Of a DNA stretch of 56,444 nt, positions 1 to 56,444 are shown one piece after another. The translations under genes were made by a program, and so were the position numbers. Each line of letters begins with the position of its first letter. Within the stretch, counting starts at the first letter, position 1. Under the pieces are notes generated by a model. The model worked only from the letters and a program-made list of their open reading frames with translations, did not search any database and had not been told where the DNA came from. Origin of the DNA: a virus; IMG/VR virus record IMGVR_UViG_3300019360_000010, positions 1 through 56,444 of that record; one strand, written 5' to 3'.

Positions 1-174
1 GGCGCCCGCGAGGTTGGCGCCCGCGAGGTAGGCGCCCGCGAGGTAGGCGTTCGCGAGGTAGGCGTTCGCGAGGTAGGCGCGCGCGAGGTCGGCATGCGTG
101 AGGTTGGCGTTCGCGAGGTTGGCGTTCGCGAGGTAGGCGTTCGCGAGGTAGGCGTTCGCGAGGTAGGCGTTCGC
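1..174. repeat. 15-bp pentapeptide-coding repeat array, left-end copy
   Basis: About 11-12 units of a 15-bp repeat of the form GAGGTTGGCGCCCGC, with variants at the codons for N/Y/D and G/N/R/T. On the minus strand each unit encodes one pentapeptide. Units are nearly identical in DNA as well as protein, which points to recent expansion or gene conversion. The array differs in unit order from the one at the right end. Confidence 0.9.
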
Positions 175-351
175 TTTGATCGCGAGCTTCACCGCCGCGC
201 CCAGGCGCAGCTCATCGGTAGAAAGCCCCGCATCAACTTCCGCGCTGAACAGCACGGCGTGGGTGTAGCAATGCTTGATCTGAACTTGCATCGGTCCCTC
301 CTTTTTCACGCCCCTAAGCTCGCCGCGATCGGTCTTGGACGTCGTAGTCAT
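1..351 (-). CDS. Pentapeptide-repeat protein, N-terminal part (continues across contig junction)
   Basis: The minus frame is open from position 351 to the window edge without a stop (117 codons). The ATG at 349-351 sits downstream of a GAAGGGAGA ribosome-binding site (about 361-370); an inner ATG at 289-291 has its own AAAGGAGGGA site and could be a second start. The first 55-60 residues are non-repetitive (including MQVQIKHCYTHAVLFSAEVD). They are followed by A(N/Y/D)L-type pentapeptides such as NAYLA, NANLA and THADL. Pentapeptide proteins form right-handed quadrilateral beta-helices, and some (Qnr, MfpA) mimic DNA and bind gyrase; no target can be read here. The same frame reappears at the right edge (55540-56444), so the two pieces are probably one gene of about 334 aa from the inner start (354 from the outer start) broken by the contig ends. 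The repeat order differs between the two copies of the junction. Confidence 0.8.
   Translation of the reverse strand, partial: MTTTSKTDRGELRGVKKEGPMQVQIKHCYTHAVLFSAEVDAGLSTDELRLGAAVKLAIKANAYLANAYLANAYLANANLANANLTHADLARAYLANAYLANAYLAGAYLAGANLAGA
129..191. repeat. 63-bp terminal overlap, left copy
   Basis: Bases 129-191 are identical to 56382-56444, the last 63 bases of the window. Directly upstream the two copies diverge (128 G against 56381 A, 126 T against 56379 C). This looks like the closing overlap of a circular assembly falling in a repeat array, rather than a physical terminal repeat. Confidence 0.8.
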
Positions 352-359
352 CTGAGTTC

Positions 360-451
360 TCCCTTCGTGATATCGGAGGAACCACCTCGGCCCTCCTGAC
401 TCCTCGAGCCCGAGACCGGCTGCCGCCGATCGTCGGGCTCGAGGGAACGCG
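360..451. repeat. 92-bp direct repeat copy A with intercistronic hairpin
   Basis: Bases 360-451 are identical to 55439-55530. The element holds the ribosome-binding stretch of the next minus-strand gene and a perfect 12-bp stem, CCTCGAGCCCGA (402-413) with TCGGGCTCGAGG (433-444), around a 19-nt loop. It lies between the stop of the 96-aa gene and the start of the pentapeptide gene. There is no T tract on either side, so it may be an RNA-processing or stability hairpin or a weak attenuator rather than a classical terminator. Confidence 0.85.
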
Positions 452-459
452 GTCAGTCG

Positions 460-750
460 TTACCTTTGGGTCGTAGCAATTCGGATGTTTGTGATGTGCG
501 CACGGCGCTGTACCATGCGACCAACACGCCGATCAGCCTCGATTGTCTCTGTCGGGGGTTGACTGTGCCACTCGCCATCGTAACCATAGGCGTTGAGGCT
601 GGGGTCGTTGCTGTGCCGCGCATAGACAACCTCGTCGCCGGTCGGCGCAGGATAGCGATTTAAAAGGACCGAATCGTCTCCGACCATATCACTGTCCGCC
701 TCACGGCGGCGCATCGCGCGGTCCGAGTAGTAATTGATCTGATATGCCAT
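460..750 (-). CDS. Hypothetical 96-aa protein
   Basis: I do not recognise a family. The ATG at 748-750 was chosen over a longer TTG-initiated frame because GAAGGGAGA lies just upstream of it. The protein starts MAYQINYYSDRAMRR, is polar and rich in Arg and Asp, and has no membrane segment or Cys cluster. It is downstream of the DUF4031 gene and followed by the hairpin element at 402-444. It belongs to the minus-strand accessory module that continues through the contig junction. Confidence 0.7.
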   Translation of the reverse strand: MAYQINYYSDRAMRRREADSDMVGDDSVLLNRYPAPTGDEVVYARHSNDPSLNAYGYDGEWHSQPPTETIEADRRVGRMVQRRAHITNIRIATTQR

Positions 751-776
751 CTGTCTCTCCCTTCGTGAGGATATGA

Positions 777-1004
777 TCAACGCCGCTTACGACGGCGCTG
801 ACCGGTCGTGATTAGAACGCGTACGATTTCTCGAGATGAAACTTTACGAGCACCCGCGTCGAACGCAGCGTTGCGTCGCGCGGTCGTCGTGAGGTCGTAG
901 TGATCGCGATGGAACCAGCACCGCTTAATTTTAAGCTGATCAGCGAACGTGTGAAGCTCATCACGGGTATCCGCGATCAGGTGTGTTCCATCGGTGTAGA
1001 TCAT
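777..1004 (-). CDS. DUF4031-like small protein
   Basis: A 75-aa protein beginning MIYTDGTHLIADTRDELHTF and continuing with RCWFHRDHYDLT. This matches the DUF4031 pattern (Y-D-x-x-H-x-I-A-D-x-x-E-L-H near the N-terminus, then W-x-x-x-x-H-Y-D). DUF4031 proteins are small and occur in phages and bacteria; their function is unknown. The start at 1004 was chosen because its ATG overlaps the upstream TGA (ATGA), implying coupled translation. A GTG at 1017-1019 is the alternative. The tail is very basic (RRRKRR). Confidence 0.75.
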   Translation of the reverse strand: MIYTDGTHLIADTRDELHTFADQLKIKRCWFHRDHYDLTTTARRNAAFDAGARKVSSREIVRVLITTGQRRRKRR

Positions 1005-1180
1005 CGCGCGGCTCGCCACGCGCGGATGAACGGAAGCAGTTCCGAAACTTCACGACCTTCCAGTTCGCTGTCGTACGTTCCGAGATCTGCCGCGTTCTGT
1101 TCGTCAGACTGATCGCGAGGATCGTGCCCGTTTTCGACGGCGTTGTCGAGCGCGGTAAACACGAGGTTTTGAAGTGACAT
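1001..1180 (-). CDS. Hypothetical 59-aa acidic protein
   Basis: First gene of the minus-strand accessory module. It begins MSLQNLVFTALDNAVENGHD at the ATG at 1178-1180, preceded by a perfect copy of the module's GAAGGGAGAAC ribosome-binding site. A longer frame to 1225 exists but lacks a site. The short acidic helical protein has no recognisable domain. It overlaps the DUF4031 gene by 4 nt. Confidence 0.65.
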   Translation of the reverse strand: MSLQNLVFTALDNAVENGHDPRDQSDEQNAADLGTYDSELEGREVSELLPFIRAWRAAR

Positions 1181-1229
1181 TCGGTTCTCCCTTCGTGACG
1201 GTCCGGCCGGCGTCCGACCGGACATACTT

Positions 1230-1258
1230 AATATACCCGAGGGAAATCCGCCGGTAAA
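1230..1258 (-). promoter_or_regulatory. Putative promoter of the accessory module
   Basis: On the minus strand, TTTACC (1258-1253) and TATATT (1235-1230) are separated by 17 bp, matching sigma-70 -35/-10 elements at 4/6 and 5/6 positions. It lies in the short gap between the end of the replication operon (stop at 1284) and the first accessory gene. A GTCCGG/CCGGAC inverted repeat lies at about 1200-1222. This is prediction by eye only. Confidence 0.4.
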
Positions 1259-1283
1259 TCCGGGATTTTCAACGAAGTTTCAA

Positions 1284-1712
1284 TCACTTACTGCCCATCT
1301 TCAGGGCCGCGACGAACCGAACCGGGCTAACCGCGCCCGTATCCCCACCGCACGCGCGTATCGCTATATCCTCGTGGGTATAACGCTTTTCCAGCACGGC
1401 GCGCGCGTCGCGCGGCCGCAGCAGCCCGTACCAACGCTCGACGCGCAGCGCGAGGAACGCGGTGCCGCCGTATCGATCCCACGCTTCAAGGAACAACACC
1501 TGCTGATCCGTCAACGATCGGATCACGACGCGCGACGTACGACGCTTCGGCCACGCCGGCAGGTACTTCGCTTCGATCCAGCCGGCGTGGCCGCCGTACA
1601 CGACATACGCGATGTCGGGTAGTCCGGCCGCCGTGAGGTCCTCGATCCGTCGCGTGAACGCGTAGCCCCTCAGCGCTTCGCGCATCTCGTCACGGAACCT
1701 CTTCTCGCTCAC
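1284..1712 (-). CDS. VRR-NUC-like PD-(D/E)XK nuclease
   Basis: A 142-aa protein with the core of a VRR-NUC/PD-(D/E)XK nuclease: G-L-P-D (Asp33), a beta-strand pair, then W-I-E-A-K (Glu47, Lys49), and a later T-D-Q-Q-x-x-x-L-E-x-W helix. Phage VRR-NUC proteins of this size are taken as Holliday-junction or flap-type nucleases acting in replication and recombination. The GTG start at 1710-1712 overlaps the upstream TGA (GTGA). It is the last gene of the replication operon, consistent with a DNA-processing role. Substrate cannot be read from sequence. Confidence 0.75.
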   Translation of the reverse strand: MSEKRFRDEMREALRGYAFTRRIEDLTAAGLPDIAYVVYGGHAGWIEAKYLPAWPKRRTSRVVIRSLTDQQVLFLEAWDRYGGTAFLALRVERWYGLLRPRDARAVLEKRYTHEDIAIRACGGDTGAVSPVRFVAALKMGSK

Positions 1713-1897
1713 GAGAAGTTGAACCGGTAGTAGCCGGGCGGCTTCTCAAGGTGGGCACGCGTTTTCGGGCGCCGTCGGTTCGGCTTACCGGTCGGACGAT
1801 ACGCGGCGCGACGCTGGCAGACCACGGCGCAATACCGCTTATCCGATCGACCACCGATGAGTTCCGTGCCGCAGCGTTCGCAGCATCGACGGATCAC
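1709..1897 (-). CDS. Small zinc-binding protein (62 aa)
   Basis: Carries a CCERCGTEL knuckle and a second RYCAVVCQRRA knuckle about 15 residues later, a four-Cys zinc-ribbon pattern like that of small DNA- or RNA-binding proteins. The C-terminal half is basic and Pro-rich. The GTG at 1895-1897 overlaps the upstream stop (GTGA), so it was preferred over in-frame starts further upstream. Function unknown; its place between the polymerase and nuclease suggests a nucleic-acid role. Confidence 0.65.
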   Translation of the reverse strand: MIRRCCERCGTELIGGRSDKRYCAVVCQRRAAYRPTGKPNRRRPKTRAHLEKPPGYYRFNFS

Positions 1898-2088
1898 AAC
1901 GCGACCTCCCCGTCGCACTTCGCTTTCCAGCGCGCGTCGGCCGCGCGGGCGACCGCGCCGCAGGTCTGGCAGACGGCCACGCCGCGATCGTCGCGCGTCC
2001 AGACGTGACCGAGTGGTTCCGTCGCCGCGACGAACCCGCGCCCGATCTGGTTGCCCAACAGCTTGATCTTCTCCGCTCGGTTCAACAT
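1894..2088 (-). CDS. Small zinc-binding protein (64 aa)
   Basis: Starts MLNRAEKIKLLGNQIGRGF. The ATG at 2086-2088 has a GGAGG ribosome-binding site 5 nt upstream, which decides the start over an earlier ATG at 2098-2100. It contains CQTCGAVARAADARWKAKC, a possible zinc site with three Cys and perhaps an earlier His. It overlaps the next zinc protein by 4 nt. No family was recognised. Confidence 0.6.
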   Translation of the reverse strand: MLNRAEKIKLLGNQIGRGFVAATEPLGHVWTRDDRGVAVCQTCGAVARAADARWKAKCDGEVAL

Positions 2089-2104
2089 CAGTACCTCCAT
2101 CGGT

Positions 2105-4078
2105 TCACTTACACTCGCCCCAGTGCGCACCGCGCTCCGCCTCGGCGATGATCGGTACGCGCAACGTGATCGCGGTCTCCATCAGTCGCTTTACCTCCTT
2201 CGCCGCCGCGTCGCCGGCCATCGTCTTCGGCACTGACCAGTCCAGCTCGTCGTGGACGGTGAGGAGCGGTGCGCCCAGTATACCGCAGCAGCCCGCGTCC
2301 CAGATATCCACCATCGCCTTCTTCATCAGGTCGGCCGACCCGAGCTGGAACAGGCGGTTCATCGCCGTGTACGTGTGAGCCCGAACCAGCACCTCCCCTG
2401 GGTACTCCTTTTCGGCGCGACCGCGTGGCAGGGCCGGCACGCGATCTTTCATCTTCTTCCGGCCGTTCGAGGCCGGTTCCCACAGGGGGAAGCGGGCGAA
2501 CCGGCCGAGCACGGTCTTGATGTATCCGCGCTCGGCCGCGCGGCGCTGAGCGAGGTCGAAGGTCTCCTTCGTCCAGGGGCAGGCGGCTTCGTATTCCTTT
2601 ACGAACGCCTCGGCCTCCGTGATCGAGCAGCCGAAGGTGACCGCGAGCTTCGGTGCCATCGCGCCATACTTCTTGGCGAAGTTGGTGTTCTTCACCTTCT
2701 TCCGCTTGATTTTGTCCTCAGGATCGACGTGCAGCAGCTCCGCGATGAACTTGTGATAGTCCGTCTTCGGATCGTTGACGTACTTCAGGCGGAACTCGCG
2801 CGCGCCGCGTCCGACCGCGTAGTGCGCTTCGAACCTCACCTCGATCTGGGAGTAGTCGTCGCGTTCCCACTCTTCATCTTCCTCGGGGATGAAAAGACTT
2901 CTGACGAGAGGACCCAGCCGCTCGTCCCTGGCCGGTATGTTCTGAAGGTTGGGGTTAGAGCTAGAGAACCTTCCGATCGTTCCACCATCGTCGGACTTGA
3001 GCTGGTGAAACTCGGTGTGGATGCGTCCGTTGACGTTGTGCTCAAATATGTAGGTATCAACGAAGGTCTCCTTGCACTTGTCGAGGGAGCGCGCGTCGAG
3101 CAGCAACTTCAGCACCGGAAACCGCGATGCCATCTCCTTCAACCACTCTTTCTTGATCGACCACTTGCGCGTCTTCTCGGTCATCGGAACCGGGATGTCC
3201 ATCGCGGCGAGCGCCGCGCCGAACGAGTCGGGCGCGAACAGCTCGGCCTTCGGGCAGGCGGTCAGCCGTCGGAACTCGGCGTGAAGCGCGTCGCGCTCGG
3301 CGCCGAGTTCGGACGACACCTCCTCCGCGCGGCGCAGATCCACGCGGACGCCGCGCCGGCGCATCGCGAGAAGGATCGGGATCAGGCGCGACTCGAGATC
3401 GAACAGTTCCATCAGCTGCTGCTCGTGCAGCGCGGTCTCTTGCCGTTCGAGGACGCGCAGGGGTAGGTCCGCGTCACCCTCGCCGTACGCGCCCACGAGC
3501 TTGGCCGGCAGCCGCCATAGGTTCGTCTTTACCGCCTTATTCGTGGTGCCGAAGCCCCAGGCGATCGCCGCCGCCTTCAACAGGTCCTCGCGCTTCGACT
3601 CGCCGAGCCAGGTCCGCGCGAGCGCGTCGAGGTTGTACTCGAGCCGGTGTTCGTCCAGCAGCGGCTCGGCGACCTGAACGTCGCGGAACCGGCGTGCGTT
3701 CTTGAAGTGGATACCGACCTCCGCCATGAAGTCGAGGTCGTACAGCAGCCCGGCACCGACTACCTCACCGGAGAACTTCGCGGCCTCGGCCGTCAGCCAG
3801 CGCTCGACCATCCGGGCGTCGAGGTTCCCGCCGCCCTCGTGGCGAACCGGGTAGTACGCGCGCCGGCCGTCATCGGTGCCGATCGCGTACCCCACGATGA
3901 ACGCGCCGCGCCGAACGCCTGGCCCGAGAACGTCCAGTCCGACGTCCTTGGTCTCTACGTCGATCGCGAGACGTTTCACACCCTCGAGGTTCATGAAACC
4001 GCTCGGCGGTTTCCAGTCGCTCTCCGGTTGGAACAGCGGCAGTTGGGTCCGATCGGTCGGCTTCAACGTGCGGGTCAC
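2105..4078 (-). CDS. Family A DNA polymerase with 3'-5' exonuclease domain
   Basis: A 657-aa PolA-type replicative polymerase without the 5' nuclease domain, the usual phage form. Exonuclease motifs: Exo I AIDVETKD (Asp40, Glu42), Exo II around LLYDLDF (Asp114/Asp116), Exo III YGEGDADLPL (about 198-207). Polymerase motif A is DDYSQIE (407-413), motif B is KVKNTNFAKKYG (461-472), motif C is VHDELDW (608-614). The residue equivalent to E. coli Phe762 is Phe467, so dideoxy sensitivity should resemble E. coli Pol I. All catalytic acids are present. The GTG start at 4078 overlaps the dCMP deaminase stop (GTGA). It would copy the genome from primers made by the PrimPol-like protein. Confidence 0.95.
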   Translation of the reverse strand: MTRTLKPTDRTQLPLFQPESDWKPPSGFMNLEGVKRLAIDVETKDVGLDVLGPGVRRGAFIVGYAIGTDDGRRAYYPVRHEGGGNLDARMVERWLTAEAAKFSGEVVGAGLLYDLDFMAEVGIHFKNARRFRDVQVAEPLLDEHRLEYNLDALARTWLGESKREDLLKAAAIAWGFGTTNKAVKTNLWRLPAKLVGAYGEGDADLPLRVLERQETALHEQQLMELFDLESRLIPILLAMRRRGVRVDLRRAEEVSSELGAERDALHAEFRRLTACPKAELFAPDSFGAALAAMDIPVPMTEKTRKWSIKKEWLKEMASRFPVLKLLLDARSLDKCKETFVDTYIFEHNVNGRIHTEFHQLKSDDGGTIGRFSSSNPNLQNIPARDERLGPLVRSLFIPEEDEEWERDDYSQIEVRFEAHYAVGRGAREFRLKYVNDPKTDYHKFIAELLHVDPEDKIKRKKVKNTNFAKKYGAMAPKLAVTFGCSITEAEAFVKEYEAACPWTKETFDLAQRRAAERGYIKTVLGRFARFPLWEPASNGRKKMKDRVPALPRGRAEKEYPGEVLVRAHTYTAMNRLFQLGSADLMKKAMVDIWDAGCCGILGAPLLTVHDELDWSVPKTMAGDAAAKEVKRLMETAITLRVPIIAEAERGAHWGECK

Positions 4079-4524
4079 AGCAGCCGTATCCCCTCATACC
4101 GAAGCCAGGTTCGACTCGGCAGGCGTTCCCACAGCGCGCGGGCGGCCGCGTCGTGAGCGTACGGCACGCTGAACACGATCCGGGTGCACGCGGTGTTCAT
4201 CAGCATCTTGACGCAGTGAACGCAGGGCGAGTGGGTAACGAAGCACGTGTGGATGCGCGCCGGGTCCGGGCAGCGGATCAGCGCGTTCTGCTCGGCGTGA
4301 ATCGCCTCGCACTTCTCCAAGCCCTCCCCGGACGGATACGCCGCGCCGACGCAGGGCGTATCGACGCAGTGAGGCTGACCGGCGGCGGGTCCGTTGTACC
4401 CGGAACTGAGCTGGTATCCGTGATGATCGAACAGGACGCAACCCACCTTCCGTCGCCGGCACGTGCCCATGTCCGCCCAGCTATACGCGAGACGCAGGCC
4501 GAGAAGATCGCGATCGCGGTTCAT
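4075..4524 (-). CDS. dCMP deaminase (zinc-dependent)
   Basis: A 149-aa cytidine/deoxycytidylate deaminase. HAE (76-78) and PCVHC (100-104) are the zinc ligands and catalytic Glu. The N-terminal CRRRKVGCVL and the GYNGPAAGQPHC segment are typical of dCMP deaminases. It converts dCMP to dUMP for dTTP synthesis, and phage enzymes are often regulated by dCTP/dTTP. The ATG at 4522-4524 overlaps the stop of the thymidylate-synthase-family gene (ATGA); an upstream in-frame extension was rejected. It sits between the polymerase and the TS-like gene. If that neighbour uses dCMP rather than dUMP, the two enzymes would compete for dCMP. Confidence 0.93.
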   Translation of the reverse strand: MNRDRDLLGLRLAYSWADMGTCRRRKVGCVLFDHHGYQLSSGYNGPAAGQPHCVDTPCVGAAYPSGEGLEKCEAIHAEQNALIRCPDPARIHTCFVTHSPCVHCVKMLMNTACTRIVFSVPYAHDAAARALWERLPSRTWLRYEGIRLL

Positions 4525-5342
4525 TGCAGCACCGCCGGCCGGCGCAGCTCCATCAGCCAACGCGGGTAGGTGGGCCCAACGTCGTTGGCGTTCGCCCAGA
4601 GCTGCTGGAGAAGATCAGCGTCATCGCTGAACCAGTCGAGGTCGAGCGGCGCGTATCCCGGGTGAAGCGCTTCTTCGGACTTCACGCACACCCGGGACAA
4701 CGCCGCGTTCTTCTCGTAGAGGTGCTGGCTGCCGGCGGTCAGGTACAGGTTGCCGAGATCGATGTCCTTGATCCAGGGTCGAAGGCGCAGCGCCAAGAAA
4801 GCGCTGATCATCGAGAAGCTGTGAACGTCGTACGGCCAGCCGAGCCACGCGTCCGACGATCGCATGGTCGCGAGGCAGTGAAGCCGGCCGTTCCGGATCA
4901 TCCACTGCAGCGCGACCGTGCAGGGTACGTCCACCGACTTCAATGGGCGCGGTCGCCAGATCGTCAGTACCGCCTGACGCGAGTAGGGATCGTCCATCAA
5001 CGATCGCCAGACGTACGGCAGCTGGTCGATCACCGGCGGACCATAGGCTCCGGAAAGCGTAACGAGATCGTCGCTGAACTTCGCGTAGCTCGGCGCGTAC
5101 TTCTTCAGCGGCTCGAGCCGGTTGTCGCCGGACAAGATCCACGCGGCCTCGGCGCAGGCAAAGTTCCGGCTGAGCGTGCGCTGGTGAACCGTGATGAACG
5201 GTTGGTTCATCGGCACGATCGTCCGATACGCGAACAGCTCGCGGGTCGCCAGCCCACGCGGACTGACGACGTTGCCGGTCTCGAGTAGGTCCTCCAGCAG
5301 CTTCGTCCAGACGTAGTTCACGTCGAGCGTCATGTGCGTCAC
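4521..5342 (-). CDS. Thymidylate-synthase-family enzyme, possible dCMP hydroxymethylase
   Basis: A 273-aa ThyA-fold protein. The catalytic loop is DVPCTVALQW with Cys141. The phosphate-binding Arg lies in DPYSRQAVLTIWRP, and RSSDAWLGWPYDVHSF aligns with E. coli RSCDVFLGLPFNIASY. HLYEKN carries the His/Tyr that contact the nucleotide. The residue equivalent to E. coli Asn177 (L. casei Asn229), which selects dUMP, is Asp172. Asp at this place is the known signature of T4 dCMP hydroxymethylase (Asp179). Thr also replaces the His that usually follows the catalytic Cys. The protein may therefore make 5-hydroxymethyl-dCMP rather than dTMP; this is inference from one key residue. The GTG at 5342 overlaps the upstream stop; an ATG at 5331-5333 is an alternative. 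Confidence 0.85.
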   Translation of the reverse strand: MTHMTLDVNYVWTKLLEDLLETGNVVSPRGLATRELFAYRTIVPMNQPFITVHQRTLSRNFACAEAAWILSGDNRLEPLKKYAPSYAKFSDDLVTLSGAYGPPVIDQLPYVWRSLMDDPYSRQAVLTIWRPRPLKSVDVPCTVALQWMIRNGRLHCLATMRSSDAWLGWPYDVHSFSMISAFLALRLRPWIKDIDLGNLYLTAGSQHLYEKNAALSRVCVKSEEALHPGYAPLDLDWFSDDADLLQQLWANANDVGPTYPRWLMELRRPAVLQ

Positions 5343-6391
5343 GCGATCGCCTCCCGTATTATCTTTGCGTATTCCATCGGGTCGTGATGGAACCGCCGGT
5401 GAAACTGAGGGTGCGGCAGATGAACCGTGTTCTGACCGCGCCCGCCGTACGCGTCCAGCGCCACGCGACCCATCACGATGACCTTTCGCCACTTCCGCGT
5501 GAAGAGGATACGGCGCATCCGATCGTCGGCTTCCTTCGTGAAGGACGGTCGCGCGTTCGTCCAGATGCCGAGCGTCTCGTCGAAGTCGAGTAGCTGAAGC
5601 GCGGCGTTCACGTACGTCACGGCCGACAACTGATCGTTCCAGACGAACGGCCAGGTCGGCTGACCGGGCTTCACCTGCGGCGATACCTGCTCGCCGACGA
5701 ACAACAGCTCCTGATCGGTTCCGGTTCGCGGCCGTCCGTTGATGTTCTGCGTCGTGTAGTTTAGGCAGTGCTCGAACTGCTTGTCGCGTACGTAGGCCAG
5801 CTGACCAATGATCCGGTCAGCCGCTCGTTTGATACCGCCGCTCACCTGCGAGTACGAGGGACTGGTGTAGTCGTATACGAACGTGTCGTCACGAAGGTTA
5901 AAATGGTTCTTTCGCGTCAGCGTTCCAAGATATCCCGGGACCTGACCCGCGAACCGGTTACCGTGAGTAACTTCGTGATAGAGCTGGATCACCTTTGAGA
6001 TGCTACGGAACTTTTCGGTGCCCGCCGCCCAGCGGTCAGCGTGAACCTTCAGCTGAGCGTTGACGTCAGAAGGGACGCAGAGAACGTACAGCGCGCCGTG
6101 CTTGCGCAGGACGCGATCGATCGATCGAGCACCGAGGTCGTACGCCGGACCACCGCGAAACACCAGCCCATAGATCAACTCGCTGAGCCAGTGCCGGTCA
6201 AGCACGACGAGGTGGTGATCGGCAAGCTTGCACGCGAGGTTCAGCGCGCCGAGGTGCCAGCGCCAGATGTCGCGCCGAACGGTCGAGTGAAGATAGCGCG
6301 CGCCGTACTTCTCTCGGAAGTAGTTGGCGAGCGTCGTCTTGCCGGACGCGTCCGCGCCCTCCAGGACGATGATGCCGCGCGGCGGTGCCAT
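5339..6391 (-). CDS. Fusion of P-loop (deoxy)nucleotide kinase and uracil-DNA-glycosylase-like domain
   Basis: A 350-aa two-domain protein. Residues 6-195 form a thymidylate-kinase-like P-loop domain: Walker A GADASGKTT (12-20), VVLDRHWLSELIYG (62-75) like the DRY/DRH loop of dTMP kinases, and a lid-like Arg stretch near 115-130. Residues 225-350 resemble the family 4/5 uracil-DNA glycosylase fold: LLFVGEQVSPQ (229-239) with G-Q-P-x-W-P-F downstream, a TNARP segment (278-282), IVMGRVALDAYG (305-316), and HLPHPQFHRRF (324-334) in place of the usual HPS motif. It overlaps the MazG-like stop as TGATG. Plain reading: a dNMP kinase with a base-recognising domain. The domain could act on damaged or modified bases, or bind nucleotides without catalysis. 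Confidence 0.8.
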   Translation of the reverse strand: MAPPRGIIVLEGADASGKTTLANYFREKYGARYLHSTVRRDIWRWHLGALNLACKLADHHLVVLDRHWLSELIYGLVFRGGPAYDLGARSIDRVLRKHGALYVLCVPSDVNAQLKVHADRWAAGTEKFRSISKVIQLYHEVTHGNRFAGQVPGYLGTLTRKNHFNLRDDTFVYDYTSPSYSQVSGGIKRAADRIIGQLAYVRDKQFEHCLNYTTQNINGRPRTGTDQELLFVGEQVSPQVKPGQPTWPFVWNDQLSAVTYVNAALQLLDFDETLGIWTNARPSFTKEADDRMRRILFTRKWRKVIVMGRVALDAYGGRGQNTVHLPHPQFHRRFHHDPMEYAKIIREAIA

Positions 6392-6831
6392 CAGTCGGTT
6401 CCTTCCCAGCCGGCGGCGCGCAGCGCCTTGCGGTGGTTCGGTGCCAGCCAGCCGGCCGGCTTCACCACGTCGAGCGAGTGGCCGCGCTTCGATCGCGGAT
6501 CGGCCGCCGAGATCGCGCGTTCCTTCAGCATGTTCTTGTACTGAACCTCGCGCCAGATGGCGTCGAACGGCAATCCCATCAAGTGCGCGGTTCCCAAGGC
6601 GACGTAGACCAGATCGGCGAGCGCGTCTGCCATGTTCGGTATGCTGCCGGTGTCGATCGCCTGAACGAACTCGTCCAGCTCCTCCTGCATGAACTTGATG
6701 CGGAACGCCAGCACGTCCGCCTCGGGCAAGTTCACCTTGACCGAGGGGTAGTAGTCCAGACCGAACTTCACGTGAAACTCGGCCACGTCGCCGAACATGT
6801 CCGGCGCGTCGGGGTTGTTCAGGTAACCCAT
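6391..6831 (-). CDS. MazG-like nucleotide pyrophosphohydrolase
   Basis: A 146-aa all-alpha NTP-PPase. FMQEELDEF (Glu50, Glu51, Glu54) and MADALADLVYVALG (Asp69, Asp73) form the E-E-x-x-E ... D-x-x-x-D magnesium site of MazG/PRA-PH proteins, and a GLPFDAIWREVQYKNMLK helix follows. Such phage enzymes hydrolyse dNTPs or alarmones to the monophosphates. Beside a TS-family enzyme and a dNMP kinase it probably supplies dNMP substrates or removes an unwanted dNTP. The start is the ATG at 6829-6831 after GGAGCTAGGATC. A second MazG-like gene lies at 19560-19967. Confidence 0.85.
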   Translation of the reverse strand: MGYLNNPDAPDMFGDVAEFHVKFGLDYYPSVKVNLPEADVLAFRIKFMQEELDEFVQAIDTGSIPNMADALADLVYVALGTAHLMGLPFDAIWREVQYKNMLKERAISAADPRSKRGHSLDVVKPAGWLAPNHRKALRAAGWEGTD

Positions 6832-6835
6832 GATC

Positions 6836-9448
6836 CTAGCTCCTCATCACCAGTGATAGTGCGTTACAGACCTCGTCCTCGGTCATCATCACGCGCTCGA
6901 GCTGCTGCGCCTGCGACTGCGCCAGCCCGTCAAGGTTGGCGTCACTCATCATCTCTACCTTACGCGCGTCCGCCGCCGCGATGTACGCTGGACCCAGCAC
7001 CGCCGCCTCGTCCGGGTGGGCGGACAGGACGCAGCCGGCGTCCGCCGCCATGAGATACCGGACGCGCCACCAGCCTGAACCGGGGTGCGTGTGCGCGGGC
7101 GACAGGACGCCGCGCACCTTCGCGTACTCGTTCATCAGCTCCGGTTCCGTGACGCGCGTCTCCGCCGCCCGCTCGCCGGACTTCCCGGCCCCTCCCCTGC
7201 CCCGGCCAGCGTTGCCAAAGAACTTGACCGGCCAGGTCAACCTGACAGGGGGAGGCTTGAGGAGGAGCGACGCCTGTACCCAGGCGCGCTCGCGTGACGG
7301 AGGATCGGCCGGCATGGGGTATCGCGGCGTGAAGACGGTCGGATCGACTCCCCACGCGGTCGCCGGCACGCCGAGCTTGGTCATGTCACCGCCACGGAAC
7401 ACCGGGAAGATCGCCGGCCAGGGCCACGTCTTCTCGGTAGCGAGATGCTTCAGGCCGTCAAATAGTTCGGTATCCGTTTCGGAAACGTCGTCGAGACCGG
7501 ACCGTTGAAACAATCTGAACGCACGTCGACGGTCACGCGCGCATGACTGGATACCGGGTAAGACGGCCCGGGTCTGCCAGTCGTCGAACGCGAGGATGGC
7601 GTCCGGACGCTTCAGCAACGTCCACAGCGCGCCGTAGAAGTGCTTGCTGACGATGGCGTTCGGCTTGTTGAGGATAACGAAGCAACGGTGATACGCAGAC
7701 ACGTCCTCGCCGGGCGCGACCGGTCGCCAGTCTACCGCGTATCCCATCTTCTCCAGCGCCACCTTCCAACCGGTCGCGGCGGTAAGGATCTTGAGTTGGG
7801 TGTGCGGGCTGCCGACCTGGATCGGGGTGCAGCCGGTAAGAAGGATCGTGTTCGCGCCGATCATCCGGTTCGTTGGCGTCGCGGCGCGCGGTGCGGCCGC
7901 CGCGCGCGGTGCGGCCGCCGACTTATCCGCGTTCCACGGCTTCAGATCGGGATAGCGACCATCATCGACTAGCTTGCGGTAGTTGTAGTAGATGTCACTG
8001 ATCTTTGTCGTGCGACCCTCGTAGTTCTGGTGAACGAGCGCGAGGATCTGACTCGGCGAGTTCCAGCCGTGCAGCAGCAGCCGCTTGATGTACCGACCGG
8101 AACCCTCACCGGGCGCGGGTGGCGCGTCGCTGGCCGTGATCAGCTCGCCGCTCGACGCGACGACGCGCGGCGCTCGCGCGACGGGTGCCGGCGCGGGCGC
8201 GTCGCGTACGACCGCCGGTCCGAACTCGTCGAGCGGATCACGCGGACGGGTCAGGTCCGGTCCGAACTCGTCGAGCGAAGCTGGCGGTGACGATCGTATC
8301 TTCTTCGGTCCGTACTCATCGTCGATCAGTTCATCGTGAACGATCAGTAGTTTCGGTGCGCTCATGACTCGTTCTCCCTTCATCGGTCGCGGACTCACGT
8401 ACTCCTTGGTCAGATCGATCGTCGGCCGGTCCAGTTCGCGCAGGTCGAGGCGCGTCACCGTGGTCTCCGCGCCGATCGGATCGAGCATCGTCGCGGCAGC
8501 GGCGCGCGCGAGCCACGCGCCGACCGGCGGCATCACCGCGCGAGCGAGAAGCGATGCCCGTCCGCCGGCCGGTCCGTCGAGCTGGAACTCCTGCGGATAC
8601 CCGCACAGCGCCTTCGACTCGTTGTCGCCGATCTTCCGTCCATCGTCAGGATGGTAGAACTTGTCGCCGGTGAACGCGCCCATGAGACCGTTCGCATCCA
8701 ACCGCCGGTCCTGAAACGAGGGACGCCCGCGCATCTTCCCGTCGGTGTCGCGTTCTTTATCCGGGTTGAGACGGTCGAACACGGTGGATAGGCGCTCGCC
8801 GGGACCAGCGAGCCGGGACAGTTCTACCAGGTCCGCGCGGGTCGCGGATGCGACGCCGGGCGTCTTGGCCTCGCGCAGCGCTTCGCCCACGGTCGTCGGC
8901 GGTGCCCAGTTGAGCTGGTACCCGGACAGGCGCGAAGCGCGATGCCCGACGAGAAAGAACCGCTTCCGCTCCTGCGGCACGCCATGCCACTTCGCGTTGA
9001 TGAATAGGTGCGTGACCGAGTATCCGAGCGACCGACCGCGCCAGGTAAGTTCGTCGATCAACGGGCGGCCGGTTCCGTACGCCTGCGTCACCGACTCGAT
9101 CGCCCACACCGATGGCTGGATGTTCTCCACCAGCTCGAAGCAGTCAAGCCAGCAGCCGAGCCGAGCGTCTTCCTTCCAGGCGTCGCGTCCGCGCGTCATC
9201 GCGATCCCCATCGTAGAGAATATCGCGCAGGGCGGGTTGCAATACAAGAAGTCGACCTTGTCGCGGTAATCGTCTACCGGCCACTTCGCCTTCGGATAGA
9301 AGATCGGAAGATCCGGCCAGTTCAACCGCGCGGTTGACACGCCATAATCGTTGCCCTCGAAGTGTGCGAGTACGTCGAAGTGTTGTTGGACGCCGGTGGT
9401 GAAACCGCCGGCGAAGATGTACGCGCCGAGCGCGGTCGGCTTACGCAT
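6836..9448 (-). CDS. Cytosine-C5 DNA methyltransferase fused to glycosyltransferase-like C-terminal domain
   Basis: An 870-aa open frame. Residues 1-330 are a Dcm-type C5 methyltransferase: motif I AYIFAGGFTTGV, motif IV CNPPCAIFS with catalytic Cys74, motif VI WAIESV (Glu118), motif VIII GVPQERKRFFLVG. A disordered region (about 362-470) has repeated DEFGP motifs. A helical DNA-binding-like segment (about 455-510) and an Ala/Pro linker follow. Residues about 550-870 look like a GT-B glycosyltransferase: AWGVDPTVFTPRY near 700 and GSGWWRVRYLMAADAGCVLS near 790-810, the pattern of a sugar-nucleotide-binding C-terminal half. An internal ATG at 8363-8365 with GAAGGGAGAACG upstream would give a separate 509-aa C-terminal protein in the same frame. 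The GT assignment is moderate, the methyltransferase firm. Confidence 0.85.
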   Translation of the reverse strand: MRKPTALGAYIFAGGFTTGVQQHFDVLAHFEGNDYGVSTARLNWPDLPIFYPKAKWPVDDYRDKVDFLYCNPPCAIFSTMGIAMTRGRDAWKEDARLGCWLDCFELVENIQPSVWAIESVTQAYGTGRPLIDELTWRGRSLGYSVTHLFINAKWHGVPQERKRFFLVGHRASRLSGYQLNWAPPTTVGEALREAKTPGVASATRADLVELSRLAGPGERLSTVFDRLNPDKERDTDGKMRGRPSFQDRRLDANGLMGAFTGDKFYHPDDGRKIGDNESKALCGYPQEFQLDGPAGGRASLLARAVMPPVGAWLARAAAATMLDPIGAETTVTRLDLRELDRPTIDLTKEYVSPRPMKGERVMSAPKLLIVHDELIDDEYGPKKIRSSPPASLDEFGPDLTRPRDPLDEFGPAVVRDAPAPAPVARAPRVVASSGELITASDAPPAPGEGSGRYIKRLLLHGWNSPSQILALVHQNYEGRTTKISDIYYNYRKLVDDGRYPDLKPWNADKSAAAPRAAAAPRAATPTNRMIGANTILLTGCTPIQVGSPHTQLKILTAATGWKVALEKMGYAVDWRPVAPGEDVSAYHRCFVILNKPNAIVSKHFYGALWTLLKRPDAILAFDDWQTRAVLPGIQSCARDRRRAFRLFQRSGLDDVSETDTELFDGLKHLATEKTWPWPAIFPVFRGGDMTKLGVPATAWGVDPTVFTPRYPMPADPPSRERAWVQASLLLKPPPVRLTWPVKFFGNAGRGRGGAGKSGERAAETRVTEPELMNEYAKVRGVLSPAHTHPGSGWWRVRYLMAADAGCVLSAHPDEAAVLGPAYIAAADARKVEMMSDANLDGLAQSQAQQLERVMMTEDEVCNALSLVMRS

Positions 9449-9466
9449 CGCTACGCTCCAAACGCA

Positions 9467-9504
9467 GCACGACCCGCTGAGCGATGCCGCTCAGCGGGTC
9501 GTGC
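9467..9504. terminator. Strong 17-bp hairpin between cistrons
   Basis: A perfect stem of 17 bp (9467-9483 with 9488-9504, arms GCACGACCCGCTGAGCG and its complement) around a 4-nt loop. It lies just downstream of the stop at 9525 and upstream of the methyltransferase gene. No long T tract follows on the minus strand, so it may be an attenuator, RNA-processing site or mRNA stabiliser that lowers expression of the genes below it. Confidence 0.7.
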
Positions 9505-9524
9505 CGCCTGCGCTGAGGGAAGAA

Positions 9525-10172
9525 CTACCCGGCGATCTTGATGTTGCCGTGCTTCACGTCGTACGACAGGTCGGCAGGGGTGATGCCGGCCTTCAGCGCC
9601 TCGGCAACCGTCATGCCCGACTTGTACTTGTCGTACCGCTTGCACGACTCGGTGCCCTTTCGCTTCGGGTTCTCCTTCACGAGAAGGGTGATCTTCGCGT
9701 TCGCGTCCCGGCGCGTGCGCCCGGTCTTCGGGGCCTTCGCCTTCGCGGCCTTGCCGTTCTTCTTGCCAGCCATGTCCTCTGCTCCTTCTTCCATCGTCGG
9801 CTCCGAAGTCTGCGCCTTCGGGTCCGAGTCTCGTTGCGTTTCGGTCGGCGGCGGGATGCCGTCGTCCGTGAGGTCCGTCTCCGTCAGCTCGACGTTTCCG
9901 AACCGATCCGTAAGAAGCCGGACGAACCGCTCGTGGCCGGTCTGCCGGTTCTCGAACTTCTGAACCGGCTTCTCCGCCAAGACGTTGTACAGCTTCAATA
10001 CGAGGGCACCGGTCAGCGCGATCGATGAGATGTCCGCCGCCGACTCGACCGCGAACGCCATGCGGTTCGACGGCAGAGATGCCGCTACCGCTTTCGCCAT
10101 CCGCTTGTCGACGGTACGGAGAACCTTTACGTCCTCCGCGTAACCGGTGTACGTTACTACAAATGCTGTCAT
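9525..10172 (-). CDS. Hypothetical 215-aa protein with basic C-terminal domain
   Basis: Starts MTAFVVTYTGYAEDVKVLRT at the ATG at 10170-10172, behind GGGAGAACG. The N-terminal half (about 1-110) is a globular unknown domain. It is followed by an acidic Pro/Thr-rich linker and a Lys/Arg-rich C-terminal domain (MAGKKNGKAAKAKAPKTGR, then a KENPKRKGTESCKRYDKYKSG segment ending in DLSYDVKHGNIKIAG). Small phage proteins with this last pattern exist on their own. Here an internal ATG at 9771-9773 with AAGGAGCAGAGGAC upstream could give that 82-aa part separately. The gap to the next gene upstream (10173-10296) is AT-rich with A/T runs and may hold a promoter, but no convincing -35/-10 pair was found. 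DNA binding by the C-terminus is inference. Confidence 0.7.
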   Translation of the reverse strand: MTAFVVTYTGYAEDVKVLRTVDKRMAKAVAASLPSNRMAFAVESAADISSIALTGALVLKLYNVLAEKPVQKFENRQTGHERFVRLLTDRFGNVELTETDLTDDGIPPPTETQRDSDPKAQTSEPTMEEGAEDMAGKKNGKAAKAKAPKTGRTRRDANAKITLLVKENPKRKGTESCKRYDKYKSGMTVAEALKAGITPADLSYDVKHGNIKIAG

Positions 10173-10296
10173 GCTGTTCGTTCTCCCACGTAGTGCGGTC
10201 ATCGACGATCGGGATTGGATATTGATCTGTCATCGAAGTACACCACGAAAAAGCGTTGTTTTGTTGGGGTTTTGACACGATCTTATTTTTTAAAAA

Positions 10297-10752
10297 CTAC
10301 AGCGCCGGGGCGTCGGCCAGGATCGTGATCGCCCGGTCGATGATGCCGGGGTCGAAGATGTGTCCGTCCTCATCCAGCGTCAATATCAAGTCCATCCTCA
10401 ACGCTGCCCAATCGATCTGACCGGGCGTGATCGGGTCCGGATATCGTGTCGTCGCGAGAACCGGGATGCGGTGAAGCTTTGCCCAGACGATCTCGCGCGC
10501 CGTGGACTGACCGATGTAACCGTCCCCGACGACGAGCACGTGCGTCGCAGCGAGGATCTTCTGAAGGTGAACGAGATCCAGCATCGTCTTCTCGTATCCG
10601 TCCGCCTTCACGCCCGCGTCCGGTTCTCGATCGCGCGGCAAACAAGACAGACCGAAGACCGGGATGCCACATCGTCCCAGCTCGCGGTTCGCCACGATGA
10701 ACTCGTTCTCGAAGCGAGCCGATCCGCACAACGTCACGATGATCTTAGGCAT
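10297..10752 (-). CDS. Nucleoside 2-deoxyribosyltransferase-like protein
   Basis: A 151-aa Rossmann-like protein. It begins MPKIIVTLCGSARFENEF and later has THVLVVGDGYIGQSTAREIVWA. This resembles the nucleoside 2-deoxyribosyltransferase/DUF4406 group, in which the G-x-S-T-x-x-E-I segment holds the catalytic Glu. These enzymes move deoxyribose between bases or hydrolyse nucleoside monophosphates. The start is the ATG at 10750-10752 behind a perfect GGAGG. It stands just upstream of the modification/nucleotide cluster, so a role in the nucleotide pool is plausible, but the substrate is unknown. Confidence 0.65.
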   Translation of the reverse strand: MPKIIVTLCGSARFENEFIVANRELGRCGIPVFGLSCLPRDREPDAGVKADGYEKTMLDLVHLQKILAATHVLVVGDGYIGQSTAREIVWAKLHRIPVLATTRYPDPITPGQIDWAALRMDLILTLDEDGHIFDPGIIDRAITILADAPAL

Positions 10753-10765
10753 GAGATCCTCCAGG

Positions 10766-12097
10766 TTATATCCGATAGCCACGATGGTCCGACGGTTCGA
10801 CGATCCAGAGGTTACGACGCGCCCGCGTCACACCCACGAAGTACAGCCGGTGTTCCGCGTCCGGGTTCATCTCCATCCCGCGCTCGACGCGACGCGTCAG
10901 GTCGGTCATGATCAGGACGTTCTCCGCCTCCATCCCCTTCGACCCATGGATGGTGTTGACCCGCAGGCGCGGCGTCCCGCGCAGCTTCTCGCCACGACGG
11001 CGCGCAGCGAGATAGTACTCACGCTTCAGCAGCGGGATGTCCGTCAGCACGTCGTGCCACAGCCCGGACCGGCCGCTCGTCACGTGGTCCTCGATCGCGC
11101 GGAGGTGATCCTCGTTTACCGACGACACGCCGTGAAGCGAGTACAGGTACCCCAGCTCCTCGCACAACTTCGCCACCTTCCACGCCTGCCAGCGCGTCCG
11201 CGCCAGGACCAGCCAGCTCCCCTGTTCCAGCGGCGCGTCCTCGAGATTCCGGATGAACTCGACTCGGCCAGGGGAGGGCGCGGCGAGCCATGACTTCGGA
11301 ACGCGGCGCTCGAGCCGGTGGAGGATCTCGTTGGCGATCTGCCAGACGGCAGACGGTACGCGGTGCGACTGGGCGAGGATGGTCGGCGGCGCGGTCTTCG
11401 CGAGACTGATCAGGCGCTCGACTGACGCGCCGGACCACTCGTAGACGGACTGATCATCATCGCCGGCCACGAGGAGGTCGCAGGAGAAGGCGCGCGACAC
11501 GCAGTCCCACTGAACGTTGGTGAGGTCCTGCGCCTCGTCGATGATCGCGTAGTCCACCGGCACGGCCATGCCGGCGGCGACGTATTCCTCGAGGAGATCG
11601 GTGTAGTCGGTGAGCGCCTGGTCCTCGCGGTACTCTTCGTACGCGTCGTGGAACCGCTTGACGCGGTGAAAGTCCACGTCCGCGCCGAGGTCCTGCCACG
11701 TCAGCTCGAGCCCGCGTCCGGTCGCCCGCGCGATCTGGTTGAACTGAAGCAGGTGATCGGCGTCCACGTCATCGGGCACGGGACCGTCTACCACTACGCG
11801 ATCGTGGAGAAACGTTTCGCCGGTGATCTCGCCGATCTCGTCGAGGTGCGCCTTGGTCAAGATGTCGGACCGGCGCTTGCCGAGGCGGTTGAACGCGAGC
11901 GAGTGGACGGTCCGGAACCAGGGCCACTTCAGCGTCGAACGGACGCGGCCGGTGGCCTCGCGGATCGCCGCGTTCGTGAACGACACGAACGCGATGCGGT
12001 CCGACGATACGCCACCAGCGACCAGGTCGTCTACACGATCGACCAGGTTGCGCGTCTTGCCCGTGCCCGGTCCGCCGAGGAGGAGCGCGGTGGTCAT
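10766..12097 (-). CDS. Short UvrD/Rep-type SF1A helicase
   Basis: A 443-aa helicase with all core motifs: Walker A GGPGTGKT (8-15), motif Ia VSFTNAA, DEAQD (187-191), GDDDQSVYEWSGA (212-224), an SHR motif IV, motif V NTIHGSKGMEAENV, and motif VI YFVGVTRARRNLWI near the C-terminus. UvrD and Rep are about 670-720 aa; this one has reduced 1B and 2B insertions. It probably unwinds DNA 3'-5' in phage replication or recombination. No DnaB-type helicase was seen, so it could be the replicative helicase. The ATG at 12097 overlaps the upstream stop (ATGA). Confidence 0.9.
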   Translation of the reverse strand: MTTALLLGGPGTGKTRNLVDRVDDLVAGGVSSDRIAFVSFTNAAIREATGRVRSTLKWPWFRTVHSLAFNRLGKRRSDILTKAHLDEIGEITGETFLHDRVVVDGPVPDDVDADHLLQFNQIARATGRGLELTWQDLGADVDFHRVKRFHDAYEEYREDQALTDYTDLLEEYVAAGMAVPVDYAIIDEAQDLTNVQWDCVSRAFSCDLLVAGDDDQSVYEWSGASVERLISLAKTAPPTILAQSHRVPSAVWQIANEILHRLERRVPKSWLAAPSPGRVEFIRNLEDAPLEQGSWLVLARTRWQAWKVAKLCEELGYLYSLHGVSSVNEDHLRAIEDHVTSGRSGLWHDVLTDIPLLKREYYLAARRRGEKLRGTPRLRVNTIHGSKGMEAENVLIMTDLTRRVERGMEMNPDAEHRLYFVGVTRARRNLWIVEPSDHRGYRI

Positions 12098-12765
12098 GAT
12101 TTCACCGGCCCTCCTAACGCCTCTTTCTCCAGCTGGGAGATCTCCCAGTTGATGTACCACATCGCCTTACGCAGGTCTTCGATCGGGCTCGTGTTCTTCT
12201 TGCCGTGGCGCGCGATGTACTTGACCGCGTTTCCCAGCGCGAAACCGAGCTGCCACGCCTCGATCACCTTGATCGCCTCGTATGGCGTGTCGCCGCCGTA
12301 GTGCGCGGGGTGGTGCACGGTCTCCGGCGGCGTCGGGCTGCGCGTTTGGCGGAGCTGGTTCTTGACCATCGCCTGATAGTCCGGTGCCGCGTCCGGGCGG
12401 AGACCCGACGCGACCTGTTCGGTGGTCAGCGCGACCGGCGGTTGCTGAAACGACGGCGCGGGCGTCCGCAGCTTCTCCCGTTCTTCCTGCGCCATCCGGT
12501 CGGCGGCCTCGATGATCGACTCGCCCGGGCGCTTGTCGATCGGGATCACGGAGTCCGTTACGATAGGCGCGGCGCGCGGCGCGTCGAACGTGAACGCTTC
12601 TTCCGGATACTCGTAATACTGCTGGCCCAAGTCCATCTTCTCGTTTCCCACGGACGGATCGGTGAACTTCGCCACTACCCGCCCGGTGTTGCTCGACGGC
12701 TTCACGTCAGCCGTCTTGCCCACGAGAAACCCTAACTGTTTTCCAACATATATCCCAACGGTCAT
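12094..12765 (-). CDS. DUF3310-domain protein
   Basis: A 223-aa protein. The C-terminal 65 residues (VHHPAHYGG, YEAIKVIEAWQLGFALGNAVKY, a GKKN turn, then DLRKAMWYINWEIS) match DUF3310, a small helical domain common in phage nucleotide-metabolism or replication modules and sometimes annotated as nucleotide-kinase-like. The first 150 residues (MTVGIYVGKQLGFLVGKTAD, then a Pro-rich linker) are an extra domain of unknown role. The ATG at 12763-12765 follows TAGGAG. It overlaps the helicase gene by 4 nt. Confidence 0.8.
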   Translation of the reverse strand: MTVGIYVGKQLGFLVGKTADVKPSSNTGRVVAKFTDPSVGNEKMDLGQQYYEYPEEAFTFDAPRAAPIVTDSVIPIDKRPGESIIEAADRMAQEEREKLRTPAPSFQQPPVALTTEQVASGLRPDAAPDYQAMVKNQLRQTRSPTPPETVHHPAHYGGDTPYEAIKVIEAWQLGFALGNAVKYIARHGKKNTSPIEDLRKAMWYINWEISQLEKEALGGPVKS

Positions 12766-12775
12766 ACTCATTCTC

Positions 12776-13168
12776 CTACGCTGCTGCTGGTGGCGGTTCA
12801 ACTGGCGGCTCCATCACCTGAAGCCGCTCGACGATCGCGTCAAAGACGTTCTCCATCCCGGGGATGCCGTTGACTGCGTTCAGCGTTCCCTTCAGGCGAT
12901 CGACGAGCGGGATCGGTGCCAGCTTCGCGGCCTGCGCCCGGAGGATACCCGCGAAGTACTTCTCGTCGGGTACGTTCGTCGTATAGACGATCACGGGCGC
13001 GGTCTCGTCGTGATCGAACACGAGGAGCGCGAACAGCACCTCGGCCTGACGGTTGATCAACGTCATCCCGTTGAAGATGGTGTTGACGTTCTGCCCGATC
13101 TTTATCATCGCACGGTTCGTGTCCGCCGCGAGAAGACGGTCCTTGGTCTGCTGCGGTGTCATCGGCAC
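12776..13168 (-). CDS. Hypothetical 130-aa protein
   Basis: I do not recognise it. A GTG at 13166-13168 is 7 nt from AGGAG; an in-frame ATG two codons later (13160-13162) is also possible. The sequence is mostly helical with a central hydrophobic strand region (VLFALLVFDHDETAPVIVYT) and a Pro-rich tail. It sits between the DUF3310 protein and the small protein next to the primase, so a replication-accessory role is possible. Confidence 0.65.
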   Translation of the reverse strand: MPMTPQQTKDRLLAADTNRAMIKIGQNVNTIFNGMTLINRQAEVLFALLVFDHDETAPVIVYTTNVPDEKYFAGILRAQAAKLAPIPLVDRLKGTLNAVNGIPGMENVFDAIVERLQVMEPPVEPPPAAA

Positions 13169-13178
13169 GTTCGTTCTC

Positions 13179-13595
13179 CTATGCTTTACCGGGTTGTTCT
13201 AGCATCGCGATGCCTTGAAGCCGAGACGCCTGACCGCGTAACAACGCGATCAGCTGACCTCGGTTCGTGGTGTTCGCGATGAAGTTCACCTGCGCCACGT
13301 CGTACGACTGATACGGAAAGATGGCGAGAAAGATGCCGACCGGTTTTTCCTCGTTTTGCTTGTCGCCGTTCATCGCCACGTCCATCCGGACCATCGTGTT
13401 CTGGATGAAGTACGACGCCCGGTTGACCTCGACGGCCGGGATCTCCGTATCGTCCATGGCAAACGCGATCCCGTCGAGGTTGATCGCCCGGACGATCCCG
13501 TCTTCGAACTTGATCCGATCATCGCGCATCATCGCGTGCAGGCGATCGACGATCTCGAGGAACGTCCGTCGCGAAACCTTCAGCGTGTCGGTCAT
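13179..13595 (-). CDS. Hypothetical 138-aa protein next to the primase
   Basis: Starts MTDTLKVSRRTFLEIVDRLH; the ATG at 13593-13595 overlaps the primase stop (ATGA) and follows GAAGGGAGAACC. It is predicted as mixed alpha/beta (a YFIQNTMVRMDVAMNGDK strand region and an AIFPYQSYDVAQVNFI region). No Cys or known motif was found. Tight coupling to the PrimPol gene suggests co-expression with the replication machinery. Confidence 0.65.
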   Translation of the reverse strand: MTDTLKVSRRTFLEIVDRLHAMMRDDRIKFEDGIVRAINLDGIAFAMDDTEIPAVEVNRASYFIQNTMVRMDVAMNGDKQNEEKPVGIFLAIFPYQSYDVAQVNFIANTTNRGQLIALLRGQASRLQGIAMLEQPGKA

Positions 13596-15112
13596 ACCGG
13601 TTCTCCCTTCGGTACCGCGTAGTCTTCCGTCTGATAGGATATCTTCGGTACCGACCAGTAGTTGGTGTGCTTGCCCTTGAGCGCCTGCGCGTGGTGCTGA
13701 CCCTTGATCCGCTTGAACCAGGCGTACATCCGCTTCTCTTCGAACTTGACGTGACGGCGCTTCAGGTATTCGAAGAAATCCACGGCGCGGAAGTAGGAGC
13801 GCTTATCGTCAGACCACGGCCGACCCATCATCAGCTCGTCCAGCGCCTTCGCCTGCGCGCGACCAGCGATGAACTCTGACAGGTAGAAGTACCACTGGCC
13901 CTCGGGCTTGATGTCCTCCGGGACCTGCTCGACCTCCACCGTCTCCAGCTTGGTCTTCACGATCTTGTCCCAGACGATCTTCTTGACCAGGTGCATCATG
14001 ATGTTGGTTTCTTCGACCACGCGCTGCTGAACGGCGCGTGGATCGAGGAGCTGCGACGTCGACAGTTCGACGTTCTTCCCGTTGACCGACATGATCCAGG
14101 TCGGCGGGTCGGTCTCGTACTTCACCAGGTCACCGAACACCACGCCGGGATCATCCCCGCCCGGTGCTACACCGAACTTCCGCGTCAGGCAGAGCTGGCG
14201 GTTGCACACGCCGACGAGCGGTTGATCCGAGCACTTGTAGTTGTAGTCTTTCTTCGCCAACGACTTCGTGGTGTCTTGGATCTCCTTCGCGGACAGCGGC
14301 GGTACCATGAGACGCTGGTTCAGCTTCTCCAGCTCGGGCTTCCAGTTATCTTCGAACCGCTTCCGCGCGTAGACGCCGAGGCTGAACAGCGCCGAGTTCC
14401 GCGTACCCTGCGGGAACCCGCGCCGGGCGAGCGCCTGAAGGCACGGCGGTCCTTCTAACAGTTCATCGCCGCCCTCCGGCATCTTGAACTTTTTCAACTT
14501 CGCGACGCTGACCGCCTTCTCGTTCGCATAGGCGAGGAACTCATCGGTGGTCAGCGCCTCGCCGACCTTGTTCAACGCGTATCGTAGCGACTTGTCGCCC
14601 TCGTTCGTCGCGCCGTAGTACGGGACGTTGATCCAGTTCCCGAGGTCGCGCGGCGACGCTAACCGGGTCTGCTTCGGAAACACCTCGCAGCCCGAGTATC
14701 CGAGCACGACCGCCCACTCCATCAACCGTGTCCGCAACAGCTCAGCCGGGCAGGCCTCTATCGTGAACGCGTAGAGATGACAGCCCCCTGATTTGGTGCG
14801 GCACGGGATCAGGGGGAGGCCGAGGCGATGAACGTCGGCGGCGAGGCGCGGCAGGTCAAGATCGTACACGTCCACGTCGATCGCGCCGAACCGGCACACG
14901 TCACCGTCCATGATCGGGGTGATCCCGAGCCCGTAGGTACCGGCGAGGTGCTTCTCCCACAGCTCGACGAGGACCGGAAAGTGGCGCGTGATGCCGCGTC
15001 CGGAGACCTTCGGCGAACCATCCGATGGCTCGGTCGGCAGGATGTATTCGCCGTGAGCCCGGTCGCTGCCTCGGAACCGTTCGTAGAACCGGTGCGGGAT
15101 GTCGTCTGTCAT
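13592..15112 (-). CDS. Archaeo-eukaryotic-type primase-polymerase (PrimPol)
   Basis: A 506-aa protein with the AEP catalytic core: RFGAIDVDVYDLDLPRL (metal-binding Asp79 and Asp81), PCRTKSGGCHLYAF (the sG-x-H motif, His112), and a later region that should supply the third carboxylate. The middle part (about 225-300) holds QGTRNSALFSLGVYARKRF and MVPPLSAKEIQDT, like the PriCT helical domain fused to phage primases. A CSDQPLVGVCNRQLC segment (about 305-322) may bind zinc. The C-terminal 180 residues resemble phage helicase-loader or winged-helix parts but are unassigned. It would make primers for the family A polymerase. Confidence 0.82.
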   Translation of the reverse strand: MTDDIPHRFYERFRGSDRAHGEYILPTEPSDGSPKVSGRGITRHFPVLVELWEKHLAGTYGLGITPIMDGDVCRFGAIDVDVYDLDLPRLAADVHRLGLPLIPCRTKSGGCHLYAFTIEACPAELLRTRLMEWAVVLGYSGCEVFPKQTRLASPRDLGNWINVPYYGATNEGDKSLRYALNKVGEALTTDEFLAYANEKAVSVAKLKKFKMPEGGDELLEGPPCLQALARRGFPQGTRNSALFSLGVYARKRFEDNWKPELEKLNQRLMVPPLSAKEIQDTTKSLAKKDYNYKCSDQPLVGVCNRQLCLTRKFGVAPGGDDPGVVFGDLVKYETDPPTWIMSVNGKNVELSTSQLLDPRAVQQRVVEETNIMMHLVKKIVWDKIVKTKLETVEVEQVPEDIKPEGQWYFYLSEFIAGRAQAKALDELMMGRPWSDDKRSYFRAVDFFEYLKRRHVKFEEKRMYAWFKRIKGQHHAQALKGKHTNYWSVPKISYQTEDYAVPKGEPV

Positions 15113-15133
15113 TCAGCGTCCCCGACGGAGGCG

Positions 15134-15159
15134 CGGCCGGGACTTACGTGTCCCGGCCG
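15134..15159. terminator. Intercistronic hairpin upstream of the PrimPol gene
   Basis: A perfect 10-bp stem (CGGCCGGGAC at 15134-15143, complement at 15150-15159) with a 6-nt TTACGT loop, in the 74-bp gap between the stop at 15187 and the PrimPol start. No T run follows on the minus strand, so attenuation or RNA stabilisation is as likely as termination. Confidence 0.6.
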
Positions 15160-15186
15160 TCTCGGCCCTAGATGACGATCAGGGGA

Positions 15187-16152
15187 TCACATCTCGGGCT
15201 GAGGACCATCGCTCTCACTACCGTCGCCGCTCTCGGCGGCGTCGACATCGTCCGACGACATCTGGTTGTACTGCGCGTTGAGCTTCCCGTCACGCCACGA
15301 CGTATACATCTCGCGGCCGAGGAGATAGACCGGGTGGTTCGCCGGCAGCCGCGAGGCGATCGGCGTCTCGTTCAGCATCGAGGGCTGCCACGCGTAGTAG
15401 GTGCCCTTCTTTCCCTTGACGCTGACGGTCTTCATCCGCCAGCGGTGCGACCAGAGCGGATACGGGATCAACTGCCCGTTGTTGTTGTAGCGCAGACCGT
15501 TCAGCAGCGTGATCATCTGCTTGTACACCTTGATCTGCGAGCTGGCGTACGCGATCACGCCACGCGACGGCATCGGTTCGTCTTCGCTCTGATCGAGGAA
15601 GTGACCGAAGAGGTAGTACGTTTCGATCAGCTCCTTGTCGTCACCGGTCGGCAGCTTGCCGAAGCGGTGATCGTTCGGCCGCTTGCCCTCCTTCCAGAGC
15701 CGGTCCGCGCGGCGCTGGCAGTCGAGGACGACCGGATCGTCGGGCAGGTACAGACCCTCGAAGCCGCCGCCCTTGTCGCGCGGGGTGAACTTGGCGAAGT
15801 TATGCTCGCGGACCGCCGGGATGAAGACCACGCCTTCCTTCGAGTCCCAACGCTGCTGCGTCGCCACGTTGATGATCTGCCCGGCGACGGCACCCGGGAT
15901 CAGGTTGTCCGCGATCGCCGGAGACAACGCCTGGAGGATGCGGTAAAACGGAACGACCTGTTCCTCGTTCCCCACGTTCTCCATACCGCCCGACGCGTCG
16001 GCCGCGTAGGCGGACGGATCGGTCAGGTTCGTCTCCTTTCGCTCCGTCACCGCGAAGCTCGGTTCCTTCGGCAACGTCGAGGCGGAAGCACCGCTGGCCG
16101 CGTCCTCGTGGAGTTCGGCGACCTTCTTAGCAGCTGGTTTCGTCTTAGTCAT
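15187..16152 (-). CDS. Hypothetical 321-aa phage replication-region protein
   Basis: Starts MTKTKPAAKKVAELHEDAAS at the ATG at 16150-16152, behind GAGGAAC. The N-terminal 60 residues and the C-terminal 25 (acidic, DDVDAAESGDGSESDG) look disordered. The middle (PFYRILQALSPAIADN, GVVFIPAVREHNF, YYLFGHFLDQSE, WSHRWRMKTVSVKGKKGTYY) is a folded beta-rich domain. An acidic flexible tail is a feature of phage ssDNA-binding proteins, so an SSB role is a reasonable guess. I see no clear OB-fold signature. A longer start at 16186-16188 exists without a ribosome-binding site. Confidence 0.7.
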   Translation of the reverse strand: MTKTKPAAKKVAELHEDAASGASASTLPKEPSFAVTERKETNLTDPSAYAADASGGMENVGNEEQVVPFYRILQALSPAIADNLIPGAVAGQIINVATQQRWDSKEGVVFIPAVREHNFAKFTPRDKGGGFEGLYLPDDPVVLDCQRRADRLWKEGKRPNDHRFGKLPTGDDKELIETYYLFGHFLDQSEDEPMPSRGVIAYASSQIKVYKQMITLLNGLRYNNNGQLIPYPLWSHRWRMKTVSVKGKKGTYYAWQPSMLNETPIASRLPANHPVYLLGREMYTSWRDGKLNAQYNQMSSDDVDAAESGDGSESDGPQPEM

Positions 16153-16371
16153 GTTTCGTTCCTCGTAAGGTTGATCGTTGACAGGCATCGGTTCGCCGGT
16201 CTGTCCCGGCCGTCAGGTAGTCGTTCGCCTCCTTAGGTGGTGGGGATAACGCTGGGGAAAGCGGGGAAGGTCTTGCCGCGATCGGGGCGCGACCTTTTAC
16301 GACCGAGACTGCCTTCTCTCGCGTCAACCCGCTCCCGACGCGCGGAACGCTGCATACGAACCGGAACCGGA
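16153..16371. other. 219-bp intercistronic region without a convincing gene
   Basis: A TTG-initiated 60-codon minus frame (16145-16327) and an ATG-initiated 40-codon frame exist, but both are Pro/Arg-rich without supporting signals and are probably chance. A perfect TAAGGAGG lies on the minus strand at 16231-16238 with no start codon at the right distance. A promoter for the genes below could be here; a TTGACG hexamer is near 16327 but no good -10 follows. Confidence 0.5.
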
Positions 16372-16611
16372 TTAACGGTCACGTCCGACGCTCCGCGCGG
16401 TCTCGTCGCCCGGCTGCCACTCGATCGCCGCCGGGCTCTCCCAGCGGAGGTCCTGCCGACGAACGGCCTGACCGAGCGTCGAGTGACCGAACCGGACGAA
16501 CACGAACCGGCTGTTGTACCCGTTGATGAAGCCGCGTTCGTCCACCGCGCCCGGGTACGAAGCGCGGTACAGTACGGCGCGGCCGAGATCGGTGAGACGC
16601 GGATCGATCAC
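16372..16611 (-). CDS. Hypothetical 79-aa protein
   Basis: GTG start at 16609-16611, overlapping the upstream stop (GTGA). It begins MIDPRLTDLGRAVLYRA, then GAVDERGFINGYNSRFVFVRFG and an Arg-rich tail. The GVI/FVRFG strand pattern resembles small SH3-like phage proteins that describe bound or regulatory domains, but no family can be named. Last gene of a coupled trio with 16608-17210 and 17203-17961. Confidence 0.65.
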   Translation of the reverse strand: MIDPRLTDLGRAVLYRASYPGAVDERGFINGYNSRFVFVRFGHSTLGQAVRRQDLRWESPAAIEWQPGDETARSVGRDR

Positions 16612-17210
16612 GGCTGATCCCCCTTTGGCCGTTTGATCGAGGCGATTATTTTCGCGAAACCGCCCAACGTTGCCAGCTCTAAGATTTTGCCTTTATCAAG
16701 CTGCTCACGGCACCACGATGTCAGCGTACCCCAGTGAACGGACACGGCGGACGCGACGGGCTTGTCCGGAAACTTCTCGCGCAGCAGGTCTGCCGCTTCG
16801 ACCGCGAGCGCCGGATCTTCCTTGTTGAACTCGACCGTCACGAGCCGCTTCGCCAGGTCGCCGCCACCCATCTTTTCGAGGTATGCGAGGCCGCGCGCGA
16901 AGCCGTCCGGATCTTTCTCCTTGTTCGGCAATGCCGCGAACACCTTCATGCCCACCGAGATCTTCACGCCGTTCTCGATCGTGAAGTCGGTAAGCCCGAC
17001 CTGCGTCATCAGCGTCGGGAGCTTGTCCTCGAGGATCTCGGCGATCTCCTTCTTCAGGCGCGGGATCTCTACCTCCTCGAGCCGCTCGATCTCGCGCGTC
17101 TTCTCCAGCGCCGACGCGGCCAGGTTCTTTGCCGTGGTCAGCTCGCTCGCCGGCACGGCCGTCAGCGCGGCGTCGGCGGCGTATCCGTTATCTACCTTCT
17201 TCTTAGCCAC
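16608..17210 (-). CDS. Hypothetical 200-aa coiled-coil protein (phage recombination/replication region type)
   Basis: GTG start at 17208-17210 after GGAGAACACCC. Residues 25-65 (TAKNLAASALEKTREIERLE and on to the KEIAEILEDKLP segment) form a coiled coil. A domain follows with GLTDFTIENGVKISV, then GLAYLEKMGGGDLAKRLVTVEF and WGTLTSWCREQLDKGK. This architecture (coiled coil, short beta strand pair, two-helix end) recurs in phage early regions near recombination genes. Its function is not established. Confidence 0.7.
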   Translation of the reverse strand: MAKKKVDNGYAADAALTAVPASELTTAKNLAASALEKTREIERLEEVEIPRLKKEIAEILEDKLPTLMTQVGLTDFTIENGVKISVGMKVFAALPNKEKDPDGFARGLAYLEKMGGGDLAKRLVTVEFNKEDPALAVEAADLLREKFPDKPVASAVSVHWGTLTSWCREQLDKGKILELATLGGFAKIIASIKRPKGDQP

Positions 17211-17961
17211 GGGTGTTCTCCTTCCGCGCGAGCTGCGTCATCGCGTAGAACTCTTCCATGATCTGCCGGACGTTGTCGACGTGGCCTGCCTTCGCGGCCT
17301 CGAGGAGCTGCTCGAGCGACGGTGTCGTTAGATAGCTGCTCTTGTCGTTCAGGAGTTCGCGCAGCTGATCCACGTCGATCACGTCACCGGCCTGATGATC
17401 TTCGACGATCATCGCGAGCTCCTCCTTGATGGAGCGATACGCCTCCCACGCCCGCCAGCGTACCTGCCAAGCGTGCTCGACGATCGCGTCTACCAGTTCC
17501 AGCTTCGCGAGCCGCGCGTCCGCGAGCTTTTCCGGCACGTTGACGATCTTCGCGTTCGCCTCGGCGGCCAACATCTCGGCGTATCGATCCGCTTCTTCGC
17601 GCGTCGGCAGCAACATATCTTCTTTGTACACGGAACCGCTACCGATACCGGTCTCCCGGCACATGTACTTGACGACGCTGCCATCGAGTGCCGCCGTGTC
17701 GATCTGCACCGAGCCGATGGTGAGGACCTCCACGATCGGGTCGTACGCGTGATACTTCAGTGACGGAAGGTCACGCGTGCCATAGGAGGCATCGACGCAG
17801 CGCGGGCAGGTGGCGGTCAGCGTCGAGCCGACCGGCGTCGTCACCTGCCACTTCATCGTGCCGAGACAGTCCGGGCACGGGTGAGTTTTCGTTATGGAGG
17901 TCGTCCACCCCCGATAGACGATGTCGCCGATCTTGTATCTCGGCGTCGGTAGGTCGCTCAT
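17203..17961 (-). CDS. Hypothetical 252-aa protein with N-terminal zinc ribbon
   Basis: Starts MSDLPTPRYKIGDIVYRGWT at the ATG at 17959-17961, after AAGGAGAACG. Residues 5-20 resemble a small SH3-like strand. Two knuckles, HPCPDCLGTM and ATCPRCVDAS (about 28-57), form a zinc ribbon. A helical segment follows (EEADRYAEMLAAEANAKIVN) and a C-terminal acidic helical region. It overlaps the next gene by 8 nt. No known family. Confidence 0.65.
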   Translation of the reverse strand: MSDLPTPRYKIGDIVYRGWTTSITKTHPCPDCLGTMKWQVTTPVGSTLTATCPRCVDASYGTRDLPSLKYHAYDPIVEVLTIGSVQIDTAALDGSVVKYMCRETGIGSGSVYKEDMLLPTREEADRYAEMLAAEANAKIVNVPEKLADARLAKLELVDAIVEHAWQVRWRAWEAYRSIKEELAMIVEDHQAGDVIDVDQLRELLNDKSSYLTTPSLEQLLEAAKAGHVDNVRQIMEEFYAMTQLARKENTRG

Positions 17962-17976
17962 CAACGTTCTCCTTCG

Positions 17977-18225
17977 TTAAAGTTCGTGCCCGGTCTCGTC
18001 CAGGCCGTTGATCCGATCGCGCAGCGTCGCGAGAAATACCCGCGCGGTCGGCGTCATCACCAGCATGTGTCTCATCTTCTCGCGACAGGTCTTCTTGTCC
18101 ATCAGCTTCGACGGGTCGGGGTATCGTTGCGTTCCGGTTATCGTGCGCGCGGTGTAGCTGTTCCGCAGCGCGTTCGCTTGATCGGTCAGCGCGTTCTCCT
18201 GGTACACGGACCAGTACGGCCTCAC
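17977..18225 (-). CDS. Hypothetical 82-aa protein
   Basis: GTG at 18223-18225 overlaps the stop of the SGNH-like gene (GTGA). It begins MRPYWSVYQENALTDQANAL and includes DKKTCREKMRHMLVMTPTAR. Basic and helical, no membrane segment. Coupled translation with the SGNH-like gene is the only functional clue. Confidence 0.6.
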   Translation of the reverse strand: MRPYWSVYQENALTDQANALRNSYTARTITGTQRYPDPSKLMDKKTCREKMRHMLVMTPTARVFLATLRDRINGLDETGHEL

Positions 18226-19208
18226 GGCAGCTGCTCCCGGACGATCCGCGCGATGAACCGGTGGCCAGCCGGGCTTGGGTGCCCGAGCTGCCCGTTCTCG
18301 TTGAGCCAGAGGATGAACCAGTCATCGCGGTTCAGGCTCTTAAGGCGAGCGCGGTACTCGTCCCACGTGTCGATCACGCGCAGCCCGGCGCGGTCCGCCG
18401 CGTATATCACTCGGTTCACGTACCACGGTCGTATTTCTTCGGTCAGCTCGCCCGCGCCGTACATCATCACGATGATCCAGTACTTCGGAACTTTGACCAA
18501 CAGCAGCTCGGTCACCCTCACCGCCTGCTCGTCAGTCAGTACCTTCTCGTACTTCGCGTCGTGAACCCAGCTCGTCGGGTACAGTCGACGCAGCGCGGCG
18601 TGGATCGCGTACGAGTAGCTCAACCAGTTGAACCGGCGTTGATGGTTCGTCAACGCGTTGATCGCCGTAATCGGTTGCCGGTACAGCTCGTTTACGACCG
18701 GTGTGAGCAACGGCTTCGTACCGCCGCCGTAGACCCGGTAGGCGTTCCGCAGCGTGTCCTGCGACAGGAAACCGATGATCGTGCCGAGTGACGCAAAAGC
18801 TTGAAGCTGATGCGCGCGCAGGATGATCTGATCCGCGCCATATCCGCCGACCGCCGCGTTGAACGTCGAGACGTCGAGAAGTGCGGGCCACGTCTCCTCG
18901 TCGCGAACGCCCGATCCGGCCGTGAACGAGTCGCCCACGACCAGGTACGCTGATCTTCGCGAGCCGGAGGGCCGGCGAAACCCGAGGTGATCCGTGTTCA
19001 TCCCGTCCGAGACGAAGTTTGCCCGGTGCCGCCAGCCCACGTCCGCGTCGAACTCGATCACGTTTGCGTTCGCGCGCAACAGGCTGATCTCGCGCTCGAG
19101 GAAATTCTCGGTCGTCAGTACCGGCACGCCCGCGAGGGCGCGCAGGCCGAGCTCGATCGACGCGAGCGAGATGAGGACGGATAAGATCAGCAGCGTTCCG
19201 TTTACCAC
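18222..19208 (-). CDS. Membrane-anchored SGNH/GDSL-hydrolase-like protein
   Basis: A 328-aa protein from the GTG at 19206-19208. Residues 3-27 (MVNGTLLILSVLISLASIEL) form an N-terminal membrane anchor or signal. AYLVVGDSFTAGSGV (88-101) is the SGNH block I with nucleophile Ser94, NAAVGGYGADQ is block III-like, and GHPSPAGHRFI near the C-terminus supplies a block V His. The acid usually three residues before that His is Gln here, so activity is not certain. Related membrane SGNH proteins add or remove O-acetyl groups on periplasmic polysaccharide or LPS. In a phage early operon this could change the host surface and block superinfection. It overlaps the upstream stop by 7 nt. Confidence 0.7.
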   Translation of the reverse strand: MVNGTLLILSVLISLASIELGLRALAGVPVLTTENFLEREISLLRANANVIEFDADVGWRHRANFVSDGMNTDHLGFRRPSGSRRSAYLVVGDSFTAGSGVRDEETWPALLDVSTFNAAVGGYGADQIILRAHQLQAFASLGTIIGFLSQDTLRNAYRVYGGGTKPLLTPVVNELYRQPITAINALTNHQRRFNWLSYSYAIHAALRRLYPTSWVHDAKYEKVLTDEQAVRVTELLLVKVPKYWIIVMMYGAGELTEEIRPWYVNRVIYAADRAGLRVIDTWDEYRARLKSLNRDDWFILWLNENGQLGHPSPAGHRFIARIVREQLP

Positions 19209-19540
19209 AGCCGCGCGCTCCTCACCACGTACCGCGTCTCGTCGTTCCGCCAGGACAGCGTCTTGAGGTGACCGTTCAGCTGCTTGGCGGCGATCGCCAT
19301 GGTCCACCCGATCAGTTCCGGCGCACCGACGCAGAGGATGAAATCCTCCTCCGTCAGGTCCGCCAGCTTCGCGGTGATCCCCTGGATCGTTGCGGTCGGG
19401 TCGAGCCCGAACATCCCAGGGGAGGTGAGGAACACCAGCTCGCCGAAGTCCTGAGCCGGCGTCAGGTCGATGCGCGGTTTATGCGTCCGGGTGACCGGAT
19501 CAAACTTGGTGGGCTCCTGGACGATATAGACCTTGGGCAT
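19202..19540 (-). CDS. Hypothetical 112-aa protein
   Basis: ATG at 19538-19540 behind GGAG. Starts MPKVYIVQEPTKFDPVTR, with a conserved-looking DFGELVFLTSP and EEDFILCVGAPELIGWTMAIA. This is a small globular alpha/beta protein of a type often seen in phage early regions, of unknown function. Confidence 0.7.
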   Translation of the reverse strand: MPKVYIVQEPTKFDPVTRTHKPRIDLTPAQDFGELVFLTSPGMFGLDPTATIQGITAKLADLTEEDFILCVGAPELIGWTMAIAAKQLNGHLKTLSWRNDETRYVVRSARLW

Positions 19541-19559
19541 GTCGATACTCCTGATGAAG

Positions 19560-19967
19560 CTAGTAGCGCAGCCGGCGATGGATCACCGACAGCTTGGCCT
19601 GTGTCGCCTCGTCGATCTTCTCGAGCCGGATGATCCCGGCGTCGGCCATCAGATCGACGGCGGCGGCGATGTCGCCCAGTTCTTCCTCGAGCTGTTGGCG
19701 GTTGTCATGCTGGCCGTTCGACCAGCCGAACCGGAGGATCTTGCCGATCGACTGGACGACCTCGCCGGCCTCCTCCGCGACGATCGCTAGCCGCTCGATC
19801 TCAGTGGGTGTGAGGGGATACCCCGGATCGACGTGGCCGTACGGCCCGCGCCCGGACGCCGCCGCGCGGAGAACGTTGGCGATCGGCGTCGGGTCAGCGG
19901 TAGCCCCGACTAACCGAGCGAGCTGCTCGGCCTGCTCGTTGAAGACGTCGCGGACGGGATCGGTCAT
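19560..19967 (-). CDS. MazG-like nucleotide pyrophosphohydrolase, second copy
   Basis: A 135-aa protein. LAIVAEEAGEVVQSIGKILRF (about 60-80, Glu65/Glu66/Glu69) and QLEEELGDIAAAVDLM (92-107, Glu96, Asp99) form the E-E-x-x-E ... E-x-x-D site of MazG-like enzymes. It differs from the MazG-like protein at 6391-6831 in length and motif spacing, so it is not a recent duplicate. It may hydrolyse dNTPs or ppGpp-type nucleotides. The ATG at 19965-19967 follows GGAGAACG. Confidence 0.82.
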   Translation of the reverse strand: MTDPVRDVFNEQAEQLARLVGATADPTPIANVLRAAASGRGPYGHVDPGYPLTPTEIERLAIVAEEAGEVVQSIGKILRFGWSNGQHDNRQQLEEELGDIAAAVDLMADAGIIRLEKIDEATQAKLSVIHRRLRY

Positions 19968-19986
19968 GATCGTTCTCCTCTACGCG

Positions 19987-20145
19987 TCAGCCTCGGTACT
20001 CGTCTGGCTCGGGGATCGGGTAGCCTAGCAGATCGTACTTGACCCAATAGTACAGCAGCACGACCGGGCTGACGGCAACGCACACGGCCAGCAGCACCAG
20101 TAGCGCCACGTAGCCCAGGCCGATGGCGAGCGCGATGGTTTCCAC
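19987..20145 (-). CDS. Small single-span membrane protein (52 aa)
   Basis: GTG at 20143-20145, immediately after the stop of the next gene (TAG at 20147-20149). The peptide starts VETIALAIGLGYVALLVLLA, has a hydrophobic span of about 28 residues, then YYWVKYDLLGYPIPEPDEYR. Topology is probably N-out/C-in. Small membrane proteins in phage early regions can be superinfection-exclusion or host-membrane factors; nothing more specific can be said. Confidence 0.6.
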   Translation of the reverse strand: METIALAIGLGYVALLVLLAVCVAVSPVVLLYYWVKYDLLGYPIPEPDEYRG

Positions 20146-20146
20146 G

Positions 20147-20503
20147 CTACCGCGCCTTCAGCGCGGCGATGCACAGCGCGAGGGCTGGAGTCGAAGCGTT
20201 CTGGGCCTCGATTTTACATTCTTCATGGTCGAGCATGTCGCGTCCCAAGCTGTCGGCGTCTTGTTCGAGGGTCGCGTGGCAGTATTGACGCCCGACCTTG
20301 TTTCGACTGAGACTAACCTTCACGCATCCGACACCTTCTGGCACCAGCGCCAGTGCGACGTCGATGGAGGTGGTGTAGGGCGGCGCGCGATAGTCGGGAT
20401 TGGTCGTTGGGTAACCTTTCACAAAGTCATCGATTGCTCTGTCCAATCTTCGGGAGCCCTGCTTCACTGCTTTCAGCTTCGCGATGAGTCCCGCGCGCGT
20501 CAT
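20147..20503 (-). CDS. Hypothetical 118-aa protein (phage ABA-sandwich-like)
   Basis: ATG at 20501-20503 overlaps the upstream stop (ATGA). YRAPPYTTSIDVALALVPEG followed by a beta region and STPALALCIAALKAR at the end match a widespread family in phages and prophages of Proteobacteria, which I associate with the ABA-sandwich domain group. The function is unknown. Codon use is less extreme in GC than in neighbours, suggesting later acquisition. Confidence 0.7.
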   Translation of the reverse strand: MTRAGLIAKLKAVKQGSRRLDRAIDDFVKGYPTTNPDYRAPPYTTSIDVALALVPEGVGCVKVSLSRNKVGRQYCHATLEQDADSLGRDMLDHEECKIEAQNASTPALALCIAALKAR

Positions 20504-20979
20504 CGGGTCGGCTCCTGCGCCTTCAGCGCAGCGAGGGCGTCAAGTAGCTTTTGTTCGTAGCGCGGTATTACTGCGTGCTTGCGCATTTCAGTGATCACCC
20601 ACATCGCCGCCTCATACTTCGCCCTCAGCGGCGCGCAGCCGGCGGCGAGCGCGGCGGACATGCACTGGTGGAGATCATCACCCATATAGCCGTAGTGGAC
20701 TGCTAGCGCCGCCTTTACATCCAGCCCATCGGCCGAGGTCAGGGCGGACAGGCGGGCCTTCAGCCGCTCGATTTCTGCAGCCTGCTCCTTAATGGTCACG
20801 TCCTTGTCTAGCTTCATCATCGTTGCTAACTCATTCATTCCCATTTCGCCTCGAAGCCAGCTTTGTCGTTGCGCCTCTCGCTCAACAGCTTGTTCTTCTG
20901 GTGAGAGCGCGTCGAAGCGCGTTTTCGCTTCGGCTATCAGTTTAGCCAGTTGATCATCGCTCACTCGCTGTTCAGTCAT
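20500..20979 (-). CDS. Hypothetical 159-aa coiled-coil protein
   Basis: Two ATGs (20980-20982 and 20977-20979) follow GGAGAGGG; the second has better spacing. A helical protein with coiled coils at about 15-45 and 60-80 (KEQAAEIERLKARLSAL), ending in a helix-rich region. Proteins of this kind with an E-I-E-R-L-K-A coiled coil are common in Proteobacterial phages without known role. A strong AAGGAGG lies further upstream in front of a 7-codon minicistron that runs into this start. Confidence 0.65.
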   Translation of the reverse strand: MTEQRVSDDQLAKLIAEAKTRFDALSPEEQAVEREAQRQSWLRGEMGMNELATMMKLDKDVTIKEQAAEIERLKARLSALTSADGLDVKAALAVHYGYMGDDLHQCMSAALAAGCAPLRAKYEAAMWVITEMRKHAVIPRYEQKLLDALAALKAQEPTR

Positions 20980-21019
20980 CATCCCTCTCCTTCATCTACC
21001 TCCTTGGTTATTCCGCCGG

Positions 21020-21268
21020 TCATACGGCGGGGGCGGGATCGAGACCTGGCTTCGACTGCAGTTCGCGAATACGCTTGTCCAGCACCCACACTAAATCTTC
21101 GCCCATGCCCATGGAGCGCTTTGGCAGAAGATTAAGTACGGCGGCCAAGTTGTTGTACGCTTCTGCTTTCGGTCGAAGGTGGTCTATCTCATCCCGCATG
21201 GACTGGATCTCGTGCTTGCAGCGCTGCATCATTTGGATAGCTTCTTCGTTACTGATTTGAGTAGACAT
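21020..21268 (-). CDS. Hypothetical 82-aa coiled-coil protein
   Basis: ATG at 21266-21268 after AAAGGAAC. Starts MSTQISNEEAIQMMQRCKHE; heptads continue to about residue 45, and the C-terminus has LVWVLDKRIRELQSKPG. No catalytic motif. Its 3' end shares a decayed repeat (ATTCCGCCGG, CGGC, GGGGCGG) with the end of the next small gene at about 21305-21331, hinting at local duplication. Confidence 0.6.
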   Translation of the reverse strand: MSTQISNEEAIQMMQRCKHEIQSMRDEIDHLRPKAEAYNNLAAVLNLLPKRSMGMGEDLVWVLDKRIRELQSKPGLDPAPAV

Positions 21269-21289
21269 TAGAGTTCCTTTCAGTTTGTG

Positions 21290-21439
21290 CTAGCCCGCCC
21301 CTGTTATTCCGCCGGCCATGCGGCAGGGGCGGCACATGGGCACTCGCTCGCAGCACGGGGACCGGCCAACGTCCGTCTTCGTCCTTGTGCTGCCTCCAAC
21401 TGCCCGGTGGTTCACCATCGTTTGCCACGGTTCAGCCAT
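21290..21439 (-). CDS. Small Cys-rich protein (49 aa)
   Basis: ATG at 21437-21439, overlapping the upstream stop by 8 nt. Starts MAEPWQTMVNHRAVGGSTRT and contains SPCCERVPMCRPCRM, a four-Cys cluster that could bind zinc. No family. The short length makes this call tentative; the overlap with the preceding gene is its best support. Confidence 0.4.
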   Translation of the reverse strand: MAEPWQTMVNHRAVGGSTRTKTDVGRSPCCERVPMCRPCRMAGGITGAG

Positions 21440-21635
21440 CTAGCGGACCGCCCTTTTTGGCTTTGGCCATGGCATCTTCCATCGTCATGGTTAGCCCCTT
21501 CGTCAGCATGTCCACGCGACGCGTCAGCGCGTCCACGCGCTTCGTCAGCTCCTGGTCGTTCTTCGTCAACTGCTGGAGGTCCTCGGTCAGCATCTTGAAT
21601 GAGATTACCAGCGTAGCTATGAGGTCCGCCGTCAT
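21432..21635 (-). CDS. Small coiled-coil protein (67 aa)
   Basis: ATG at 21633-21635 behind GGAGTAGAACG. Residues 15-50 (TEDLQQLTKNDQELTKRVDA and following) are heptads, and the N-terminus MTADLIATLVISF is hydrophobic. Function unknown. It is the second gene of the early operon, directly below the SNF2-type helicase. Confidence 0.6.
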   Translation of the reverse strand: MTADLIATLVISFKMLTEDLQQLTKNDQELTKRVDALTRRVDMLTKGLTMTMEDAMAKAKKGGPLDG

Positions 21636-21639
21636 CGTT

Positions 21640-23277
21640 CTACTCCTTCCTCCGGAACAGGTGCCGCCAGTTCGACGAACCGAGGACGAACGCGGCGAGG
21701 TCCTTCTTTTCTTTCAGCGCGTTGAGGATGTCCTCGTCCACCGAGTCCTCGGCCACCAGGTCGACGATCGCCAGCCCGCGCTGCCGGTTCATCGACTCGC
21801 CGCGATCCTCCGCCTGCGACCGTAGGCGGCGACGGTAGGTGTGGCCGTAGAAGATCATGCCCGGCGCGTTCGAGAAGTCCAGCCCGCGCCCGCCCGCCGC
21901 CGGCGTGCCGACGAGGTACTGGGAGTGGCCGGTCTGATACGCGGTCTTCGCCTCGGCGCGCGCGGCCTCGGGAACGGTGCCGTCATACCGCGAGGCCCAG
22001 CCACCCTTCCGGTCGTTCAGTACCCGGACGATCGTGTCCGCGTCCTGGTGGAACGTCGTCCAGATGGTTACCTGCGCGTCGCCGAACGTCTTGAGCTCGG
22101 CGAGGAGCGCGTCGAGCCGGGGATGGCGTGCCGGGTCGATCGGGGACAAGGGTTTCACCTGCACGATGAAGCCGAGGCCCTGGCAGGCGTCGCAACCGTC
22201 GCCCTGGCAGGCGTCGCAGGTCGTGGGCTCGCGCGTCTCGGGGAAGAAGTTGTGGCACACCTGCTGAAGGCGGAGGTACCGCGTCAGGACCATCGCGGCG
22301 GTGACCGTCCGGCCGTCCGCGAGGTCGGCCGTGAACCGGTCGGCGAGGTCGTTGTACACCCGGCGCTGCTCGTCGGATAGCTGATAGTACCGGCGCGTGA
22401 CGGTACGCGGCGGCAGGTCCTTCAGCTCGGTCCGGCGGATCACGGCCGCGAACCGGCTCAGCTTCGTCCGGTACTCGGGGAGGTTCTTGTACCCCACCAC
22501 GACCTCGTACGATCGCCCGGGAACGTCGCCGACGTATCCGCAGTCCGCGCAGCCCGCGCCCTTACAGGCGGCGTGTGGTAACATCGGCGAGCCGGGCTGG
22601 GCGGTCTTCTGGATGATCGCGTACCGGCGCTTGAACGCCATGAACGAGGTGAAGCCGAACGGCGCGTCGTTAAGGAACTGGACCTGGCCGTACGCGTCTA
22701 ACGGTGACTCGTCTACCGGCGTGCCGTCGAGGATGCGTCGCCAGGCGAACCAGGTCCGCAGCTTCACCATCGCCTTTTGGCGCTGCGAGGTGGTGTGCGC
22801 GAGGTCGGCCGACTCGTCCGACACGCCCATCATCTTGCCGCGCTCGGCGAGCCGGCGGACGATCGCGCGGAACGCGTCGTTCGTCGCCGCGTCGATGTTC
22901 GCCGACAGGACGCTGAGCCCGTCGTTGTGGTACAGCACGTCTACCGCGTGCTGGAACTTCTTCGACTTGGCGCGCGACGATCGCCACAGCAGCGCCTTGT
23001 ACTCCGTGCGCGGCGAGAGCCAGCGCGGGATCTCATCGGTGACCCAGTTCCGGTGAACGCCGTTCGGCGCGATCACGACGAGGGTGCGCAGGCTCGCGTC
23101 GTGGAACAGGCGCGCGGCCGAGTCGAGGATGATCCGCGTCTTGCCGGTACGCGGCTCGGCGAAGATGGCAAAAAAGTTGAGGTTCCAGGTCCGCCGGTAG
23201 ACCGTCGCCTGGTGATCCCAGGCCGGGAGCGACAGGCCGCGATAGTGGTGACCGTGAGAGCGGTGATCGATGAGCAT
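21640..23277 (-). CDS. SNF2-type SF2 helicase with two zinc-knuckle insertions
   Basis: A 545-aa protein. Walker A is AEPRTGKT (40-47), motif Ia is VVIAPNGVHRNW (68-79), the DEAH-type motif II is DESA (154-157), motif III is LDGTP (183-187). The C-terminal RecA-like domain has TIWTTFHQDADT, VGTPAAGGRGLDF and YRRRLRSQAEDRG. Two Cys insertions follow motif III: CKGAGCADC (238-246) and CDACQGDGCDAC (354-365, a DnaJ-like CxxCxGxG pattern). Phage SNF2-like proteins act in replication initiation, displacement of DNA-bound proteins, or recombination. It is the first early gene, next to the candidate origin. ATG at 23275-23277. Confidence 0.85.
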   Translation of the reverse strand: MLIDHRSHGHHYRGLSLPAWDHQATVYRRTWNLNFFAIFAEPRTGKTRIILDSAARLFHDASLRTLVVIAPNGVHRNWVTDEIPRWLSPRTEYKALLWRSSRAKSKKFQHAVDVLYHNDGLSVLSANIDAATNDAFRAIVRRLAERGKMMGVSDESADLAHTTSQRQKAMVKLRTWFAWRRILDGTPVDESPLDAYGQVQFLNDAPFGFTSFMAFKRRYAIIQKTAQPGSPMLPHAACKGAGCADCGYVGDVPGRSYEVVVGYKNLPEYRTKLSRFAAVIRRTELKDLPPRTVTRRYYQLSDEQRRVYNDLADRFTADLADGRTVTAAMVLTRYLRLQQVCHNFFPETREPTTCDACQGDGCDACQGLGFIVQVKPLSPIDPARHPRLDALLAELKTFGDAQVTIWTTFHQDADTIVRVLNDRKGGWASRYDGTVPEAARAEAKTAYQTGHSQYLVGTPAAGGRGLDFSNAPGMIFYGHTYRRRLRSQAEDRGESMNRQRGLAIVDLVAEDSVDEDILNALKEKKDLAAFVLGSSNWRHLFRRKE

Positions 23278-23298
23278 GTGCGTTCTTCTCGTTCTGTC

Positions 23299-23338
23299 GA
23301 TCGACGATGAAGCAGTTCAAACTGCTTCATCGTCGATC
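23299..23338. promoter_or_regulatory. 40-bp near-perfect palindrome upstream of the early operon
   Basis: Arms of 19 bp (GATCGACGATGAAGCAGTT at 23299-23317, complement at 23320-23338) around a 2-bp centre. It lies 22 bp upstream of the SNF2 helicase ATG and would be in the 5' leader. It could be an operator, a cruciform at the origin, or an RNA hairpin that controls the early transcript. Confidence 0.8.
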
Positions 23339-23412
23339 CGTGTGGCCTCAGATCAGACGAGCGTACGGGAACGACCGTCCGTGACCGACCCGACCCGAAT
23401 ACCGAAACGTAT

Positions 23413-23440
23413 TTCAAAATAACAGTGGTTTTATTTTGAA
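23413..23440. promoter_or_regulatory. 28-bp AT-rich inverted repeat, operator-like
   Basis: TTCAAAATAA and TTATTTTGAA, perfect 10-bp arms with an 8-bp spacer, typical of a dimeric regulator site. It is about 140 bp upstream of the first early gene, where a promoter for that operon would lie. No regulator gene in the window is an obvious partner. Confidence 0.6.
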
Positions 23441-23617
23441 CCGTTCTGGTTTATCTTAGCGGTTCCGGCTCGCAAGAGTGCGGGGAGCGAACGAAGTAGT
23501 CGGCCGAGGCGCAGATCTCGGTCGATTACTTGTCTCTACAGTTAGAATGGATAAGGTTGAACTTTCGTAAACAACCCGGAACGAATTGAAGGTAAGTACC
23601 GGGAATATTGGATAAAA

Positions 23618-23934
23618 TCAGCCAATCACCAGGCAATTTTTTGCCAAATAGAACGAAATCAACGGGTTAGGACCCGAAAAAATTGCCTGTTAACCTTCAG
23701 GCAATTAGCGTTGATTTTGTTCGATAAACCGCCTCTTCAACCTTAAATAATCGTTTGATATCAATACCCGTCTTTTCTTCTGATTAGACGCGGGGAGTTT
23801 TTTTTTCGAAAAAATTTTTCAAAAATAAATCAGCCAATCAGCCAATCAGCCAATATTCGACCGGGATCAAGTCCCTGATATCACGGCGAATATTGAATAA
23901 TTGCCTGAGTCCTTGCCTGAAAACTTCAGCCAAT
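23618..23934. repeat. Iteron-like repeat cluster, candidate replication origin
   Basis: CAGCCAAT occurs at about 23619-23626, as three tandem copies at 23831-23854, and at 23927-23934. The related CAGGCAA(TT) occurs at 23630-23638, 23681-23689 (inverted), 23698-23706, 23899-23907 (inverted) and 23913-23919 (inverted). The inverted pair at 23681-23706 makes a 9-bp dyad. Runs of A and T between them would melt easily. Iterons next to an AT-rich stretch and a helicase gene fit an origin. Binding sites for a transcription factor are the alternative. Confidence 0.6.
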
Positions 23935-23960
23935 TCGCTCGGTAAGTATATGATATGACA

Positions 23961-23974
23961 GGGGATTAATCCCC
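23961..23974. promoter_or_regulatory. 14-bp palindrome GGGGATTAATCCCC
   Basis: A perfect palindrome about 125 bp upstream of the NusG-like gene, just downstream of TATATGATATG, which could be a -10 region for the late operon (no good -35 seen). An operator overlapping the late promoter start is possible. Confidence 0.45.
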
Positions 23975-24096
23975 ACGCGTAATTTTTATGAACGTAGGAG
24001 ATTAAATCCACCGGGTACTCGCGCGTAGTTGAGTGGTCGGCGCGGCGCGAGCGCGGTAACCTCCCCCGTACCCGCGCCGTTAAGAGGGGACGAACG

Positions 24097-24576
24097 GTGA
24101 TCGATCAGCAGCGTTGGTATGTAGCCGCGACTCAATCGAAATCCGAACAGCTCGCCGAGGACCATCTTAAACGACAGCACTTCACCGTCATGCTGCCGTG
24201 GATCATCGATCCGACCGGCCGGCGTGAGCTGCGGTTTCCCGGCTATATTCTCGTCGCGTTCGATCGCGACACCGATCGATGGCGGTCGATCAATGGAACG
24301 CGCGGTGTAAAGGCGTTGCTGTTCGGCGAGTATCCGACGCCTCTGCCGCGTGATGCGATCGCGGCGATTCCGGCGATCGAGACCTTCGGTCCGTTCTCCC
24401 CGTCCGCGCGTCCATTTGATACCGGCGACCGCGTGCGCGTGATCGATGGTCCGTTCGAGGGGCACGTTGGCACCATCGGTCTTACCGGCGTTGAGCGCGT
24501 TCAAATACTGCTTAGTTTACTTTCGCGGACCGTTAAGGTATATGTCTCACCCCATCAGATAGACCACGCCGCGTAG
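24097..24576 (+). CDS. NusG/RfaH-like transcription processivity factor
   Basis: A 159-aa protein with an NGN domain (about 5-77: QRWYVAATQSKSEQLAEDHL, then RFPGYILVAF and a NGTRGVKALL end) and a KOW domain (about 108-155: GDRVRVIDGPFEGHVGTI). NusG paralogs bind RNA polymerase and suppress pausing or termination; RfaH-type members work on specific operons. The GTG at 24097 follows AAGAGGGGACG. It is the first gene of the late plus-strand operon, so it probably lets polymerase run through the roughly 29 kb that follows. No ops-type element was identified. The NGN and KOW motifs are clear; specificity is inference. Confidence 0.88.
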   Translation: MIDQQRWYVAATQSKSEQLAEDHLKRQHFTVMLPWIIDPTGRRELRFPGYILVAFDRDTDRWRSINGTRGVKALLFGEYPTPLPRDAIAAIPAIETFGPFSPSARPFDTGDRVRVIDGPFEGHVGTIGLTGVERVQILLSLLSRTVKVYVSPHQIDHAA

Positions 24577-24617
24577 TTGCATACCGAGCGCTACTGCGGT
24601 AGCTATCAGCGGAGACG

Positions 24618-24725
24618 TTGCTGAAACGCTGGTCGGTCTTCAAGTCCATCCTCTTCATTCTCGCGTCGTCGACCATCGCCTGGGCGGTGATCGTGAACGC
24701 GTTCCTTTACCTGTGGAGGCGTTGA
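24618..24725 (+). CDS. Small membrane peptide (35 aa)
   Basis: A 36-codon frame (including stop) from TTG at 24618 (CTG at 24621 is equally possible) behind CGGAG. The peptide reads KRWSVFKSILFILASSTIAW and on to FLYLWRR, a single membrane helix with basic ends. Its stop overlaps the next ATG (TGATG). The non-standard start keeps confidence low; the overlap with the next gene favours it. Confidence 0.4.
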   Translation: MLKRWSVFKSILFILASSTIAWAVIVNAFLYLWRR

Positions 24726-24985
24726 TGGGTAAGCTCAGTAAGCTCGTAGCTGCTGTTGCTGGTCCGCGATCGGAGAACGAGTACGCGTCGATCGACGTGC
24801 GGAAGATCGACAACGGATACGTCACGCGTCAGTCGCGTCACAGCGACGATGGCGGATACGAGTCGAAGGAGACGTTCTCTCCGGATCGCCCGTCGCTCGA
24901 GGCCGAGGTCGCGCCGCCGCCCGATGCGGGCCAGGCGGCCGGTGCCGGGTTGATGGCGCGCGCTAAGCGCGTGCTGAGTCGATAG
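24725..24985 (+). CDS. Hypothetical 86-aa protein
   Basis: ATG at 24725 with GGAGG 5 nt upstream, which decides against a longer GTG start at 24713. Starts MGKLSKLVAAVAGPRSENEY, has a YASIDVRKIDNGYVTRQSRH core, then an acidic Pro-rich linker and a short basic helix. Small proteins with this I-x-N-G-Y-V-x-x core recur in phage late regions near structural genes; role unknown. Confidence 0.65.
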   Translation: MGKLSKLVAAVAGPRSENEYASIDVRKIDNGYVTRQSRHSDDGGYESKETFSPDRPSLEAEVAPPPDAGQAAGAGLMARAKRVLSR

Positions 24986-24994
24986 GAGGTAGAG

Positions 24995-25213
24995 GTGGCT
25001 CGTAACAAAGACGGCAACATGAACAAAGAACCTCCTCGCGACATGTTTTCGCCAAAACAGGTCGCGGGTTTCAAGGCATTTCTTTCAAGCAGAAAGGATC
25101 ATAAACCGCGCGACACGCACGCTATCGCAAAGAAAGCCGCCGCGACGCGCAAGGCCCACGGTTCGGGTCTCTCCGGCAACCTCGCTCGCGCCGGTGCCCA
25201 CGCGAAGCGATGA
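24995..25213 (+). CDS. Hypothetical 72-aa basic protein
   Basis: GTG at 24995 behind AGGAGGTAGAG. Starts MARNKDGNMNKEPPRDMFSP and is rich in Lys, Arg and Ala towards the C-terminus (AIAKKAAATRKAHGSGLSGN). Highly charged and probably nucleic-acid-binding or disordered. It overlaps the O-antigen-ligase-like gene (ATGA). Confidence 0.6.
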   Translation: MARNKDGNMNKEPPRDMFSPKQVAGFKAFLSSRKDHKPRDTHAIAKKAAATRKAHGSGLSGNLARAGAHAKR

Positions 25214-26286
25214 CGTATTTCTTCGGCGCTCTCATCACCGCCTTCTATCTCCCCTGGTATCCTCGATCGGGTGTCGAGTTCCGCTGGGTGGTGATCCTGG
25301 TGGGCATATCGGCGCTGATGTGGGCCGAACGTCGAGAACTGCCGTGGACGTTGGCCGTAAAGCTGTTCGCGGCGTTCTACGTCCTCGCCACCTGCTCACT
25401 GGCCTGGTCGGACTACCCGTTGTTGTCGATCGGTCGTTGGTTTGAGCTGACGGCGCTGGCGGTCGTGTTCTATCTCGGTGGCGTGCTGGAACGCGTGGAT
25501 GAGCTGCTGACCGGGTTGATCATCGGTCTGGTGCCGTCCGTACTGCTGCTGCCGTTTCAGCTCGCGGGCTGGTCGCCGGTCGAACAGTGGTCCGTACCGG
25601 CGGGGGTTTTCGTCAGTAAGCTGCAGCTCGTTGAGGTAGCGGTCCCGCTGTTGTTCGTATCGGTTGCGCGCGGTTGGTGGTGGAGCGCGCTGATCTGCGC
25701 CTCAGCGGCGATCCTGCCGTCCGTGCGTGGCGCGTGGCTGGCGCTCGTCGTGACATCACTCATCGCGATGACGCGCCGGCCACGTTGCGACTGGCGCTGT
25801 CTAACCGGCGCGACGTGTCTGTTACTGTTGTTTGCCGTCGCGTTGGGGGTGCTGCTGAACCCGATCACCGTTCAACACCGGTTGCTGATCTGGTCCGAGA
25901 CGATCGCCGCCCTCACGCCGCTCGGCCACGGGCTCGGTTCGCACCTCCCGGTGTACGGCGCGGCGCACGCGCACAACGACTTTCTGGAGATCGCATACGA
26001 GCTCGGTGTACCCGGCGTGATGTTGTTCGTCGTGGCGATATCGTCGTTGACGCGGTTCGGTGGAGAGTGGCATGGTATCGTCAGTCTCGTCATCTTGTCG
26101 CTTACCTCTTTTCCCCTTCAAAATCCGGCGTCGAGCGTGGTGTTCGCGTTGCTTGCTGGCGGTCTGGCTGTTGATCGTTGGCGCGCATGGTACGATGATC
26201 GTGATGAGCGAGATCGTGTTCGTGAGGAGCTTTTCGCTGACGTCCGACGATCGCCCGCTGGCTATCCGGTTCGCGGCCGCTCTTGA
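25210..26286 (+). CDS. O-antigen ligase/polymerase-like polytopic membrane protein
   Basis: A 358-aa protein with about ten hydrophobic spans. SVRGAWLALVV (171-181) resembles the Arg-Gly loop of the WaaL/Wzy family, and AHAHNDFLEIAYELGVPGV (252-270) is the Wzy_C signature (H-x-H-N-x-x-L-x-x-x-x-E-x-G). Family members join polysaccharide repeat units or move O-antigen to lipid A core in the inner membrane. A host-derived surface-polysaccharide enzyme in a phage late operon could change LPS to stop released virions from adsorbing to debris or kin. It lies directly below the NusG-like gene. The ATG overlaps the upstream stop. The C-terminal 30 residues overlap the next gene in another frame. Confidence 0.78.
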   Translation: MTYFFGALITAFYLPWYPRSGVEFRWVVILVGISALMWAERRELPWTLAVKLFAAFYVLATCSLAWSDYPLLSIGRWFELTALAVVFYLGGVLERVDELLTGLIIGLVPSVLLLPFQLAGWSPVEQWSVPAGVFVSKLQLVEVAVPLLFVSVARGWWWSALICASAAILPSVRGAWLALVVTSLIAMTRRPRCDWRCLTGATCLLLLFAVALGVLLNPITVQHRLLIWSETIAALTPLGHGLGSHLPVYGAAHAHNDFLEIAYELGVPGVMLFVVAISSLTRFGGEWHGIVSLVILSLTSFPLQNPASSVVFALLAGGLAVDRWRAWYDDRDERDRVREELFADVRRSPAGYPVRGRS

Positions 26287-26404
26287 TCCGACGAGTCGGA
26301 AACTGTACCAGTTCACGGTGATCCTTGATACGATGGCACAACCCCAGCACGCGGCCACCGCAGGCCAAACCGGTACCGGTAGTCAAAACGGTGCCGCCCG
26401 CTGA
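26204..26404 (+). CDS. Hypothetical 66-aa protein (overlapping)
   Basis: ATG at 26204 (an ATG three codons upstream, at 26195, is also possible). Starts MSEIVFVRSFSLTSDDRPLA and continues LYQFTVILDTM with a disordered tail. It overlaps the 3' end of the membrane-protein gene by 83 nt in a different frame and the next gene by 14 nt or more. No ribosome-binding site is obvious, so this is a weaker call. Confidence 0.45.
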   Translation: MSEIVFVRSFSLTSDDRPLAIRFAAALDPTSRKLYQFTVILDTMAQPQHAATAGQTGTGSQNGAAR

Positions 26405-26693
26405 ACCGATCTCGAAGACCGCCGCGTCCGTCCCGCTGAAGTCGGAGAAAGATGTCTGGCTGTTGAAGCGAAACAGCAAGTACACGGACGAGCAGCGCGC
26501 GGCCGTTCTCAAGCTGTACGATCAGGCAAAGTATACCTACGACCAGATCTCGAAGATGACCGGCGTCGGTAAAGGTACGTGCGCTTACGTCGTATACGCA
26601 CGAAAGCACGGGTTAACTAAGATCCATTCGGACGCGTCGCGTGTTTCGCCGCCATCGCGCGACTCGGCAACATCAACTGGTGGCGAGGAGTAG
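26391..26693 (+). CDS. Helix-turn-helix protein (about 100 aa)
   Basis: The region KYTDEQRAAVLKLYDQAKYT followed by YDQISKMTGVGKGTCAYVV is a homeodomain-like HTH (helix, helix, turn, recognition helix). GTG at 26391 gives 100 aa and little overlap; a TTG at 26325 would give 122 aa and more overlap with the preceding gene. HTH proteins of this size may be regulators or TerS-like. The packaging TerS is more likely the gene at 35678, so a regulatory role is preferred. Confidence 0.6.
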   Translation: MPPAEPISKTAASVPLKSEKDVWLLKRNSKYTDEQRAAVLKLYDQAKYTYDQISKMTGVGKGTCAYVVYARKHGLTKIHSDASRVSPPSRDSATSTGGEE

Positions 26694-26698
26694 AACGA

Positions 26699-27220
26699 AT
26701 GAAGTTCCGTTATGGACTCTTCGCCGCGTTCGCGGCGTTGCTGATCGGCGCGGTAGTTCACGCGCAGTCGATCACGCCCGGGATGCCGACGATCCCGCTG
26801 CCGCTGACGGGCGACGAGACCTTCGCGCTCGATACGAACCTGTCGGGCGGCCGGCAACCGCAGACGGGCAAGCTCACGATCCTCCAGGCTCAGGGGCTCT
26901 CGCCCGTTACGCTGACCGACGGCACGACGATCACGCCGTCCGGTACGGCGGGCAACATGTTCCGCGTCGTGCTGGGCGGTAATCGTACGATCGCCAACTT
27001 CAGCCCGGCACCGGCAGCCGAGTCGATCTTCAAGATCCTGGTGATCCAAGATTTCACCGGATCACGCACGGTCACGTGGGGCTCGTTGTTCAAGTGGTTC
27101 GGCGGCAGCGCGCCCACGCTGACCACGACCGGGACACGCGGTGACATGATCACGTGCTTGTACGACAGCGCGGGATCGGGCTATTACCTCTGCGACAAGC
27201 AGCTGAACATCACACCATAG
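26699..27220 (+). CDS. Secreted or virion-surface protein with signal peptide (173 aa)
   Basis: MKFRYGLFAAFAALLIGAVV followed by HAQS is a typical Sec signal peptide with cleavage after HA. The rest is beta-rich and Thr/Gly-rich (ALDTNLSGGRQPQTGKLTIL, LTDGTTITPSGTAGNMFRVV), like fibre or decoration domains. ATG at 26699 behind GAGGAG. A signal peptide on a phage structural-type protein is unusual; it may be displayed on or released from the host, or the leader may be residual from a bacterial source. Confidence 0.7.
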   Translation: MKFRYGLFAAFAALLIGAVVHAQSITPGMPTIPLPLTGDETFALDTNLSGGRQPQTGKLTILQAQGLSPVTLTDGTTITPSGTAGNMFRVVLGGNRTIANFSPAPAAESIFKILVIQDFTGSRTVTWGSLFKWFGGSAPTLTTTGTRGDMITCLYDSAGSGYYLCDKQLNITP

Positions 27221-27249
27221 CCGCCGGTCCACATCCCGGCGACTAGCGC

Positions 27250-27302
27250 GGCGGCCGAGTTTCCCCTGGTGCATTCCCTGTGAGCTGGCGAGCTCGGCCG
27301 CC
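27250..27302. terminator. Hairpin in the 27221-27334 gap
   Basis: GGCGGCCGAG (27250-27259) pairs with CTCGGCCGCC (27293-27302) over a 33-nt loop, followed by GTCGTTTCC. It may attenuate or process the late transcript between the secreted protein and the next genes; with a NusG-like factor upstream, readthrough is expected. Confidence 0.4.
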
Positions 27303-27334
27303 GTCGTTTCCACCGCGTATCAAAGGAGATCTAC

Positions 27335-27517
27335 ATGGCGCGCAAGAAGTACACGGGACCGGTCGAGCACCTGAAGGAACGGTACGCTGACGTCGTGGAA
27401 GTCGAGGGCGACGCGTCTACGGTCCGGGCGAAGTTCGAGATCAAGAACGGCGACATGCCGGCCGTCGAGGAAGCTGCCAACGGATACTACGGTTATCCGG
27501 CGGCGGACTTCTCATAG
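27335..27517 (+). CDS. Hypothetical 60-aa protein
   Basis: ATG at 27335 behind AAAGGAG. Starts MARKKYTGPVEHLKERYADV and ends NGYYGYPAADFS. Charged, with an ASTVRAKFEIKNGD strand. No family recognised. It is one of several small genes between the secreted protein and the fibre-like genes. Confidence 0.65.
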   Translation: MARKKYTGPVEHLKERYADVVEVEGDASTVRAKFEIKNGDMPAVEEAANGYYGYPAADFS

Positions 27518-27541
27518 TCACGAGCTGAAGGAGCGCCCTCG

Positions 27542-27892
27542 ATGGGAACCGTCCCGAACATCCCGGGTTTTGCGGTCACGCCGTTCGAGGGCGTTTCCGG
27601 CGCGTCGATCAACCTCGCGTGCGGCGCGGTGACGAACCGCGCCGCCGTGCTGCCGACGCCTCTCGAGAACGCGAACTTGAAGTTGCGCCAGGTTCGCATC
27701 GCCAACACCTCGCTCGACACCGACATCTTCATCGCGTGGGGTGACGTCACCGTCGTCGCGACGACAGCTACCGGTATGGCCGTCCCTCACGGGGACGTTG
27801 AGATCATCACTATCGGTGCAGCGACTCACATCGCAGGTATCACCGCTGGTGGAATAGCTACCTTGAACATCACGCCGGGTGGCGGGGTGTAG
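27542..27892 (+). CDS. Putative small structural protein (116 aa)
   Basis: ATG at 27542. Starts MGTVPNIPGFAVTPFEGVSG; the rest is strand-rich, hydrophobic and nearly free of charge (LKLRQVRIANTSLDTDIFIA, HIAGITAGGIATLNITPGGG). This composition is typical of phage decoration or fibre-tip jelly-roll proteins. No exact family. Confidence 0.6.
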   Translation: MGTVPNIPGFAVTPFEGVSGASINLACGAVTNRAAVLPTPLENANLKLRQVRIANTSLDTDIFIAWGDVTVVATTATGMAVPHGDVEIITIGAATHIAGITAGGIATLNITPGGGV

Positions 27893-27951
27893 AGCGCGAC
27901 GGCCGGCGCGCGCTTTAATCGCCGACCAACCACTAGCGAGGAGATATCTGA

Positions 27952-28422
27952 ATGGCAGCGTATGCGTTGAACAACGAGCTGGCCGGCACCCAGCAGGCGA
28001 CGACGACTACGTACAAGACGTTGATCGCGATGACGGCCGCGACCGCGACCCTCCGCCGCGCGTTCCTGTACGATGTGCTGATGGGTTGTGCCGGCACCCC
28101 GGCGAACAACAGCTATGTCTTCGACATCTCGCGTCAGACCGCCGCCGGCACGTCCACGTCGGCTACGCCGACCATCCTCGATCCGGCCGACGCCGCGTCG
28201 GGCACCGTGGGCTCGGCGAACTTCACCGCCGAGGGCACCATCACCGCCGCGTCGTCGGTGCTGAACCTGGCGATGAACCAGCAGGCCTCGTATCGCTGGG
28301 TGGCATACGGCGACGCGCAGCGGCTCGTCGTGCCCGGCACGAACCTGAACGGGTTCGCCGGTCGCGCGAAGTCGGCGGCGGGCACCGTGATCTGCAACAT
28401 GCAGTTCTACTACGCGGAGTAA
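27952..28422 (+). CDS. Putative structural protein (156 aa)
   Basis: ATG at 27952 behind GAGGAGATATCTG. Starts MAAYALNNELAGTQQATTTT, is Ala/Thr-rich and strand-rich, and ends VICNMQFYYAE. It resembles small virion surface proteins found beside fibre genes. The function was assigned by composition and place only. Confidence 0.6.
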   Translation: MAAYALNNELAGTQQATTTTYKTLIAMTAATATLRRAFLYDVLMGCAGTPANNSYVFDISRQTAAGTSTSATPTILDPADAASGTVGSANFTAEGTITAASSVLNLAMNQQASYRWVAYGDAQRLVVPGTNLNGFAGRAKSAAGTVICNMQFYYAE

Positions 28423-28429
28423 CCTCGCG

Positions 28430-28714
28430 ATGGCGATGCGCAGACCCGGGGGATATCTGTTCGGGTTCTTTCCCGATCGGAAGCCTGACGAATGCGACTC
28501 GTTTACCTGCCGGCACTGCCAGCAGGTCGTGTTCGTTCGCGGTAAGGAACGTCCCGACGATGTCGGTGGTTTCTGCCGGGTCTGCACCTCGCTGATCTGC
28601 CCGCGCTGCGTGAACCACGCCCGCGTCGGGATCACGTGCGACGTGATCGAGAAGAAGCTTGATCGCTCCGAGAAGACCAACACACCGGTCTATGTAGGAC
28701 CGATCACGCTATGA
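28430..28714 (+). CDS. Zinc-finger protein (94 aa)
   Basis: Starts MAMRRPGGYLFGFFPDRKPD. SFTCRHCQQVVFV is the first knuckle, GFCRVCTSLICPRCVNH the second and third. This six- or seven-Cys arrangement fits two zinc sites. Such proteins occur next to fibre genes in phages of alpha- and betaproteobacteria without known function. It overlaps the large gene that follows (ATGA). Confidence 0.7.
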   Translation: MAMRRPGGYLFGFFPDRKPDECDSFTCRHCQQVVFVRGKERPDDVGGFCRVCTSLICPRCVNHARVGITCDVIEKKLDRSEKTNTPVYVGPITL

Positions 28715-30927
28715 GCCTCCCCTGGGAGCGTCGCGATGTAACCTGGCGTCCGCGCGGTACGTGCGATTTGTCGCGGTCGGGCTTTCAGGTCGGGGCCGGC
28801 GCGCAGGGTCCGCGTCAGTCGCCGCCGGCCGGTGGTGGCGCGGCGACGTTCATCACCGATATCGCGTGGCGCAACGACGGAGGATCTACTGCGTCCGGGC
28901 AGCTGCTGCGGCGTACGTTCGGATTTACGCAAGGCCAGGTGCCGACCGGTCAGCTCTTGGAATTTCGTAAGTCCGACGGCACGACGCCGCTCACCTATCA
29001 GAGCTTCGACGCCGAGGCCGATCGTTACGCGGACGGTTCGCTCAAGTTCATCGTCGGTACGGTGATCCAGGAAGACAACGCCAACAGCGGATCGAACCTC
29101 ACTTACAAGCTGTACCGCGCCGGTACGTCAACGGCGAACAACGTCAGCCCGATCACCAACGCGAACCTTCAGGCGCTGGCGATCACGGTCGACATCACGG
29201 CCGGCGGCACCACGTATACGTTCGACGTGGCGGCGGCGATCACGGCCGCGCGTATCCGAGACTTTGCGCTCGGTCCGTGGGGTCGCACCGTTCAGGTATG
29301 GGGCGTGGCCGCGAACGGCGGTACGCCGAACAACGCGCTCTACATCAACGTTGACCTTACGTTGATGCGCGACGGTACGACCTGGAACGCCTGGGTCGAG
29401 GTCATCTCCAACTGGGACCAGAACTACTCGGTTCGGAACTGTCCGGGCACGGGCACCATCACCGCGATGCGCTTGAAGCAGTCGGGCAGCGACGTACGCG
29501 CGTTGACCAGTCTCAGCTTCAACAACTCCGGTGGCGTTGGCACCGATATCCCTACGTCGGACGGTTTCGAGGTATGGAACACGAACGCCTGCACGATGCG
29601 GCCGCTGTACGATCCGCACCAACTCTCGCTGTGCCGCCTGATCCCGTACTACCCGAACGGTGCTGGCTACATTACCGCGCTCGGCAGTCCGTCGCCGTTG
29701 ACCTTTACGCCGATGGATATCTATGACCTGACCGCCGCGTTAAATACCGGCGGCGGTCGGTTCGACATCGGCTATCAGCCGGGTTGGCACGCGGCGGCGG
29801 CGGTGTCACAGGCCGGCAGCGCGGGTAAGGCGTGGAGCAACAGGGCGCTGCTGAACGCGCTCGGCGCGAGCGGGTTGACGAAGAACTTCTATAACAGCAC
29901 CTATGGCCTGCCGCTCGTCGTACGAAACCAGACCTACGGCAGCATCGTCGGCAACAACGCGATCGGGTACATCGGCAGCAACACGTTCGGTTTCAGTGGT
30001 GGTACGTCGCCGTTCTCTCAGGACACCGACACGTACCACTGGCCGTTCATGCCGTGGTGGATGTACGTCGTCTGGGGTCAGCCGTGGTGGTTGCGCAAGT
30101 CGATAGTCGACGCGAACCAGGGAGTCCTCGGCACCGATCCGTCGCTGCGCGCGCGGACCATGACCAACGGCGACAGCTACACCACGGTGACGCGCACCGA
30201 TGGCGGTCCGCGTGGTTGGGCCTGGTCAACGCGCAACATCCTCGACACGCGCATGGTGATCCCGAGCACGCATCCGCTTCACGACTACATCGTGGATGTG
30301 GCGAACGACAACCTCAACTGGTTTAACTCGGCGAACAAGACCGCGAACATCGTCACGGCGATGCGTGCGCTCAACGTCATCGGCGACTTCATAGAGAACC
30401 CCAACCCACCGAACGCTGGTATCTCGACGCGCTGGTTCATGCACGGGTACACTACCACCGTGTTGGGGATGCAGCTCAAACGCGGGTATCTGACGACGGC
30501 TAGTCAGTCGATCACGGGGTACGTCGAGCTCAACACGATGGGCATGGGCGTTGACGGGTGCAACTCGCGCGCTCAGGGCTTCACGGTCAACTTCTCGATC
30601 GACAACTCGCTCACCACCTCGGCGGCCAACACGGCGCAGACCTGGGATCGCGTCGCGGCGAACGCGGACACCGCGCCCACGTGGGACGACAGCACGAAGC
30701 TGATCCCGTCCACGGGTTGCCCTGCCTCCGGCACCAACTCGCCGTACGGCATCGAACCGTGGGACTACTTCGGCGTCTGGCGATCGGCGTCGGCGTGTTG
30801 TGCGGACGGCGGATCGACGAAGTCGGGAACGTACTACACTTATATGCAGGCGCAGCTCGTGGGTGGCGCGGCGTGGACGGACGCGGACCTGACGACGGCG
30901 CCGCACTGGATCATCGAGAGGGAATGA
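28711..30927 (+). CDS. Large tail-associated protein, candidate tailspike or receptor-binding protein (738 aa)
   Basis: The largest late protein not explained by a core virion family. The N-terminal 45 residues are a flexible Gly/Pro-rich stretch. From 50 to about 290 it is beta-rich (GGTTYTFDVAAAITAARIRD). The second half is aromatic-rich (PFMPWWMYVVWGQPWWL, GGPRGWAWSTRNILDTRMVI) and could be an (alpha/alpha)-toroid or beta-helix enzyme domain acting on polysaccharide, as in many podovirus spikes. No catalytic motif is recognised. It begins with an ATGA overlap and ends overlapping the next gene. Receptor binding is inferred from size, composition and position among fibre-like genes. Confidence 0.6.
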   Translation: MSLPWERRDVTWRPRGTCDLSRSGFQVGAGAQGPRQSPPAGGGAATFITDIAWRNDGGSTASGQLLRRTFGFTQGQVPTGQLLEFRKSDGTTPLTYQSFDAEADRYADGSLKFIVGTVIQEDNANSGSNLTYKLYRAGTSTANNVSPITNANLQALAITVDITAGGTTYTFDVAAAITAARIRDFALGPWGRTVQVWGVAANGGTPNNALYINVDLTLMRDGTTWNAWVEVISNWDQNYSVRNCPGTGTITAMRLKQSGSDVRALTSLSFNNSGGVGTDIPTSDGFEVWNTNACTMRPLYDPHQLSLCRLIPYYPNGAGYITALGSPSPLTFTPMDIYDLTAALNTGGGRFDIGYQPGWHAAAAVSQAGSAGKAWSNRALLNALGASGLTKNFYNSTYGLPLVVRNQTYGSIVGNNAIGYIGSNTFGFSGGTSPFSQDTDTYHWPFMPWWMYVVWGQPWWLRKSIVDANQGVLGTDPSLRARTMTNGDSYTTVTRTDGGPRGWAWSTRNILDTRMVIPSTHPLHDYIVDVANDNLNWFNSANKTANIVTAMRALNVIGDFIENPNPPNAGISTRWFMHGYTTTVLGMQLKRGYLTTASQSITGYVELNTMGMGVDGCNSRAQGFTVNFSIDNSLTTSAANTAQTWDRVAANADTAPTWDDSTKLIPSTGCPASGTNSPYGIEPWDYFGVWRSASACCADGGSTKSGTYYTYMQAQLVGGAAWTDADLTTAPHWIIERE

Positions 30928-31340
30928 TGGCGACCGGTATCACCTGGCATCGACACGTGAAGCTGGACGGGTTCTACCCGAACTATTTCACGCTTCATCA
31001 CTACGGCGCACACTGTCTCGAGCACGCGCACGCTCAACGCCACCTGATCGAGGCAGACGGCTTCATCCTCGTTGCGGCGCGCGGAACACCCGGCGGCGAC
31101 TTCACCCGTCTGTGCCAGCCGCTGGAAGGGTTCAGCGCGGCGGCTGATGTCCGCCATCTGGTGATCAACATAGAGCAGCGCCCGGTCCGTGTACGCTGCT
31201 TGTTCAACAGCGAGCCGGTTGGCCGCCCTGACCGCCTGGTTGATGAAAGTGCGGAGACGCCCATCGAGGATCTGTCGCCAGTGATCCGCGAGGCGATGAG
31301 GTTGGCGCACGCCTGGATGAAAGAGGCCGGACTCGCATGA
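30924..31340 (+). CDS. Hypothetical 138-aa His-rich protein
   Basis: ATG at 30924 (ATGATG; stop of the large gene overlaps). HHYGAHCLEHAHAQRHL (about 24-40) has six His and one Cys and may bind metal. The rest, VRHLVINIEQRPVRVRCLFN, is strand-like with a helical C-terminus. Not recognised; paired with the cupin-like gene that follows, with which it overlaps by 4 nt. Confidence 0.6.
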   Translation: MMATGITWHRHVKLDGFYPNYFTLHHYGAHCLEHAHAQRHLIEADGFILVAARGTPGGDFTRLCQPLEGFSAAADVRHLVINIEQRPVRVRCLFNSEPVGRPDRLVDESAETPIEDLSPVIREAMRLAHAWMKEAGLA

Positions 31341-31723
31341 TCCAACCGCACCGCATCTTCGACGGCACGTGGGACTACGGCGAGATCGCCACGCACGTCT
31401 TTCGCGTCGTCGGCGGCGACCTGGGCAGCAAGACGCCCGTCGGGCACAAGCACGCCTATCCGCACATGCTGCTGGTGCGCAAGGTCGAGCCGGTCGCGTT
31501 CGATGTGACGGTCTGGGCGATCCAGGACGGTCAGTGGGTCAAGCTGCCCACGCGTCCCGGCGATGCGTGGTACGTTGAGGCCGGCGTCCAGCACTACGCC
31601 GAGGTACCGCCAGGCTGCACGGCCGATATCCTGTGCATCTTCTCCAACTGGGGACCGGACGGAAAGCGGTTCAACCCTAAGAGCTATCGCGCACCTTCCG
31701 TGGAGCCCGAGCCATGGCAGTAA
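31337..31723 (+). CDS. Cupin-fold protein (128 aa)
   Basis: GHKHAYPHMLLV (His37, His39, His43) and PGDAWYVEAGVQHYAEV (His86) match cupin motifs 1 and 2, with a metal site formed by the His residues. Cupins act as sugar epimerases, dioxygenases or simple binders. In a run of fibre genes it may modify or bind host polysaccharide. The ATG overlaps the upstream stop (ATGA). Confidence 0.65.
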   Translation: MIQPHRIFDGTWDYGEIATHVFRVVGGDLGSKTPVGHKHAYPHMLLVRKVEPVAFDVTVWAIQDGQWVKLPTRPGDAWYVEAGVQHYAEVPPGCTADILCIFSNWGPDGKRFNPKSYRAPSVEPEPWQ

Positions 31724-32094
31724 CGCTCTGGGTCAAGCGCGTGGATAACGGTAACTTCCAGAACGGCGACGTGGTGGACATGGCGGAGGGCGTCGGCCTG
31801 TTCCATGGTCATAAGCCCACGCAGAGCGGCGACTGGCGCATCATCGTGGTGGACGATGCCGTGCCAAAACAAATCTACGCGCTGGACCTGTTCAAGAGCT
31901 ACAAGCACCCCGCCACGGACAAGCCGATCCTTCAACGCGTCGCGCATATCGACATGTCGGGACTGGAAGCGCATGCCGCCCGGATGGCCGGGCGTGCGCT
32001 GGCGAACGACGACTCGATCCGCACCGGGATGATGCAGGTCGAGGCATACACCAAGCGCAAGTTCCTCCCGCCGATCCCGGGGCTGCTGACGTGA
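31714..32094 (+). CDS. Hypothetical 126-aa protein
   Basis: ATG at 31714, overlapping the cupin gene by 10 nt. Starts MAVTLWVKRVDNGNFQNGDV, with WRIIVVDDAVPKQIYALDL, and ends in a helix with KRKFLPPIPGLLT. It looks like a small phage virion or chaperone protein. Conserved-looking but unassigned. Confidence 0.6.
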   Translation: MAVTLWVKRVDNGNFQNGDVVDMAEGVGLFHGHKPTQSGDWRIIVVDDAVPKQIYALDLFKSYKHPATDKPILQRVAHIDMSGLEAHAARMAGRALANDDSIRTGMMQVEAYTKRKFLPPIPGLLT

Positions 32095-33080
32095 GCGTCG
32101 ATACCATCGGATCGGGCGGCGATACCCCGACGGTCATCACCTGGGCCGGCGGCATCCCCGGTACGCTGCTGGAGAACGAGGAGGGGCGCGTTCTCAACCA
32201 GGAGGTCAACAACACCTCGGACAGCGTGGACCTCAGCGGGGTTACGACCGGCGCGTTTTCAATCACGCTCACCGCTAACCCCGGCGCCAGCTTCGTCGAC
32301 GTACTCAACCCCGCCACGACGGCGGTGCGGTACTACGCTGGAACGCAGGGCGCAGCCGTGCTGATGAGCAGCAGTTGCCAGGAGCTCAAGTTCGGAGCTG
32401 CCACCACGGTCTCGAAGCTGATGTTCAAAAAGACCAGTGGCTACGGTGTGATACTCTACAGCACCAACGACGCGTTCACGGCCAACCAGTTGATCATGTA
32501 CTCGACCGATGGTAACTACATGATGCGCGGCCCTGGGACTTTTCAGCGCCTTATCGCCTATGCCGACGTCAACATACAGTTCTACCAGGGCAACCTGGCC
32601 ACGTTCCGGAACTGGTCCTACTACCGCTTCGGCGGGGGTTCAACCATCGGGCTGGAGAGCCAATACAGCGGCGCGAAGTCGATCAACGGCGCGGTCGCCG
32701 GTTGCGGCGCCAACGGGTACGAGGGAACCTCGTCGGCGACCAGTCTCAACAACGCCACCGATCAGGGCAGCTTCGGCGGCATCGGGTTTGATGGTGGCAC
32801 GCCGCAGACCTCGCTGGTGGCGGCCACGGAATGGACCAACGTGGCAAGCGCGGCGGCGGCCGATTTCCGTATCGCATCCGGCAGCGCGAAGTTGAAGGCC
32901 AACGGCACTACCGGCGGGAGCGCGCCGGCCACGGACATCTTTGGTGTGAGTTGGAACGCTGGCACGCCGGACATCGGCGCGATCAAGTTCGCCGGTGCGG
33001 CACCGAGTAACGACTGGGTGCCCAACCCGTATTGGCAACAGACGCCGGGCATGCGTCCGCGTGGTCACGTGGGGTACTAG
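32091..33080 (+). CDS. Putative beta-helix structural protein (329 aa)
   Basis: GTG at 32091 overlapping the upstream stop (GTGA). It has repeated short strands with small residues and Asn turns (NTSDSVDLSGVTTGAFSITL, GGSTIGLESQYSGAKSINGA), a pattern of right-handed parallel beta-helix proteins in tail spikes, and a SGSAKLKANGT close to the end. Probably part of the adsorption apparatus. Confidence 0.6.
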   Translation: MSVDTIGSGGDTPTVITWAGGIPGTLLENEEGRVLNQEVNNTSDSVDLSGVTTGAFSITLTANPGASFVDVLNPATTAVRYYAGTQGAAVLMSSSCQELKFGAATTVSKLMFKKTSGYGVILYSTNDAFTANQLIMYSTDGNYMMRGPGTFQRLIAYADVNIQFYQGNLATFRNWSYYRFGGGSTIGLESQYSGAKSINGAVAGCGANGYEGTSSATSLNNATDQGSFGGIGFDGGTPQTSLVAATEWTNVASAAAADFRIASGSAKLKANGTTGGSAPATDIFGVSWNAGTPDIGAIKFAGAAPSNDWVPNPYWQQTPGMRPRGHVGY

Positions 33081-33083
33081 ATC

Positions 33084-33788
33084 GTGTCAACGTCAATTCA
33101 ATATCAGATCAAGACCGACTGGCCGCCGGGCGGTGCACCGACACCACCGGCACTGACGTACGTCGACACGCCGTGGCTCGTGCCGCGACCGCGTGCGCAG
33201 CAGCGCGTGGCGGTCATGGCGTCGGGCGCGTCGATGGGTGGTGACTGGTCCGACCCGCCGGTGGCTCAGCTCATCCTGCTGTCGCAGCCGCGTCCGAAGC
33301 GTCCGGGCCTCGCCGTCGCGGGGCACCCCCTATATCAGTCGGCCGTGCCGTTCGTCGCTCCGCCGCCCGCGAACGTCGGTGAGTGGTTCCGACCGTTGAA
33401 CCAACCGTCACCGAAGCGTCCGGGTCTTCACGCAGCGAGCATCCCGGCCGCGTTTCAGACCGTTCAGCTCATCGTCATTCCGGCAGCCGAACCGGGCACC
33501 TGGCTGATGCCGTTGTCGCAGCCGGCACCGAAGCGTCCCGGTCTGCGCGCCGCGAACCAGTTCGCGTTCGCGATGGGTCTCATCAGTTACACCGGTCCGG
33601 GAGTGCAGGCCGGGTCGTGGTTCCGTCCGCTGAACGAGGGCCGCCAAGCGATCCGACGTGGCGGGCTACGTGCGTCGGAGATACCGTCGACGCCGTTCAC
33701 GCCGCCGTTCGTCCCGCCGATCCCGCCGCCGGCCGGTGGTGCGACGCAGCGTCGACGTCGGTTCGTTCGTCGCGGCAAGGTGTATTAG
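33084..33788 (+). CDS. PKRPGL-repeat protein (234 aa)
   Basis: GTG at 33084. Four repeats of about 45 residues, each W-(F/L)-x-P-L-(S/N)-Q-P-x-P-K-R-P-G-L-x-x-A: LSQPRPKRPGLAVAG, LNQPSPKRPGLHAAS, LSQPAPKRPGLRAAN and a degenerate LNEGRQAIRRGGLRASE. The C-terminus is Pro-rich, then RRRRFVRRGKVY. The repeats look like an extended linker or fibre with regular proline-basic patches; such a protein could bind DNA, membrane or LPS. No named family. Confidence 0.65.
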   Translation: MSTSIQYQIKTDWPPGGAPTPPALTYVDTPWLVPRPRAQQRVAVMASGASMGGDWSDPPVAQLILLSQPRPKRPGLAVAGHPLYQSAVPFVAPPPANVGEWFRPLNQPSPKRPGLHAASIPAAFQTVQLIVIPAAEPGTWLMPLSQPAPKRPGLRAANQFAFAMGLISYTGPGVQAGSWFRPLNEGRQAIRRGGLRASEIPSTPFTPPFVPPIPPPAGGATQRRRRFVRRGKVY

Positions 33789-33789
33789 C

Positions 33790-34302
33790 ATGGCTGGTTC
33801 ACCTCAGATCCCGGTCATCTTCGTTCCGTCTGAATACCTGACGGACATGTTCATCTCGAACGACGTGTCCACCGGCGTCCTCACGTTCATCCGTCCGTTC
33901 CAACCCTGGTATCGGCTGTTTCCGGGGGAGGAGATGAACCAGGTCGTCGATGCGGTGAACGAGCTGATCCTGCGGTTGAACCTGAACATGGTTCAACGCG
34001 TGATCACGGACCCGGGCGACATCGACATCGAGCCCGGCGACGTTCAGGTGCTCATCGACAAGACGGTGCCGCAGGCGACCACCGTATACCTGCCCTCGGT
34101 GACCGAGTTCGTCGAGCGCGGATACAACTTTGCACCGGTCCTGATCAAGGACCTGGCGCAGAACGCCGGCACGTTCAACATCACGATCGTGCCGGACGGC
34201 GCGGATACGATCGACAAGCTGGCCACGTGGACGCTCGCGGCTGACGGTGCCGCGATATCGCTCCGCGCCCTCAACGACATGACCGGGTGGTACGTCGCAT
34301 GA
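33790..34302 (+). CDS. Putative virion protein (170 aa)
   Basis: ATG at 33790. Starts MAGSPQIPVIFVPSEYLTDM; MNQVVDAVNELILRLNLNMV is a helical (coiled-coil) part, and a strand-rich C-terminus follows (PDGADTIDKLATWTLAADGA). A coil followed by a small beta domain is typical of trimeric fibre connectors. It overlaps the tail-fibre gene (ATGA). Confidence 0.6.
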   Translation: MAGSPQIPVIFVPSEYLTDMFISNDVSTGVLTFIRPFQPWYRLFPGEEMNQVVDAVNELILRLNLNMVQRVITDPGDIDIEPGDVQVLIDKTVPQATTVYLPSVTEFVERGYNFAPVLIKDLAQNAGTFNITIVPDGADTIDKLATWTLAADGAAISLRALNDMTGWYVA

Positions 34303-35678
34303 TGAAGCGCTTGATCGCCGGGCTCTTCGGGCTGCTGTTCGCGGCCGAGGTCTCGGCGCAGTCGTTCACCGGGACCGTTCAGAACCACGCCATCCCGATC
34401 GGCAAGGGACCGGGCGTCAGTGGGATGACGAGCCTGCTGCCCGGTTCTACGAACACGCTGCTGCGATCCAATGGACCGTCCGCCGATCCGAGCTACGCGT
34501 CGGTCGCGGTCGTCCTTGATACGATCTGCACGGCGCGCGGATCGTTATTGTTCCGCAACGCGACGGTCTGGACCTGTCTGCCGCCCGGAACGAACGGTCA
34601 ACCGCTGCTGACGCAGGGCGCGGGTGCCGATCCGATCTATGGCACCGTCACCGTGCCGTTTGGCGGCACCGGGTTGACCTCGGGATCGGCCGGCGGCGTC
34701 CTGGCGTTTTCCACGCCGACCACGCTGGTGTCGTCCTCCGCGCTCACCTCTAACGCGCTCGTGCTCGGTGGTGGTGCCGGATCGCCGCCGGGCACGCCGG
34801 TATCGCTCGGTACCACCACGCTCGTCCTACACGGCAACGCGGCCGGTCCGCCGACCTGGGGCACGGTCGACATGGCCAACTCGGTCAGCGGGGTGCTGGC
34901 CTCGGCGAACGGCGGCACCGACACCGGCACGGTCACGCAGGGCGACCTGCTGTACGGCAGCACCACGACCGGTTGGAGCCGACTGTCGAAGAGCGCCACG
35001 GCGACGCGGTACCTGTCGAACCAGGGCGCGTCTAACGGTCCGGCGTGGTCGCAGGTCAACCTGCCGGACGGCGTGACGGGCGTCCTCCCCGAAGCGAACG
35101 GTGGCACGAACCAGTCCACCTACGCGCAGGGTGACCTGCTGTATGCGTCGGCCGCGAACGTCCTTAGCAAGCTGGCGAAGAACACCACGGCGACGCGGTA
35201 CCTGTCGAACACCGGCGCGTCGAACGCACCGCAGTGGGATCAGATCACGCTGACGACCGGTGCCAGTGACTATGCCGAGGGATCGTGGACGCCGGTTATC
35301 GCGGGCAGCACCACGGCTGGTACGCAGACTTACACGGTTCAGGTCGGGCGGTACGTTCGGATCGGCAACAACGTCACGGTTCACGGCCGCGTCACGACCT
35401 CGGCGATCGGCGGTACGATCGCGGGGAACGTCCTTATCACCGGGCTGCCGTTCACCGCGCGAAACGTCACGAACCTACTTCCGGCCTGCTCGCTCGGCAA
35501 CGTCAACAACGTGACGTTGACCGGCGGCTATTTCTTTTGGACGGCGATCGTCGGACCCAGCACCACGTCGATCGCCATAGTCGAGAACCGATCGGCGAAC
35601 ACGGCTCAAAGCATCCCGGTCGCGGCGCTCGGCGCGGCGACGGACATCATCATCACCTGCAACTACCTGATCAACTGA
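34299..35678 (+). CDS. Tail-fibre-like protein with N-terminal signal peptide (459 aa)
   Basis: MMKRLIAGLFGLLFAAEVSA followed by QS is a Sec signal peptide. After it come fibre repeats: two units of N-G-G-T-(D/N)-x-(G/S)-T-x-x-Q-G-D-L-L-Y-(G/A)-S, each followed by TATRYLSN(Q/T)GAS, and a GGTGLTSG strand, as in many phage fibres. The C-terminal domain (ASDYAEGSWTPVIAGSTT, GLPFTARNV) matches fibre-tip beta-sandwich domains. The signal peptide is odd for a virion protein and is shared with two other genes in the window. Starts ATGATG overlapping the preceding stop, ends TGATG into TerS. Confidence 0.75.
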   Translation: MMKRLIAGLFGLLFAAEVSAQSFTGTVQNHAIPIGKGPGVSGMTSLLPGSTNTLLRSNGPSADPSYASVAVVLDTICTARGSLLFRNATVWTCLPPGTNGQPLLTQGAGADPIYGTVTVPFGGTGLTSGSAGGVLAFSTPTTLVSSSALTSNALVLGGGAGSPPGTPVSLGTTTLVLHGNAAGPPTWGTVDMANSVSGVLASANGGTDTGTVTQGDLLYGSTTTGWSRLSKSATATRYLSNQGASNGPAWSQVNLPDGVTGVLPEANGGTNQSTYAQGDLLYASAANVLSKLAKNTTATRYLSNTGASNAPQWDQITLTTGASDYAEGSWTPVIAGSTTAGTQTYTVQVGRYVRIGNNVTVHGRVTTSAIGGTIAGNVLITGLPFTARNVTNLLPACSLGNVNNVTLTGGYFFWTAIVGPSTTSIAIVENRSANTAQSIPVAALGAATDIIITCNYLIN

Positions 35679-36235
35679 TGGCCAAGCGCACGCCGGCATA
35701 TCCGACGTTGAAGACGGGCGAGCGTACAAAGTACGCGCCTGAGTTCGATGATCTCGCGTTTCGTGCTAAGCTGCTGGGCGCGACCGATGAGCAGCTCGCC
35801 AAGATGCTGCGCGTGTCGGCCACTTCGATCTCGCGCTGGCGCAACACGATCGAGTCGTTCGATCTCGCCTGCCGGAAGGGCGAGCTGGAGGCGGACACGC
35901 GCGTCGCCGAAGCGCTGTACAACCGGGCGATCGGGACGATCGTCACCGATCAGGTCGCGATCAAGGTGAAGAAGGGCAAGGATCTCGAGGAGGTAGAAGT
36001 CATCGATCTCGAGAAGACGATCCCGCCCGACACGACCGCGCAGATGTTCTGGTTGAGGAACCGCGCGCGTCGACGCTGGCAGTCGCAGCCCGACGAGAGC
36101 GACGATGACGAACGTCCGACGCGCGACGTGCGCATCACCTTCATCTCCCCTGGTAGCGTGCAGGTCGTACCGCCGGGGAAGTCGCTGATGCCCGCGTTCG
36201 TTGACGTGACGCCGAAGGGTACGGCCGATGATTGA
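35678..36235 (+). CDS. Terminase small subunit (TerS-like)
   Basis: A 185-aa protein directly upstream of TerL, overlapping it by 8 nt. The N-terminal HTH is ATDEQLAKMLRVSATSISRW (35-54). An oligomerisation helix (KGELEADTRVAEALYNRAIG) and a DTTAQMFWLRNRARRRWQ segment follow, as in TerS proteins of PBSX/P22-like packaging systems. TerS binds the packaging site and hands the DNA to TerL. ATG at 35678 (TGATG). Confidence 0.8.
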   Translation: MAKRTPAYPTLKTGERTKYAPEFDDLAFRAKLLGATDEQLAKMLRVSATSISRWRNTIESFDLACRKGELEADTRVAEALYNRAIGTIVTDQVAIKVKKGKDLEEVEVIDLEKTIPPDTTAQMFWLRNRARRRWQSQPDESDDDERPTRDVRITFISPGSVQVVPPGKSLMPAFVDVTPKGTADD

Positions 36236-37550
36236 GGAAGTTGAGGACGTACCGATCGGGGCTCAGTTCCCCGAGATCACGCGGTTCCTCTTCGATCCGA
36301 AGCGGTTCAAGATAGCGTACGGCGGTCGCGGTGCCGCGAAGTCATGGAACTTCGCCCGGGCGTTATTGATCAAGGGATACCAGAGCAAGAAACGTATCCT
36401 CTGCTGCCGTGAGTATCAGAACACGCTCGCGGACTCGTCGCATCAGCTTCTCCAGGATCAGATACGGTTGCTGGATCTGACGGATCACTACCGGATCTTC
36501 GAGAACAAGATCGAAGGTGCGAACGGAACCAAGTTCAGGTTCTTCGGGTTGCGCAAACAGTTCAACGAGATCGCGTCGTTCGAAGCGATCGACATCGTCT
36601 GGGTGGAAGAAGCGAACACCACCTCGAAGGCATCGTGGACAAAGCTGATCCCCACGATCCGAAAGGACGGCTCCGAGATCTGGGTCTCGTTCAACCCGGA
36701 GCTGGACACCGACGAGACCTACAAGCTGTTCGTTGTCAACACGCCACCGGACGCGGCCGTCGTGAAGATGACCTGGCAGCACAACCCGTGGTTCCCGAAG
36801 GTCCTGAATGAGGCTCGTCTTCACGATCGTCGGACGAAGCCGGAGGACGAGTATCTTCACGTCTGGGAAGGTCAGTGCCTGCGATGGCTTGAGGGTGCGG
36901 TGTTCGCCGAAGAGATGCGCGCGGCCGAACTGGCGGGTCGCATCACCAAGGTCCCGTACTTCGTCGGGTCGCCGGTGGACACGGTGTGGGACCTCGGGCG
37001 CGGCGACAACACGTCGATCTGGTTCCGGCAGCGTGTCGGGATGGAGTGGCGGTACATCGACTTCTACGAGAACAACCGTAAGCACATCTCGCACTACCTC
37101 GAGGAGCTACAGCGCCGGAGCTACGTGTACGGCACGCACTACCTTCCGCACGACGGTGAGGCCGAGCAGCTCGGTAGCAAGATGACGGTAGAAGAGCAGG
37201 TCCGCGCGGTGTTCCCGGGGAAGGTCCGGGTCATCCCGGCGCAGTCCACGCAGGACCAGCTCAACGCGGCGCGCACGACGTTTCCCAACTCGTACTTCGA
37301 TCAGGAGAAATGCACGGACGGTCTGCAGCACCTTCGTTATTGGAAGTATAAGATTGATCCGCACACGCGTCAGCGGAACCGAGAACCGGAACACGACATT
37401 CATTCGCACGCGTCGAAAGCCTACATCTACTCGGCACTGACATCGTTAGCGAAGGTGGCGAAGAAGCTAGACCTCGAGCCGCCGGTCGAACGCCGCAAGG
37501 TTCAGCTCGGTGATCTGTCATCGAGCGCTAACCAAGCTTGGATGGGCTGA
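36228..37550 (+). CDS. terL: Terminase large subunit
   Basis: A 440-aa Terminase_3/PBSX-type TerL. The ATPase has Walker A YGGRGAAKS (31-39) and Walker B AIDIVWVEEA (120-129, catalytic Glu128), with a SFNPE coupling motif (154-158). The nuclease has VWDLGRGDNTS with Asp255 and Asp260, and LPHDG with Asp309. It drives DNA into the capsid through the portal and makes the headful or site-specific cut. TerLs of this group often belong to headful-packaging phages, which would explain a circularly permuted assembly. ATG at 36228. Confidence 0.93.
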   Translation: MIEEVEDVPIGAQFPEITRFLFDPKRFKIAYGGRGAAKSWNFARALLIKGYQSKKRILCCREYQNTLADSSHQLLQDQIRLLDLTDHYRIFENKIEGANGTKFRFFGLRKQFNEIASFEAIDIVWVEEANTTSKASWTKLIPTIRKDGSEIWVSFNPELDTDETYKLFVVNTPPDAAVVKMTWQHNPWFPKVLNEARLHDRRTKPEDEYLHVWEGQCLRWLEGAVFAEEMRAAELAGRITKVPYFVGSPVDTVWDLGRGDNTSIWFRQRVGMEWRYIDFYENNRKHISHYLEELQRRSYVYGTHYLPHDGEAEQLGSKMTVEEQVRAVFPGKVRVIPAQSTQDQLNAARTTFPNSYFDQEKCTDGLQHLRYWKYKIDPHTRQRNREPEHDIHSHASKAYIYSALTSLAKVAKKLDLEPPVERRKVQLGDLSSSANQAWMG

Positions 37551-37552
37551 TC

Positions 37553-39619
37553 ATGGCGCGTCGCGGTACCGATACCGAAGTTATCATGGAAGCGAAGGGA
37601 AACTTCACACGGACCGCGCGGTGGGAGTCGTACGCGCGTCGCAACTTTCTCGAGGACCTTAAGTTCGCCGAGGCAGACGCGGACAACGCGTATCAGTGGC
37701 CGAACGACATCCGGCGCAACCGGGAGATCGACCAGCGCCCGTGTCTTACCATCAACAAGACACGTCAGTTCAACCTTCAGATCTTGAACGACATGCGCGA
37801 CAACAAACCGTCGCCGAAGGTGATCGCGGTTGGCAGTGAGTCCAACAAGGCTTCGGCTGACATCTTTCAGGGCGTCATCCGCCACATCGAAGACATCAGC
37901 AACGCCGACGCGACGTATCAGCTCGCGGCCGACTTCCAGGTGAAGGCCGGGATCGGATATTGGCGACTGGAGACGGGATACGCGGCGGGGAACACGTTCG
38001 ATCAAGAGATCTTTATCCGGCCGATCCTCGATCCGTTGTCGGTGTACATGGACCCCGACATCAAGGAGAAGGATGGGTCAGACGCGAAGTTCGCGTTTCA
38101 TTTCGAGAACATGTTGAAGACCGAGTTCAACGAACGTTACCCGAAGTTCAAGAACAAGGGCGCGCAGTCGATTTTTGGCGACTTCAGCTACCGGACGGAC
38201 GACGATCACTACCGCGTCTGCGAGTACTACCGGCGTGTGGACGAAGAAGATACGTTGATCTTCATGCCGGACGTGAACCAGTTCGTCCGTGAGTCGACGA
38301 TCCGAAAGCTAGGTGCCGACAACCTGACGCGAAAGCTGCTGGACGAAGATCGCATCCAGCGCCGGACGATCATCACGACGCGGATCGAGTGGTACGTGAT
38401 GTCAGGCATGCAGATCCTCGAAGAGGGTGAGATCGTCGGCACGTACATCCCGATCATCCGCGTTCCGGGCGAGGAGTCGATCATCGACGGTCGGATGGAT
38501 CGAAAGGGTCACACGCGCGCGCTCAAAGATCCTCAGCGCATGTACAACTACTGGTCCTCGTCGGCCGTCGAAGCGTTGGCGATCCAGACCAAGACACCAT
38601 GGCTCGCGCCGGCTGCTGCGATCGAAAACTACGAGGTGTACTGGCGTCAGGCGAACCGGGCGAACACCTCCGTTCTGCCGTACAACAACCGCGATGACGA
38701 CGGCAACGAGATCGCGCCGCCGCAGCGGATCAACCCGCCGACGATGCCGTCCGGCTTCATGTCCGGCATGGAAGTCGCCAACAACGAGATGATGATGGCG
38801 TCGGGCCAGTACCAGTCGATGATGGGACAGCCGGCGAACGAGCGGACGGGCAAGGCGATCAACAACCGGCAACGTCAGGGTGATCGCGCAACGCTTCACT
38901 ACGCGGACAACCTGGGACTGGCGATCCGTCACACCGGCCGCGTCCTCGTTCAGTGGGTGCCGTTGATCTACGACACCGCGCGGGTCATCCGCATCCTTGG
39001 CGAAGACGGTACCGAGGACCAGGTGACCGTCAATCCGCAGGCGGCGCAGGCGATGACGCAGCAGCGAAACGTGCTGACCGGTCAAGTCCAGAAGATCTTC
39101 AACCCGAAGGTCGGCCGGTACGACGTGCGCGTCACGATCGGACCGTCGTACGCGACGCGGCGTCAGGAAGCGTTCGACGCGCTGATGATGATCATCGCGC
39201 AGAACCAGCAGATCGCACCGCTCATCTCCGACCTGGCCTTTCGCAGCGCCGACTTCCCTGGGTCGGAGGAACTGGCCGATCGGCTCAAGCGAACGGTGCC
39301 GCCGGAAGTTCTCGGCGAAGCGCCACCGCCAAACGTTCAAGCGATGCAGGCGCAGGTCGCTCAGCTCCAGCAGCTCGTAGAGACGTTGACCGCGACGATG
39401 CAGGAGAAGGATCTGAAGTACAAGAAGCTCGAGGCCGATCGCGAGATCGAGGGGTACCGCGCGATCAGCGATCGGATGAAGGTGCTGGGCGCGGGCATGA
39501 CGCCGGATCAGGTCCTCGCGACCGTGCAACAGCTACTGGTGAACGCTCAGCTGATCAACATCGAACCGGAAACGGTCGAGCCGCAGATCGCGCCGATGCC
39601 GAACGGTCAGGGGATGTGA
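37553..39619 (+). CDS. P22-like portal protein
   Basis: A 688-aa protein similar to podovirus P22-type portals: ARRNFLEDLKFAEADADNAY near the N-terminus, RPCLTINKTRQFNLQILNDM, ATYQLAADFQVKAGIGYWRL, and the crown/barrel region RTGKAINNRQRQGDRA. The C-terminal 90 residues form a coiled coil (MQAQVAQLQQLVETLTATMQ), comparable to the P22 barrel. Length is near P22 gp1 (725 aa). A dodecamer would form the DNA entry vertex. Starts at the ATG at 37553; an upstream ATG at 37538 is inside TerL. Confidence 0.9.
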   Translation: MARRGTDTEVIMEAKGNFTRTARWESYARRNFLEDLKFAEADADNAYQWPNDIRRNREIDQRPCLTINKTRQFNLQILNDMRDNKPSPKVIAVGSESNKASADIFQGVIRHIEDISNADATYQLAADFQVKAGIGYWRLETGYAAGNTFDQEIFIRPILDPLSVYMDPDIKEKDGSDAKFAFHFENMLKTEFNERYPKFKNKGAQSIFGDFSYRTDDDHYRVCEYYRRVDEEDTLIFMPDVNQFVRESTIRKLGADNLTRKLLDEDRIQRRTIITTRIEWYVMSGMQILEEGEIVGTYIPIIRVPGEESIIDGRMDRKGHTRALKDPQRMYNYWSSSAVEALAIQTKTPWLAPAAAIENYEVYWRQANRANTSVLPYNNRDDDGNEIAPPQRINPPTMPSGFMSGMEVANNEMMMASGQYQSMMGQPANERTGKAINNRQRQGDRATLHYADNLGLAIRHTGRVLVQWVPLIYDTARVIRILGEDGTEDQVTVNPQAAQAMTQQRNVLTGQVQKIFNPKVGRYDVRVTIGPSYATRRQEAFDALMMIIAQNQQIAPLISDLAFRSADFPGSEELADRLKRTVPPEVLGEAPPPNVQAMQAQVAQLQQLVETLTATMQEKDLKYKKLEADREIEGYRAISDRMKVLGAGMTPDQVLATVQQLLVNAQLINIEPETVEPQIAPMPNGQGM

Positions 39620-39909
39620 TGAGACGTAACGCGCACTGGCGGATATCGAAGGTCGCCCGGGTCATCGCCGCCGAGATGTACGAGTCGTACATGACCGACG
39701 CGATCTTTGCCAAGCTGCATCCGAACCGGACGAACTGGGTCAACGTGAACTATCACTTGTTCCTCATGCCGGCGCGCGCGGCGCTGGCACAGTCGTTGAC
39801 GTCTACCGCCTTGTCCGAGAACGACAAGGAAGAGATCATCGACGCGCTGGCGCTCGATCAGACGTTCATCGATCGTAAGAAACCGCGCGTCGGCATCATC
39901 CGAGCGTAA
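39619..39909 (+). CDS. Hypothetical 96-aa protein between portal and scaffold
   Basis: ATG at 39619 overlapping the portal stop (TGATG). It is helical and basic at the N-terminus (MRRNAHWRISKVARVIAAEM), with NRTNWVNVNYHLFLMPARAA. Small proteins at this place in P22-like genomes are often unassigned. It may take part in head assembly. Confidence 0.65.
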   Translation: MRRNAHWRISKVARVIAAEMYESYMTDAIFAKLHPNRTNWVNVNYHLFLMPARAALAQSLTSTALSENDKEEIIDALALDQTFIDRKKPRVGIIRA

Positions 39910-39922
39910 AAAGGAGAGTGCA

Positions 39923-40804
39923 ATGGACAAGATCTGGTATCGACGGCTGTTCGACACGGCGAACGAGGGTGGCGGTGGTGGCGCCGATCCGGCCGCGCCG
40001 GCCGCGCCCGCGAAGACCGAGGAGAGCGGCGATCCGGCCGCGCCGGCCGCGCCGGTAAAGGTTACGCCGGCACCGGACGCGTGGAAGGACCAGCGCATCA
40101 GCGAGCTGACGTTCCAGAAGGCGCAGGAAAAGCAGCTGCGCGACGCGGCCGACGCCGAGAACAAGCGGCTGAAGGCTCGTCTCGCGGCGGCGAACCTCAC
40201 CGAGGAAGTTGGCGATGCGGCACCGGAGTCGGTGACGCCGCGTCAGCAACCGACGCGTCAGGTCAACGACGAGGATATCGCGAAGGTCGCCGACGTGTTG
40301 GCCGACAGCAAGGCGGCCAAGATCCTCTTCGACAAACAGTGCAACGACACCTTCAGCCGGGGCACGGTGGCGTACAAAGACTTCAAGGAGTCGATCGACA
40401 CACTGAAGCAGACCGGGTTCACGGATAACCGGGAAGCGCTGGAGACCGCTGTGAACCTGCCCGATCCCGAGGACGTGATGTACTTCCTCGGGAAGAACCC
40501 GATCCGCGCGCAGCAGATCGCGGCGATGCCCGCGATGGCCCGGACCGTCGCGCTGGTACAGATCAGCAACGATCTGAAGGCCGCGAAGAACACGGGCGTG
40601 GTTGAAGCTGGCTCGGGCGTGGTTCCGAGCGACGGCAGGACCGTGACGCTGACCGGCGCTCCCGCGCCCGTCCGCACGCTGCGTGGCGGCACGGCCGCCG
40701 CCGGTCAGGTCGATCTCTACGACACGAAGAACGTGTCGATGGATGATTGGGTCAAGAAGCGCGACGCCGACGTGGCCGCGCGTCGCGCTGCACGAGCCAG
40801 CTGA
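39923..40804 (+). CDS. Scaffolding protein (putative)
   Basis: A 293-aa protein immediately upstream of the coat gene, behind AAAAAGGAGAG. The N-terminus is Ala/Pro-rich and disordered, then a coiled coil follows (TFQKAQEKQLRDAADAENKR), a helical core, and a basic C-terminus (KKRDADVAARRAARAS). The basic helix at the end matches coat-binding tails of P22-type scaffolds. No protease motif is visible. Confidence 0.75.
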   Translation: MDKIWYRRLFDTANEGGGGGADPAAPAAPAKTEESGDPAAPAAPVKVTPAPDAWKDQRISELTFQKAQEKQLRDAADAENKRLKARLAAANLTEEVGDAAPESVTPRQQPTRQVNDEDIAKVADVLADSKAAKILFDKQCNDTFSRGTVAYKDFKESIDTLKQTGFTDNREALETAVNLPDPEDVMYFLGKNPIRAQQIAAMPAMARTVALVQISNDLKAAKNTGVVEAGSGVVPSDGRTVTLTGAPAPVRTLRGGTAAAGQVDLYDTKNVSMDDWVKKRDADVAARRAARAS

Positions 40805-40860
40805 CCCGTTCTCGTCGTAGCGAGCGACGGTAAGACTCGCTTCCGACCCGATCGGATCTA

Positions 40861-40920
40861 TCGTCGGTGTTCTCGTCCCAGCCGAGGCTATCGCTGGTGT
40901 TCTCGTCCCGACCGAGGCTA
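40861..40920. repeat. Two 30-bp tandem repeats upstream of the coat gene
   Basis: 40861-40890 and 40891-40920 agree at most positions (both contain GGTGTTCTCGTCCC and CCGAGGCTA) and a partial third copy follows. They sit in the 191-bp non-coding gap 40805-40995 between scaffold and coat. Each unit can form a small AGCC-GA-GGCT hairpin. They may affect coat mRNA stability or translation; no promoter was found. Confidence 0.6.
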
Positions 40921-40995
40921 CAGTCGGTGCATCGCCTTAATCCGCTCAGCTTGGGCAGCCGAGCACGTATCAACTTCATCTTCAACGAGGGTTAG

Positions 40996-42210
40996 ATGAA
41001 CAGTCTTCTGACGATCGATATGATCACGCGGGAGGCGGTGCGGTTGTTCCGTAACAGCAACGCCTTCATCCAGAACATCAATCGACAGTACGACGACCAG
41101 TATGCACGCGACGGTGCCAAGATCGGCACCACGCTGCGCATCCGGTTGCCGAACGACTACACCGTCCGGACGGGCACCGCGCTTCAGGTCCAGTCCACGA
41201 CGGAACAGCAGATCACGATGACGCTCGCCACCCAGAAGGGTGTCGACGTCTCGTTCAGCACGGCCGAGCGCACCATGAGCTTGGACGACTATTCCGAGCG
41301 AGTGTTGTCGCCCATGATCAACAACCTGGCCGGTGACATCGCTAACGACATCATGTCGGGCAGCGAAACCGGGATCTGCAACTTCGTCTCGAACGTGGAC
41401 GGCTCGAACAACATCATCGCGCCGACCGCGACTCAATTCCTCGAGGCGGGTGCCTATCTCAACGACAACTCGGGTCCGATGGGTGACCGCAAGGTCATCA
41501 ACGATCCGTGGACCGACGCGCGTGTCGTCGGGTCGTTGACGGGGCTGTTCAATCCACAGCCGCAGATCAGTGAGCAGTACAAGACCGGTTCGATGCGCGG
41601 ACAGGCTCTTGGCTTCTCGAACTGGATGATGGATCAGACCGTCATCAAGCATCAGGCCGGTACTTTCACCGCCGGCACGGTGGCCGGTGCCAACCAGACC
41701 GGTACGACGCTGCTGCTGAACGCGATCACCGGCACGCTGAACGCTGGTGATATCATCACCATCGAGGGCGTGTACGCGGTCAACCGGGTCACCAAGGAGA
41801 CCACGGGCAAGCTTCGACAGTTTGCCGTTCAGTCGGACGTGGCGGCGCTCGGCACGTCGGTCACCCTGTACCCGGCGATCATCCCGGCGATCGCGGGCGT
41901 CAAGCAGCAGTACCAGACGGTTACGGCCTCGCCGGCCAACCTGGCCGCGCTGTCTCTGACGACGAAGGCCAGCGAGATCTACCGTCACAACATCGCATAC
42001 GCTCCGGATGCGGTGACGATGGCGACCGCTGACCTGGAACTACCGCGCGGCGTCCACGAGGCCGCGCGCGAGTCGTTCGACGGCGTGTCGATGCGCATGA
42101 TCACCGACTACCTCGTCGGTACCGATCAGATGATCACGCGGCTCGACATCCTCTACGGCTTCCTCTACGTGCGCCCCGAGTGGGGCTGCGTGGTGGCGGA
42201 CAAGATCTAA
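40996..42210 (+). CDS. Major capsid protein, P22-coat-like
   Basis: A 404-aa protein following the scaffold. N-terminal arm MNSLLTIDMITREAVRLFRN, then NINRQYDDQYARDGAKIGTT and LRIRLPNDYTVRTGTALQVQ, as in P22-like coat proteins (HK97 fold, 430 aa in P22). A beta-rich insertion (FTAGTVAGANQTGTTLLLNA to VYAVNRVTKE) corresponds to an I-domain-like element. It ends LYGFLYVRPEWGCVVADKI. Strong expression is expected. Confidence 0.88.
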   Translation: MNSLLTIDMITREAVRLFRNSNAFIQNINRQYDDQYARDGAKIGTTLRIRLPNDYTVRTGTALQVQSTTEQQITMTLATQKGVDVSFSTAERTMSLDDYSERVLSPMINNLAGDIANDIMSGSETGICNFVSNVDGSNNIIAPTATQFLEAGAYLNDNSGPMGDRKVINDPWTDARVVGSLTGLFNPQPQISEQYKTGSMRGQALGFSNWMMDQTVIKHQAGTFTAGTVAGANQTGTTLLLNAITGTLNAGDIITIEGVYAVNRVTKETTGKLRQFAVQSDVAALGTSVTLYPAIIPAIAGVKQQYQTVTASPANLAALSLTTKASEIYRHNIAYAPDAVTMATADLELPRGVHEAARESFDGVSMRMITDYLVGTDQMITRLDILYGFLYVRPEWGCVVADKI

Positions 42211-42241
42211 CCGATCTCGTTCGTCGTTTCCTCCCAAACTA

Positions 42242-42263
42242 CCGGGCGGCTTCGGCCGCCCGG
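42242..42263 (+). terminator. UUCG tetraloop hairpin after the coat gene
   Basis: A 9-bp perfect GC stem CCGGGCGGC / GCCGCCCGG (42242-42250, 42255-42263) closed by a TTCG tetraloop and followed by CCTTCTTTC. This is a stable intrinsic-terminator or 3'-end protecting hairpin. Partial termination here would raise coat mRNA relative to genes downstream. The weak T tract suggests incomplete stop. Confidence 0.7.
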
Positions 42264-42291
42264 CCTTCTTTCGATCGAAAGGTGCAGCAAC

Positions 42292-42522
42292 ATGCCGAAA
42301 CCAAAGATCTTCAACCGCTACGAGAACATGGAATTTCCGAAGTACGTGTTTCACGAGTACCCGAAGCTTCTCGGACCGGAGGGCAAGCGTGTGACCGTCC
42401 ACTCCCCTGAGGAAGAGGAAGCGACGCTGGCCAAGTTGAAATTGCCGGTGGGTCGCAAGAACAAGCTGTCGAACGAGACCGAAGCCGACCTGACTGAACA
42501 AGCGACCGAAGCAAAGGGCTGA
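42292..42522 (+). CDS. Hypothetical 76-aa protein
   Basis: ATG at 42292 behind GAAAGGTGC. Starts MPKPKIFNRYENMEFPKYVF and includes KLLGPEGKRVTVHSPEEEE and a charged tail. Small proteins directly after coat genes in P22-like phages are often head decoration or completion proteins. No family match. Confidence 0.65.
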   Translation: MPKPKIFNRYENMEFPKYVFHEYPKLLGPEGKRVTVHSPEEEEATLAKLKLPVGRKNKLSNETEADLTEQATEAKG

Positions 42523-42525
42523 TCC

Positions 42526-43257
42526 ATGACCACCGCGCGAGATATCTGCCTTCAGGCTCTCAAGGACTCGGGCATCATCGGCGTCGGTCAAACGGCGTTG
42601 GCGGAAGACATCAACGACTCCTTTACGGCACTGAACCAGATGCTCGCGCAGTGGCGACGCAAGCGGTTTCTGATCCCGTACCTGAGCACCATCAGCAAGA
42701 TATCGACGGCCGCGCAGACCTACTCGATGGGGCCAGGGGGTGATTTTGACACGGGCACGGGCATCTCGCGCCCGGACAAGATCGAGTCAGCGTACTTCCG
42801 TCAGAAGACGGGGCAGCCGAACAACGAGGTGGACTTCGGTCTCACCATCATTCCGTCGCGCGAACAGTACAACCAGATCTCGTTGAAGACGCTTCAGACG
42901 TTTCCGAACTGGGTGTACTACGAACCGACGTTCCCGCTCGGCACGTTGTACTTTTGGCCGATCCCGCAGGCGAACATCTACGAGATGTTCGTATCGGTGA
43001 AATCGACACTGCAGCGGTTCGTCGATCTCAACACCATCATCGTGTTGCCCGAGGAATACGAGGCGGCGCTGCGGTTCTGTCTGGCGCAGCGGCTGCTGTT
43101 GATCTATCAGCTCCCGCCGAACGAGAACTTGATGCGATTGGCAAAGGACGCGCTCAACGTCGTGCGCGGCGCGAACGTCCAGCTTGCATCGCTCGAAGTT
43201 CAGTCTGAACTCATCCGTCCGGGTCTGTACAATGTATACTCGGACAGCATTTATTAA
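42526..43257 (+). CDS. P22 gp4-like head-tail adaptor / DNA stabilization protein
   Basis: A 243-aa protein. TARDICLQALKDSGIIGVGQ, ALNQMLAQWRRKRFLIPYLS, SMGPGGDFDTGTGISRPDKI and YEAALRFCLAQRLLLIYQLP match the gp4 family that fits between portal and tail hub. It closes the portal after packaging. The order after the coat gene agrees with P22-type head modules. Confidence 0.85.
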   Translation: MTTARDICLQALKDSGIIGVGQTALAEDINDSFTALNQMLAQWRRKRFLIPYLSTISKISTAAQTYSMGPGGDFDTGTGISRPDKIESAYFRQKTGQPNNEVDFGLTIIPSREQYNQISLKTLQTFPNWVYYEPTFPLGTLYFWPIPQANIYEMFVSVKSTLQRFVDLNTIIVLPEEYEAALRFCLAQRLLLIYQLPPNENLMRLAKDALNVVRGANVQLASLEVQSELIRPGLYNVYSDSIY

Positions 43258-43444
43258 GAGAGCGCTGTCGGCTGCGGAGTTCCGAGCGTTCATGACCGGC
43301 GAGGTCGCGTACGTTCGTCGCGCGCCGCTGAAAGGTTTCGTGTTGTACCACGCGGACGGGTCGATCGTCGCCGCCGATCCGGATGAGCTGAACTTGATCC
43401 GGATGTGTTGGAACAACGACGTGTTCTGTCAACGGGTTCACTGA
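43232..43444 (+). CDS. DUF1150-like protein (70 aa)
   Basis: ATG at 43232, overlapping the gp4-like gene by 26 nt. EVAYVRRAPLKGFVLYHADG and the -FCQRVH end resemble DUF1150 (M-x-Y-V-R ... H-A-A-D-G ... V-H), a family I know mainly from Alphaproteobacteria. Function unknown. It may be an acquired host gene and supports an alphaproteobacterial host. Confidence 0.6.
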   Translation: MYTRTAFIKRALSAAEFRAFMTGEVAYVRRAPLKGFVLYHADGSIVAADPDELNLIRMCWNNDVFCQRVH

Positions 43445-44868
43445 TGAAGCTTCCACTTACCGGTGGTTTTTACGTCGCTCAGTCGCTTCTCGCTTCGGCG
43501 CAGCGGTGCGTGAACCTGTATCCGGAGACCAACCCGTCGGAGTCGACGTTCCCGTTCACACACTACCAGACGCCAGGATCGTTGAAGCTCGGTGCGCCGC
43601 CGGCCGCCGGTTCCGGGCGCTGCATCTACCGCGCGTCCAACGGCGCGTTGTACGCCGTGGTCGCGCAGAACGTCTACGCGATATCGAGCGCCTGGGTATA
43701 CACGCTTCTCGGTTCGATCAGCTCGCCGCCGAACCCGTGCTACATCGCGGACAACGGCGTGGACGCGTTGCTGGTGGATGGGACGCCGAACGGCTATATG
43801 TGGGATCTCGCGACCGACACGTTCGCGCCGTTCGTCGATCCGAACTTCTACGGCGCAGACCGCGTGGACTATGCGAGCCTGCGGTTCGTGCTGAACAAGC
43901 CTGGTACACCGATCTTCTACTACAGCGAACCGACCTCACTGGTGTTCGACCCGCTCGACTTCGCCGCGAAGTCCGGTTCGCCGGACCCGCTGATCTCGAT
44001 CATCGCGTCGCTCGATCAGGTCTGGCTCCTCGGCGAGTTGACGACTGAAGTGTTCTACAACGCGGGCGCGACCGACGCGATCTTCGAGCGTCAGCCTGGT
44101 TCGTTCATGGAACACGGCTGCGGTGCGAAGTACTCCGTCGCCAAGGCGGATGTCTGGACGTTCTGGCTCGGCCAGGACCGGCAGGGCACGCACATCGTCT
44201 ATCGTGGCGAAGGATATCAGGCGCGACGGATCAGCACCTCGGCGATCGAGAACGTCCTCGCGGGATACTCGACCGTGGCCGACGCGGTGGGTTTTACCTA
44301 CCAGCAGAACGGCCACCTGTTCTACATCCTGGTGTTCCCGACCGCCAACGCCACCTGGGTGTTTGACTGTGCGACGAACCTGTGGCACGAACGTGCCTGG
44401 ACTGATCCTGACGACGGCACGCTCAACCGCATCCGTGCGAACGGCGTGGCGTTCGCCTACGACAAGAACATCACGATCGACTGGGAGAACGGCGCGATCT
44501 ACGAGCTCCGTCTTGACCTGTTCGTAGACGACGCGTCGCCGATCACGCGCGTCCGGTCGTGGGCGAACGTCGTAGAAGAGGGAAAGCGCGTTCTCTATCG
44601 TCAGTTCACCGCGTGGATCGATGCCGGCACGATCATGCAGCCGGGTGAAGATCCGTTGATCGGCTTGCGCTGGTCGGACGATGGCGGCAACACCTGGGGT
44701 AACACGGTGCTGCAGTCGATCGGCAAGACCGGCACGTACAACACGACGCCGAACTGGTCACGGCTCGGATATGGCCGCAACCGCGTGTTCGAGCTCAGCT
44801 GGTCAATAAACGCTAAGGCGGCGCTGCAGGGCGCGTTCGTCGAAGTATCCGGAGTCAGCAAGACGTGA
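43444..44868 (+). CDS. Tail hub / packaged-DNA stabilization protein (474 aa)
   Basis: The N-terminus KLPLTGGFYVAQSLLASAQR with CVNLYPETNPSES is typical of a podovirus tail family (P22 gp10-like position; similar to Bcep22/BPP-1-type proteins). The rest is beta-propeller-like (FVDPNFYGADRVDYASLRFV, VWLLGELTTEVFYNAGATDA, WTFWLGQDRQGTHIVYRG). It probably forms the hexameric tail hub to which spikes or fibres attach. TGATG start overlap. Confidence 0.82.
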   Translation: MKLPLTGGFYVAQSLLASAQRCVNLYPETNPSESTFPFTHYQTPGSLKLGAPPAAGSGRCIYRASNGALYAVVAQNVYAISSAWVYTLLGSISSPPNPCYIADNGVDALLVDGTPNGYMWDLATDTFAPFVDPNFYGADRVDYASLRFVLNKPGTPIFYYSEPTSLVFDPLDFAAKSGSPDPLISIIASLDQVWLLGELTTEVFYNAGATDAIFERQPGSFMEHGCGAKYSVAKADVWTFWLGQDRQGTHIVYRGEGYQARRISTSAIENVLAGYSTVADAVGFTYQQNGHLFYILVFPTANATWVFDCATNLWHERAWTDPDDGTLNRIRANGVAFAYDKNITIDWENGAIYELRLDLFVDDASPITRVRSWANVVEEGKRVLYRQFTAWIDAGTIMQPGEDPLIGLRWSDDGGNTWGNTVLQSIGKTGTYNTTPNWSRLGYGRNRVFELSWSINAKAALQGAFVEVSGVSKT

Positions 44869-45188
44869 GCGACACGCAGTTCCAAGGTTTTCCGGATCTC
44901 AACCAGCCGGTCGTCGAGAAGGGCGGTCGGTTGACGCTGATCTGGTACCGGTTTCTTACCTCGCTGTGGCGGCGGACCGGCGCGGGCGGCGCGGGCAGCG
45001 CGGTGTTTTCCGGCGCCCCCCTGGACCCCGTGGCCGATCGCGGGTTTCTCTACGTGGCCGGCGGTGACGGTCCACCCATCGGAACGCCGCTCGTCTACTC
45101 GGGTCAGTCCGCGTTCTACGCCGACTACACGAACAAGAAGATGTATGTATTCTTCTTCGGTGACAACGCCTGGACGGCGCTGAACTAG
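44865..45188 (+). CDS. Hypothetical 107-aa protein, tail region
   Basis: GTG at 44865 overlapping the hub stop (GTGA). QPVVEKGGRLTLIWYRFLTS is a recurring N-terminal motif in phage tail-region proteins (often fused to fibres), followed by a small beta domain (YSGQSAFYADYTNKKMYVFF). Possibly a tail connector. Function not established. Confidence 0.65.
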   Translation: MSDTQFQGFPDLNQPVVEKGGRLTLIWYRFLTSLWRRTGAGGAGSAVFSGAPLDPVADRGFLYVAGGDGPPIGTPLVYSGQSAFYADYTNKKMYVFFFGDNAWTALN

Positions 45189-45199
45189 GAGACAGCACC

Positions 45200-46216
45200 A
45201 TGGGTTTTGATCCGTTCACGATGATGCTCGGCGGTTCTGCGCTGAACGGCATCTTCGGTAGCCTGGGCAGCTTGTTCGGTTCCTCGTCGCAGTCGAAGGC
45301 TGCGGACAAGGCGATGCAGTTCGCTCAGAACCAGTTCATGATGTCGAAGCAGTTCCAGGAGGAGATGCTTGCGAAGGCGAAGGAGATCCTGGGACAGGGG
45401 AGGGACTCGGCGTCGAACTATCTGATCGGCGGTCGCGACGTCTCGAACAAGTATCTCCAGGACAGTTTGATCCAGTCGAACCTGTTGACGCAGGGTGGTA
45501 TGTCGCTGGGCCTCGATCAGCTGTCACCGTACGCCGCGCTCGGCGGTGAGGGGATCGAAGCGTTCAACGCGAACAAGAACCTCCTGATGAACCCGTTGGT
45601 GATGGATCAGGAAGCGCTGGAGAAGACGCCGGGGTATCAGTTCGCGTTGAACCAGGGCCTTCGCGCGCAGCAACAGTCCGCCACGACGCGCGGCCTCGGC
45701 CTGTCCGGCGCGCAGCTGAAGGGCGCGTCAGAGTTCGCCACCGGTCTGGCGGATCAGACCTACGGCAACCAGTTTCAGCGCGAGCTGTCGAACCGGAACG
45801 ACCTGTTCTCGCGGATCAGCGGCATGATCGGTGGCGGCGCGAGCGCGGCCGGTTCGATGGCGAACATGCTGTTCGGTGGCAACGAGTCGATGGCGAACCG
45901 CACCATGGGACTCGGCAACACGATCAGCGGCAACAACATGGCGACGGGCGGCGCGCTCGCCGGGAACGAGATGGACACGGCGCGCGCGATCGCGCAGATC
46001 ATGTTTGGGACCGGTGCGAACGTCGGCGGCAACAACATGCAGCTCGCCGGGCTCGGGTCGAACGCGCTGATGCAGCAGGGCAACGCGAACGCCGCCGGTA
46101 TCATGGGGATGTTCAACTCGCTCGGCGGCGCGCTCGGCAACATGGGCAACATGTCGATGATGAGCAGCTTGTTCGGTGGCGGCAACATGTTCAGCACCTC
46201 CGGCAAGCTGTCGTAA
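45200..46216 (+). CDS. Internal virion / DNA-ejection protein 1 (338 aa)
   Basis: Behind TAGGAGACAG. The N-terminal hydrophobic Gly-rich stretch is MGFDPFTMMLGGSALNGIFG; next come KTPGYQFALNQGLRAQQQSA and GLGLSGAQLKGASEFATGLA, a signature of DNA-transfer proteins of Bcep22/BPP-1-type podoviruses. The C-terminus is rich in Gly, Asn and Met. It corresponds in place to P22 gp7, ejected into the envelope. Confidence 0.75.
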   Translation: MGFDPFTMMLGGSALNGIFGSLGSLFGSSSQSKAADKAMQFAQNQFMMSKQFQEEMLAKAKEILGQGRDSASNYLIGGRDVSNKYLQDSLIQSNLLTQGGMSLGLDQLSPYAALGGEGIEAFNANKNLLMNPLVMDQEALEKTPGYQFALNQGLRAQQQSATTRGLGLSGAQLKGASEFATGLADQTYGNQFQRELSNRNDLFSRISGMIGGGASAAGSMANMLFGGNESMANRTMGLGNTISGNNMATGGALAGNEMDTARAIAQIMFGTGANVGGNNMQLAGLGSNALMQQGNANAAGIMGMFNSLGGALGNMGNMSMMSSLFGGGNMFSTSGKLS

Positions 46217-46226
46217 GGATATCGCC

Positions 46227-47843
46227 ATGACGATGGGCATGCTTGATACGTCGTTCTATCCGAAGAACAACGCGCTTCAGCAGCGTGATCCGCTGCAGAT
46301 GATGTCCACGATGATGGGCATCCAGCAGCAGGCGAACCAGAACCGGCTGTTCCAGCAGGAGTTCGCCGATAAGTCGATGGAGAACCAGCTCTACTCCAAG
46401 GCTGCGATCGACCCGGAGACCGGCCTACCGGACATGACCAAGATGGCGCAGGCCGCGCAGGGCATGGGTGCGGGTCGCCTGCTGCCGCAGATCATGGAGC
46501 GCGTTCAGCAGCAGCGCCAGCGTCAGCTCGAGATGATGTCAAAGCAGCTCGGTATCGCCAAGGATCGGTTTGACTACACCGCGAAGATCATGTCGCCGCT
46601 CGCCGGCAAGGAAGATCTGAACCAAAAAGACGTCGCGATGGCGTTTTCCAACCTGATGGATCAGGGCTTTCTCACGTCGCAACAGACCGCGCAGATACTC
46701 ATGGGCATGCCGCCGGGCGGCGATCCGCGCGCGCTGCGTCAGTGGGTCACGCAGAACTACCTGATCCCGACGTTGGACGCGCAGCAGAAGGTCAACTTCA
46801 TGTATGGCACGAGCGGCATGGCGAACGCCGGCAACAAGCTCGTGCCGTACACGCAGATGCCGGGCGGCGAGATCAAGACCAGCGGCCAGTCCATCCCGAT
46901 CGGTCTCTCACCGGACTCGGCCGCCGCGCCGCGTGAGATGATAGTGCCGTTGCCGGGCGGTGGCACGGTGAAGATGGCCGTGCCGGCGGCAGCCTGGCTG
47001 AAGCTCGGTGGCGGTGCGACCGAGCTGCCGCGCAACGATCAGGGTCTATCGCCACCGGAAGCGAACCGACTCGTTACGCTGAAGAACGAAGAAGGTCAAG
47101 AGTTTAAGATGACCGAGGCTCAGATCCTCAAGCAGCTCGGCGTTGGCGGCGCGGGCGTTGCGGGGCAAGGTGTCGGTGGCACCGCTACGCCAACCGCTAC
47201 CGGGCCGAAGCTGGGTGCGGGCACGCAGGCCGACGCGTCGGCGAAGCAGGGCGTGGAGCTGTCGCAGCAGGCCGATCAGGTTCCGACGCGCAAGGCGGAC
47301 CTGTTTAACCTGCGCGCGCTCAGCAAGACGTTTGCCGGTGGTCCTACAGCGGATATGGCGTTGAAGTTGAAGCAGTTCGCTAACACCTGGGGTATCCCGT
47401 TCGATCCGAAGGGAACGGCGGGTCAGGAAGAGTTCGACAAGATCGCGTCGCAGATCGCGTTGAAGCAGCTGCAGACGATCGGGACGGGCACCGACGAAAA
47501 GCTCGGCGCGGCGATGAAGGCCAACCCCTCCGCGTATCTTACGAGGATGGGACGCGACGGCATCATCTCGATGATGCTCGGGAACGAAGATGCGTTGAAG
47601 ACCAAGGCGGACGAGTGGCAGGCCTGGCAGGAAGCCGGCAACGGTCCGGGCACCTACGGCAAGTTCTCGAAGGAGTTCGGCCGCACCTTCAACCCGCGCG
47701 TGTTCCAGACGATGTACATGGAACCGAAAGCGATCGACCTCATGGTCAGGGACATGTCGACAAAGGAGAAGAAGCAGTTCGAGAAGGACTACTCTTTCGC
47801 GATCACCAAGGGGTGGGTCGCTGACCCGCGCGTGAAGCAGTGA
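46227..47843 (+). CDS. Internal virion / DNA-ejection protein 2 (538 aa)
   Basis: ATG at 46227 behind AAGGATATCGCC. Gln/Met-rich helical N-terminus (QQQANQNRLFQQEFADKSME), a beta segment in the middle, Gly/Ala/Thr linker (GVAGQGVGGTATPTATG), and a helical C-terminal domain (DLMVRDMSTKEKKQFEKDYS). Place and composition match P22 gp20-like ejection proteins. No lytic transglycosylase motif seen. Confidence 0.7.
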   Translation: MTMGMLDTSFYPKNNALQQRDPLQMMSTMMGIQQQANQNRLFQQEFADKSMENQLYSKAAIDPETGLPDMTKMAQAAQGMGAGRLLPQIMERVQQQRQRQLEMMSKQLGIAKDRFDYTAKIMSPLAGKEDLNQKDVAMAFSNLMDQGFLTSQQTAQILMGMPPGGDPRALRQWVTQNYLIPTLDAQQKVNFMYGTSGMANAGNKLVPYTQMPGGEIKTSGQSIPIGLSPDSAAAPREMIVPLPGGGTVKMAVPAAAWLKLGGGATELPRNDQGLSPPEANRLVTLKNEEGQEFKMTEAQILKQLGVGGAGVAGQGVGGTATPTATGPKLGAGTQADASAKQGVELSQQADQVPTRKADLFNLRALSKTFAGGPTADMALKLKQFANTWGIPFDPKGTAGQEEFDKIASQIALKQLQTIGTGTDEKLGAAMKANPSAYLTRMGRDGIISMMLGNEDALKTKADEWQAWQEAGNGPGTYGKFSKEFGRTFNPRVFQTMYMEPKAIDLMVRDMSTKEKKQFEKDYSFAITKGWVADPRVKQ

Positions 47844-49954
47844 CCGACACACCGATCCTCGACGCGTTGATCGGCAAAAAGGACGAAGCCGGTACGCCGA
47901 TCCTCGATCAACTGGCAGGAACGAACCAGTCCGAGGGGAAGCTGGCGGCTAACTCCGGTGCGGAGTGGGGACCGCTGCGCGAACTGCTGTCCGGCTACAC
48001 TCTCGGTGCCGGTCCGACGCTTTCCGCGTTCGGCGCGGCGACGAAGCAGGCACTGAAGACCGGTGACTGGTCGAACTGGGGCAAGGACTACGACTACGCG
48101 CACACCGCGTATTCTGGTGCGAAGAAGAAATACGAGGAAGACTCGCCGGTCGGCTCCGGTACCGCCGAGATCGCGGGCAACATCGCCGGTCTCGTCGCGC
48201 CGATGGGGCTCGCGACGAAGGCGGTGACCGGCGCGGGCAACTTGCTGCTGCGCGGCGCGCCTCAGGCGGCACGCGCACCGCTCGCCGAGGCCGGCAACTT
48301 CCTCACCGGTGCGTTTCGCGGCGGACCGTTCGGCGTCGGCACCGGCGCATCACGCGCGGTCGCGGGCGCGGGTGCCGGCGCGGCCGGCAACGCGATGCTG
48401 ACCGGTCAAGGGGAGACCTCGGCCGGGGACAACGCGCTCGTCGGTGGCGCGGTCGGTGCCGCTCTCGGCCCTCTCGCCCCCCTGATATACCGGGGAGCGG
48501 CGAACGTCGGGAAGGGTCTCGCCGCCGCCGTCGAGCCGTTCACGAAGCGCGGTCAGGAGAAGATCGTTGACCGTGCGATCGGCGACTTCGCGGCCGGCGG
48601 ACCAACCGCCGCTAGGTCGTCACCGGTGCCCGGGTCTGAGCCGACGTTAGCCCAGGCGACGGGCAACCCGGGACTTGCGGGCGTCGAGCGGCAGCTGCGC
48701 AACGTCGCACCGAACGAGTTCAACGCGGTCGAGGCCGGCAACATGGACGCGCGTCAGGCGCTGTGGCGATCGATGGCCGGAACGCCGGACACCATCACTC
48801 AGATGGAGACGGCGCGCGAGACGGCCACGACGGTTCTCCGCGACAGGGCGTTCGCGAACGCGCAGCCGGTGAACGCGCGATCGGTGGTGAAGAAGATCGA
48901 CGACATCCTCGCGTCACCGTCCGGTAAGCGCGATCAGGTCGTGTCGACGTTGGAGGGTCTGCGCGGCAAGCTGGAGATCGACAACCCGCTCAACGATCGT
49001 ATCGACCAAGCGATCGGACCGATAAAGGCGTTGCTGACGGGTAGCCGCGTCACCTCCTCGACGGACCAGAACGCGCTTCTCGAGGTCCGGCGCTTGATGA
49101 ACAGCGCGAAACGCGGGAACATCGACGAGGCGCAGCTGATCGACGGGTTGAAGAGCGTTAAGACGTCCGGAAAGCTCGCGACCGGAGCGGTGGCCGACGC
49201 GCGGAAGGCCATCGGTCAGGGTGATACGAAGCTGGAGGCCGATCCCGAGCAGCTGTACGGTATCCGTAAGTCGATCAACGACATGCTGTCATCGAAGGCT
49301 CAGGACGAGAAGTCGAAGGTCGCGAAGCTGGCGTCGAAGGAGCTGATCGAGGTGCGTGATCAGCTCGATCGTCTTCTCGAGCGGTCGGCACCCGGCTTCA
49401 AGCAGTATCTCAGGACCTACGAGTCGATGTCGCGGCCGATCGACGTTCAGCAGTACCTTCAGGGCCTCAACGTAACCGACGCCGCCGGCAACCTGTCGGT
49501 GCGCGGCGTCGATCAGGCGATCAAAAAGATCGAGAAGGAGATCGCGAAGTCCGGCGTGAACAAGGCGAAGTCCATCCCCGAACAGGCGCTCGACTCGCTG
49601 AACGCGATCCGTGACGATCTGCGCATGGCGGGATCGACCGCGAAAGGCAAGGCGGTCGGGTCGGACACGGTCCAGAACCTCGTGCTGCAGAACTTGATGC
49701 GTCAAGCCGGTATCGAGACCGGTCTCGGCAAGGTATCGGGTAACGTCTTGTTCAAGATACCGAGCTTGGCGTACAAGTCGGTGAACGAGGATCTTACGAA
49801 CCTGCTACTGCAGAAGATGCTATCGCCGCAGACGGCCATCCAGCCATCGCTTCCGGGTGGGGTGGGGAACCGCGTCGTAGACAACCTGCTCGCTCGCGGC
49901 GCTCCCCGAGCGATGATACCGCCCACGAACCGCCTTCAGCAACCCAGCGAGTAG
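47840..49954 (+). CDS. Internal virion / DNA-ejection protein 3 (704 aa)
   Basis: GTG at 47840 (GTGA overlap). Two near-copies of T-P-I-L-D-x-L at residues 3-27, a GAGAGAAGNAMLTG-type Ala/Gly membrane-active region at about 85-230, and a long helical C-terminal half with a coiled coil (VRGVDQAIKKIEKEIAKSGV). Comparable in position and size to P22 gp16. The Ala/Gly hydrophobic part could insert in the host membrane during ejection. Assigned by place. Confidence 0.7.
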   Translation: MTDTPILDALIGKKDEAGTPILDQLAGTNQSEGKLAANSGAEWGPLRELLSGYTLGAGPTLSAFGAATKQALKTGDWSNWGKDYDYAHTAYSGAKKKYEEDSPVGSGTAEIAGNIAGLVAPMGLATKAVTGAGNLLLRGAPQAARAPLAEAGNFLTGAFRGGPFGVGTGASRAVAGAGAGAAGNAMLTGQGETSAGDNALVGGAVGAALGPLAPLIYRGAANVGKGLAAAVEPFTKRGQEKIVDRAIGDFAAGGPTAARSSPVPGSEPTLAQATGNPGLAGVERQLRNVAPNEFNAVEAGNMDARQALWRSMAGTPDTITQMETARETATTVLRDRAFANAQPVNARSVVKKIDDILASPSGKRDQVVSTLEGLRGKLEIDNPLNDRIDQAIGPIKALLTGSRVTSSTDQNALLEVRRLMNSAKRGNIDEAQLIDGLKSVKTSGKLATGAVADARKAIGQGDTKLEADPEQLYGIRKSINDMLSSKAQDEKSKVAKLASKELIEVRDQLDRLLERSAPGFKQYLRTYESMSRPIDVQQYLQGLNVTDAAGNLSVRGVDQAIKKIEKEIAKSGVNKAKSIPEQALDSLNAIRDDLRMAGSTAKGKAVGSDTVQNLVLQNLMRQAGIETGLGKVSGNVLFKIPSLAYKSVNEDLTNLLLQKMLSPQTAIQPSLPGGVGNRVVDNLLARGAPRAMIPPTNRLQQPSE

Positions 49955-50000
49955 CCCGGACACGAAGCCGGCGATCGCGATGATCGCAAGGGAAACGACG

Positions 50001-51284
50001 ATGCCAAAGATTATCCGATCCATCATCACCCTGTATTTTATCCTCGTTACCTCGCTCGCGTTAACCGGTTTTTCGGTGAACGCCGCCACGCTGCTGCCGC
50101 CGGGCAAGCAGCAGTTCTTTGACGTCAACGGCAACTCGCTCAGTTCGGGCTCGATCACGTTCTACGTTCCGAACACGACTACGCTGAAGAACACGTGGCA
50201 GAACGCGAACCAAACTATCCTGAACACTAACCCGGTCGTACTGGACGCGGGCGGCTTCGCGGTCATCTACGGTTCGGGTCAGTACCGGATGATCGTGCGC
50301 GACTCGTCCGGCAACTTGATCTATGATCAGCTCACCAGTTCGACGGCCGAGGTATCGGTCGACAACATCGTCTACTACGCCACGTCGGTAGGCGGTGCCG
50401 CGAACGCGATCACGGTCTCGGCCGTCTCGCCGACCGATTACACGCTGACGCTGGGCAAGACGCTGCGGTTCATCTCACCGTTGTCCAACACCGGCTCGAC
50501 CGTGCTAAATCCGCTCGCGCTCGGCGTCGTCACGATCAAGCGCGTCACGAACATCGGCACCGTCAACCTCGCGGGCGGCGAGATCGTCGCGGGCGGCGTG
50601 TATGACGTGCTGTACGACGGCACGAACTACATCCTCCTGAACCCGTCCGTCACCGACAACCCCTGTGACCTGAAGCCGTTCGCCGGTTCGACGGCACCGA
50701 ACGGATACGCGCTGACGTTTGGCCAGGCGATCAGCCGCACCACCTTTTCTTCCGTGTTCGCCTGTGCCGGCGTCGCGTGGGGACCGGGGAACGGTTCGAC
50801 TACCTTCAACTTACCGGACCTACGCGGCCGCTCGGTCTTCGGCAAGGACGACATGGGCGGTTCGGCCGCGAACCGGATCACGGCTGGCGTGAGCGGGATC
50901 ACGGGCACGACGATCGGCGCGGCCGGCGGTAACCAGAACGTCCAGCAGCACAACCACGTCGTCAACGTCACGGACCCGGGGCATACCCACACGGTCACGG
51001 ACCCGGGGCATACCCACACGATCGCTCACACGCACGGGTTCAACGCGCTCCTCACGCTATCGGGGATAACCGGTGCGCCGGGCGCGTTCGGCACGTATCC
51101 GGACGGCGCAGCGCCTAGTACGACGGGGGGAACGAGCACGCCGAACAGCGGCAGCAGCACGACGGGGATCACCGCTGCGAACTCGAACACGACGGGGATC
51201 ACCGCGACCACGAACAACTTCGGCACGGGAACCGCCGGGAACGTGCCGCCGGCCGCGATCGTGAACTGGCTGATCCGTCTGTGA
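50001..51284 (+). CDS. Collar-domain tail fibre with signal-peptide-like N-terminus (427 aa)
   Basis: N-terminal PKIIRSIITLYFILVTSLAL then TGFSVNAAT resembles a Sec signal. The domain PPGKQQFFDVNGNSLSSGSI to GSGQYRMIVRDSSG is a fibre-attachment domain common in podovirus fibres. The collar domain is STTFNLPDLRGRSVFGKDDM. Two adjacent copies of V-T-D-P-G-H-T-H-T (His-rich, metal-binding in other fibres) and a Gly/Thr/Asn tail follow. ATG at 50001 behind GGGAAACG; an earlier start at 49980 lacks a site. It is probably a receptor-binding fibre. Confidence 0.75.
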   Translation: MPKIIRSIITLYFILVTSLALTGFSVNAATLLPPGKQQFFDVNGNSLSSGSITFYVPNTTTLKNTWQNANQTILNTNPVVLDAGGFAVIYGSGQYRMIVRDSSGNLIYDQLTSSTAEVSVDNIVYYATSVGGAANAITVSAVSPTDYTLTLGKTLRFISPLSNTGSTVLNPLALGVVTIKRVTNIGTVNLAGGEIVAGGVYDVLYDGTNYILLNPSVTDNPCDLKPFAGSTAPNGYALTFGQAISRTTFSSVFACAGVAWGPGNGSTTFNLPDLRGRSVFGKDDMGGSAANRITAGVSGITGTTIGAAGGNQNVQQHNHVVNVTDPGHTHTVTDPGHTHTIAHTHGFNALLTLSGITGAPGAFGTYPDGAAPSTTGGTSTPNSGSSTTGITAANSNTTGITATTNNFGTGTAGNVPPAAIVNWLIRL

Positions 51285-51685
51285 GCGGTCAGGAGACGCG
51301 GCCGATCGATCACGGCGTGGCGATCGGCCGGATCGAGGGCGAGCTGAAGCACATCGTCGCGGACCTCGCGACCGGTCGCACGCGCATGCACGAGATGGCG
51401 CAGACCAGTCAGCGCGTCGAGACACGGCTTCAGACGCTGCTGGATACCGGCATCCCGCAGCGCGAGCGGATGCTGTCGGATCTCGCCGAGATCAAATCAA
51501 CGGTCGGCAAGCTGGAACCGCTGTTGATGGTGGTCGAGAAACACGGCAACAGCATCTCGTCTCTCGAGCACTTCCGGACCAAGGCGCTCGCGCAGATCGG
51601 CATGGTCGGCGGGATCGCCGGTCTCGCGGCCACGACGTTCGGGCTGCTGGTCAAAGAGTTCTTCTTCAGCAAGGGTGGGCACTGA
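51281..51685 (+). CDS. Putative holin/antiholin-like membrane protein with coiled coil (134 aa)
   Basis: GTG at 51281 (GTGA). The first 100 residues are helical with heptads (IGRIEGELKHIVADLATGRT). One membrane segment near the C-terminus (QIGMVGGIAGLAATTFGLLV) is followed by KEFFFSKGGH. This layout resembles small phage proteins annotated as holin-like or as accessory lysis proteins. Function uncertain. Confidence 0.55.
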   Translation: MSGQETRPIDHGVAIGRIEGELKHIVADLATGRTRMHEMAQTSQRVETRLQTLLDTGIPQRERMLSDLAEIKSTVGKLEPLLMVVEKHGNSISSLEHFRTKALAQIGMVGGIAGLAATTFGLLVKEFFFSKGGH

Positions 51686-52075
51686 ATGACCGACACGACC
51701 GCGCCGGAACCCCCGCGACCGCCGCTGCAGACGACCGGCCGGCGCTTGCGCATGACCGTGGTCGATCACGTCGCGCGGACCAACACCCTGTCGGCGTACG
51801 GCACCGTCGTCATCTCGGTGATGATCGTCATCGGGTTCTTCGGCGTGCTGTTCTTCTTGCTGGTCAAGCCGCTCGGTGACCTGTCCGACTCGATGAGCGC
51901 GATCATGAACATCCTGCTCGGTGCGCTCGTCGCGAAGTTCGGCGACGCCTGCGCGTATTGGCTCGGATCATCCGCTTCGTCGGCGCGGAAGGACGCGGCG
52001 TCGCCGCCGCCGACCGTACCGCCGCTCGTGCCTCCCGTCCCTCCGGCACCACCGCAACCAGGAGTTACCCCATGA
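51686..52075 (+). CDS. Putative holin (129 aa)
   Basis: ATG at 51686, 1 nt after the upstream stop. Two membrane segments: TVVISVMIVIGFFGVLFFLL (40-60) and SAIMNILLGALVAKFGDACA (71-90), with a basic N-terminus and a Pro-rich C-terminal tail. A two-span protein in the lysis region fits a class II holin. It makes the pore or trigger that starts lysis. No experimental basis here. Confidence 0.6.
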   Translation: MTDTTAPEPPRPPLQTTGRRLRMTVVDHVARTNTLSAYGTVVISVMIVIGFFGVLFFLLVKPLGDLSDSMSAIMNILLGALVAKFGDACAYWLGSSASSARKDAASPPPTVPPLVPPVPPAPPQPGVTP

Positions 52076-52491
52076 TCAAGATCTTGTATCTGGCCCTCGC
52101 GCTCGTCGCGCCGATCGGCCTCGTCGCCTGCGGCAGCTCGGGATCGACCCCGGCGGCGAACGGACCGATCGACGCGTCCGGCATCATCACCGGCGAAAAG
52201 GCGCGAAAAGCGGTCGGCACCATCTCGGCGTCCGTGGTCGCGCTCGGCACCGTCGCGATCGAGTACGCGTCGCTGCCGACGTGCCCGCAGGCCGCCGGCG
52301 TCTTCTGCAAGGACGCGGGAGTTGCACGCGAGATCGCGGTCGCGTTCGGAGCCGCCGACGACGCGTTGAAGAACGCCGAAGCGTACCTCAAGCAGCAGCC
52401 GTCCGGTGACGCCGGAGACGCGATCCGGTTGGCGAACGTCGGGCTAGCCACGCTGCAGTCGATCGTCCTCAAGTACAACCTCACGAAGTAG
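52072..52491 (+). CDS. Lipoprotein (139 aa)
   Basis: MIKILYLALALVAPIGLVAC with lipobox L-V-A-C (Cys20) is a clear type II signal peptide. The mature part is a small helical protein with a possible disulphide (CPQAAGVFC). It would be on the periplasmic face of a membrane. Placed between the holin and the spanin-like pair, it may help envelope disruption or block superinfection. ATG overlaps the holin stop (ATGA). Confidence 0.7.
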   Translation: MIKILYLALALVAPIGLVACGSSGSTPAANGPIDASGIITGEKARKAVGTISASVVALGTVAIEYASLPTCPQAAGVFCKDAGVAREIAVAFGAADDALKNAEAYLKQQPSGDAGDAIRLANVGLATLQSIVLKYNLTK

Positions 52492-52500
52492 GAGCCGATC

Positions 52501-52737
52501 ATGGTCGCTTCGATCGTTCCCGCCGCCGCCCTCACCTATCTCACCTCGGCGCTCGCCCTCGCTCCGGCGATCATCCGGCTCGGCCTGGAGCTGAAGCCGC
52601 TGGCCGAACAGATCTACAACACCATCAACAAGGATGGCGGACCGAGCGACGATGATCTCGCCGCGCTCGCCGCGAAGCGCGCGGAGATCCGGAAGAAGCT
52701 GGAGGACCTCGGTCACACCGACATCCCGATCCTCTGA
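52501..52737 (+). CDS. Hypothetical 78-aa membrane-associated protein
   Basis: ATG at 52501. The N-terminal MVASIVPAAALTYLTSALAL is hydrophobic and could be a membrane helix or signal, followed by LGLELKPLAEQIYNTINKDG and a coiled coil (AALAAKRAEIRKKLEDLG). Lysis-region gene of unknown role. Confidence 0.55.
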   Translation: MVASIVPAAALTYLTSALALAPAIIRLGLELKPLAEQIYNTINKDGGPSDDDLAALAAKRAEIRKKLEDLGHTDIPIL

Positions 52738-52964
52738 TGGAACTGATCGCGAGGATCATCGGGATCGGCAGCGCGGTCTTCAAGATGGTGTCCTCGTTTC
52801 TCAACGCGAAGCAGAGAAACGAGGACCGCGAAGCGGGAAGGAACGAGCAGCGTGTCAAAGATCTTGAGGCTCAGAACCGGGCGAAGGACGCGATGCTGGG
52901 CGCGGCCGTTGACGGTCCTACTCCTGACGACGTGGTTGACCGGCTGCGGAACAATAAGTTTTGA
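52737..52964 (+). CDS. Inner-membrane spanin-like protein (75 aa)
   Basis: ATG at 52737 overlapping the previous stop. The hydrophobic N-terminus MELIARIIGIGSAVFKMVSS is followed by a charged helix (NEQRVKDLEAQNRAKDAM). The second half overlaps, in another frame, a lipoprotein gene (52852-53175). This nested arrangement is that of Rz/Rz1. It is shorter than most Rz proteins and the membrane segment is weak, so the call is tentative. Confidence 0.5.
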   Translation: MELIARIIGIGSAVFKMVSSFLNAKQRNEDREAGRNEQRVKDLEAQNRAKDAMLGAAVDGPTPDDVVDRLRNNKF

Positions 52965-53175
52965 CATCACCTCGCGCACGCAGGGTCTCGTCGTGGACGG
53001 CTGCCCGCGCATCAAAGAATACACCGCCGAGCAGAACACGGCCGTCGCCACCGAACTGGAGATGCTGCCGCGCGACGCGATGACCCGGCGGTACATCGCC
53101 GACTATGGCGGACTGCGATCGCAGGTCCGCGCCTGCCGTGACACCGGACGCCCCGAAGGAGCACCGTCGTCGTGA
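52852..53175 (+). CDS. Outer-membrane spanin-like lipoprotein (Rz1-like, 107 aa)
   Basis: GTG at 52852, embedded in frame +1 inside the preceding gene. PLTVLLLTTWLTGCGTISFD gives a lipobox L-T-G-C (about Cys32), so the mature protein is anchored in the outer membrane. The mature part is ISFDITSRTQGLVVDGCPRI and further, ending in an ACRDTG segment. Rz1 proteins join the outer membrane to Rz to finish lysis; this one lacks the usual Pro-rich character, so a plain lipoprotein is possible. Confidence 0.6.
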   Translation: MSKILRLRTGRRTRCWARPLTVLLLTTWLTGCGTISFDITSRTQGLVVDGCPRIKEYTAEQNTAVATELEMLPRDAMTRRYIADYGGLRSQVRACRDTGRPEGAPSS

Positions 53176-53567
53176 ACGTCCTCGTCGCCGCCGTCCTCGC
53201 CGCCCTTCTTCTCCCCTGGTCCGCCCAGGGGACGGTCCGTGACCCGTGCTGGGAACGCCCGGCCCTCGACCCGCGCTGCGAGCGCCCGGGCGGCGGGGGA
53301 GGTGAGGCCGAGGGACCGGGTAGAGGCGCGGACCCGGGGTCGGCCGGTATCGGGTCCGGGAGTGACCAAGGGTCATCCTCCGGGGTCGGGAACGGACCGG
53401 GAACGGGCGGCTCCCCGGGGACCGGTGGCGGAGCGCCCGGAGGTTCGCCCGGAGGTGGCTCTTCGGGCGGCGGTATGTCCGGGCCGGGGCCAGGCGGCGG
53501 GTCACCTGGAGGCGGCTCTCCGGGCGGCGGCGGGCACGGTCACGGCGGGTCCGGCGGCAAGCACTAG
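53172..53567 (+). CDS. Secreted Gly-rich protein (131 aa)
   Basis: GTG at 53172 (GTGA). MNVLVAAVLAALLLPWSAQG is a signal peptide, followed by a Cys pair (DPCWERPALDPRCERPG) and about 90 residues of Gly/Ser/Pro repeats (GGSPGGG, GGSPGTGGG). It ends HGHGGSGGKH. This is a low-complexity secreted product at the end of the late operon. No homolog by eye; it may be a gel-like or surface-coating peptide, or a translated GC-rich 3' end with chance signal. Confidence 0.5.
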   Translation: MNVLVAAVLAALLLPWSAQGTVRDPCWERPALDPRCERPGGGGGEAEGPGRGADPGSAGIGSGSDQGSSSGVGNGPGTGGSPGTGGGAPGGSPGGGSSGGGMSGPGPGGGSPGGGSPGGGGHGHGGSGGKH

Positions 53568-53656
53568 GTTCGACCCGCGCCGGTCCGGTCGGCCGGTCTT
53601 GATGGAGCTCACGGGAGGTAGCGTCCGGCGTTCTAAGTCTCTCCCTAGCGAAGACT

Positions 53657-53692
53657 AAAGAGCCCGGCGACGCGCGTCACCGGGCTCTTTTT
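53657..53692 (+). terminator. Intrinsic terminator of the late operon
   Basis: An 11-bp stem AAAGAGCCCGG / CCGGGCTCTTT (53657-53667, 53680-53690), inner GAC/GTC pairing in the loop, and a TTTTT run at 53688-53692. It closes the plus-strand late operon about 90 bp after its last stop codon. The stem would also act weakly on transcripts arriving from the minus strand. Confidence 0.88.
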
Positions 53693-53711
53693 GTCGGCGC
53701 GTCGATCGACG

Positions 53712-53807
53712 CTAGGTGAAGATGTAGATCAACATCACCGTGGTCAGTGCGGCGCTGAGGCTAGCGACTGCGCCGAAGAAGATCGTGATCGTCTGAAGGA
53801 ACGTCAT
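53712..53807 (-). CDS. Small membrane peptide (31 aa)
   Basis: ATG at 53805-53807 with the module's GAAGGGAGAACCG site in front, followed by 31 codons and a TAG. The sequence is FLQTITIFFGAVASLSAALT then TVMLIYIFT, a single membrane helix with almost no charged residue. The ribosome-binding site makes this a real gene despite its size. Such peptides could be toxins or membrane-anchoring partners; last gene of the minus accessory module. Confidence 0.65.
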   Translation of the reverse strand: MTFLQTITIFFGAVASLSAALTTVMLIYIFT

Positions 53808-53838
53808 GCTCGGTTCTCCCTTCGTGTGATGAGGTTGA

Positions 53839-54210
53839 TCAGTTGGCGAGATAGGTGTCGTTGACTTTCCGGACCTGCTTGTTCTTGATGAGCTGCGCCA
53901 GCAACGCGTACAGCTGGCCCGTGCGATAGTCCGGCAGTTTCTTTTGGATCGCCGCGAACGTCAGCGGCGTCCGGATCGTCGTGAGGACCTTGTCGACGAA
54001 CTCGGTTCTCTTCAACCCGCGCAGGACCGGTCCGAGCGCCCTCTTTCCCTTGCTGGTCTTGCGCGTCGCGTCCTTCTGGATGATCGTCGCCAGTTCAGCC
54101 GGAAGGTGCTTGTAGCGGGCCCGGCCCATCACGTCGACGGTCACGATGAGGTAGTCGCCGGTAGCGAGCGTCAGCGGCTGTTCGATCTTCACGATCAACG
54201 CGTCGGTCAT
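53839..54210 (-). CDS. Winged-helix-like small protein (123 aa)
   Basis: ATG at 54208-54210 behind GAAGGGAGAACG. The N-terminal strand domain is MTDALIVKIEQPLTLATGDY. The C-terminal part (PLTFAAIQKKLPDYRTGQLY, then LAQLIKNKQVRKVNDTYL) has the helix-turn-helix-strand order of a winged helix. Possibly a DNA-binding regulator of this module. No family named. Confidence 0.65.
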   Translation of the reverse strand: MTDALIVKIEQPLTLATGDYLIVTVDVMGRARYKHLPAELATIIQKDATRKTSKGKRALGPVLRGLKRTEFVDKVLTTIRTPLTFAAIQKKLPDYRTGQLYALLAQLIKNKQVRKVNDTYLAN

Positions 54211-54255
54211 AGTCGTTCTCCCTTCGTAACGGAGGGCCGGCCGGCCCTCCTGACT

Positions 54256-54298
54256 CCTCAAGCCCGTCCCCGGTTTCATCCGAGGTACGGGCTTGAGG
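54256..54298. terminator. Intercistronic hairpin, third member of the family
   Basis: Stem CCTCAAGCCCGT (54256-54267) with ACGGGCTTGAGG (54287-54298). The preceding GGCCCTCCTGACTCCT is shared with the two 92-bp repeats at 360-451 and 55439-55530. The stem sequence differs from theirs by compensating changes, which supports a selected RNA structure. Confidence 0.75.
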
Positions 54299-54311
54299 GT
54301 CCTTGAGCCGG

Positions 54312-55430
54312 TTATGCGGCCAGCAGGTCGCCGGCCTTACGCTCGAGCTGAACGCGGTCGTTGTTGTTCGGGACCGACCGCGCATACGCGGTGATCCCGG
54401 TGATCGCGTCCCAGCGCGTCTCGATCGGCCGTCCCTCGTCCGCGACGTGCGCGGCCTGGATCGCCACCGACTCCTTCTTCGTGAACCGGTTCGCGAGGAA
54501 CTCGTCGATGTCGTCGATCTTCGCCTTGCGCTGAGCCTCGATCGCGTCGATCACTGGCTTCTCCGATGCCGCCGCGTACTCGATGAGGACCGGCTCCACC
54601 TCCTCCAGCCAACGCGACGGAGCGCCGGAGGTGTGCCGGATGCGGACCTCGCGGAAGTGTTCGACGTTCCACACGATCCGGTTGCAGCACGTGTAGTCGA
54701 ACAGGAAGAACGACGCGCCGAGCGTGCTCGCGCCGACCTCCGAGTTCCAGACGAAGAAGCCGCGCGCGAACGTCCCCATCATCTGCGCGCGCCGGTTCGG
54801 CAGTTCGATCCGGTTCTTCTCGTCGGCGAGGAACACGAACATGTCTCGATCGGACGCGAACAACGTGGTGTTCGCGCTCGTGACCGTCACGTCCTTGCCG
54901 AACTCGCCGGGCACCTTCCAGTCGCCCGTCACGCCGTCGCCGAAACGATCGACCATCGCGTCTACGAGGTCGGCGTCCCAGATGCGGCCGTAGTTCGGTC
55001 CGGTCGCGGCGCGTAGCTCGTTGTTGTCGAGCTTGGTCAGGAGCACGCCGACCTCCTCGACCGACCGGTTGAACCTCAGACCGTAGTTGAGGCAGTCGGC
55101 CGCGATCGGCGCGGGGAGCGACCGGAGGTAGCCGCCGGGAGCGCCGGCGAGGTTCGCGATCTGACCGAACGAGTGGTGCGTGGTGACGAACGGCACGCCG
55201 TTCGGTCCGAACACCTCCAGTCCGGCGCGGAGGTCCGACGTGGCCGGCGCGAACGACAGCTTGCGGTTCGCCACGATCTTTGCGGAGGACGCTTCACGCA
55301 TCTTCTTCTTGAACGCCTGGAGGTCGGTCAGCGACGTAAAGCGCTGATCGGCCGGGCGGCTCATCCACTGCCGCGACGCCTCGTGCAGGTTGCGGGTCGG
55401 AGCGGCCGGCCGGTTCATGGACATCGTCAT
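54312..55430 (-). CDS. DUF932 protein (372 aa)
   Basis: A DUF932 (phage/plasmid-like, TIGR03299-type) protein: GVPFVTTHHSFGQIANLAGA, LNYGLRFNRSVEEVGVLLTK, ATGPNYGRIWDADLVDAMVD and FDYTCCNRIVWNVEHFREVR. The family occurs in many phages and plasmids, often near anti-defence genes, and has no proven function. First ATG at 55428-55430 behind GAAGGGA; the next (ACG) ATG is two codons later. The hairpin elements flank it on both sides. Confidence 0.85.
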   Translation of the reverse strand: MTMSMNRPAAPTRNLHEASRQWMSRPADQRFTSLTDLQAFKKKMREASSAKIVANRKLSFAPATSDLRAGLEVFGPNGVPFVTTHHSFGQIANLAGAPGGYLRSLPAPIAADCLNYGLRFNRSVEEVGVLLTKLDNNELRAATGPNYGRIWDADLVDAMVDRFGDGVTGDWKVPGEFGKDVTVTSANTTLFASDRDMFVFLADEKNRIELPNRRAQMMGTFARGFFVWNSEVGASTLGASFFLFDYTCCNRIVWNVEHFREVRIRHTSGAPSRWLEEVEPVLIEYAAASEKPVIDAIEAQRKAKIDDIDEFLANRFTKKESVAIQAAHVADEGRPIETRWDAITGITAYARSVPNNNDRVQLERKAGDLLAA

Positions 55431-55438
55431 CGTAAGTA

Positions 55439-55530
55439 TCCCTTCGTGATATCGGAGGAACCACCTCGGCCCTCCTGACTCCTCGAGCCCGAGACCGGCT
55501 GCCGCCGATCGTCGGGCTCGAGGGAACGCG
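55439..55530. repeat. 92-bp direct repeat copy B with hairpin
   Basis: Identical to 360-451; stem at 55481-55492 and 55512-55523. It lies between the pentapeptide gene stop (55540) and the DUF932 start (55430). Identical copies so far apart imply recent duplication or recombination between spacers. Confidence 0.85.
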
Positions 55531-55539
55531 TATCAAGTT

Positions 55540-56444
55540 CTACTTGATATCGGTTGCGTATTTGCGGCCCTTGAGCCACGCCAGCGTCTCGGCGTTGCCG
55601 GCGTAGAACATCTTCGTTGCCACGGGGGCGCAGATCATGCCGGCGACGTTCGGCGACAGCGCGCGGATTTTCGGGTCCGTCGCGCAGACCTGGAGCCAGC
55701 CGGCGAGGCAATGCGAGGTTCCGCACACCGCTTCCTCGGCGCAACTGCGGCCCTCCCAGGAACCATCTTCGTGCCAGTAGTCCATCTCCAGCCGCTTTTC
55801 ATCGTCCAGGATGATCTCACGCACCCTGTCGAGATTGGCGACAGCCTGCTCGGGCGTGACCGGCAGGATGTCGAAGTTGGCGCGCGCGAGGTTGGCGCCC
55901 GCGAGGTTAGCGTGCGCGAGGTTGGCGCGCGCGAGGTTGGCGCCCGTGAGGTCGGCGTGCGTGAGGTTGGCGCGCGCGAGGTTGGCGCCCGTGAGGTCGG
56001 CATGCGTGAGGTTGGCGCGCGCGAGGTTGGCGCCCGTGAGGTCGGCGTGCGTGAGGTTGGCGCGCGCGAGGTAGGCGTTCGCGAGGTAGGCGTTCGCGAG
56101 GTTAGCGCCCGTGAGGTCGGCGCGCGCGAGGTCGGCATGCGTGAGGTTGGCGTTCGTGAGGTTGGCGTTCGCGAGGTTGGCGTTCGCGAGGTTGGCGTTC
56201 GCGAGGTAGGCGTTCGCGAGGTTGGCGCCCGCGAGGTTGGCGCCCGCGAGGTTAGCGCCCGCGAGGTAGGCGCCCGCGAGGTTGGCGCCCGCGAGGTTGG
56301 CGCCCGCGAGGTTGGCGCCCGCGAGGTTGGCGCCCGCGAGGTTGGCGCCCGCGAGGTAGGCGCCCGCGAGGTAGGCGCCCACGAGGTAGGCGTTCGCGAG
56401 GTAGGCGTTCGCGAGGTAGGCGTTCGCTTTGATCGCGAGCTTCA
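55540..56444 (-). CDS. Pentapeptide-repeat protein, repeat and C-terminal part
   Basis: The minus frame is open from the window edge to a stop at 55540; upstream of the edge it would join the start at 351 or 291. The repeats (GANLA, NAYLA, THADL) extend to about 55874. After them comes a C-terminal domain of about 110 residues: DILPVTPEQAVANLDRVREI, then an EEAVCGTSHCLAGWLQVCAT segment with three Cys, and AETLAWLKGRKYATDIK at the end. The C-G-T-x-H-C-x-A-G-W segment occurs in other pentapeptide and phage proteins of unknown function. The array could act as a DNA-mimicking beta-helix and the C-terminal part as a dimerisation or binding domain. Repeat number may be misassembled. Confidence 0.85.
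   Translation of the reverse strand, partial: KLAIKANAYLANAYLANAYLVGAYLAGAYLAGANLAGANLAGANLAGANLAGANLAGAYLAGANLAGANLAGANLANAYLANANLANANLANANLTNANLTHADLARADLTGANLANAYLANAYLARANLTHADLTGANLARANLTHADLTGANLARANLTHADLTGANLARANLAHANLAGANLARANFDILPVTPEQAVANLDRVREIILDDEKRLEMDYWHEDGSWEGRSCAEEAVCGTSHCLAGWLQVCATDPKIRALSPNVAGMICAPVATKMFYAGNAETLAWLKGRKYATDIK
55874..56427. repeat. 15-bp pentapeptide-coding repeat array, right-end copy
   Basis: About 37 near-identical 15-bp units of the type GAGGTTGGCGCCCGC; sub-blocks repeat at a higher order (a 45-bp set of GTGAGGTCGGCGTGC-like units occurs three times at about 55935-56060). Such nested periodicity is expected from slippage and unequal exchange. Confidence 0.92.
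56382..56444. repeat. 63-bp terminal overlap, right copy
   Basis: Identical to 129-191. Upstream of this the right-end copy reads a GGCGCCCACGAGG variant where the left has GGCGTTCGCGAGG, so the overlap stops after 63 bases. Confidence 0.8.

Follow-up and report, generated by a model that had tools for sequence, protein, structure and literature searches.

A phage open reading frame that joins a cytosine-C5 methyltransferase-fold domain to a GT-B glycosyltransferase domain, with a candidate role in cytosine hypermodification

The DNA studied here (the window) is a 56,444-base record of a virus of bacteria. On its minus strand, positions 6836-9448 form a single open frame of 870 codons, followed downstream on the same strand by genes for a MazG-like protein, a nucleotide kinase, a thymidylate synthase (TS) family enzyme, a dCMP deaminase and a DNA polymerase. 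The features considered are listed below, where MT denotes methyltransferase and GT glycosyltransferase.

6836..9448, minus strand: fused open reading frame, 870 amino acids, in the order MT, tether, three-helix domain, GT
8429..9448, minus strand: C5-cytosine methyltransferase-fold domain, residues 1-340 (PF00145; HhaI, HaeIII and CmoX structure matches; motif columns)
8111..8428, minus strand: disordered tether, residues 341-446, containing the reported join (pLDDT)
7958..8110, minus strand: three-helix (HTH-like) domain, residues about 447-497 (model)
6839..7849, minus strand: GT-B glycosyltransferase domain, residues 534-870, PHROG 14998 family (sequence and model)
8540..8542, minus strand: codon of Arg303, at the position of HhaI Asn304 and SpCmoX Arg350 (profile alignment)
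8363..8382, minus strand: out-of-frame TGA at 8382-8380, AAGGGAG at 8380-8374 and in-frame Met362 ATG at 8365-8363, a possible internal start
6391..6831, minus strand: MazG or PRA-PH-like nucleotide pyrophosphohydrolase, candidate dCTPase (PF01503, E 2.8e-14), a conserved neighbor
5339..6391, minus strand: thymidylate-kinase-like nucleotide kinase (phrog_761, E 5.9e-12), a conserved neighbor
4521..5492, minus strand: TS-family enzyme of the dCMP type, likely start about 5333 (PF00303, E 2.1e-21)
4075..4560, minus strand: dCMP deaminase (PF00383, E 1.2e-15)
2105..4078, minus strand: family A DNA polymerase (PolA), the last gene of this run (PF00476, E 2.5e-57)

The first-pass annotation of this DNA described a C5-methyltransferase fused to a glycosyltransferase-like domain, and profiles, tblastn and fold matches bear out both domain calls in essence; it overlooked the dCMP-hydroxymethylase module around the frame and the Arg in motif X of the MT. 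Residues 13-315 match PF00145 (E 4.7e-19, 69.4 bits versus a curated cut-off of 22), and a tblastn search of 50,697 phage records with residues 535-868 gave E-values as low as 3e-22, so that the presence of these two domains lies far outside chance. An AlphaFold2 model was built from 25 aligned rows, after removal of rows that held only the three-helix domain and had been misaligned to the WWR motif. Its mean pLDDT is 84.6, with values above 90 for most GT residues. Across residues 340-432 and 434-446 pLDDT is below 50, and confidence is low to moderate for the three-helix domain (about 450-495). Third-position G+C is high in both halves of the protein and in one frame, with its sole dip in the block of codons 350-400.

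The join between the two halves had been interpreted as two adjacent genes merged by a small indel, with a relic ribosome-binding site left at the junction. The frame does run through GAAGGGAGAACGAGTC into the ATG of Met362, from which a 509-residue product would be made, and the TGA claimed in another frame is present. Such a stop is expected, because the +1 frame of the fused ORF is dense with stops. The "relic" is no better than chance: of 166 internal ATGs counted in 16 further long ORFs, 22 (13%) have a Shine-Dalgarno match equal in length to that of Met362 or longer, and true gene starts in the window often have weak matches. One consequence of an active Met362 would be production of the 870-residue fusion together with a free 509-residue GT. 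The AAGGGAG eight nucleotides upstream of the ATG speaks for this arrangement, which we nonetheless consider unlikely, as equal strength is found at that same share of internal ATGs.

Relatives of the locus bear more directly on the join. Scanning IMG/VR twice with GT alignments yielded 84 loci; L098 and L099 were among those that a third scan added, and 25 loci came from a scan with the MT. A nine-row GT alignment was judged too diverse to serve as a query. In the GT tree the window groups with L011, L012 and L098 (support 100/99). In the diverged contig L012 a single frame of 808 codons or more encodes MT, GT and three-helix domain in that order, its 5' end cut by the contig edge. In L098 the MT and GT are two separate genes that overlap by 4 nucleotides (GTGA), and the three-helix domain ends the GT. 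The edge of the L011 contig lies 91 bases before its GT. The three-helix domain is C-terminal to the GT in L011, L012 and L098 and C-terminal to the MT in L132 and L127; it shares one frame with the MT in L132 (domain E 7.6e-5) and apparently also in L127, where it was recognized by eye. No relative among the loci examined has it at the N-terminus of a GT. The one-frame MT and three-helix arrangement of L132 and L127 therefore provides precedents for a chain across the questioned join.

These comparisons leave the earlier proposal partly standing. That the genes were once adjacent is supported by the overlap in L098, which has the two genes that the annotation suggested looking for in relatives, whereas L012 has one frame. 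A recent indel or sequencing slip is not supported, given the one-frame MT-GT of L012 and the one-frame MT and three-helix domains of L127 and L132. If an assembly or sequencing indel at 8363-8385 had merged separate genes, these would have encoded a 357-residue MT and a 509-residue three-helix-GT protein. The natural end of the MT domain near the join, the TGA with its RBS-like string and the unfused genes of L098 would fit such an event. The second product, however, would have a three-helix domain N-terminal to a GT, as none of the relatives examined has, and the RBS match is within chance; together with the one-frame relatives this makes a merging artifact quite improbable. The MT tree places L012 and L098 as sisters (100/99), as does the GT tree with weak support (94/37). 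The fusion in L012 may therefore have arisen separately, and its support for that of the window is indirect; the trees would allow either two fusions that occurred independently or a single fusion and a split. A second contig with the junction 20-mer was sought and none was found, nor were further relatives of L011 and L012 that would reveal their 5' ends. We conclude from the gene arrangements that the join in the window is probably natural and not a sequencing slip.

The GT domain belongs to a family that is widespread in phages. Residues 535-868 are matched in Aeromonas, Erwinia, Gordonia, Morganella and unclassified phages, where the proteins are mostly annotated as hypothetical, and the domain matches the profile of PHROG 14998 (E 4.4e-30), a family annotated as of unknown function. 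Pfam has no family for it, and sequence alone found no solved relatives. We know of no activity for any member of this family. A portal-protein match in L001, from the first viral scan with the whole protein, was a chance hit. The first-pass annotation had proposed comparing the predicted structure of the C-terminal part with GT-B folds, and it is indeed GT-B: in a Foldseek search T4 DNA beta-glucosyltransferase (BGT) was the top match among solved structures (1qkj, E 1.8e-5; TM 0.49-0.61 to BGT entries), and macrolide and other GTs also share the fold. At the sequence level T4 BGT scores E 0.023 against the family profile with filters off, which is not meaningful, with about 10% identity.

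The association of this family with cytosine metabolism is seen across its relatives. The order MT-MazG-GT-kinase-hydroxymethylase-deaminase is repeated in about 15 contigs. Counts were made over 61 non-redundant GT loci, with only the flank taken with each locus: a dCMP-type TS homologue occurs at 48, a C5-MT and a MazG each at 35, a dCMP deaminase at 31 and a UDP-galactopyranose mutase at 19. The MT lies downstream of the GT at 22 loci, upstream at 11 and fused at 2. In the alignment, the TS homologue of the window has Asp in place of the dUMP-type Asn, as in T4 gp42, and is weakly similar to both T4 gp42 and RB69 ORF048c; in the family set this dCMP-type Asp and the catalytic Cys are each conserved in 57 of 57 sequences. 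In phage C48C1 the GT is flanked by a TET/JBP oxygenase on one side and a UDP-galactopyranose mutase on the other, and in Morganella phage Rgz1 a member of the family adjoins an arabinose-5-phosphate isomerase. These associations suggest a sugar transferase for hydroxylated cytosine, and in some phages the donors may be furanoses. A search for TET/JBP with C48C1 as the positive control found none in the window or in ten module contigs, and a TET-dependent route was rejected for the window.

Several further observations were made in this neighborhood. Phages DSL-LC01, Sixama and GMA2 (L003 9974-13128, L005 7884-11247 and L006 7878-11554) each encode a further GT of this family, diverged and one or two genes away, which suggests that two successive sugar additions may occur there. 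At 1405-4220 of L011, two more DNA methyltransferase-like genes (N4/N6 type by eye) are interleaved in the module. The kinase at 5339-6391 is extended at its C-terminus by about 190 residues that match no Pfam family and by eye faintly resemble a uracil-DNA-glycosylase fold.

A GT that acts on host surface sugars in seroconversion or receptor masking, its linkage to the MT being incidental, would have to be considered, since the GT-B class is diverse, the fold matches extend to macrolide and other GTs, and the UDP-galactopyranose mutase near relatives would fit surface galactofuran as well. We regard this as very improbable, given that the best solved match is a DNA enzyme of T4, that the dCMP-type TS homologue accompanies the family at most loci, that TET/JBP adjoins the GT in C48C1 and that the GT is fused to a DNA enzyme in two contigs. 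No sugar-nucleotide genes were recognized in the window, so the sugar donor would come from the host; a UDP-galactofuranose donor encoded by this phage was rejected, as no mutase was found. Elsewhere, the window encodes an O-antigen ligase-like protein at 25210-26286 on the plus strand (PF04932, E 3.6e-8), a candidate surface-changing gene, a GDSL-type hydrolase at 18222-19307 (PF13472, E 1.4e-7, slightly under the cut-off) and a Pam3_Gp34-like protein at 15187-16188 (PF23977, E 4.3e-42).

The MT domain has the expected C5 fold and catalytic apparatus. Among the structural matches to the full model are C5 enzymes such as HhaI and HaeIII, and the CmoX structure 8YF3 ranks third. Catalytic Cys74 (motif IV), Glu118 (VI) and Arg161/Arg163 (VIII) are present, and the Cys, Glu and RxR are conserved across the module MT set. 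The Asn of motif X (HhaI Asn304, near the SAM methyl) is absent; its position is taken by Arg303, which aligns with SpCmoX Arg350 in the profile alignment to 8YF3. Of 65 module MT rows, with redundant rows kept, 59 could be scored at this position and have Gln (33), Arg (23) or Lys (3), never Asn. Of eight control phage C5-MTs fetched, Asn is present in six and Met in one. The remaining control, with Lys, is from Micrococcus phage Kurnik (L152 1-2721) and belongs to the module family (E 2.3e-61; its cluster is annotated glycosyltransferase-MazG-methyltransferase), so that Asn is present in six of seven controls without the module. In L133 (3948-5022) the module MT is spread over two overlapping frames, so that this contig has either a frameshift or an MT in genuine decay.

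In SpCmoX, Arg350 replaces HhaI Asn304 and contacts the carboxylate of Cx-SAM; the wild type accepts only Cx-SAM, R350N accepts neither cofactor, E. coli CmoA suffices for the enzyme in vivo, and M.MpeI N374K, with Lys at this position, accepts Cx-SAM (PMC12783734). The N-terminal half of the fused protein could thus be a CmoX-like C5-carboxymethyltransferase that uses Cx-SAM from host CmoA, placing 5-carboxymethylcytosine at some sites while the GT glycosylates hydroxymethylcytosine elsewhere. The position of Arg303, the rank of 8YF3 and the Arg and Lys residues of the module MTs, Lys being the residue with which M.MpeI takes Cx-SAM (PMC12783734), are consistent with this. The Gln of half the family, by contrast, would not bind a carboxylate likewise, and the window MT has NPPC rather than the SPPC of the published CmoX criterion (PMC12783734). 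A phage-encoded CmoA close to CmoX is usual, though not universal. A CmoA search that detected the E. coli control found none in 30 contigs or genomes, and a CmoY-type ligase was found in none of 15 contigs; the window contig, which may be incomplete, yielded neither, nor TET or UDP-galactopyranose mutase. If Cx-SAM is used, the host must therefore supply it. We rate a CmoX-like enzyme as a tentative possibility that is on the whole unlikely. We are comparably doubtful of an ordinary C5-MT joined to a hydroxymethylcytosine GT for co-expression only, whose methylation would shield residual unmodified cytosines: every classical catalytic residue is kept and PF00145 is matched well over its cut-off, yet the motif-X Asn is gone from all 59 scorable module MTs and present in nearly all controls. 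The motif-X Arg makes the plain label "methyltransferase" doubtful, and in view of the motif-X pattern and the missing CmoA and CmoY we file the domain neither as CmoX nor as an ordinary methylase. With a little less than even confidence, we suggest that the module MT-fold domain is not a methylase, and that it may instead add a carboxymethyl group or act on hydroxymethylcytosine; in this phage, where it is tethered to the GT, a single protein could then make two different C5 decorations.

The conserved module around the enzyme makes hypermodification of the phage's own cytosines its likely job, and on balance we favor a genuine two-enzyme fusion with this role. The neighboring enzymes would convert dCMP to 5-hydroxymethyl- (or 5-hydroxy-) dCMP and phosphorylate it while dCTP is removed, and the phage polymerase would build the modified nucleotide into DNA. 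The C-terminal BGT-like domain is predicted to add a sugar onto that hydroxyl. The N-terminal domain, with its non-standard cofactor pocket, would flip cytosines and carry out C5 transfer where plain cytosine remains, and the long tether and small helical domain may keep both active sites on the same DNA. What we observed is the set of domains with their fold matches, the module, the conservation of catalytic residues and the fusion in a second contig; DNA as the substrate, the division of labor, the timing of the steps, the sugar, the cofactor and an escape from host nucleases are inferences. A counterpoint to the fusion model is that complete replacement of dCTP would leave the MT little plain cytosine.

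Hydroxymethylcytosine pathways, DNA glucosyltransferases, C5-MTs and CmoX are already known. In the literature covered, mostly without subscription papers, we found no description of this GT family as DNA-modifying, of its fusion to a C5-MT-fold enzyme or of the motif-X pattern of the module MTs. A widespread phage GT family that is functionless in Pfam and PHROGs thus gains a probable role in DNA hypermodification; it is tied to a conserved hydroxymethylcytosine module, with the cytosine-C5 enzyme of the pathway fused to it. The motif-X pattern raises the question of which cofactor the C5-MTs of the module take, be it SAM, Cx-SAM or another. Should they prove not to be methylases, the label "DNA methylase" would be mistaken for many phage genes beside hydroxymethylase genes, and the fusion would offer a ready-made enzyme for labelling DNA in two steps.

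Phage hypermodification clusters of TET/JBP, C5-MT and glycosyltransferase combine a C5-MT with a GT in a single pathway. The GT family described here has a member adjoining TET/JBP in C48C1, whereas in the window, where the search gave no TET/JBP, the hydroxyl would come from the nucleotide level. T4 BGT and gp42 offer the closest parallel in fold, BGT being the best solved match of the GT domain, and the gene run of the window likewise includes a TS homologue of the dCMP type. It differs in that its GT is of a separate family, of low identity to BGT, and is fused to C5-MT-fold and helical domains. SpCmoX of Synechococcus phage S-B43 (8YF3) shares the C5-MT fold, the catalytic Cys and the Arg replacing HhaI Asn304 (PMC12783734), but the window MT is fused to a GT within a dCMP-hydroxymethylase module, has NPPC and is accompanied by neither CmoA nor CmoY in the contig searched. 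The arabinosyl-cytosine pathway of RB69 and NP (Mosigvirus) (PMC13390438) has in common with the window a dCMP-type TS-family enzyme, and the GT relative of Rgz1 lies near an arabinose-5-phosphate isomerase. RB69 ORF003c, however, was rejected as a member of the GT family because it does not match the GT profile, and no arabinose genes were recognized in the window. Gordonia phages Sixama and GMA2, Actinomycetia phage DSL-LC01 and Micrococcus phage Kurnik have GT, MazG and C5-MT genes close together, the MTs with Lys in motif X; there the GT and MT are unfused, unlike the single chain encoded in the window.

Follow-up and report, generated by a model that had tools for sequence, protein, structure and literature searches.

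A phage RfaH-type factor probably keeps host RNA polymerase running through the virion-gene block of this virus. The window, meaning the whole stretch of DNA analysed (a 56,444-base IMG/VR virus record), is split into two divergent arms. The reading that we consider fairly likely is that a phage-borne specialised NusG paralog of the RfaH type works on its own virion operon in the rightward arm. Computation provided the protein family, its position, an ops-like site behind its gene and the recurrence of the order 'paralog, then terminase' in other phages. RfaH-type factors have so far been linked to cell-surface, antibiotic and conjugation operons. If the reading is true, a phage RfaH-type factor with a loading site in the same operon adds viral late-gene control to these targets. 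It would also point to a signal that recruits an operon-resident paralog and provide natural ops variants for specificity tests. Within the limits of the PMC library, a literature search yielded no account of phage late genes being controlled by a NusG paralog.

The leftward arm encodes a DNA polymerase, thymidylate-synthase, dCMP-deaminase, DNA methyltransferase, primase and helicases. The rightward arm carries P22-type TerL, portal, scaffold, coat, Ad3, Hc3, ejection and tail genes. The main features are:

23278..24096, no strand: AT-rich control region of 819 bp between the divergent arms (spacing of the arms; promoter scan)
24097..24576, plus strand: RfaH-like NusG paralog of 159 aa, GTG start, NGN and KOW domains (Pfam, PHROG, tree, AlphaFold2)
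36228..37550, plus strand: large terminase TerL, proposed target operon (protein family match)
37538..39619, plus strand: P22-type portal (protein family match)
39923..40804, plus strand: head scaffold (protein family match)
40996..42210, plus strand: major head protein (protein family match)
42526..51284, plus strand: Ad3, Hc3, ejection and tail genes, proposed distal targets (protein family matches)

The paralog is the first ORF to the right of the control region and heads the 29-kb rightward arm with its virion genes, as the preliminary description had stated. A crude 300-bp codon-phase test favoured the plus strand in 79 of 99 segments of the right arm and the minus strand in 56 of 71 segments of the left arm. 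A sigma70 consensus scan of the control region (23278..24096) found no promoter, and Rfam models had no match above gathering on 23200-28500. The PF00940 profile (phage RNA polymerase) had no match either, but its control was equally silent, so this null is without weight. Between 23640 and 23920, the control region is AT-rich with repeated CAGCCAAT/CAGGCAATT units. Scans of IMG/VR with the helicase and the portal yielded no close relative of the whole phage, and the portal shares at most 45% identity with known phages. Both ends of the window (1-60 and 56385-56444) have the same short repeats of the GGCGCCCGCGAGGTAGGC type, which suggests an assembly break inside a repeat.

The domains of the paralog are intact, in agreement with the preliminary description. 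Pfam NusG (PF02357) matches residues 6-91 (E=1.2e-14, 55 bits, cut-off 22.2) and Pfam KOW (PF00467) residues 110-127 (22.5 bits, cut-off 22.3). The AlphaFold2 model comprises an NGN domain and a KOW barrel at a mean pLDDT of 90.4, and Foldseek with this model led to NusG/RfaH structures. PHROG 6386, a 'transcription antiterminator', matches with E=3.2e-13, and the best phmmer match in the PDB is E. coli RfaH (9.7e-12). Matches in Pfam, PHROG and NCBIfam were to NusG/Spt5-type families only, with no homology to lambda-type N or Q. NCBIfam gave the top score to RfaH (TIGR01955, 82.3 bits), ahead of NusG (TIGR00922, 50.1 bits, cut-off 135.7). The curated RfaH cut-offs were missed by TIGR01955 (144.5) and by NF006534 (54.4 bits, cut-off 124). 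The protein is RfaH-like without strict RfaH membership, because its TIGR01955 score is the best yet remains under the curated cut-off. A quick tree of 126 rows, following the phylogenetic check against NusG and RfaH that had been proposed, places it outside the NusG outgroup. It falls into a superclade with E. coli RfaH, bacterial RfaH-like proteins and phage paralogs; support for the superclade is SH-aLRT 85, and the branching order within it is not settled. NGN followed by one KOW, the place in the tree apart from NusG and the ops-contact residues make it a broad member of the RfaH-like specialised NusG paralogs.

The RfaH residues H20, R23, Q24, N70, T72, R73 and G74 are identical in the window protein, as H23, R26, Q27, N66, T68, R69 and G70. 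We take H20, R23, Q24, N70, T72 and G74 to be ops-contact positions of RfaH. K10 and R73 bind DNA according to excerpts of PMC7593976; K10 is not kept and is replaced by Q13. The loop ahead of FPGY is shorter than in RfaH. Among positions compared for fold-switching autoinhibition, RfaH I93 corresponds to I88 and F130 to I127; E48 was paired by eye with E44, whereas MAFFT sets a gap there. The autoinhibited alpha-hairpin of RfaH left no sign in the AlphaFold2 model, in which the CTD is a barrel.

The stretch directly behind the gene contains the candidate loading site:

24590..24607, plus strand: ops-like candidate recruiting element GCTACTGCGGTAGCTATC, with the 8-base core GCGGTAGC at 24596-24603 (matrix scan)
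24618..24725, plus strand: possible small ORF of 35 aa, TTG start, one hydrophobic stretch (ORF call alone)

The core sits 19 nt past the stop codon of the paralog, and the small ORF starts 41 nt past it. We take the E. coli ops core to be identical to the 8-base core. The element also contains a GCTAC/GTAGC inverted repeat. The preliminary description had expected a recruiting element in the leader 23975-24096; no ops match and no exceptional fold (z=-0.24) occur there, and the candidate lies behind the gene. A 15-base ops matrix was built solely from 25 sites behind bacterial relatives of the paralog. It ranked position 24596 first of 112,888 window positions, with 20.3 bits against 13.4 for the next, and none of 20 shuffles reached 20.3 bits. 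The ranking varies with the range, and the ranges were picked after the flank difference had been seen: rank 1 with 15 bases (-3 to +12) and 17 bases (-5 to +12), rank 5 with 17 bases from -1 to +16. With a 30-base matrix, the site has only rank 29 because the TTCACCC flank, typical of most bacterial sites, is missing. The target operon has an ops element in the form of the core 24596-24603, not in the form of the bacterial flank. A scan with the ops consensus GGCGGTAGNNTG at up to two mismatches is uninformative alone because the window counts equal the shuffle level.

The window has a weaker ops-like sequence at a stop/start junction of the leftward arm:

20143..20154, minus strand: CGCGGTAGCGTG (motif and matrix scans)

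It has GCGGTAGCGTGGAAA in common with several bacterial elements. Its function is doubtful, and it may be a coding coincidence.

Bacterial relatives provided the closest sequences. The paralog had matches at E<=1e-10 in 84 of 385 alphaproteobacterial genomes, the best with 46% identity. The sample comprised 70 of 86 places (30 + 40) and four added plasmid relatives. The 16 places left out were weaker or covered just the second part of the query, and three fetched places were without a tblastn match. Conserved sequence behind the gene, typically TTTCACCCGGACTGCGGTAGCGTGG, includes the E. coli ops core; at these alphaproteobacterial loci it resembles an extended ops/JUMPstart-like element just downstream of the RfaH-like gene. 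Of 68 relatives, 25 (L034 to L113) have an exact GCGGTAGC in the 250 bp downstream of the gene, compared with 0/69 upstream, none antisense downstream and a shuffle mean of 0.18. The other 43 relatives, including the closest one (L033), have no exact core behind the gene. An EPS-type MarR regulator adjoins the gene in 10 of the 14 larger bacterial contexts fetched, and phage reference proteins had no match in these 14. Among the plasmid relatives whose surroundings were read, three lie beside EPS-type or sugar-transferase genes and one in a tra operon.

The arrangement recurs in phages. An IMG/VR search with an alignment of the window and bacterial paralogs yielded 90 viral relatives, of which 80 were kept. 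TerL was searched with phrog_2 in all 80 contigs and with phrog_9 in 59 (27 contigs without a match in the first phrog_2 round and 32 of the second round). It was detected in 41 of 80 contigs: by phrog_2 in 21/48 and 12/32, by phrog_9 in 9/59, in one contig by both. The remaining 39 contigs had no TerL match, so the phage nature of every contig is not given. In 40 of 41 contigs (33/34 non-redundant), TerL follows the RfaH-type paralog downstream on its strand, and in 22 non-redundant contigs it does so within 1.5 kb. The sole exception to the order is L138, a 62-kb contig in which circularity would reconcile it. In the window, TerL starts 11.7 kb past the paralog, a greater distance than in any of the 40 phages. 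Of 63 non-redundant phage contigs, 12 have the exact ops core in the 250 bp downstream of the paralog (upstream 1/62, antisense 1, shuffle mean 0.28, maximum 3). It is absent behind the paralog in the other 51; a conserved block of L117/L123 contains near-variants, for example GCGGCAGC and GCGGGAGC. Housekeeping-like nusG genes in the 'phage' records L003-L008 are probably contamination. MT836476, MT837544, MT837051, MT837845 and MT838961 (MT83xxxx fecal scaffolds) look like clostridial housekeeping NusG, and the Microcystis phage MaAM05 resembles a bacterial secE-nusG-rplK-rplA cluster; none was counted as a phage paralog.

From these data we infer the location of the promoter, pausing, binding and antitermination, with the virion genes as the target. 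Host RNA polymerase would start in the control region and transcribe the paralog gene. Slightly further on, it would pause at the ops-like element 24596-24603. The NGN domain could then bind the exposed non-template DNA at ops and clamp onto the polymerase. The loaded complex would cross the 29-kb virion operon with less pausing and less Rho-dependent or hairpin termination. No promoter-like match was found on the plus strand between 24577 and 40997, and we infer a single transcript spanning the right arm. Three features lie along this path:

25210..26286, plus strand: Wzy_C / O-antigen-ligase-like membrane protein of 358 aa (PF04932, 33.8 bits, cut-off 31.7)
27248..27304, plus strand: long G+C-rich intergenic hairpin without a T run (fold z=-3.36)
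42242..42263, plus strand: terminator-like hairpin after the coat gene with nine G-C pairs, a TTCG loop, an interrupted T tract and the tail CCTTCTTTCG (terminator scan)

The preliminary description had named the hairpins at 42242 and 27250 as internal barriers. The former is terminator-like, the top such site within 24577-44000, and a plausible obstacle for the loaded polymerase; as a set, terminator-like sites do not exceed the shuffle level (13 against 12.8 expected). The latter folds, but it lacks a T run and is not classed as a terminator. The head of the arm may in part be a cargo module, because the O-antigen-ligase-like gene stands between the paralog and the virion genes. This weighs against the preferred reading, as do the missing TTCACCC flank, the relatives and phage contigs without an exact core, the loss of K10, the shorter loop, the long distance to TerL, the lack of a recognised promoter and of a leader terminator, and the barrel CTD of the model.

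This gene is central to the main rival explanation, a captured surface-polysaccharide module. The RfaH-like gene, ops and the ligase-like gene 25210-26286 would have been acquired together from an EPS locus of a host; the factor would serve the cargo gene, in a lysogenic-type conversion or superinfection exclusion, not the virion genes. The EPS-type MarR regulator beside the nearest bacterial relatives (10/14 contexts) and the EPS genes flanking plasmid relatives fit such an origin. So does the Wzy_C protein itself, which had no match among 50,697 phage records. However, elsewhere in phages the RfaH-type paralog precedes the terminase (40/41). The polysaccharide-like gene of the window is alone, with two or three small ORFs intervening, and same-strand virion genes follow with no new promoter recognised before 40997. 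Capture of a module is unlikely, though it is the strongest competitor. Less probable by a clear step is a trans-acting modulator of the host, which would work on ops-bearing polysaccharide operons of the host and alter the cell surface during infection. The same ops core in alphaproteobacterial relatives means that a phage RfaH-like protein could load there, but an ops site behind the phage gene and the repeated place before the terminase would be left unexplained.

Two further explanations are very improbable. The preliminary description had considered that the protein displaces host NusG and uncouples host transcription. The NGN and KOW domains are indeed common to NusG. Yet NCBIfam scores and the tree group the protein with RfaH-like paralogs and outside the NusG outgroup, most of the compared DNA-contact residues of RfaH are kept, and a candidate sequence-specific loading site is present; these results argue against a replacement. 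The ops-like match might also be due to chance, with a paralog that responds to a different signal or needs none, and we give this similarly little credence. The 8-mer GCGGTAGC occurs twice per strand in the window, about the level expected overall, and its flank is not conserved. Against chance, the match has the direction of the gene and follows it immediately, a placement seen in 25/68 relatives. About 0.003 copies are expected in this gap of the window, and the 15-base score is unique in the window.

The preferred reading, an RfaH-type factor acting on its own virion operon, has parallels in known systems. E. coli RfaH/ops shares the NGN-KOW architecture, most of the compared DNA-contact positions and a long target operon. 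It differs in being unlinked to its targets and in serving cell-surface operons, whereas the window paralog resides in its own phage operon, scores under the curated RfaH cut-off, has no K10 and gives no sign of an alpha-hairpin CTD in the model. Bacteroides UpxY, Myxococcus TaA and plasmid tra-operon paralogs are operon-resident like the window paralog; excerpts of Wang et al. 2020 (PMC7593976) describe them as encoded within the operon they are thought to serve, and call the recruitment of such paralogs unknown. They target capsule, antibiotic and conjugation genes, in contrast to a virion operon with an ops site. The alphaproteobacterial EPS-locus paralogs are the closest sequences (up to 46% identity) and have the ops core just downstream in 25/68, but their neighbours are EPS genes and a MarR-type regulator, and they have the extended TTCACCC flank. 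Lambda Q and N exert late or early antitermination with a leader element. Presumably, these proteins and their recruiting sites are unrelated to those of the window. The claim of a scheme unlike N, Q or put stands insofar as a phage NusG paralog heads the late arm with a recruiting element, in an arrangement recurring in many phages; the element lies outside the leader proposed for it.

A second phage class, phrog_6386, was found via one viral match and comprises temperate phages of rhizobia and Agrobacterium. Its paralog sits between an O-like replication gene and the terminase, the place of Q in lambda. Agrobacterium phage Rivra, Sinorhizobium phi2LM21/phi3LM21 and Rhizobium PPF1 share with the window a NusG paralog before late genes and a cis element of the shape TGC-NNNN-GCTAT. 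They differ in belonging to another clade and in having a covarying RNA hairpin and a leader terminator, both missing from the window, where no leader terminator was found past ops. In the annotated phages, the paralog is followed by the RNA element, an intrinsic terminator and then the terminase. The gaps have a hairpin CCYTGA...TCARGG in common, followed by GTGC-NNNN-GCTATG (L001:8615-8680, L020:12693-12758, L021:43569-43634, L023:12619-12684; also L197-L276). Across eight sequences, 92.7% of cells pair, and 5 of the 12 pairs show two-sided changes; with 69 distinct rows, in an alignment fitted to the structure, 7 of the 12 do.

The DNA pattern alone found at least 80 loci in IMG/VR. In 74 of the 80 listed loci, a same-strand paralog ORF ends 94-156 bp upstream, and none lies elsewhere; three of the six others have the element no more than 142 bp from the locus start. 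Of the 80, the covariance model matches 77. In 55 of 72 cases, the following 150 bp contain a terminator-like hairpin (2.6 expected; upstream 0/71), which almost always lies 14-33 bases into the stretch scanned. Hairpin, GTGC-NNNN-GCTATG and terminator together resemble an antitermination leader that many phages carry and that appears to be undescribed. The covariance model of this RNA element, R1, recovers all eight training loci and has no match in the window. The class backs the general idea and the window is not a member, because R1 is absent from it. A run on the 385 alphaproteobacterial genomes, made without a positive control, gave no R1 match.

On balance, the two classes favour a wider proposal, held slightly less firmly than the reading of the window: more than once, tailed phages would have installed NusG paralogs where lambda has Q, to serve as late-gene antiterminators, with at least two styles of recruitment. 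RfaH-type paralogs would load at a DNA ops behind their own gene (the window and a dozen or more contigs). For the second class, the loading site would be a covarying RNA hairpin joined to an ops-like sequence, directly ahead of an intrinsic terminator. The TGC-NNNN-GC loop is GGTA in the RfaH-type class versus mostly GAAA, TACA, GCAA and GTAA in the phrog_6386 class; this difference could be what each factor reads. For phiLM21-like prophages, excerpts of a 2025 paper (PMC12429752) list a 'transcription antiterminator' in all and do not mention NusG. In Nostoc phage Nsp-JY10 (L020), paralog and leader are near those of L001 and rhizobial phages, and the Nostoc host label looks doubtful.
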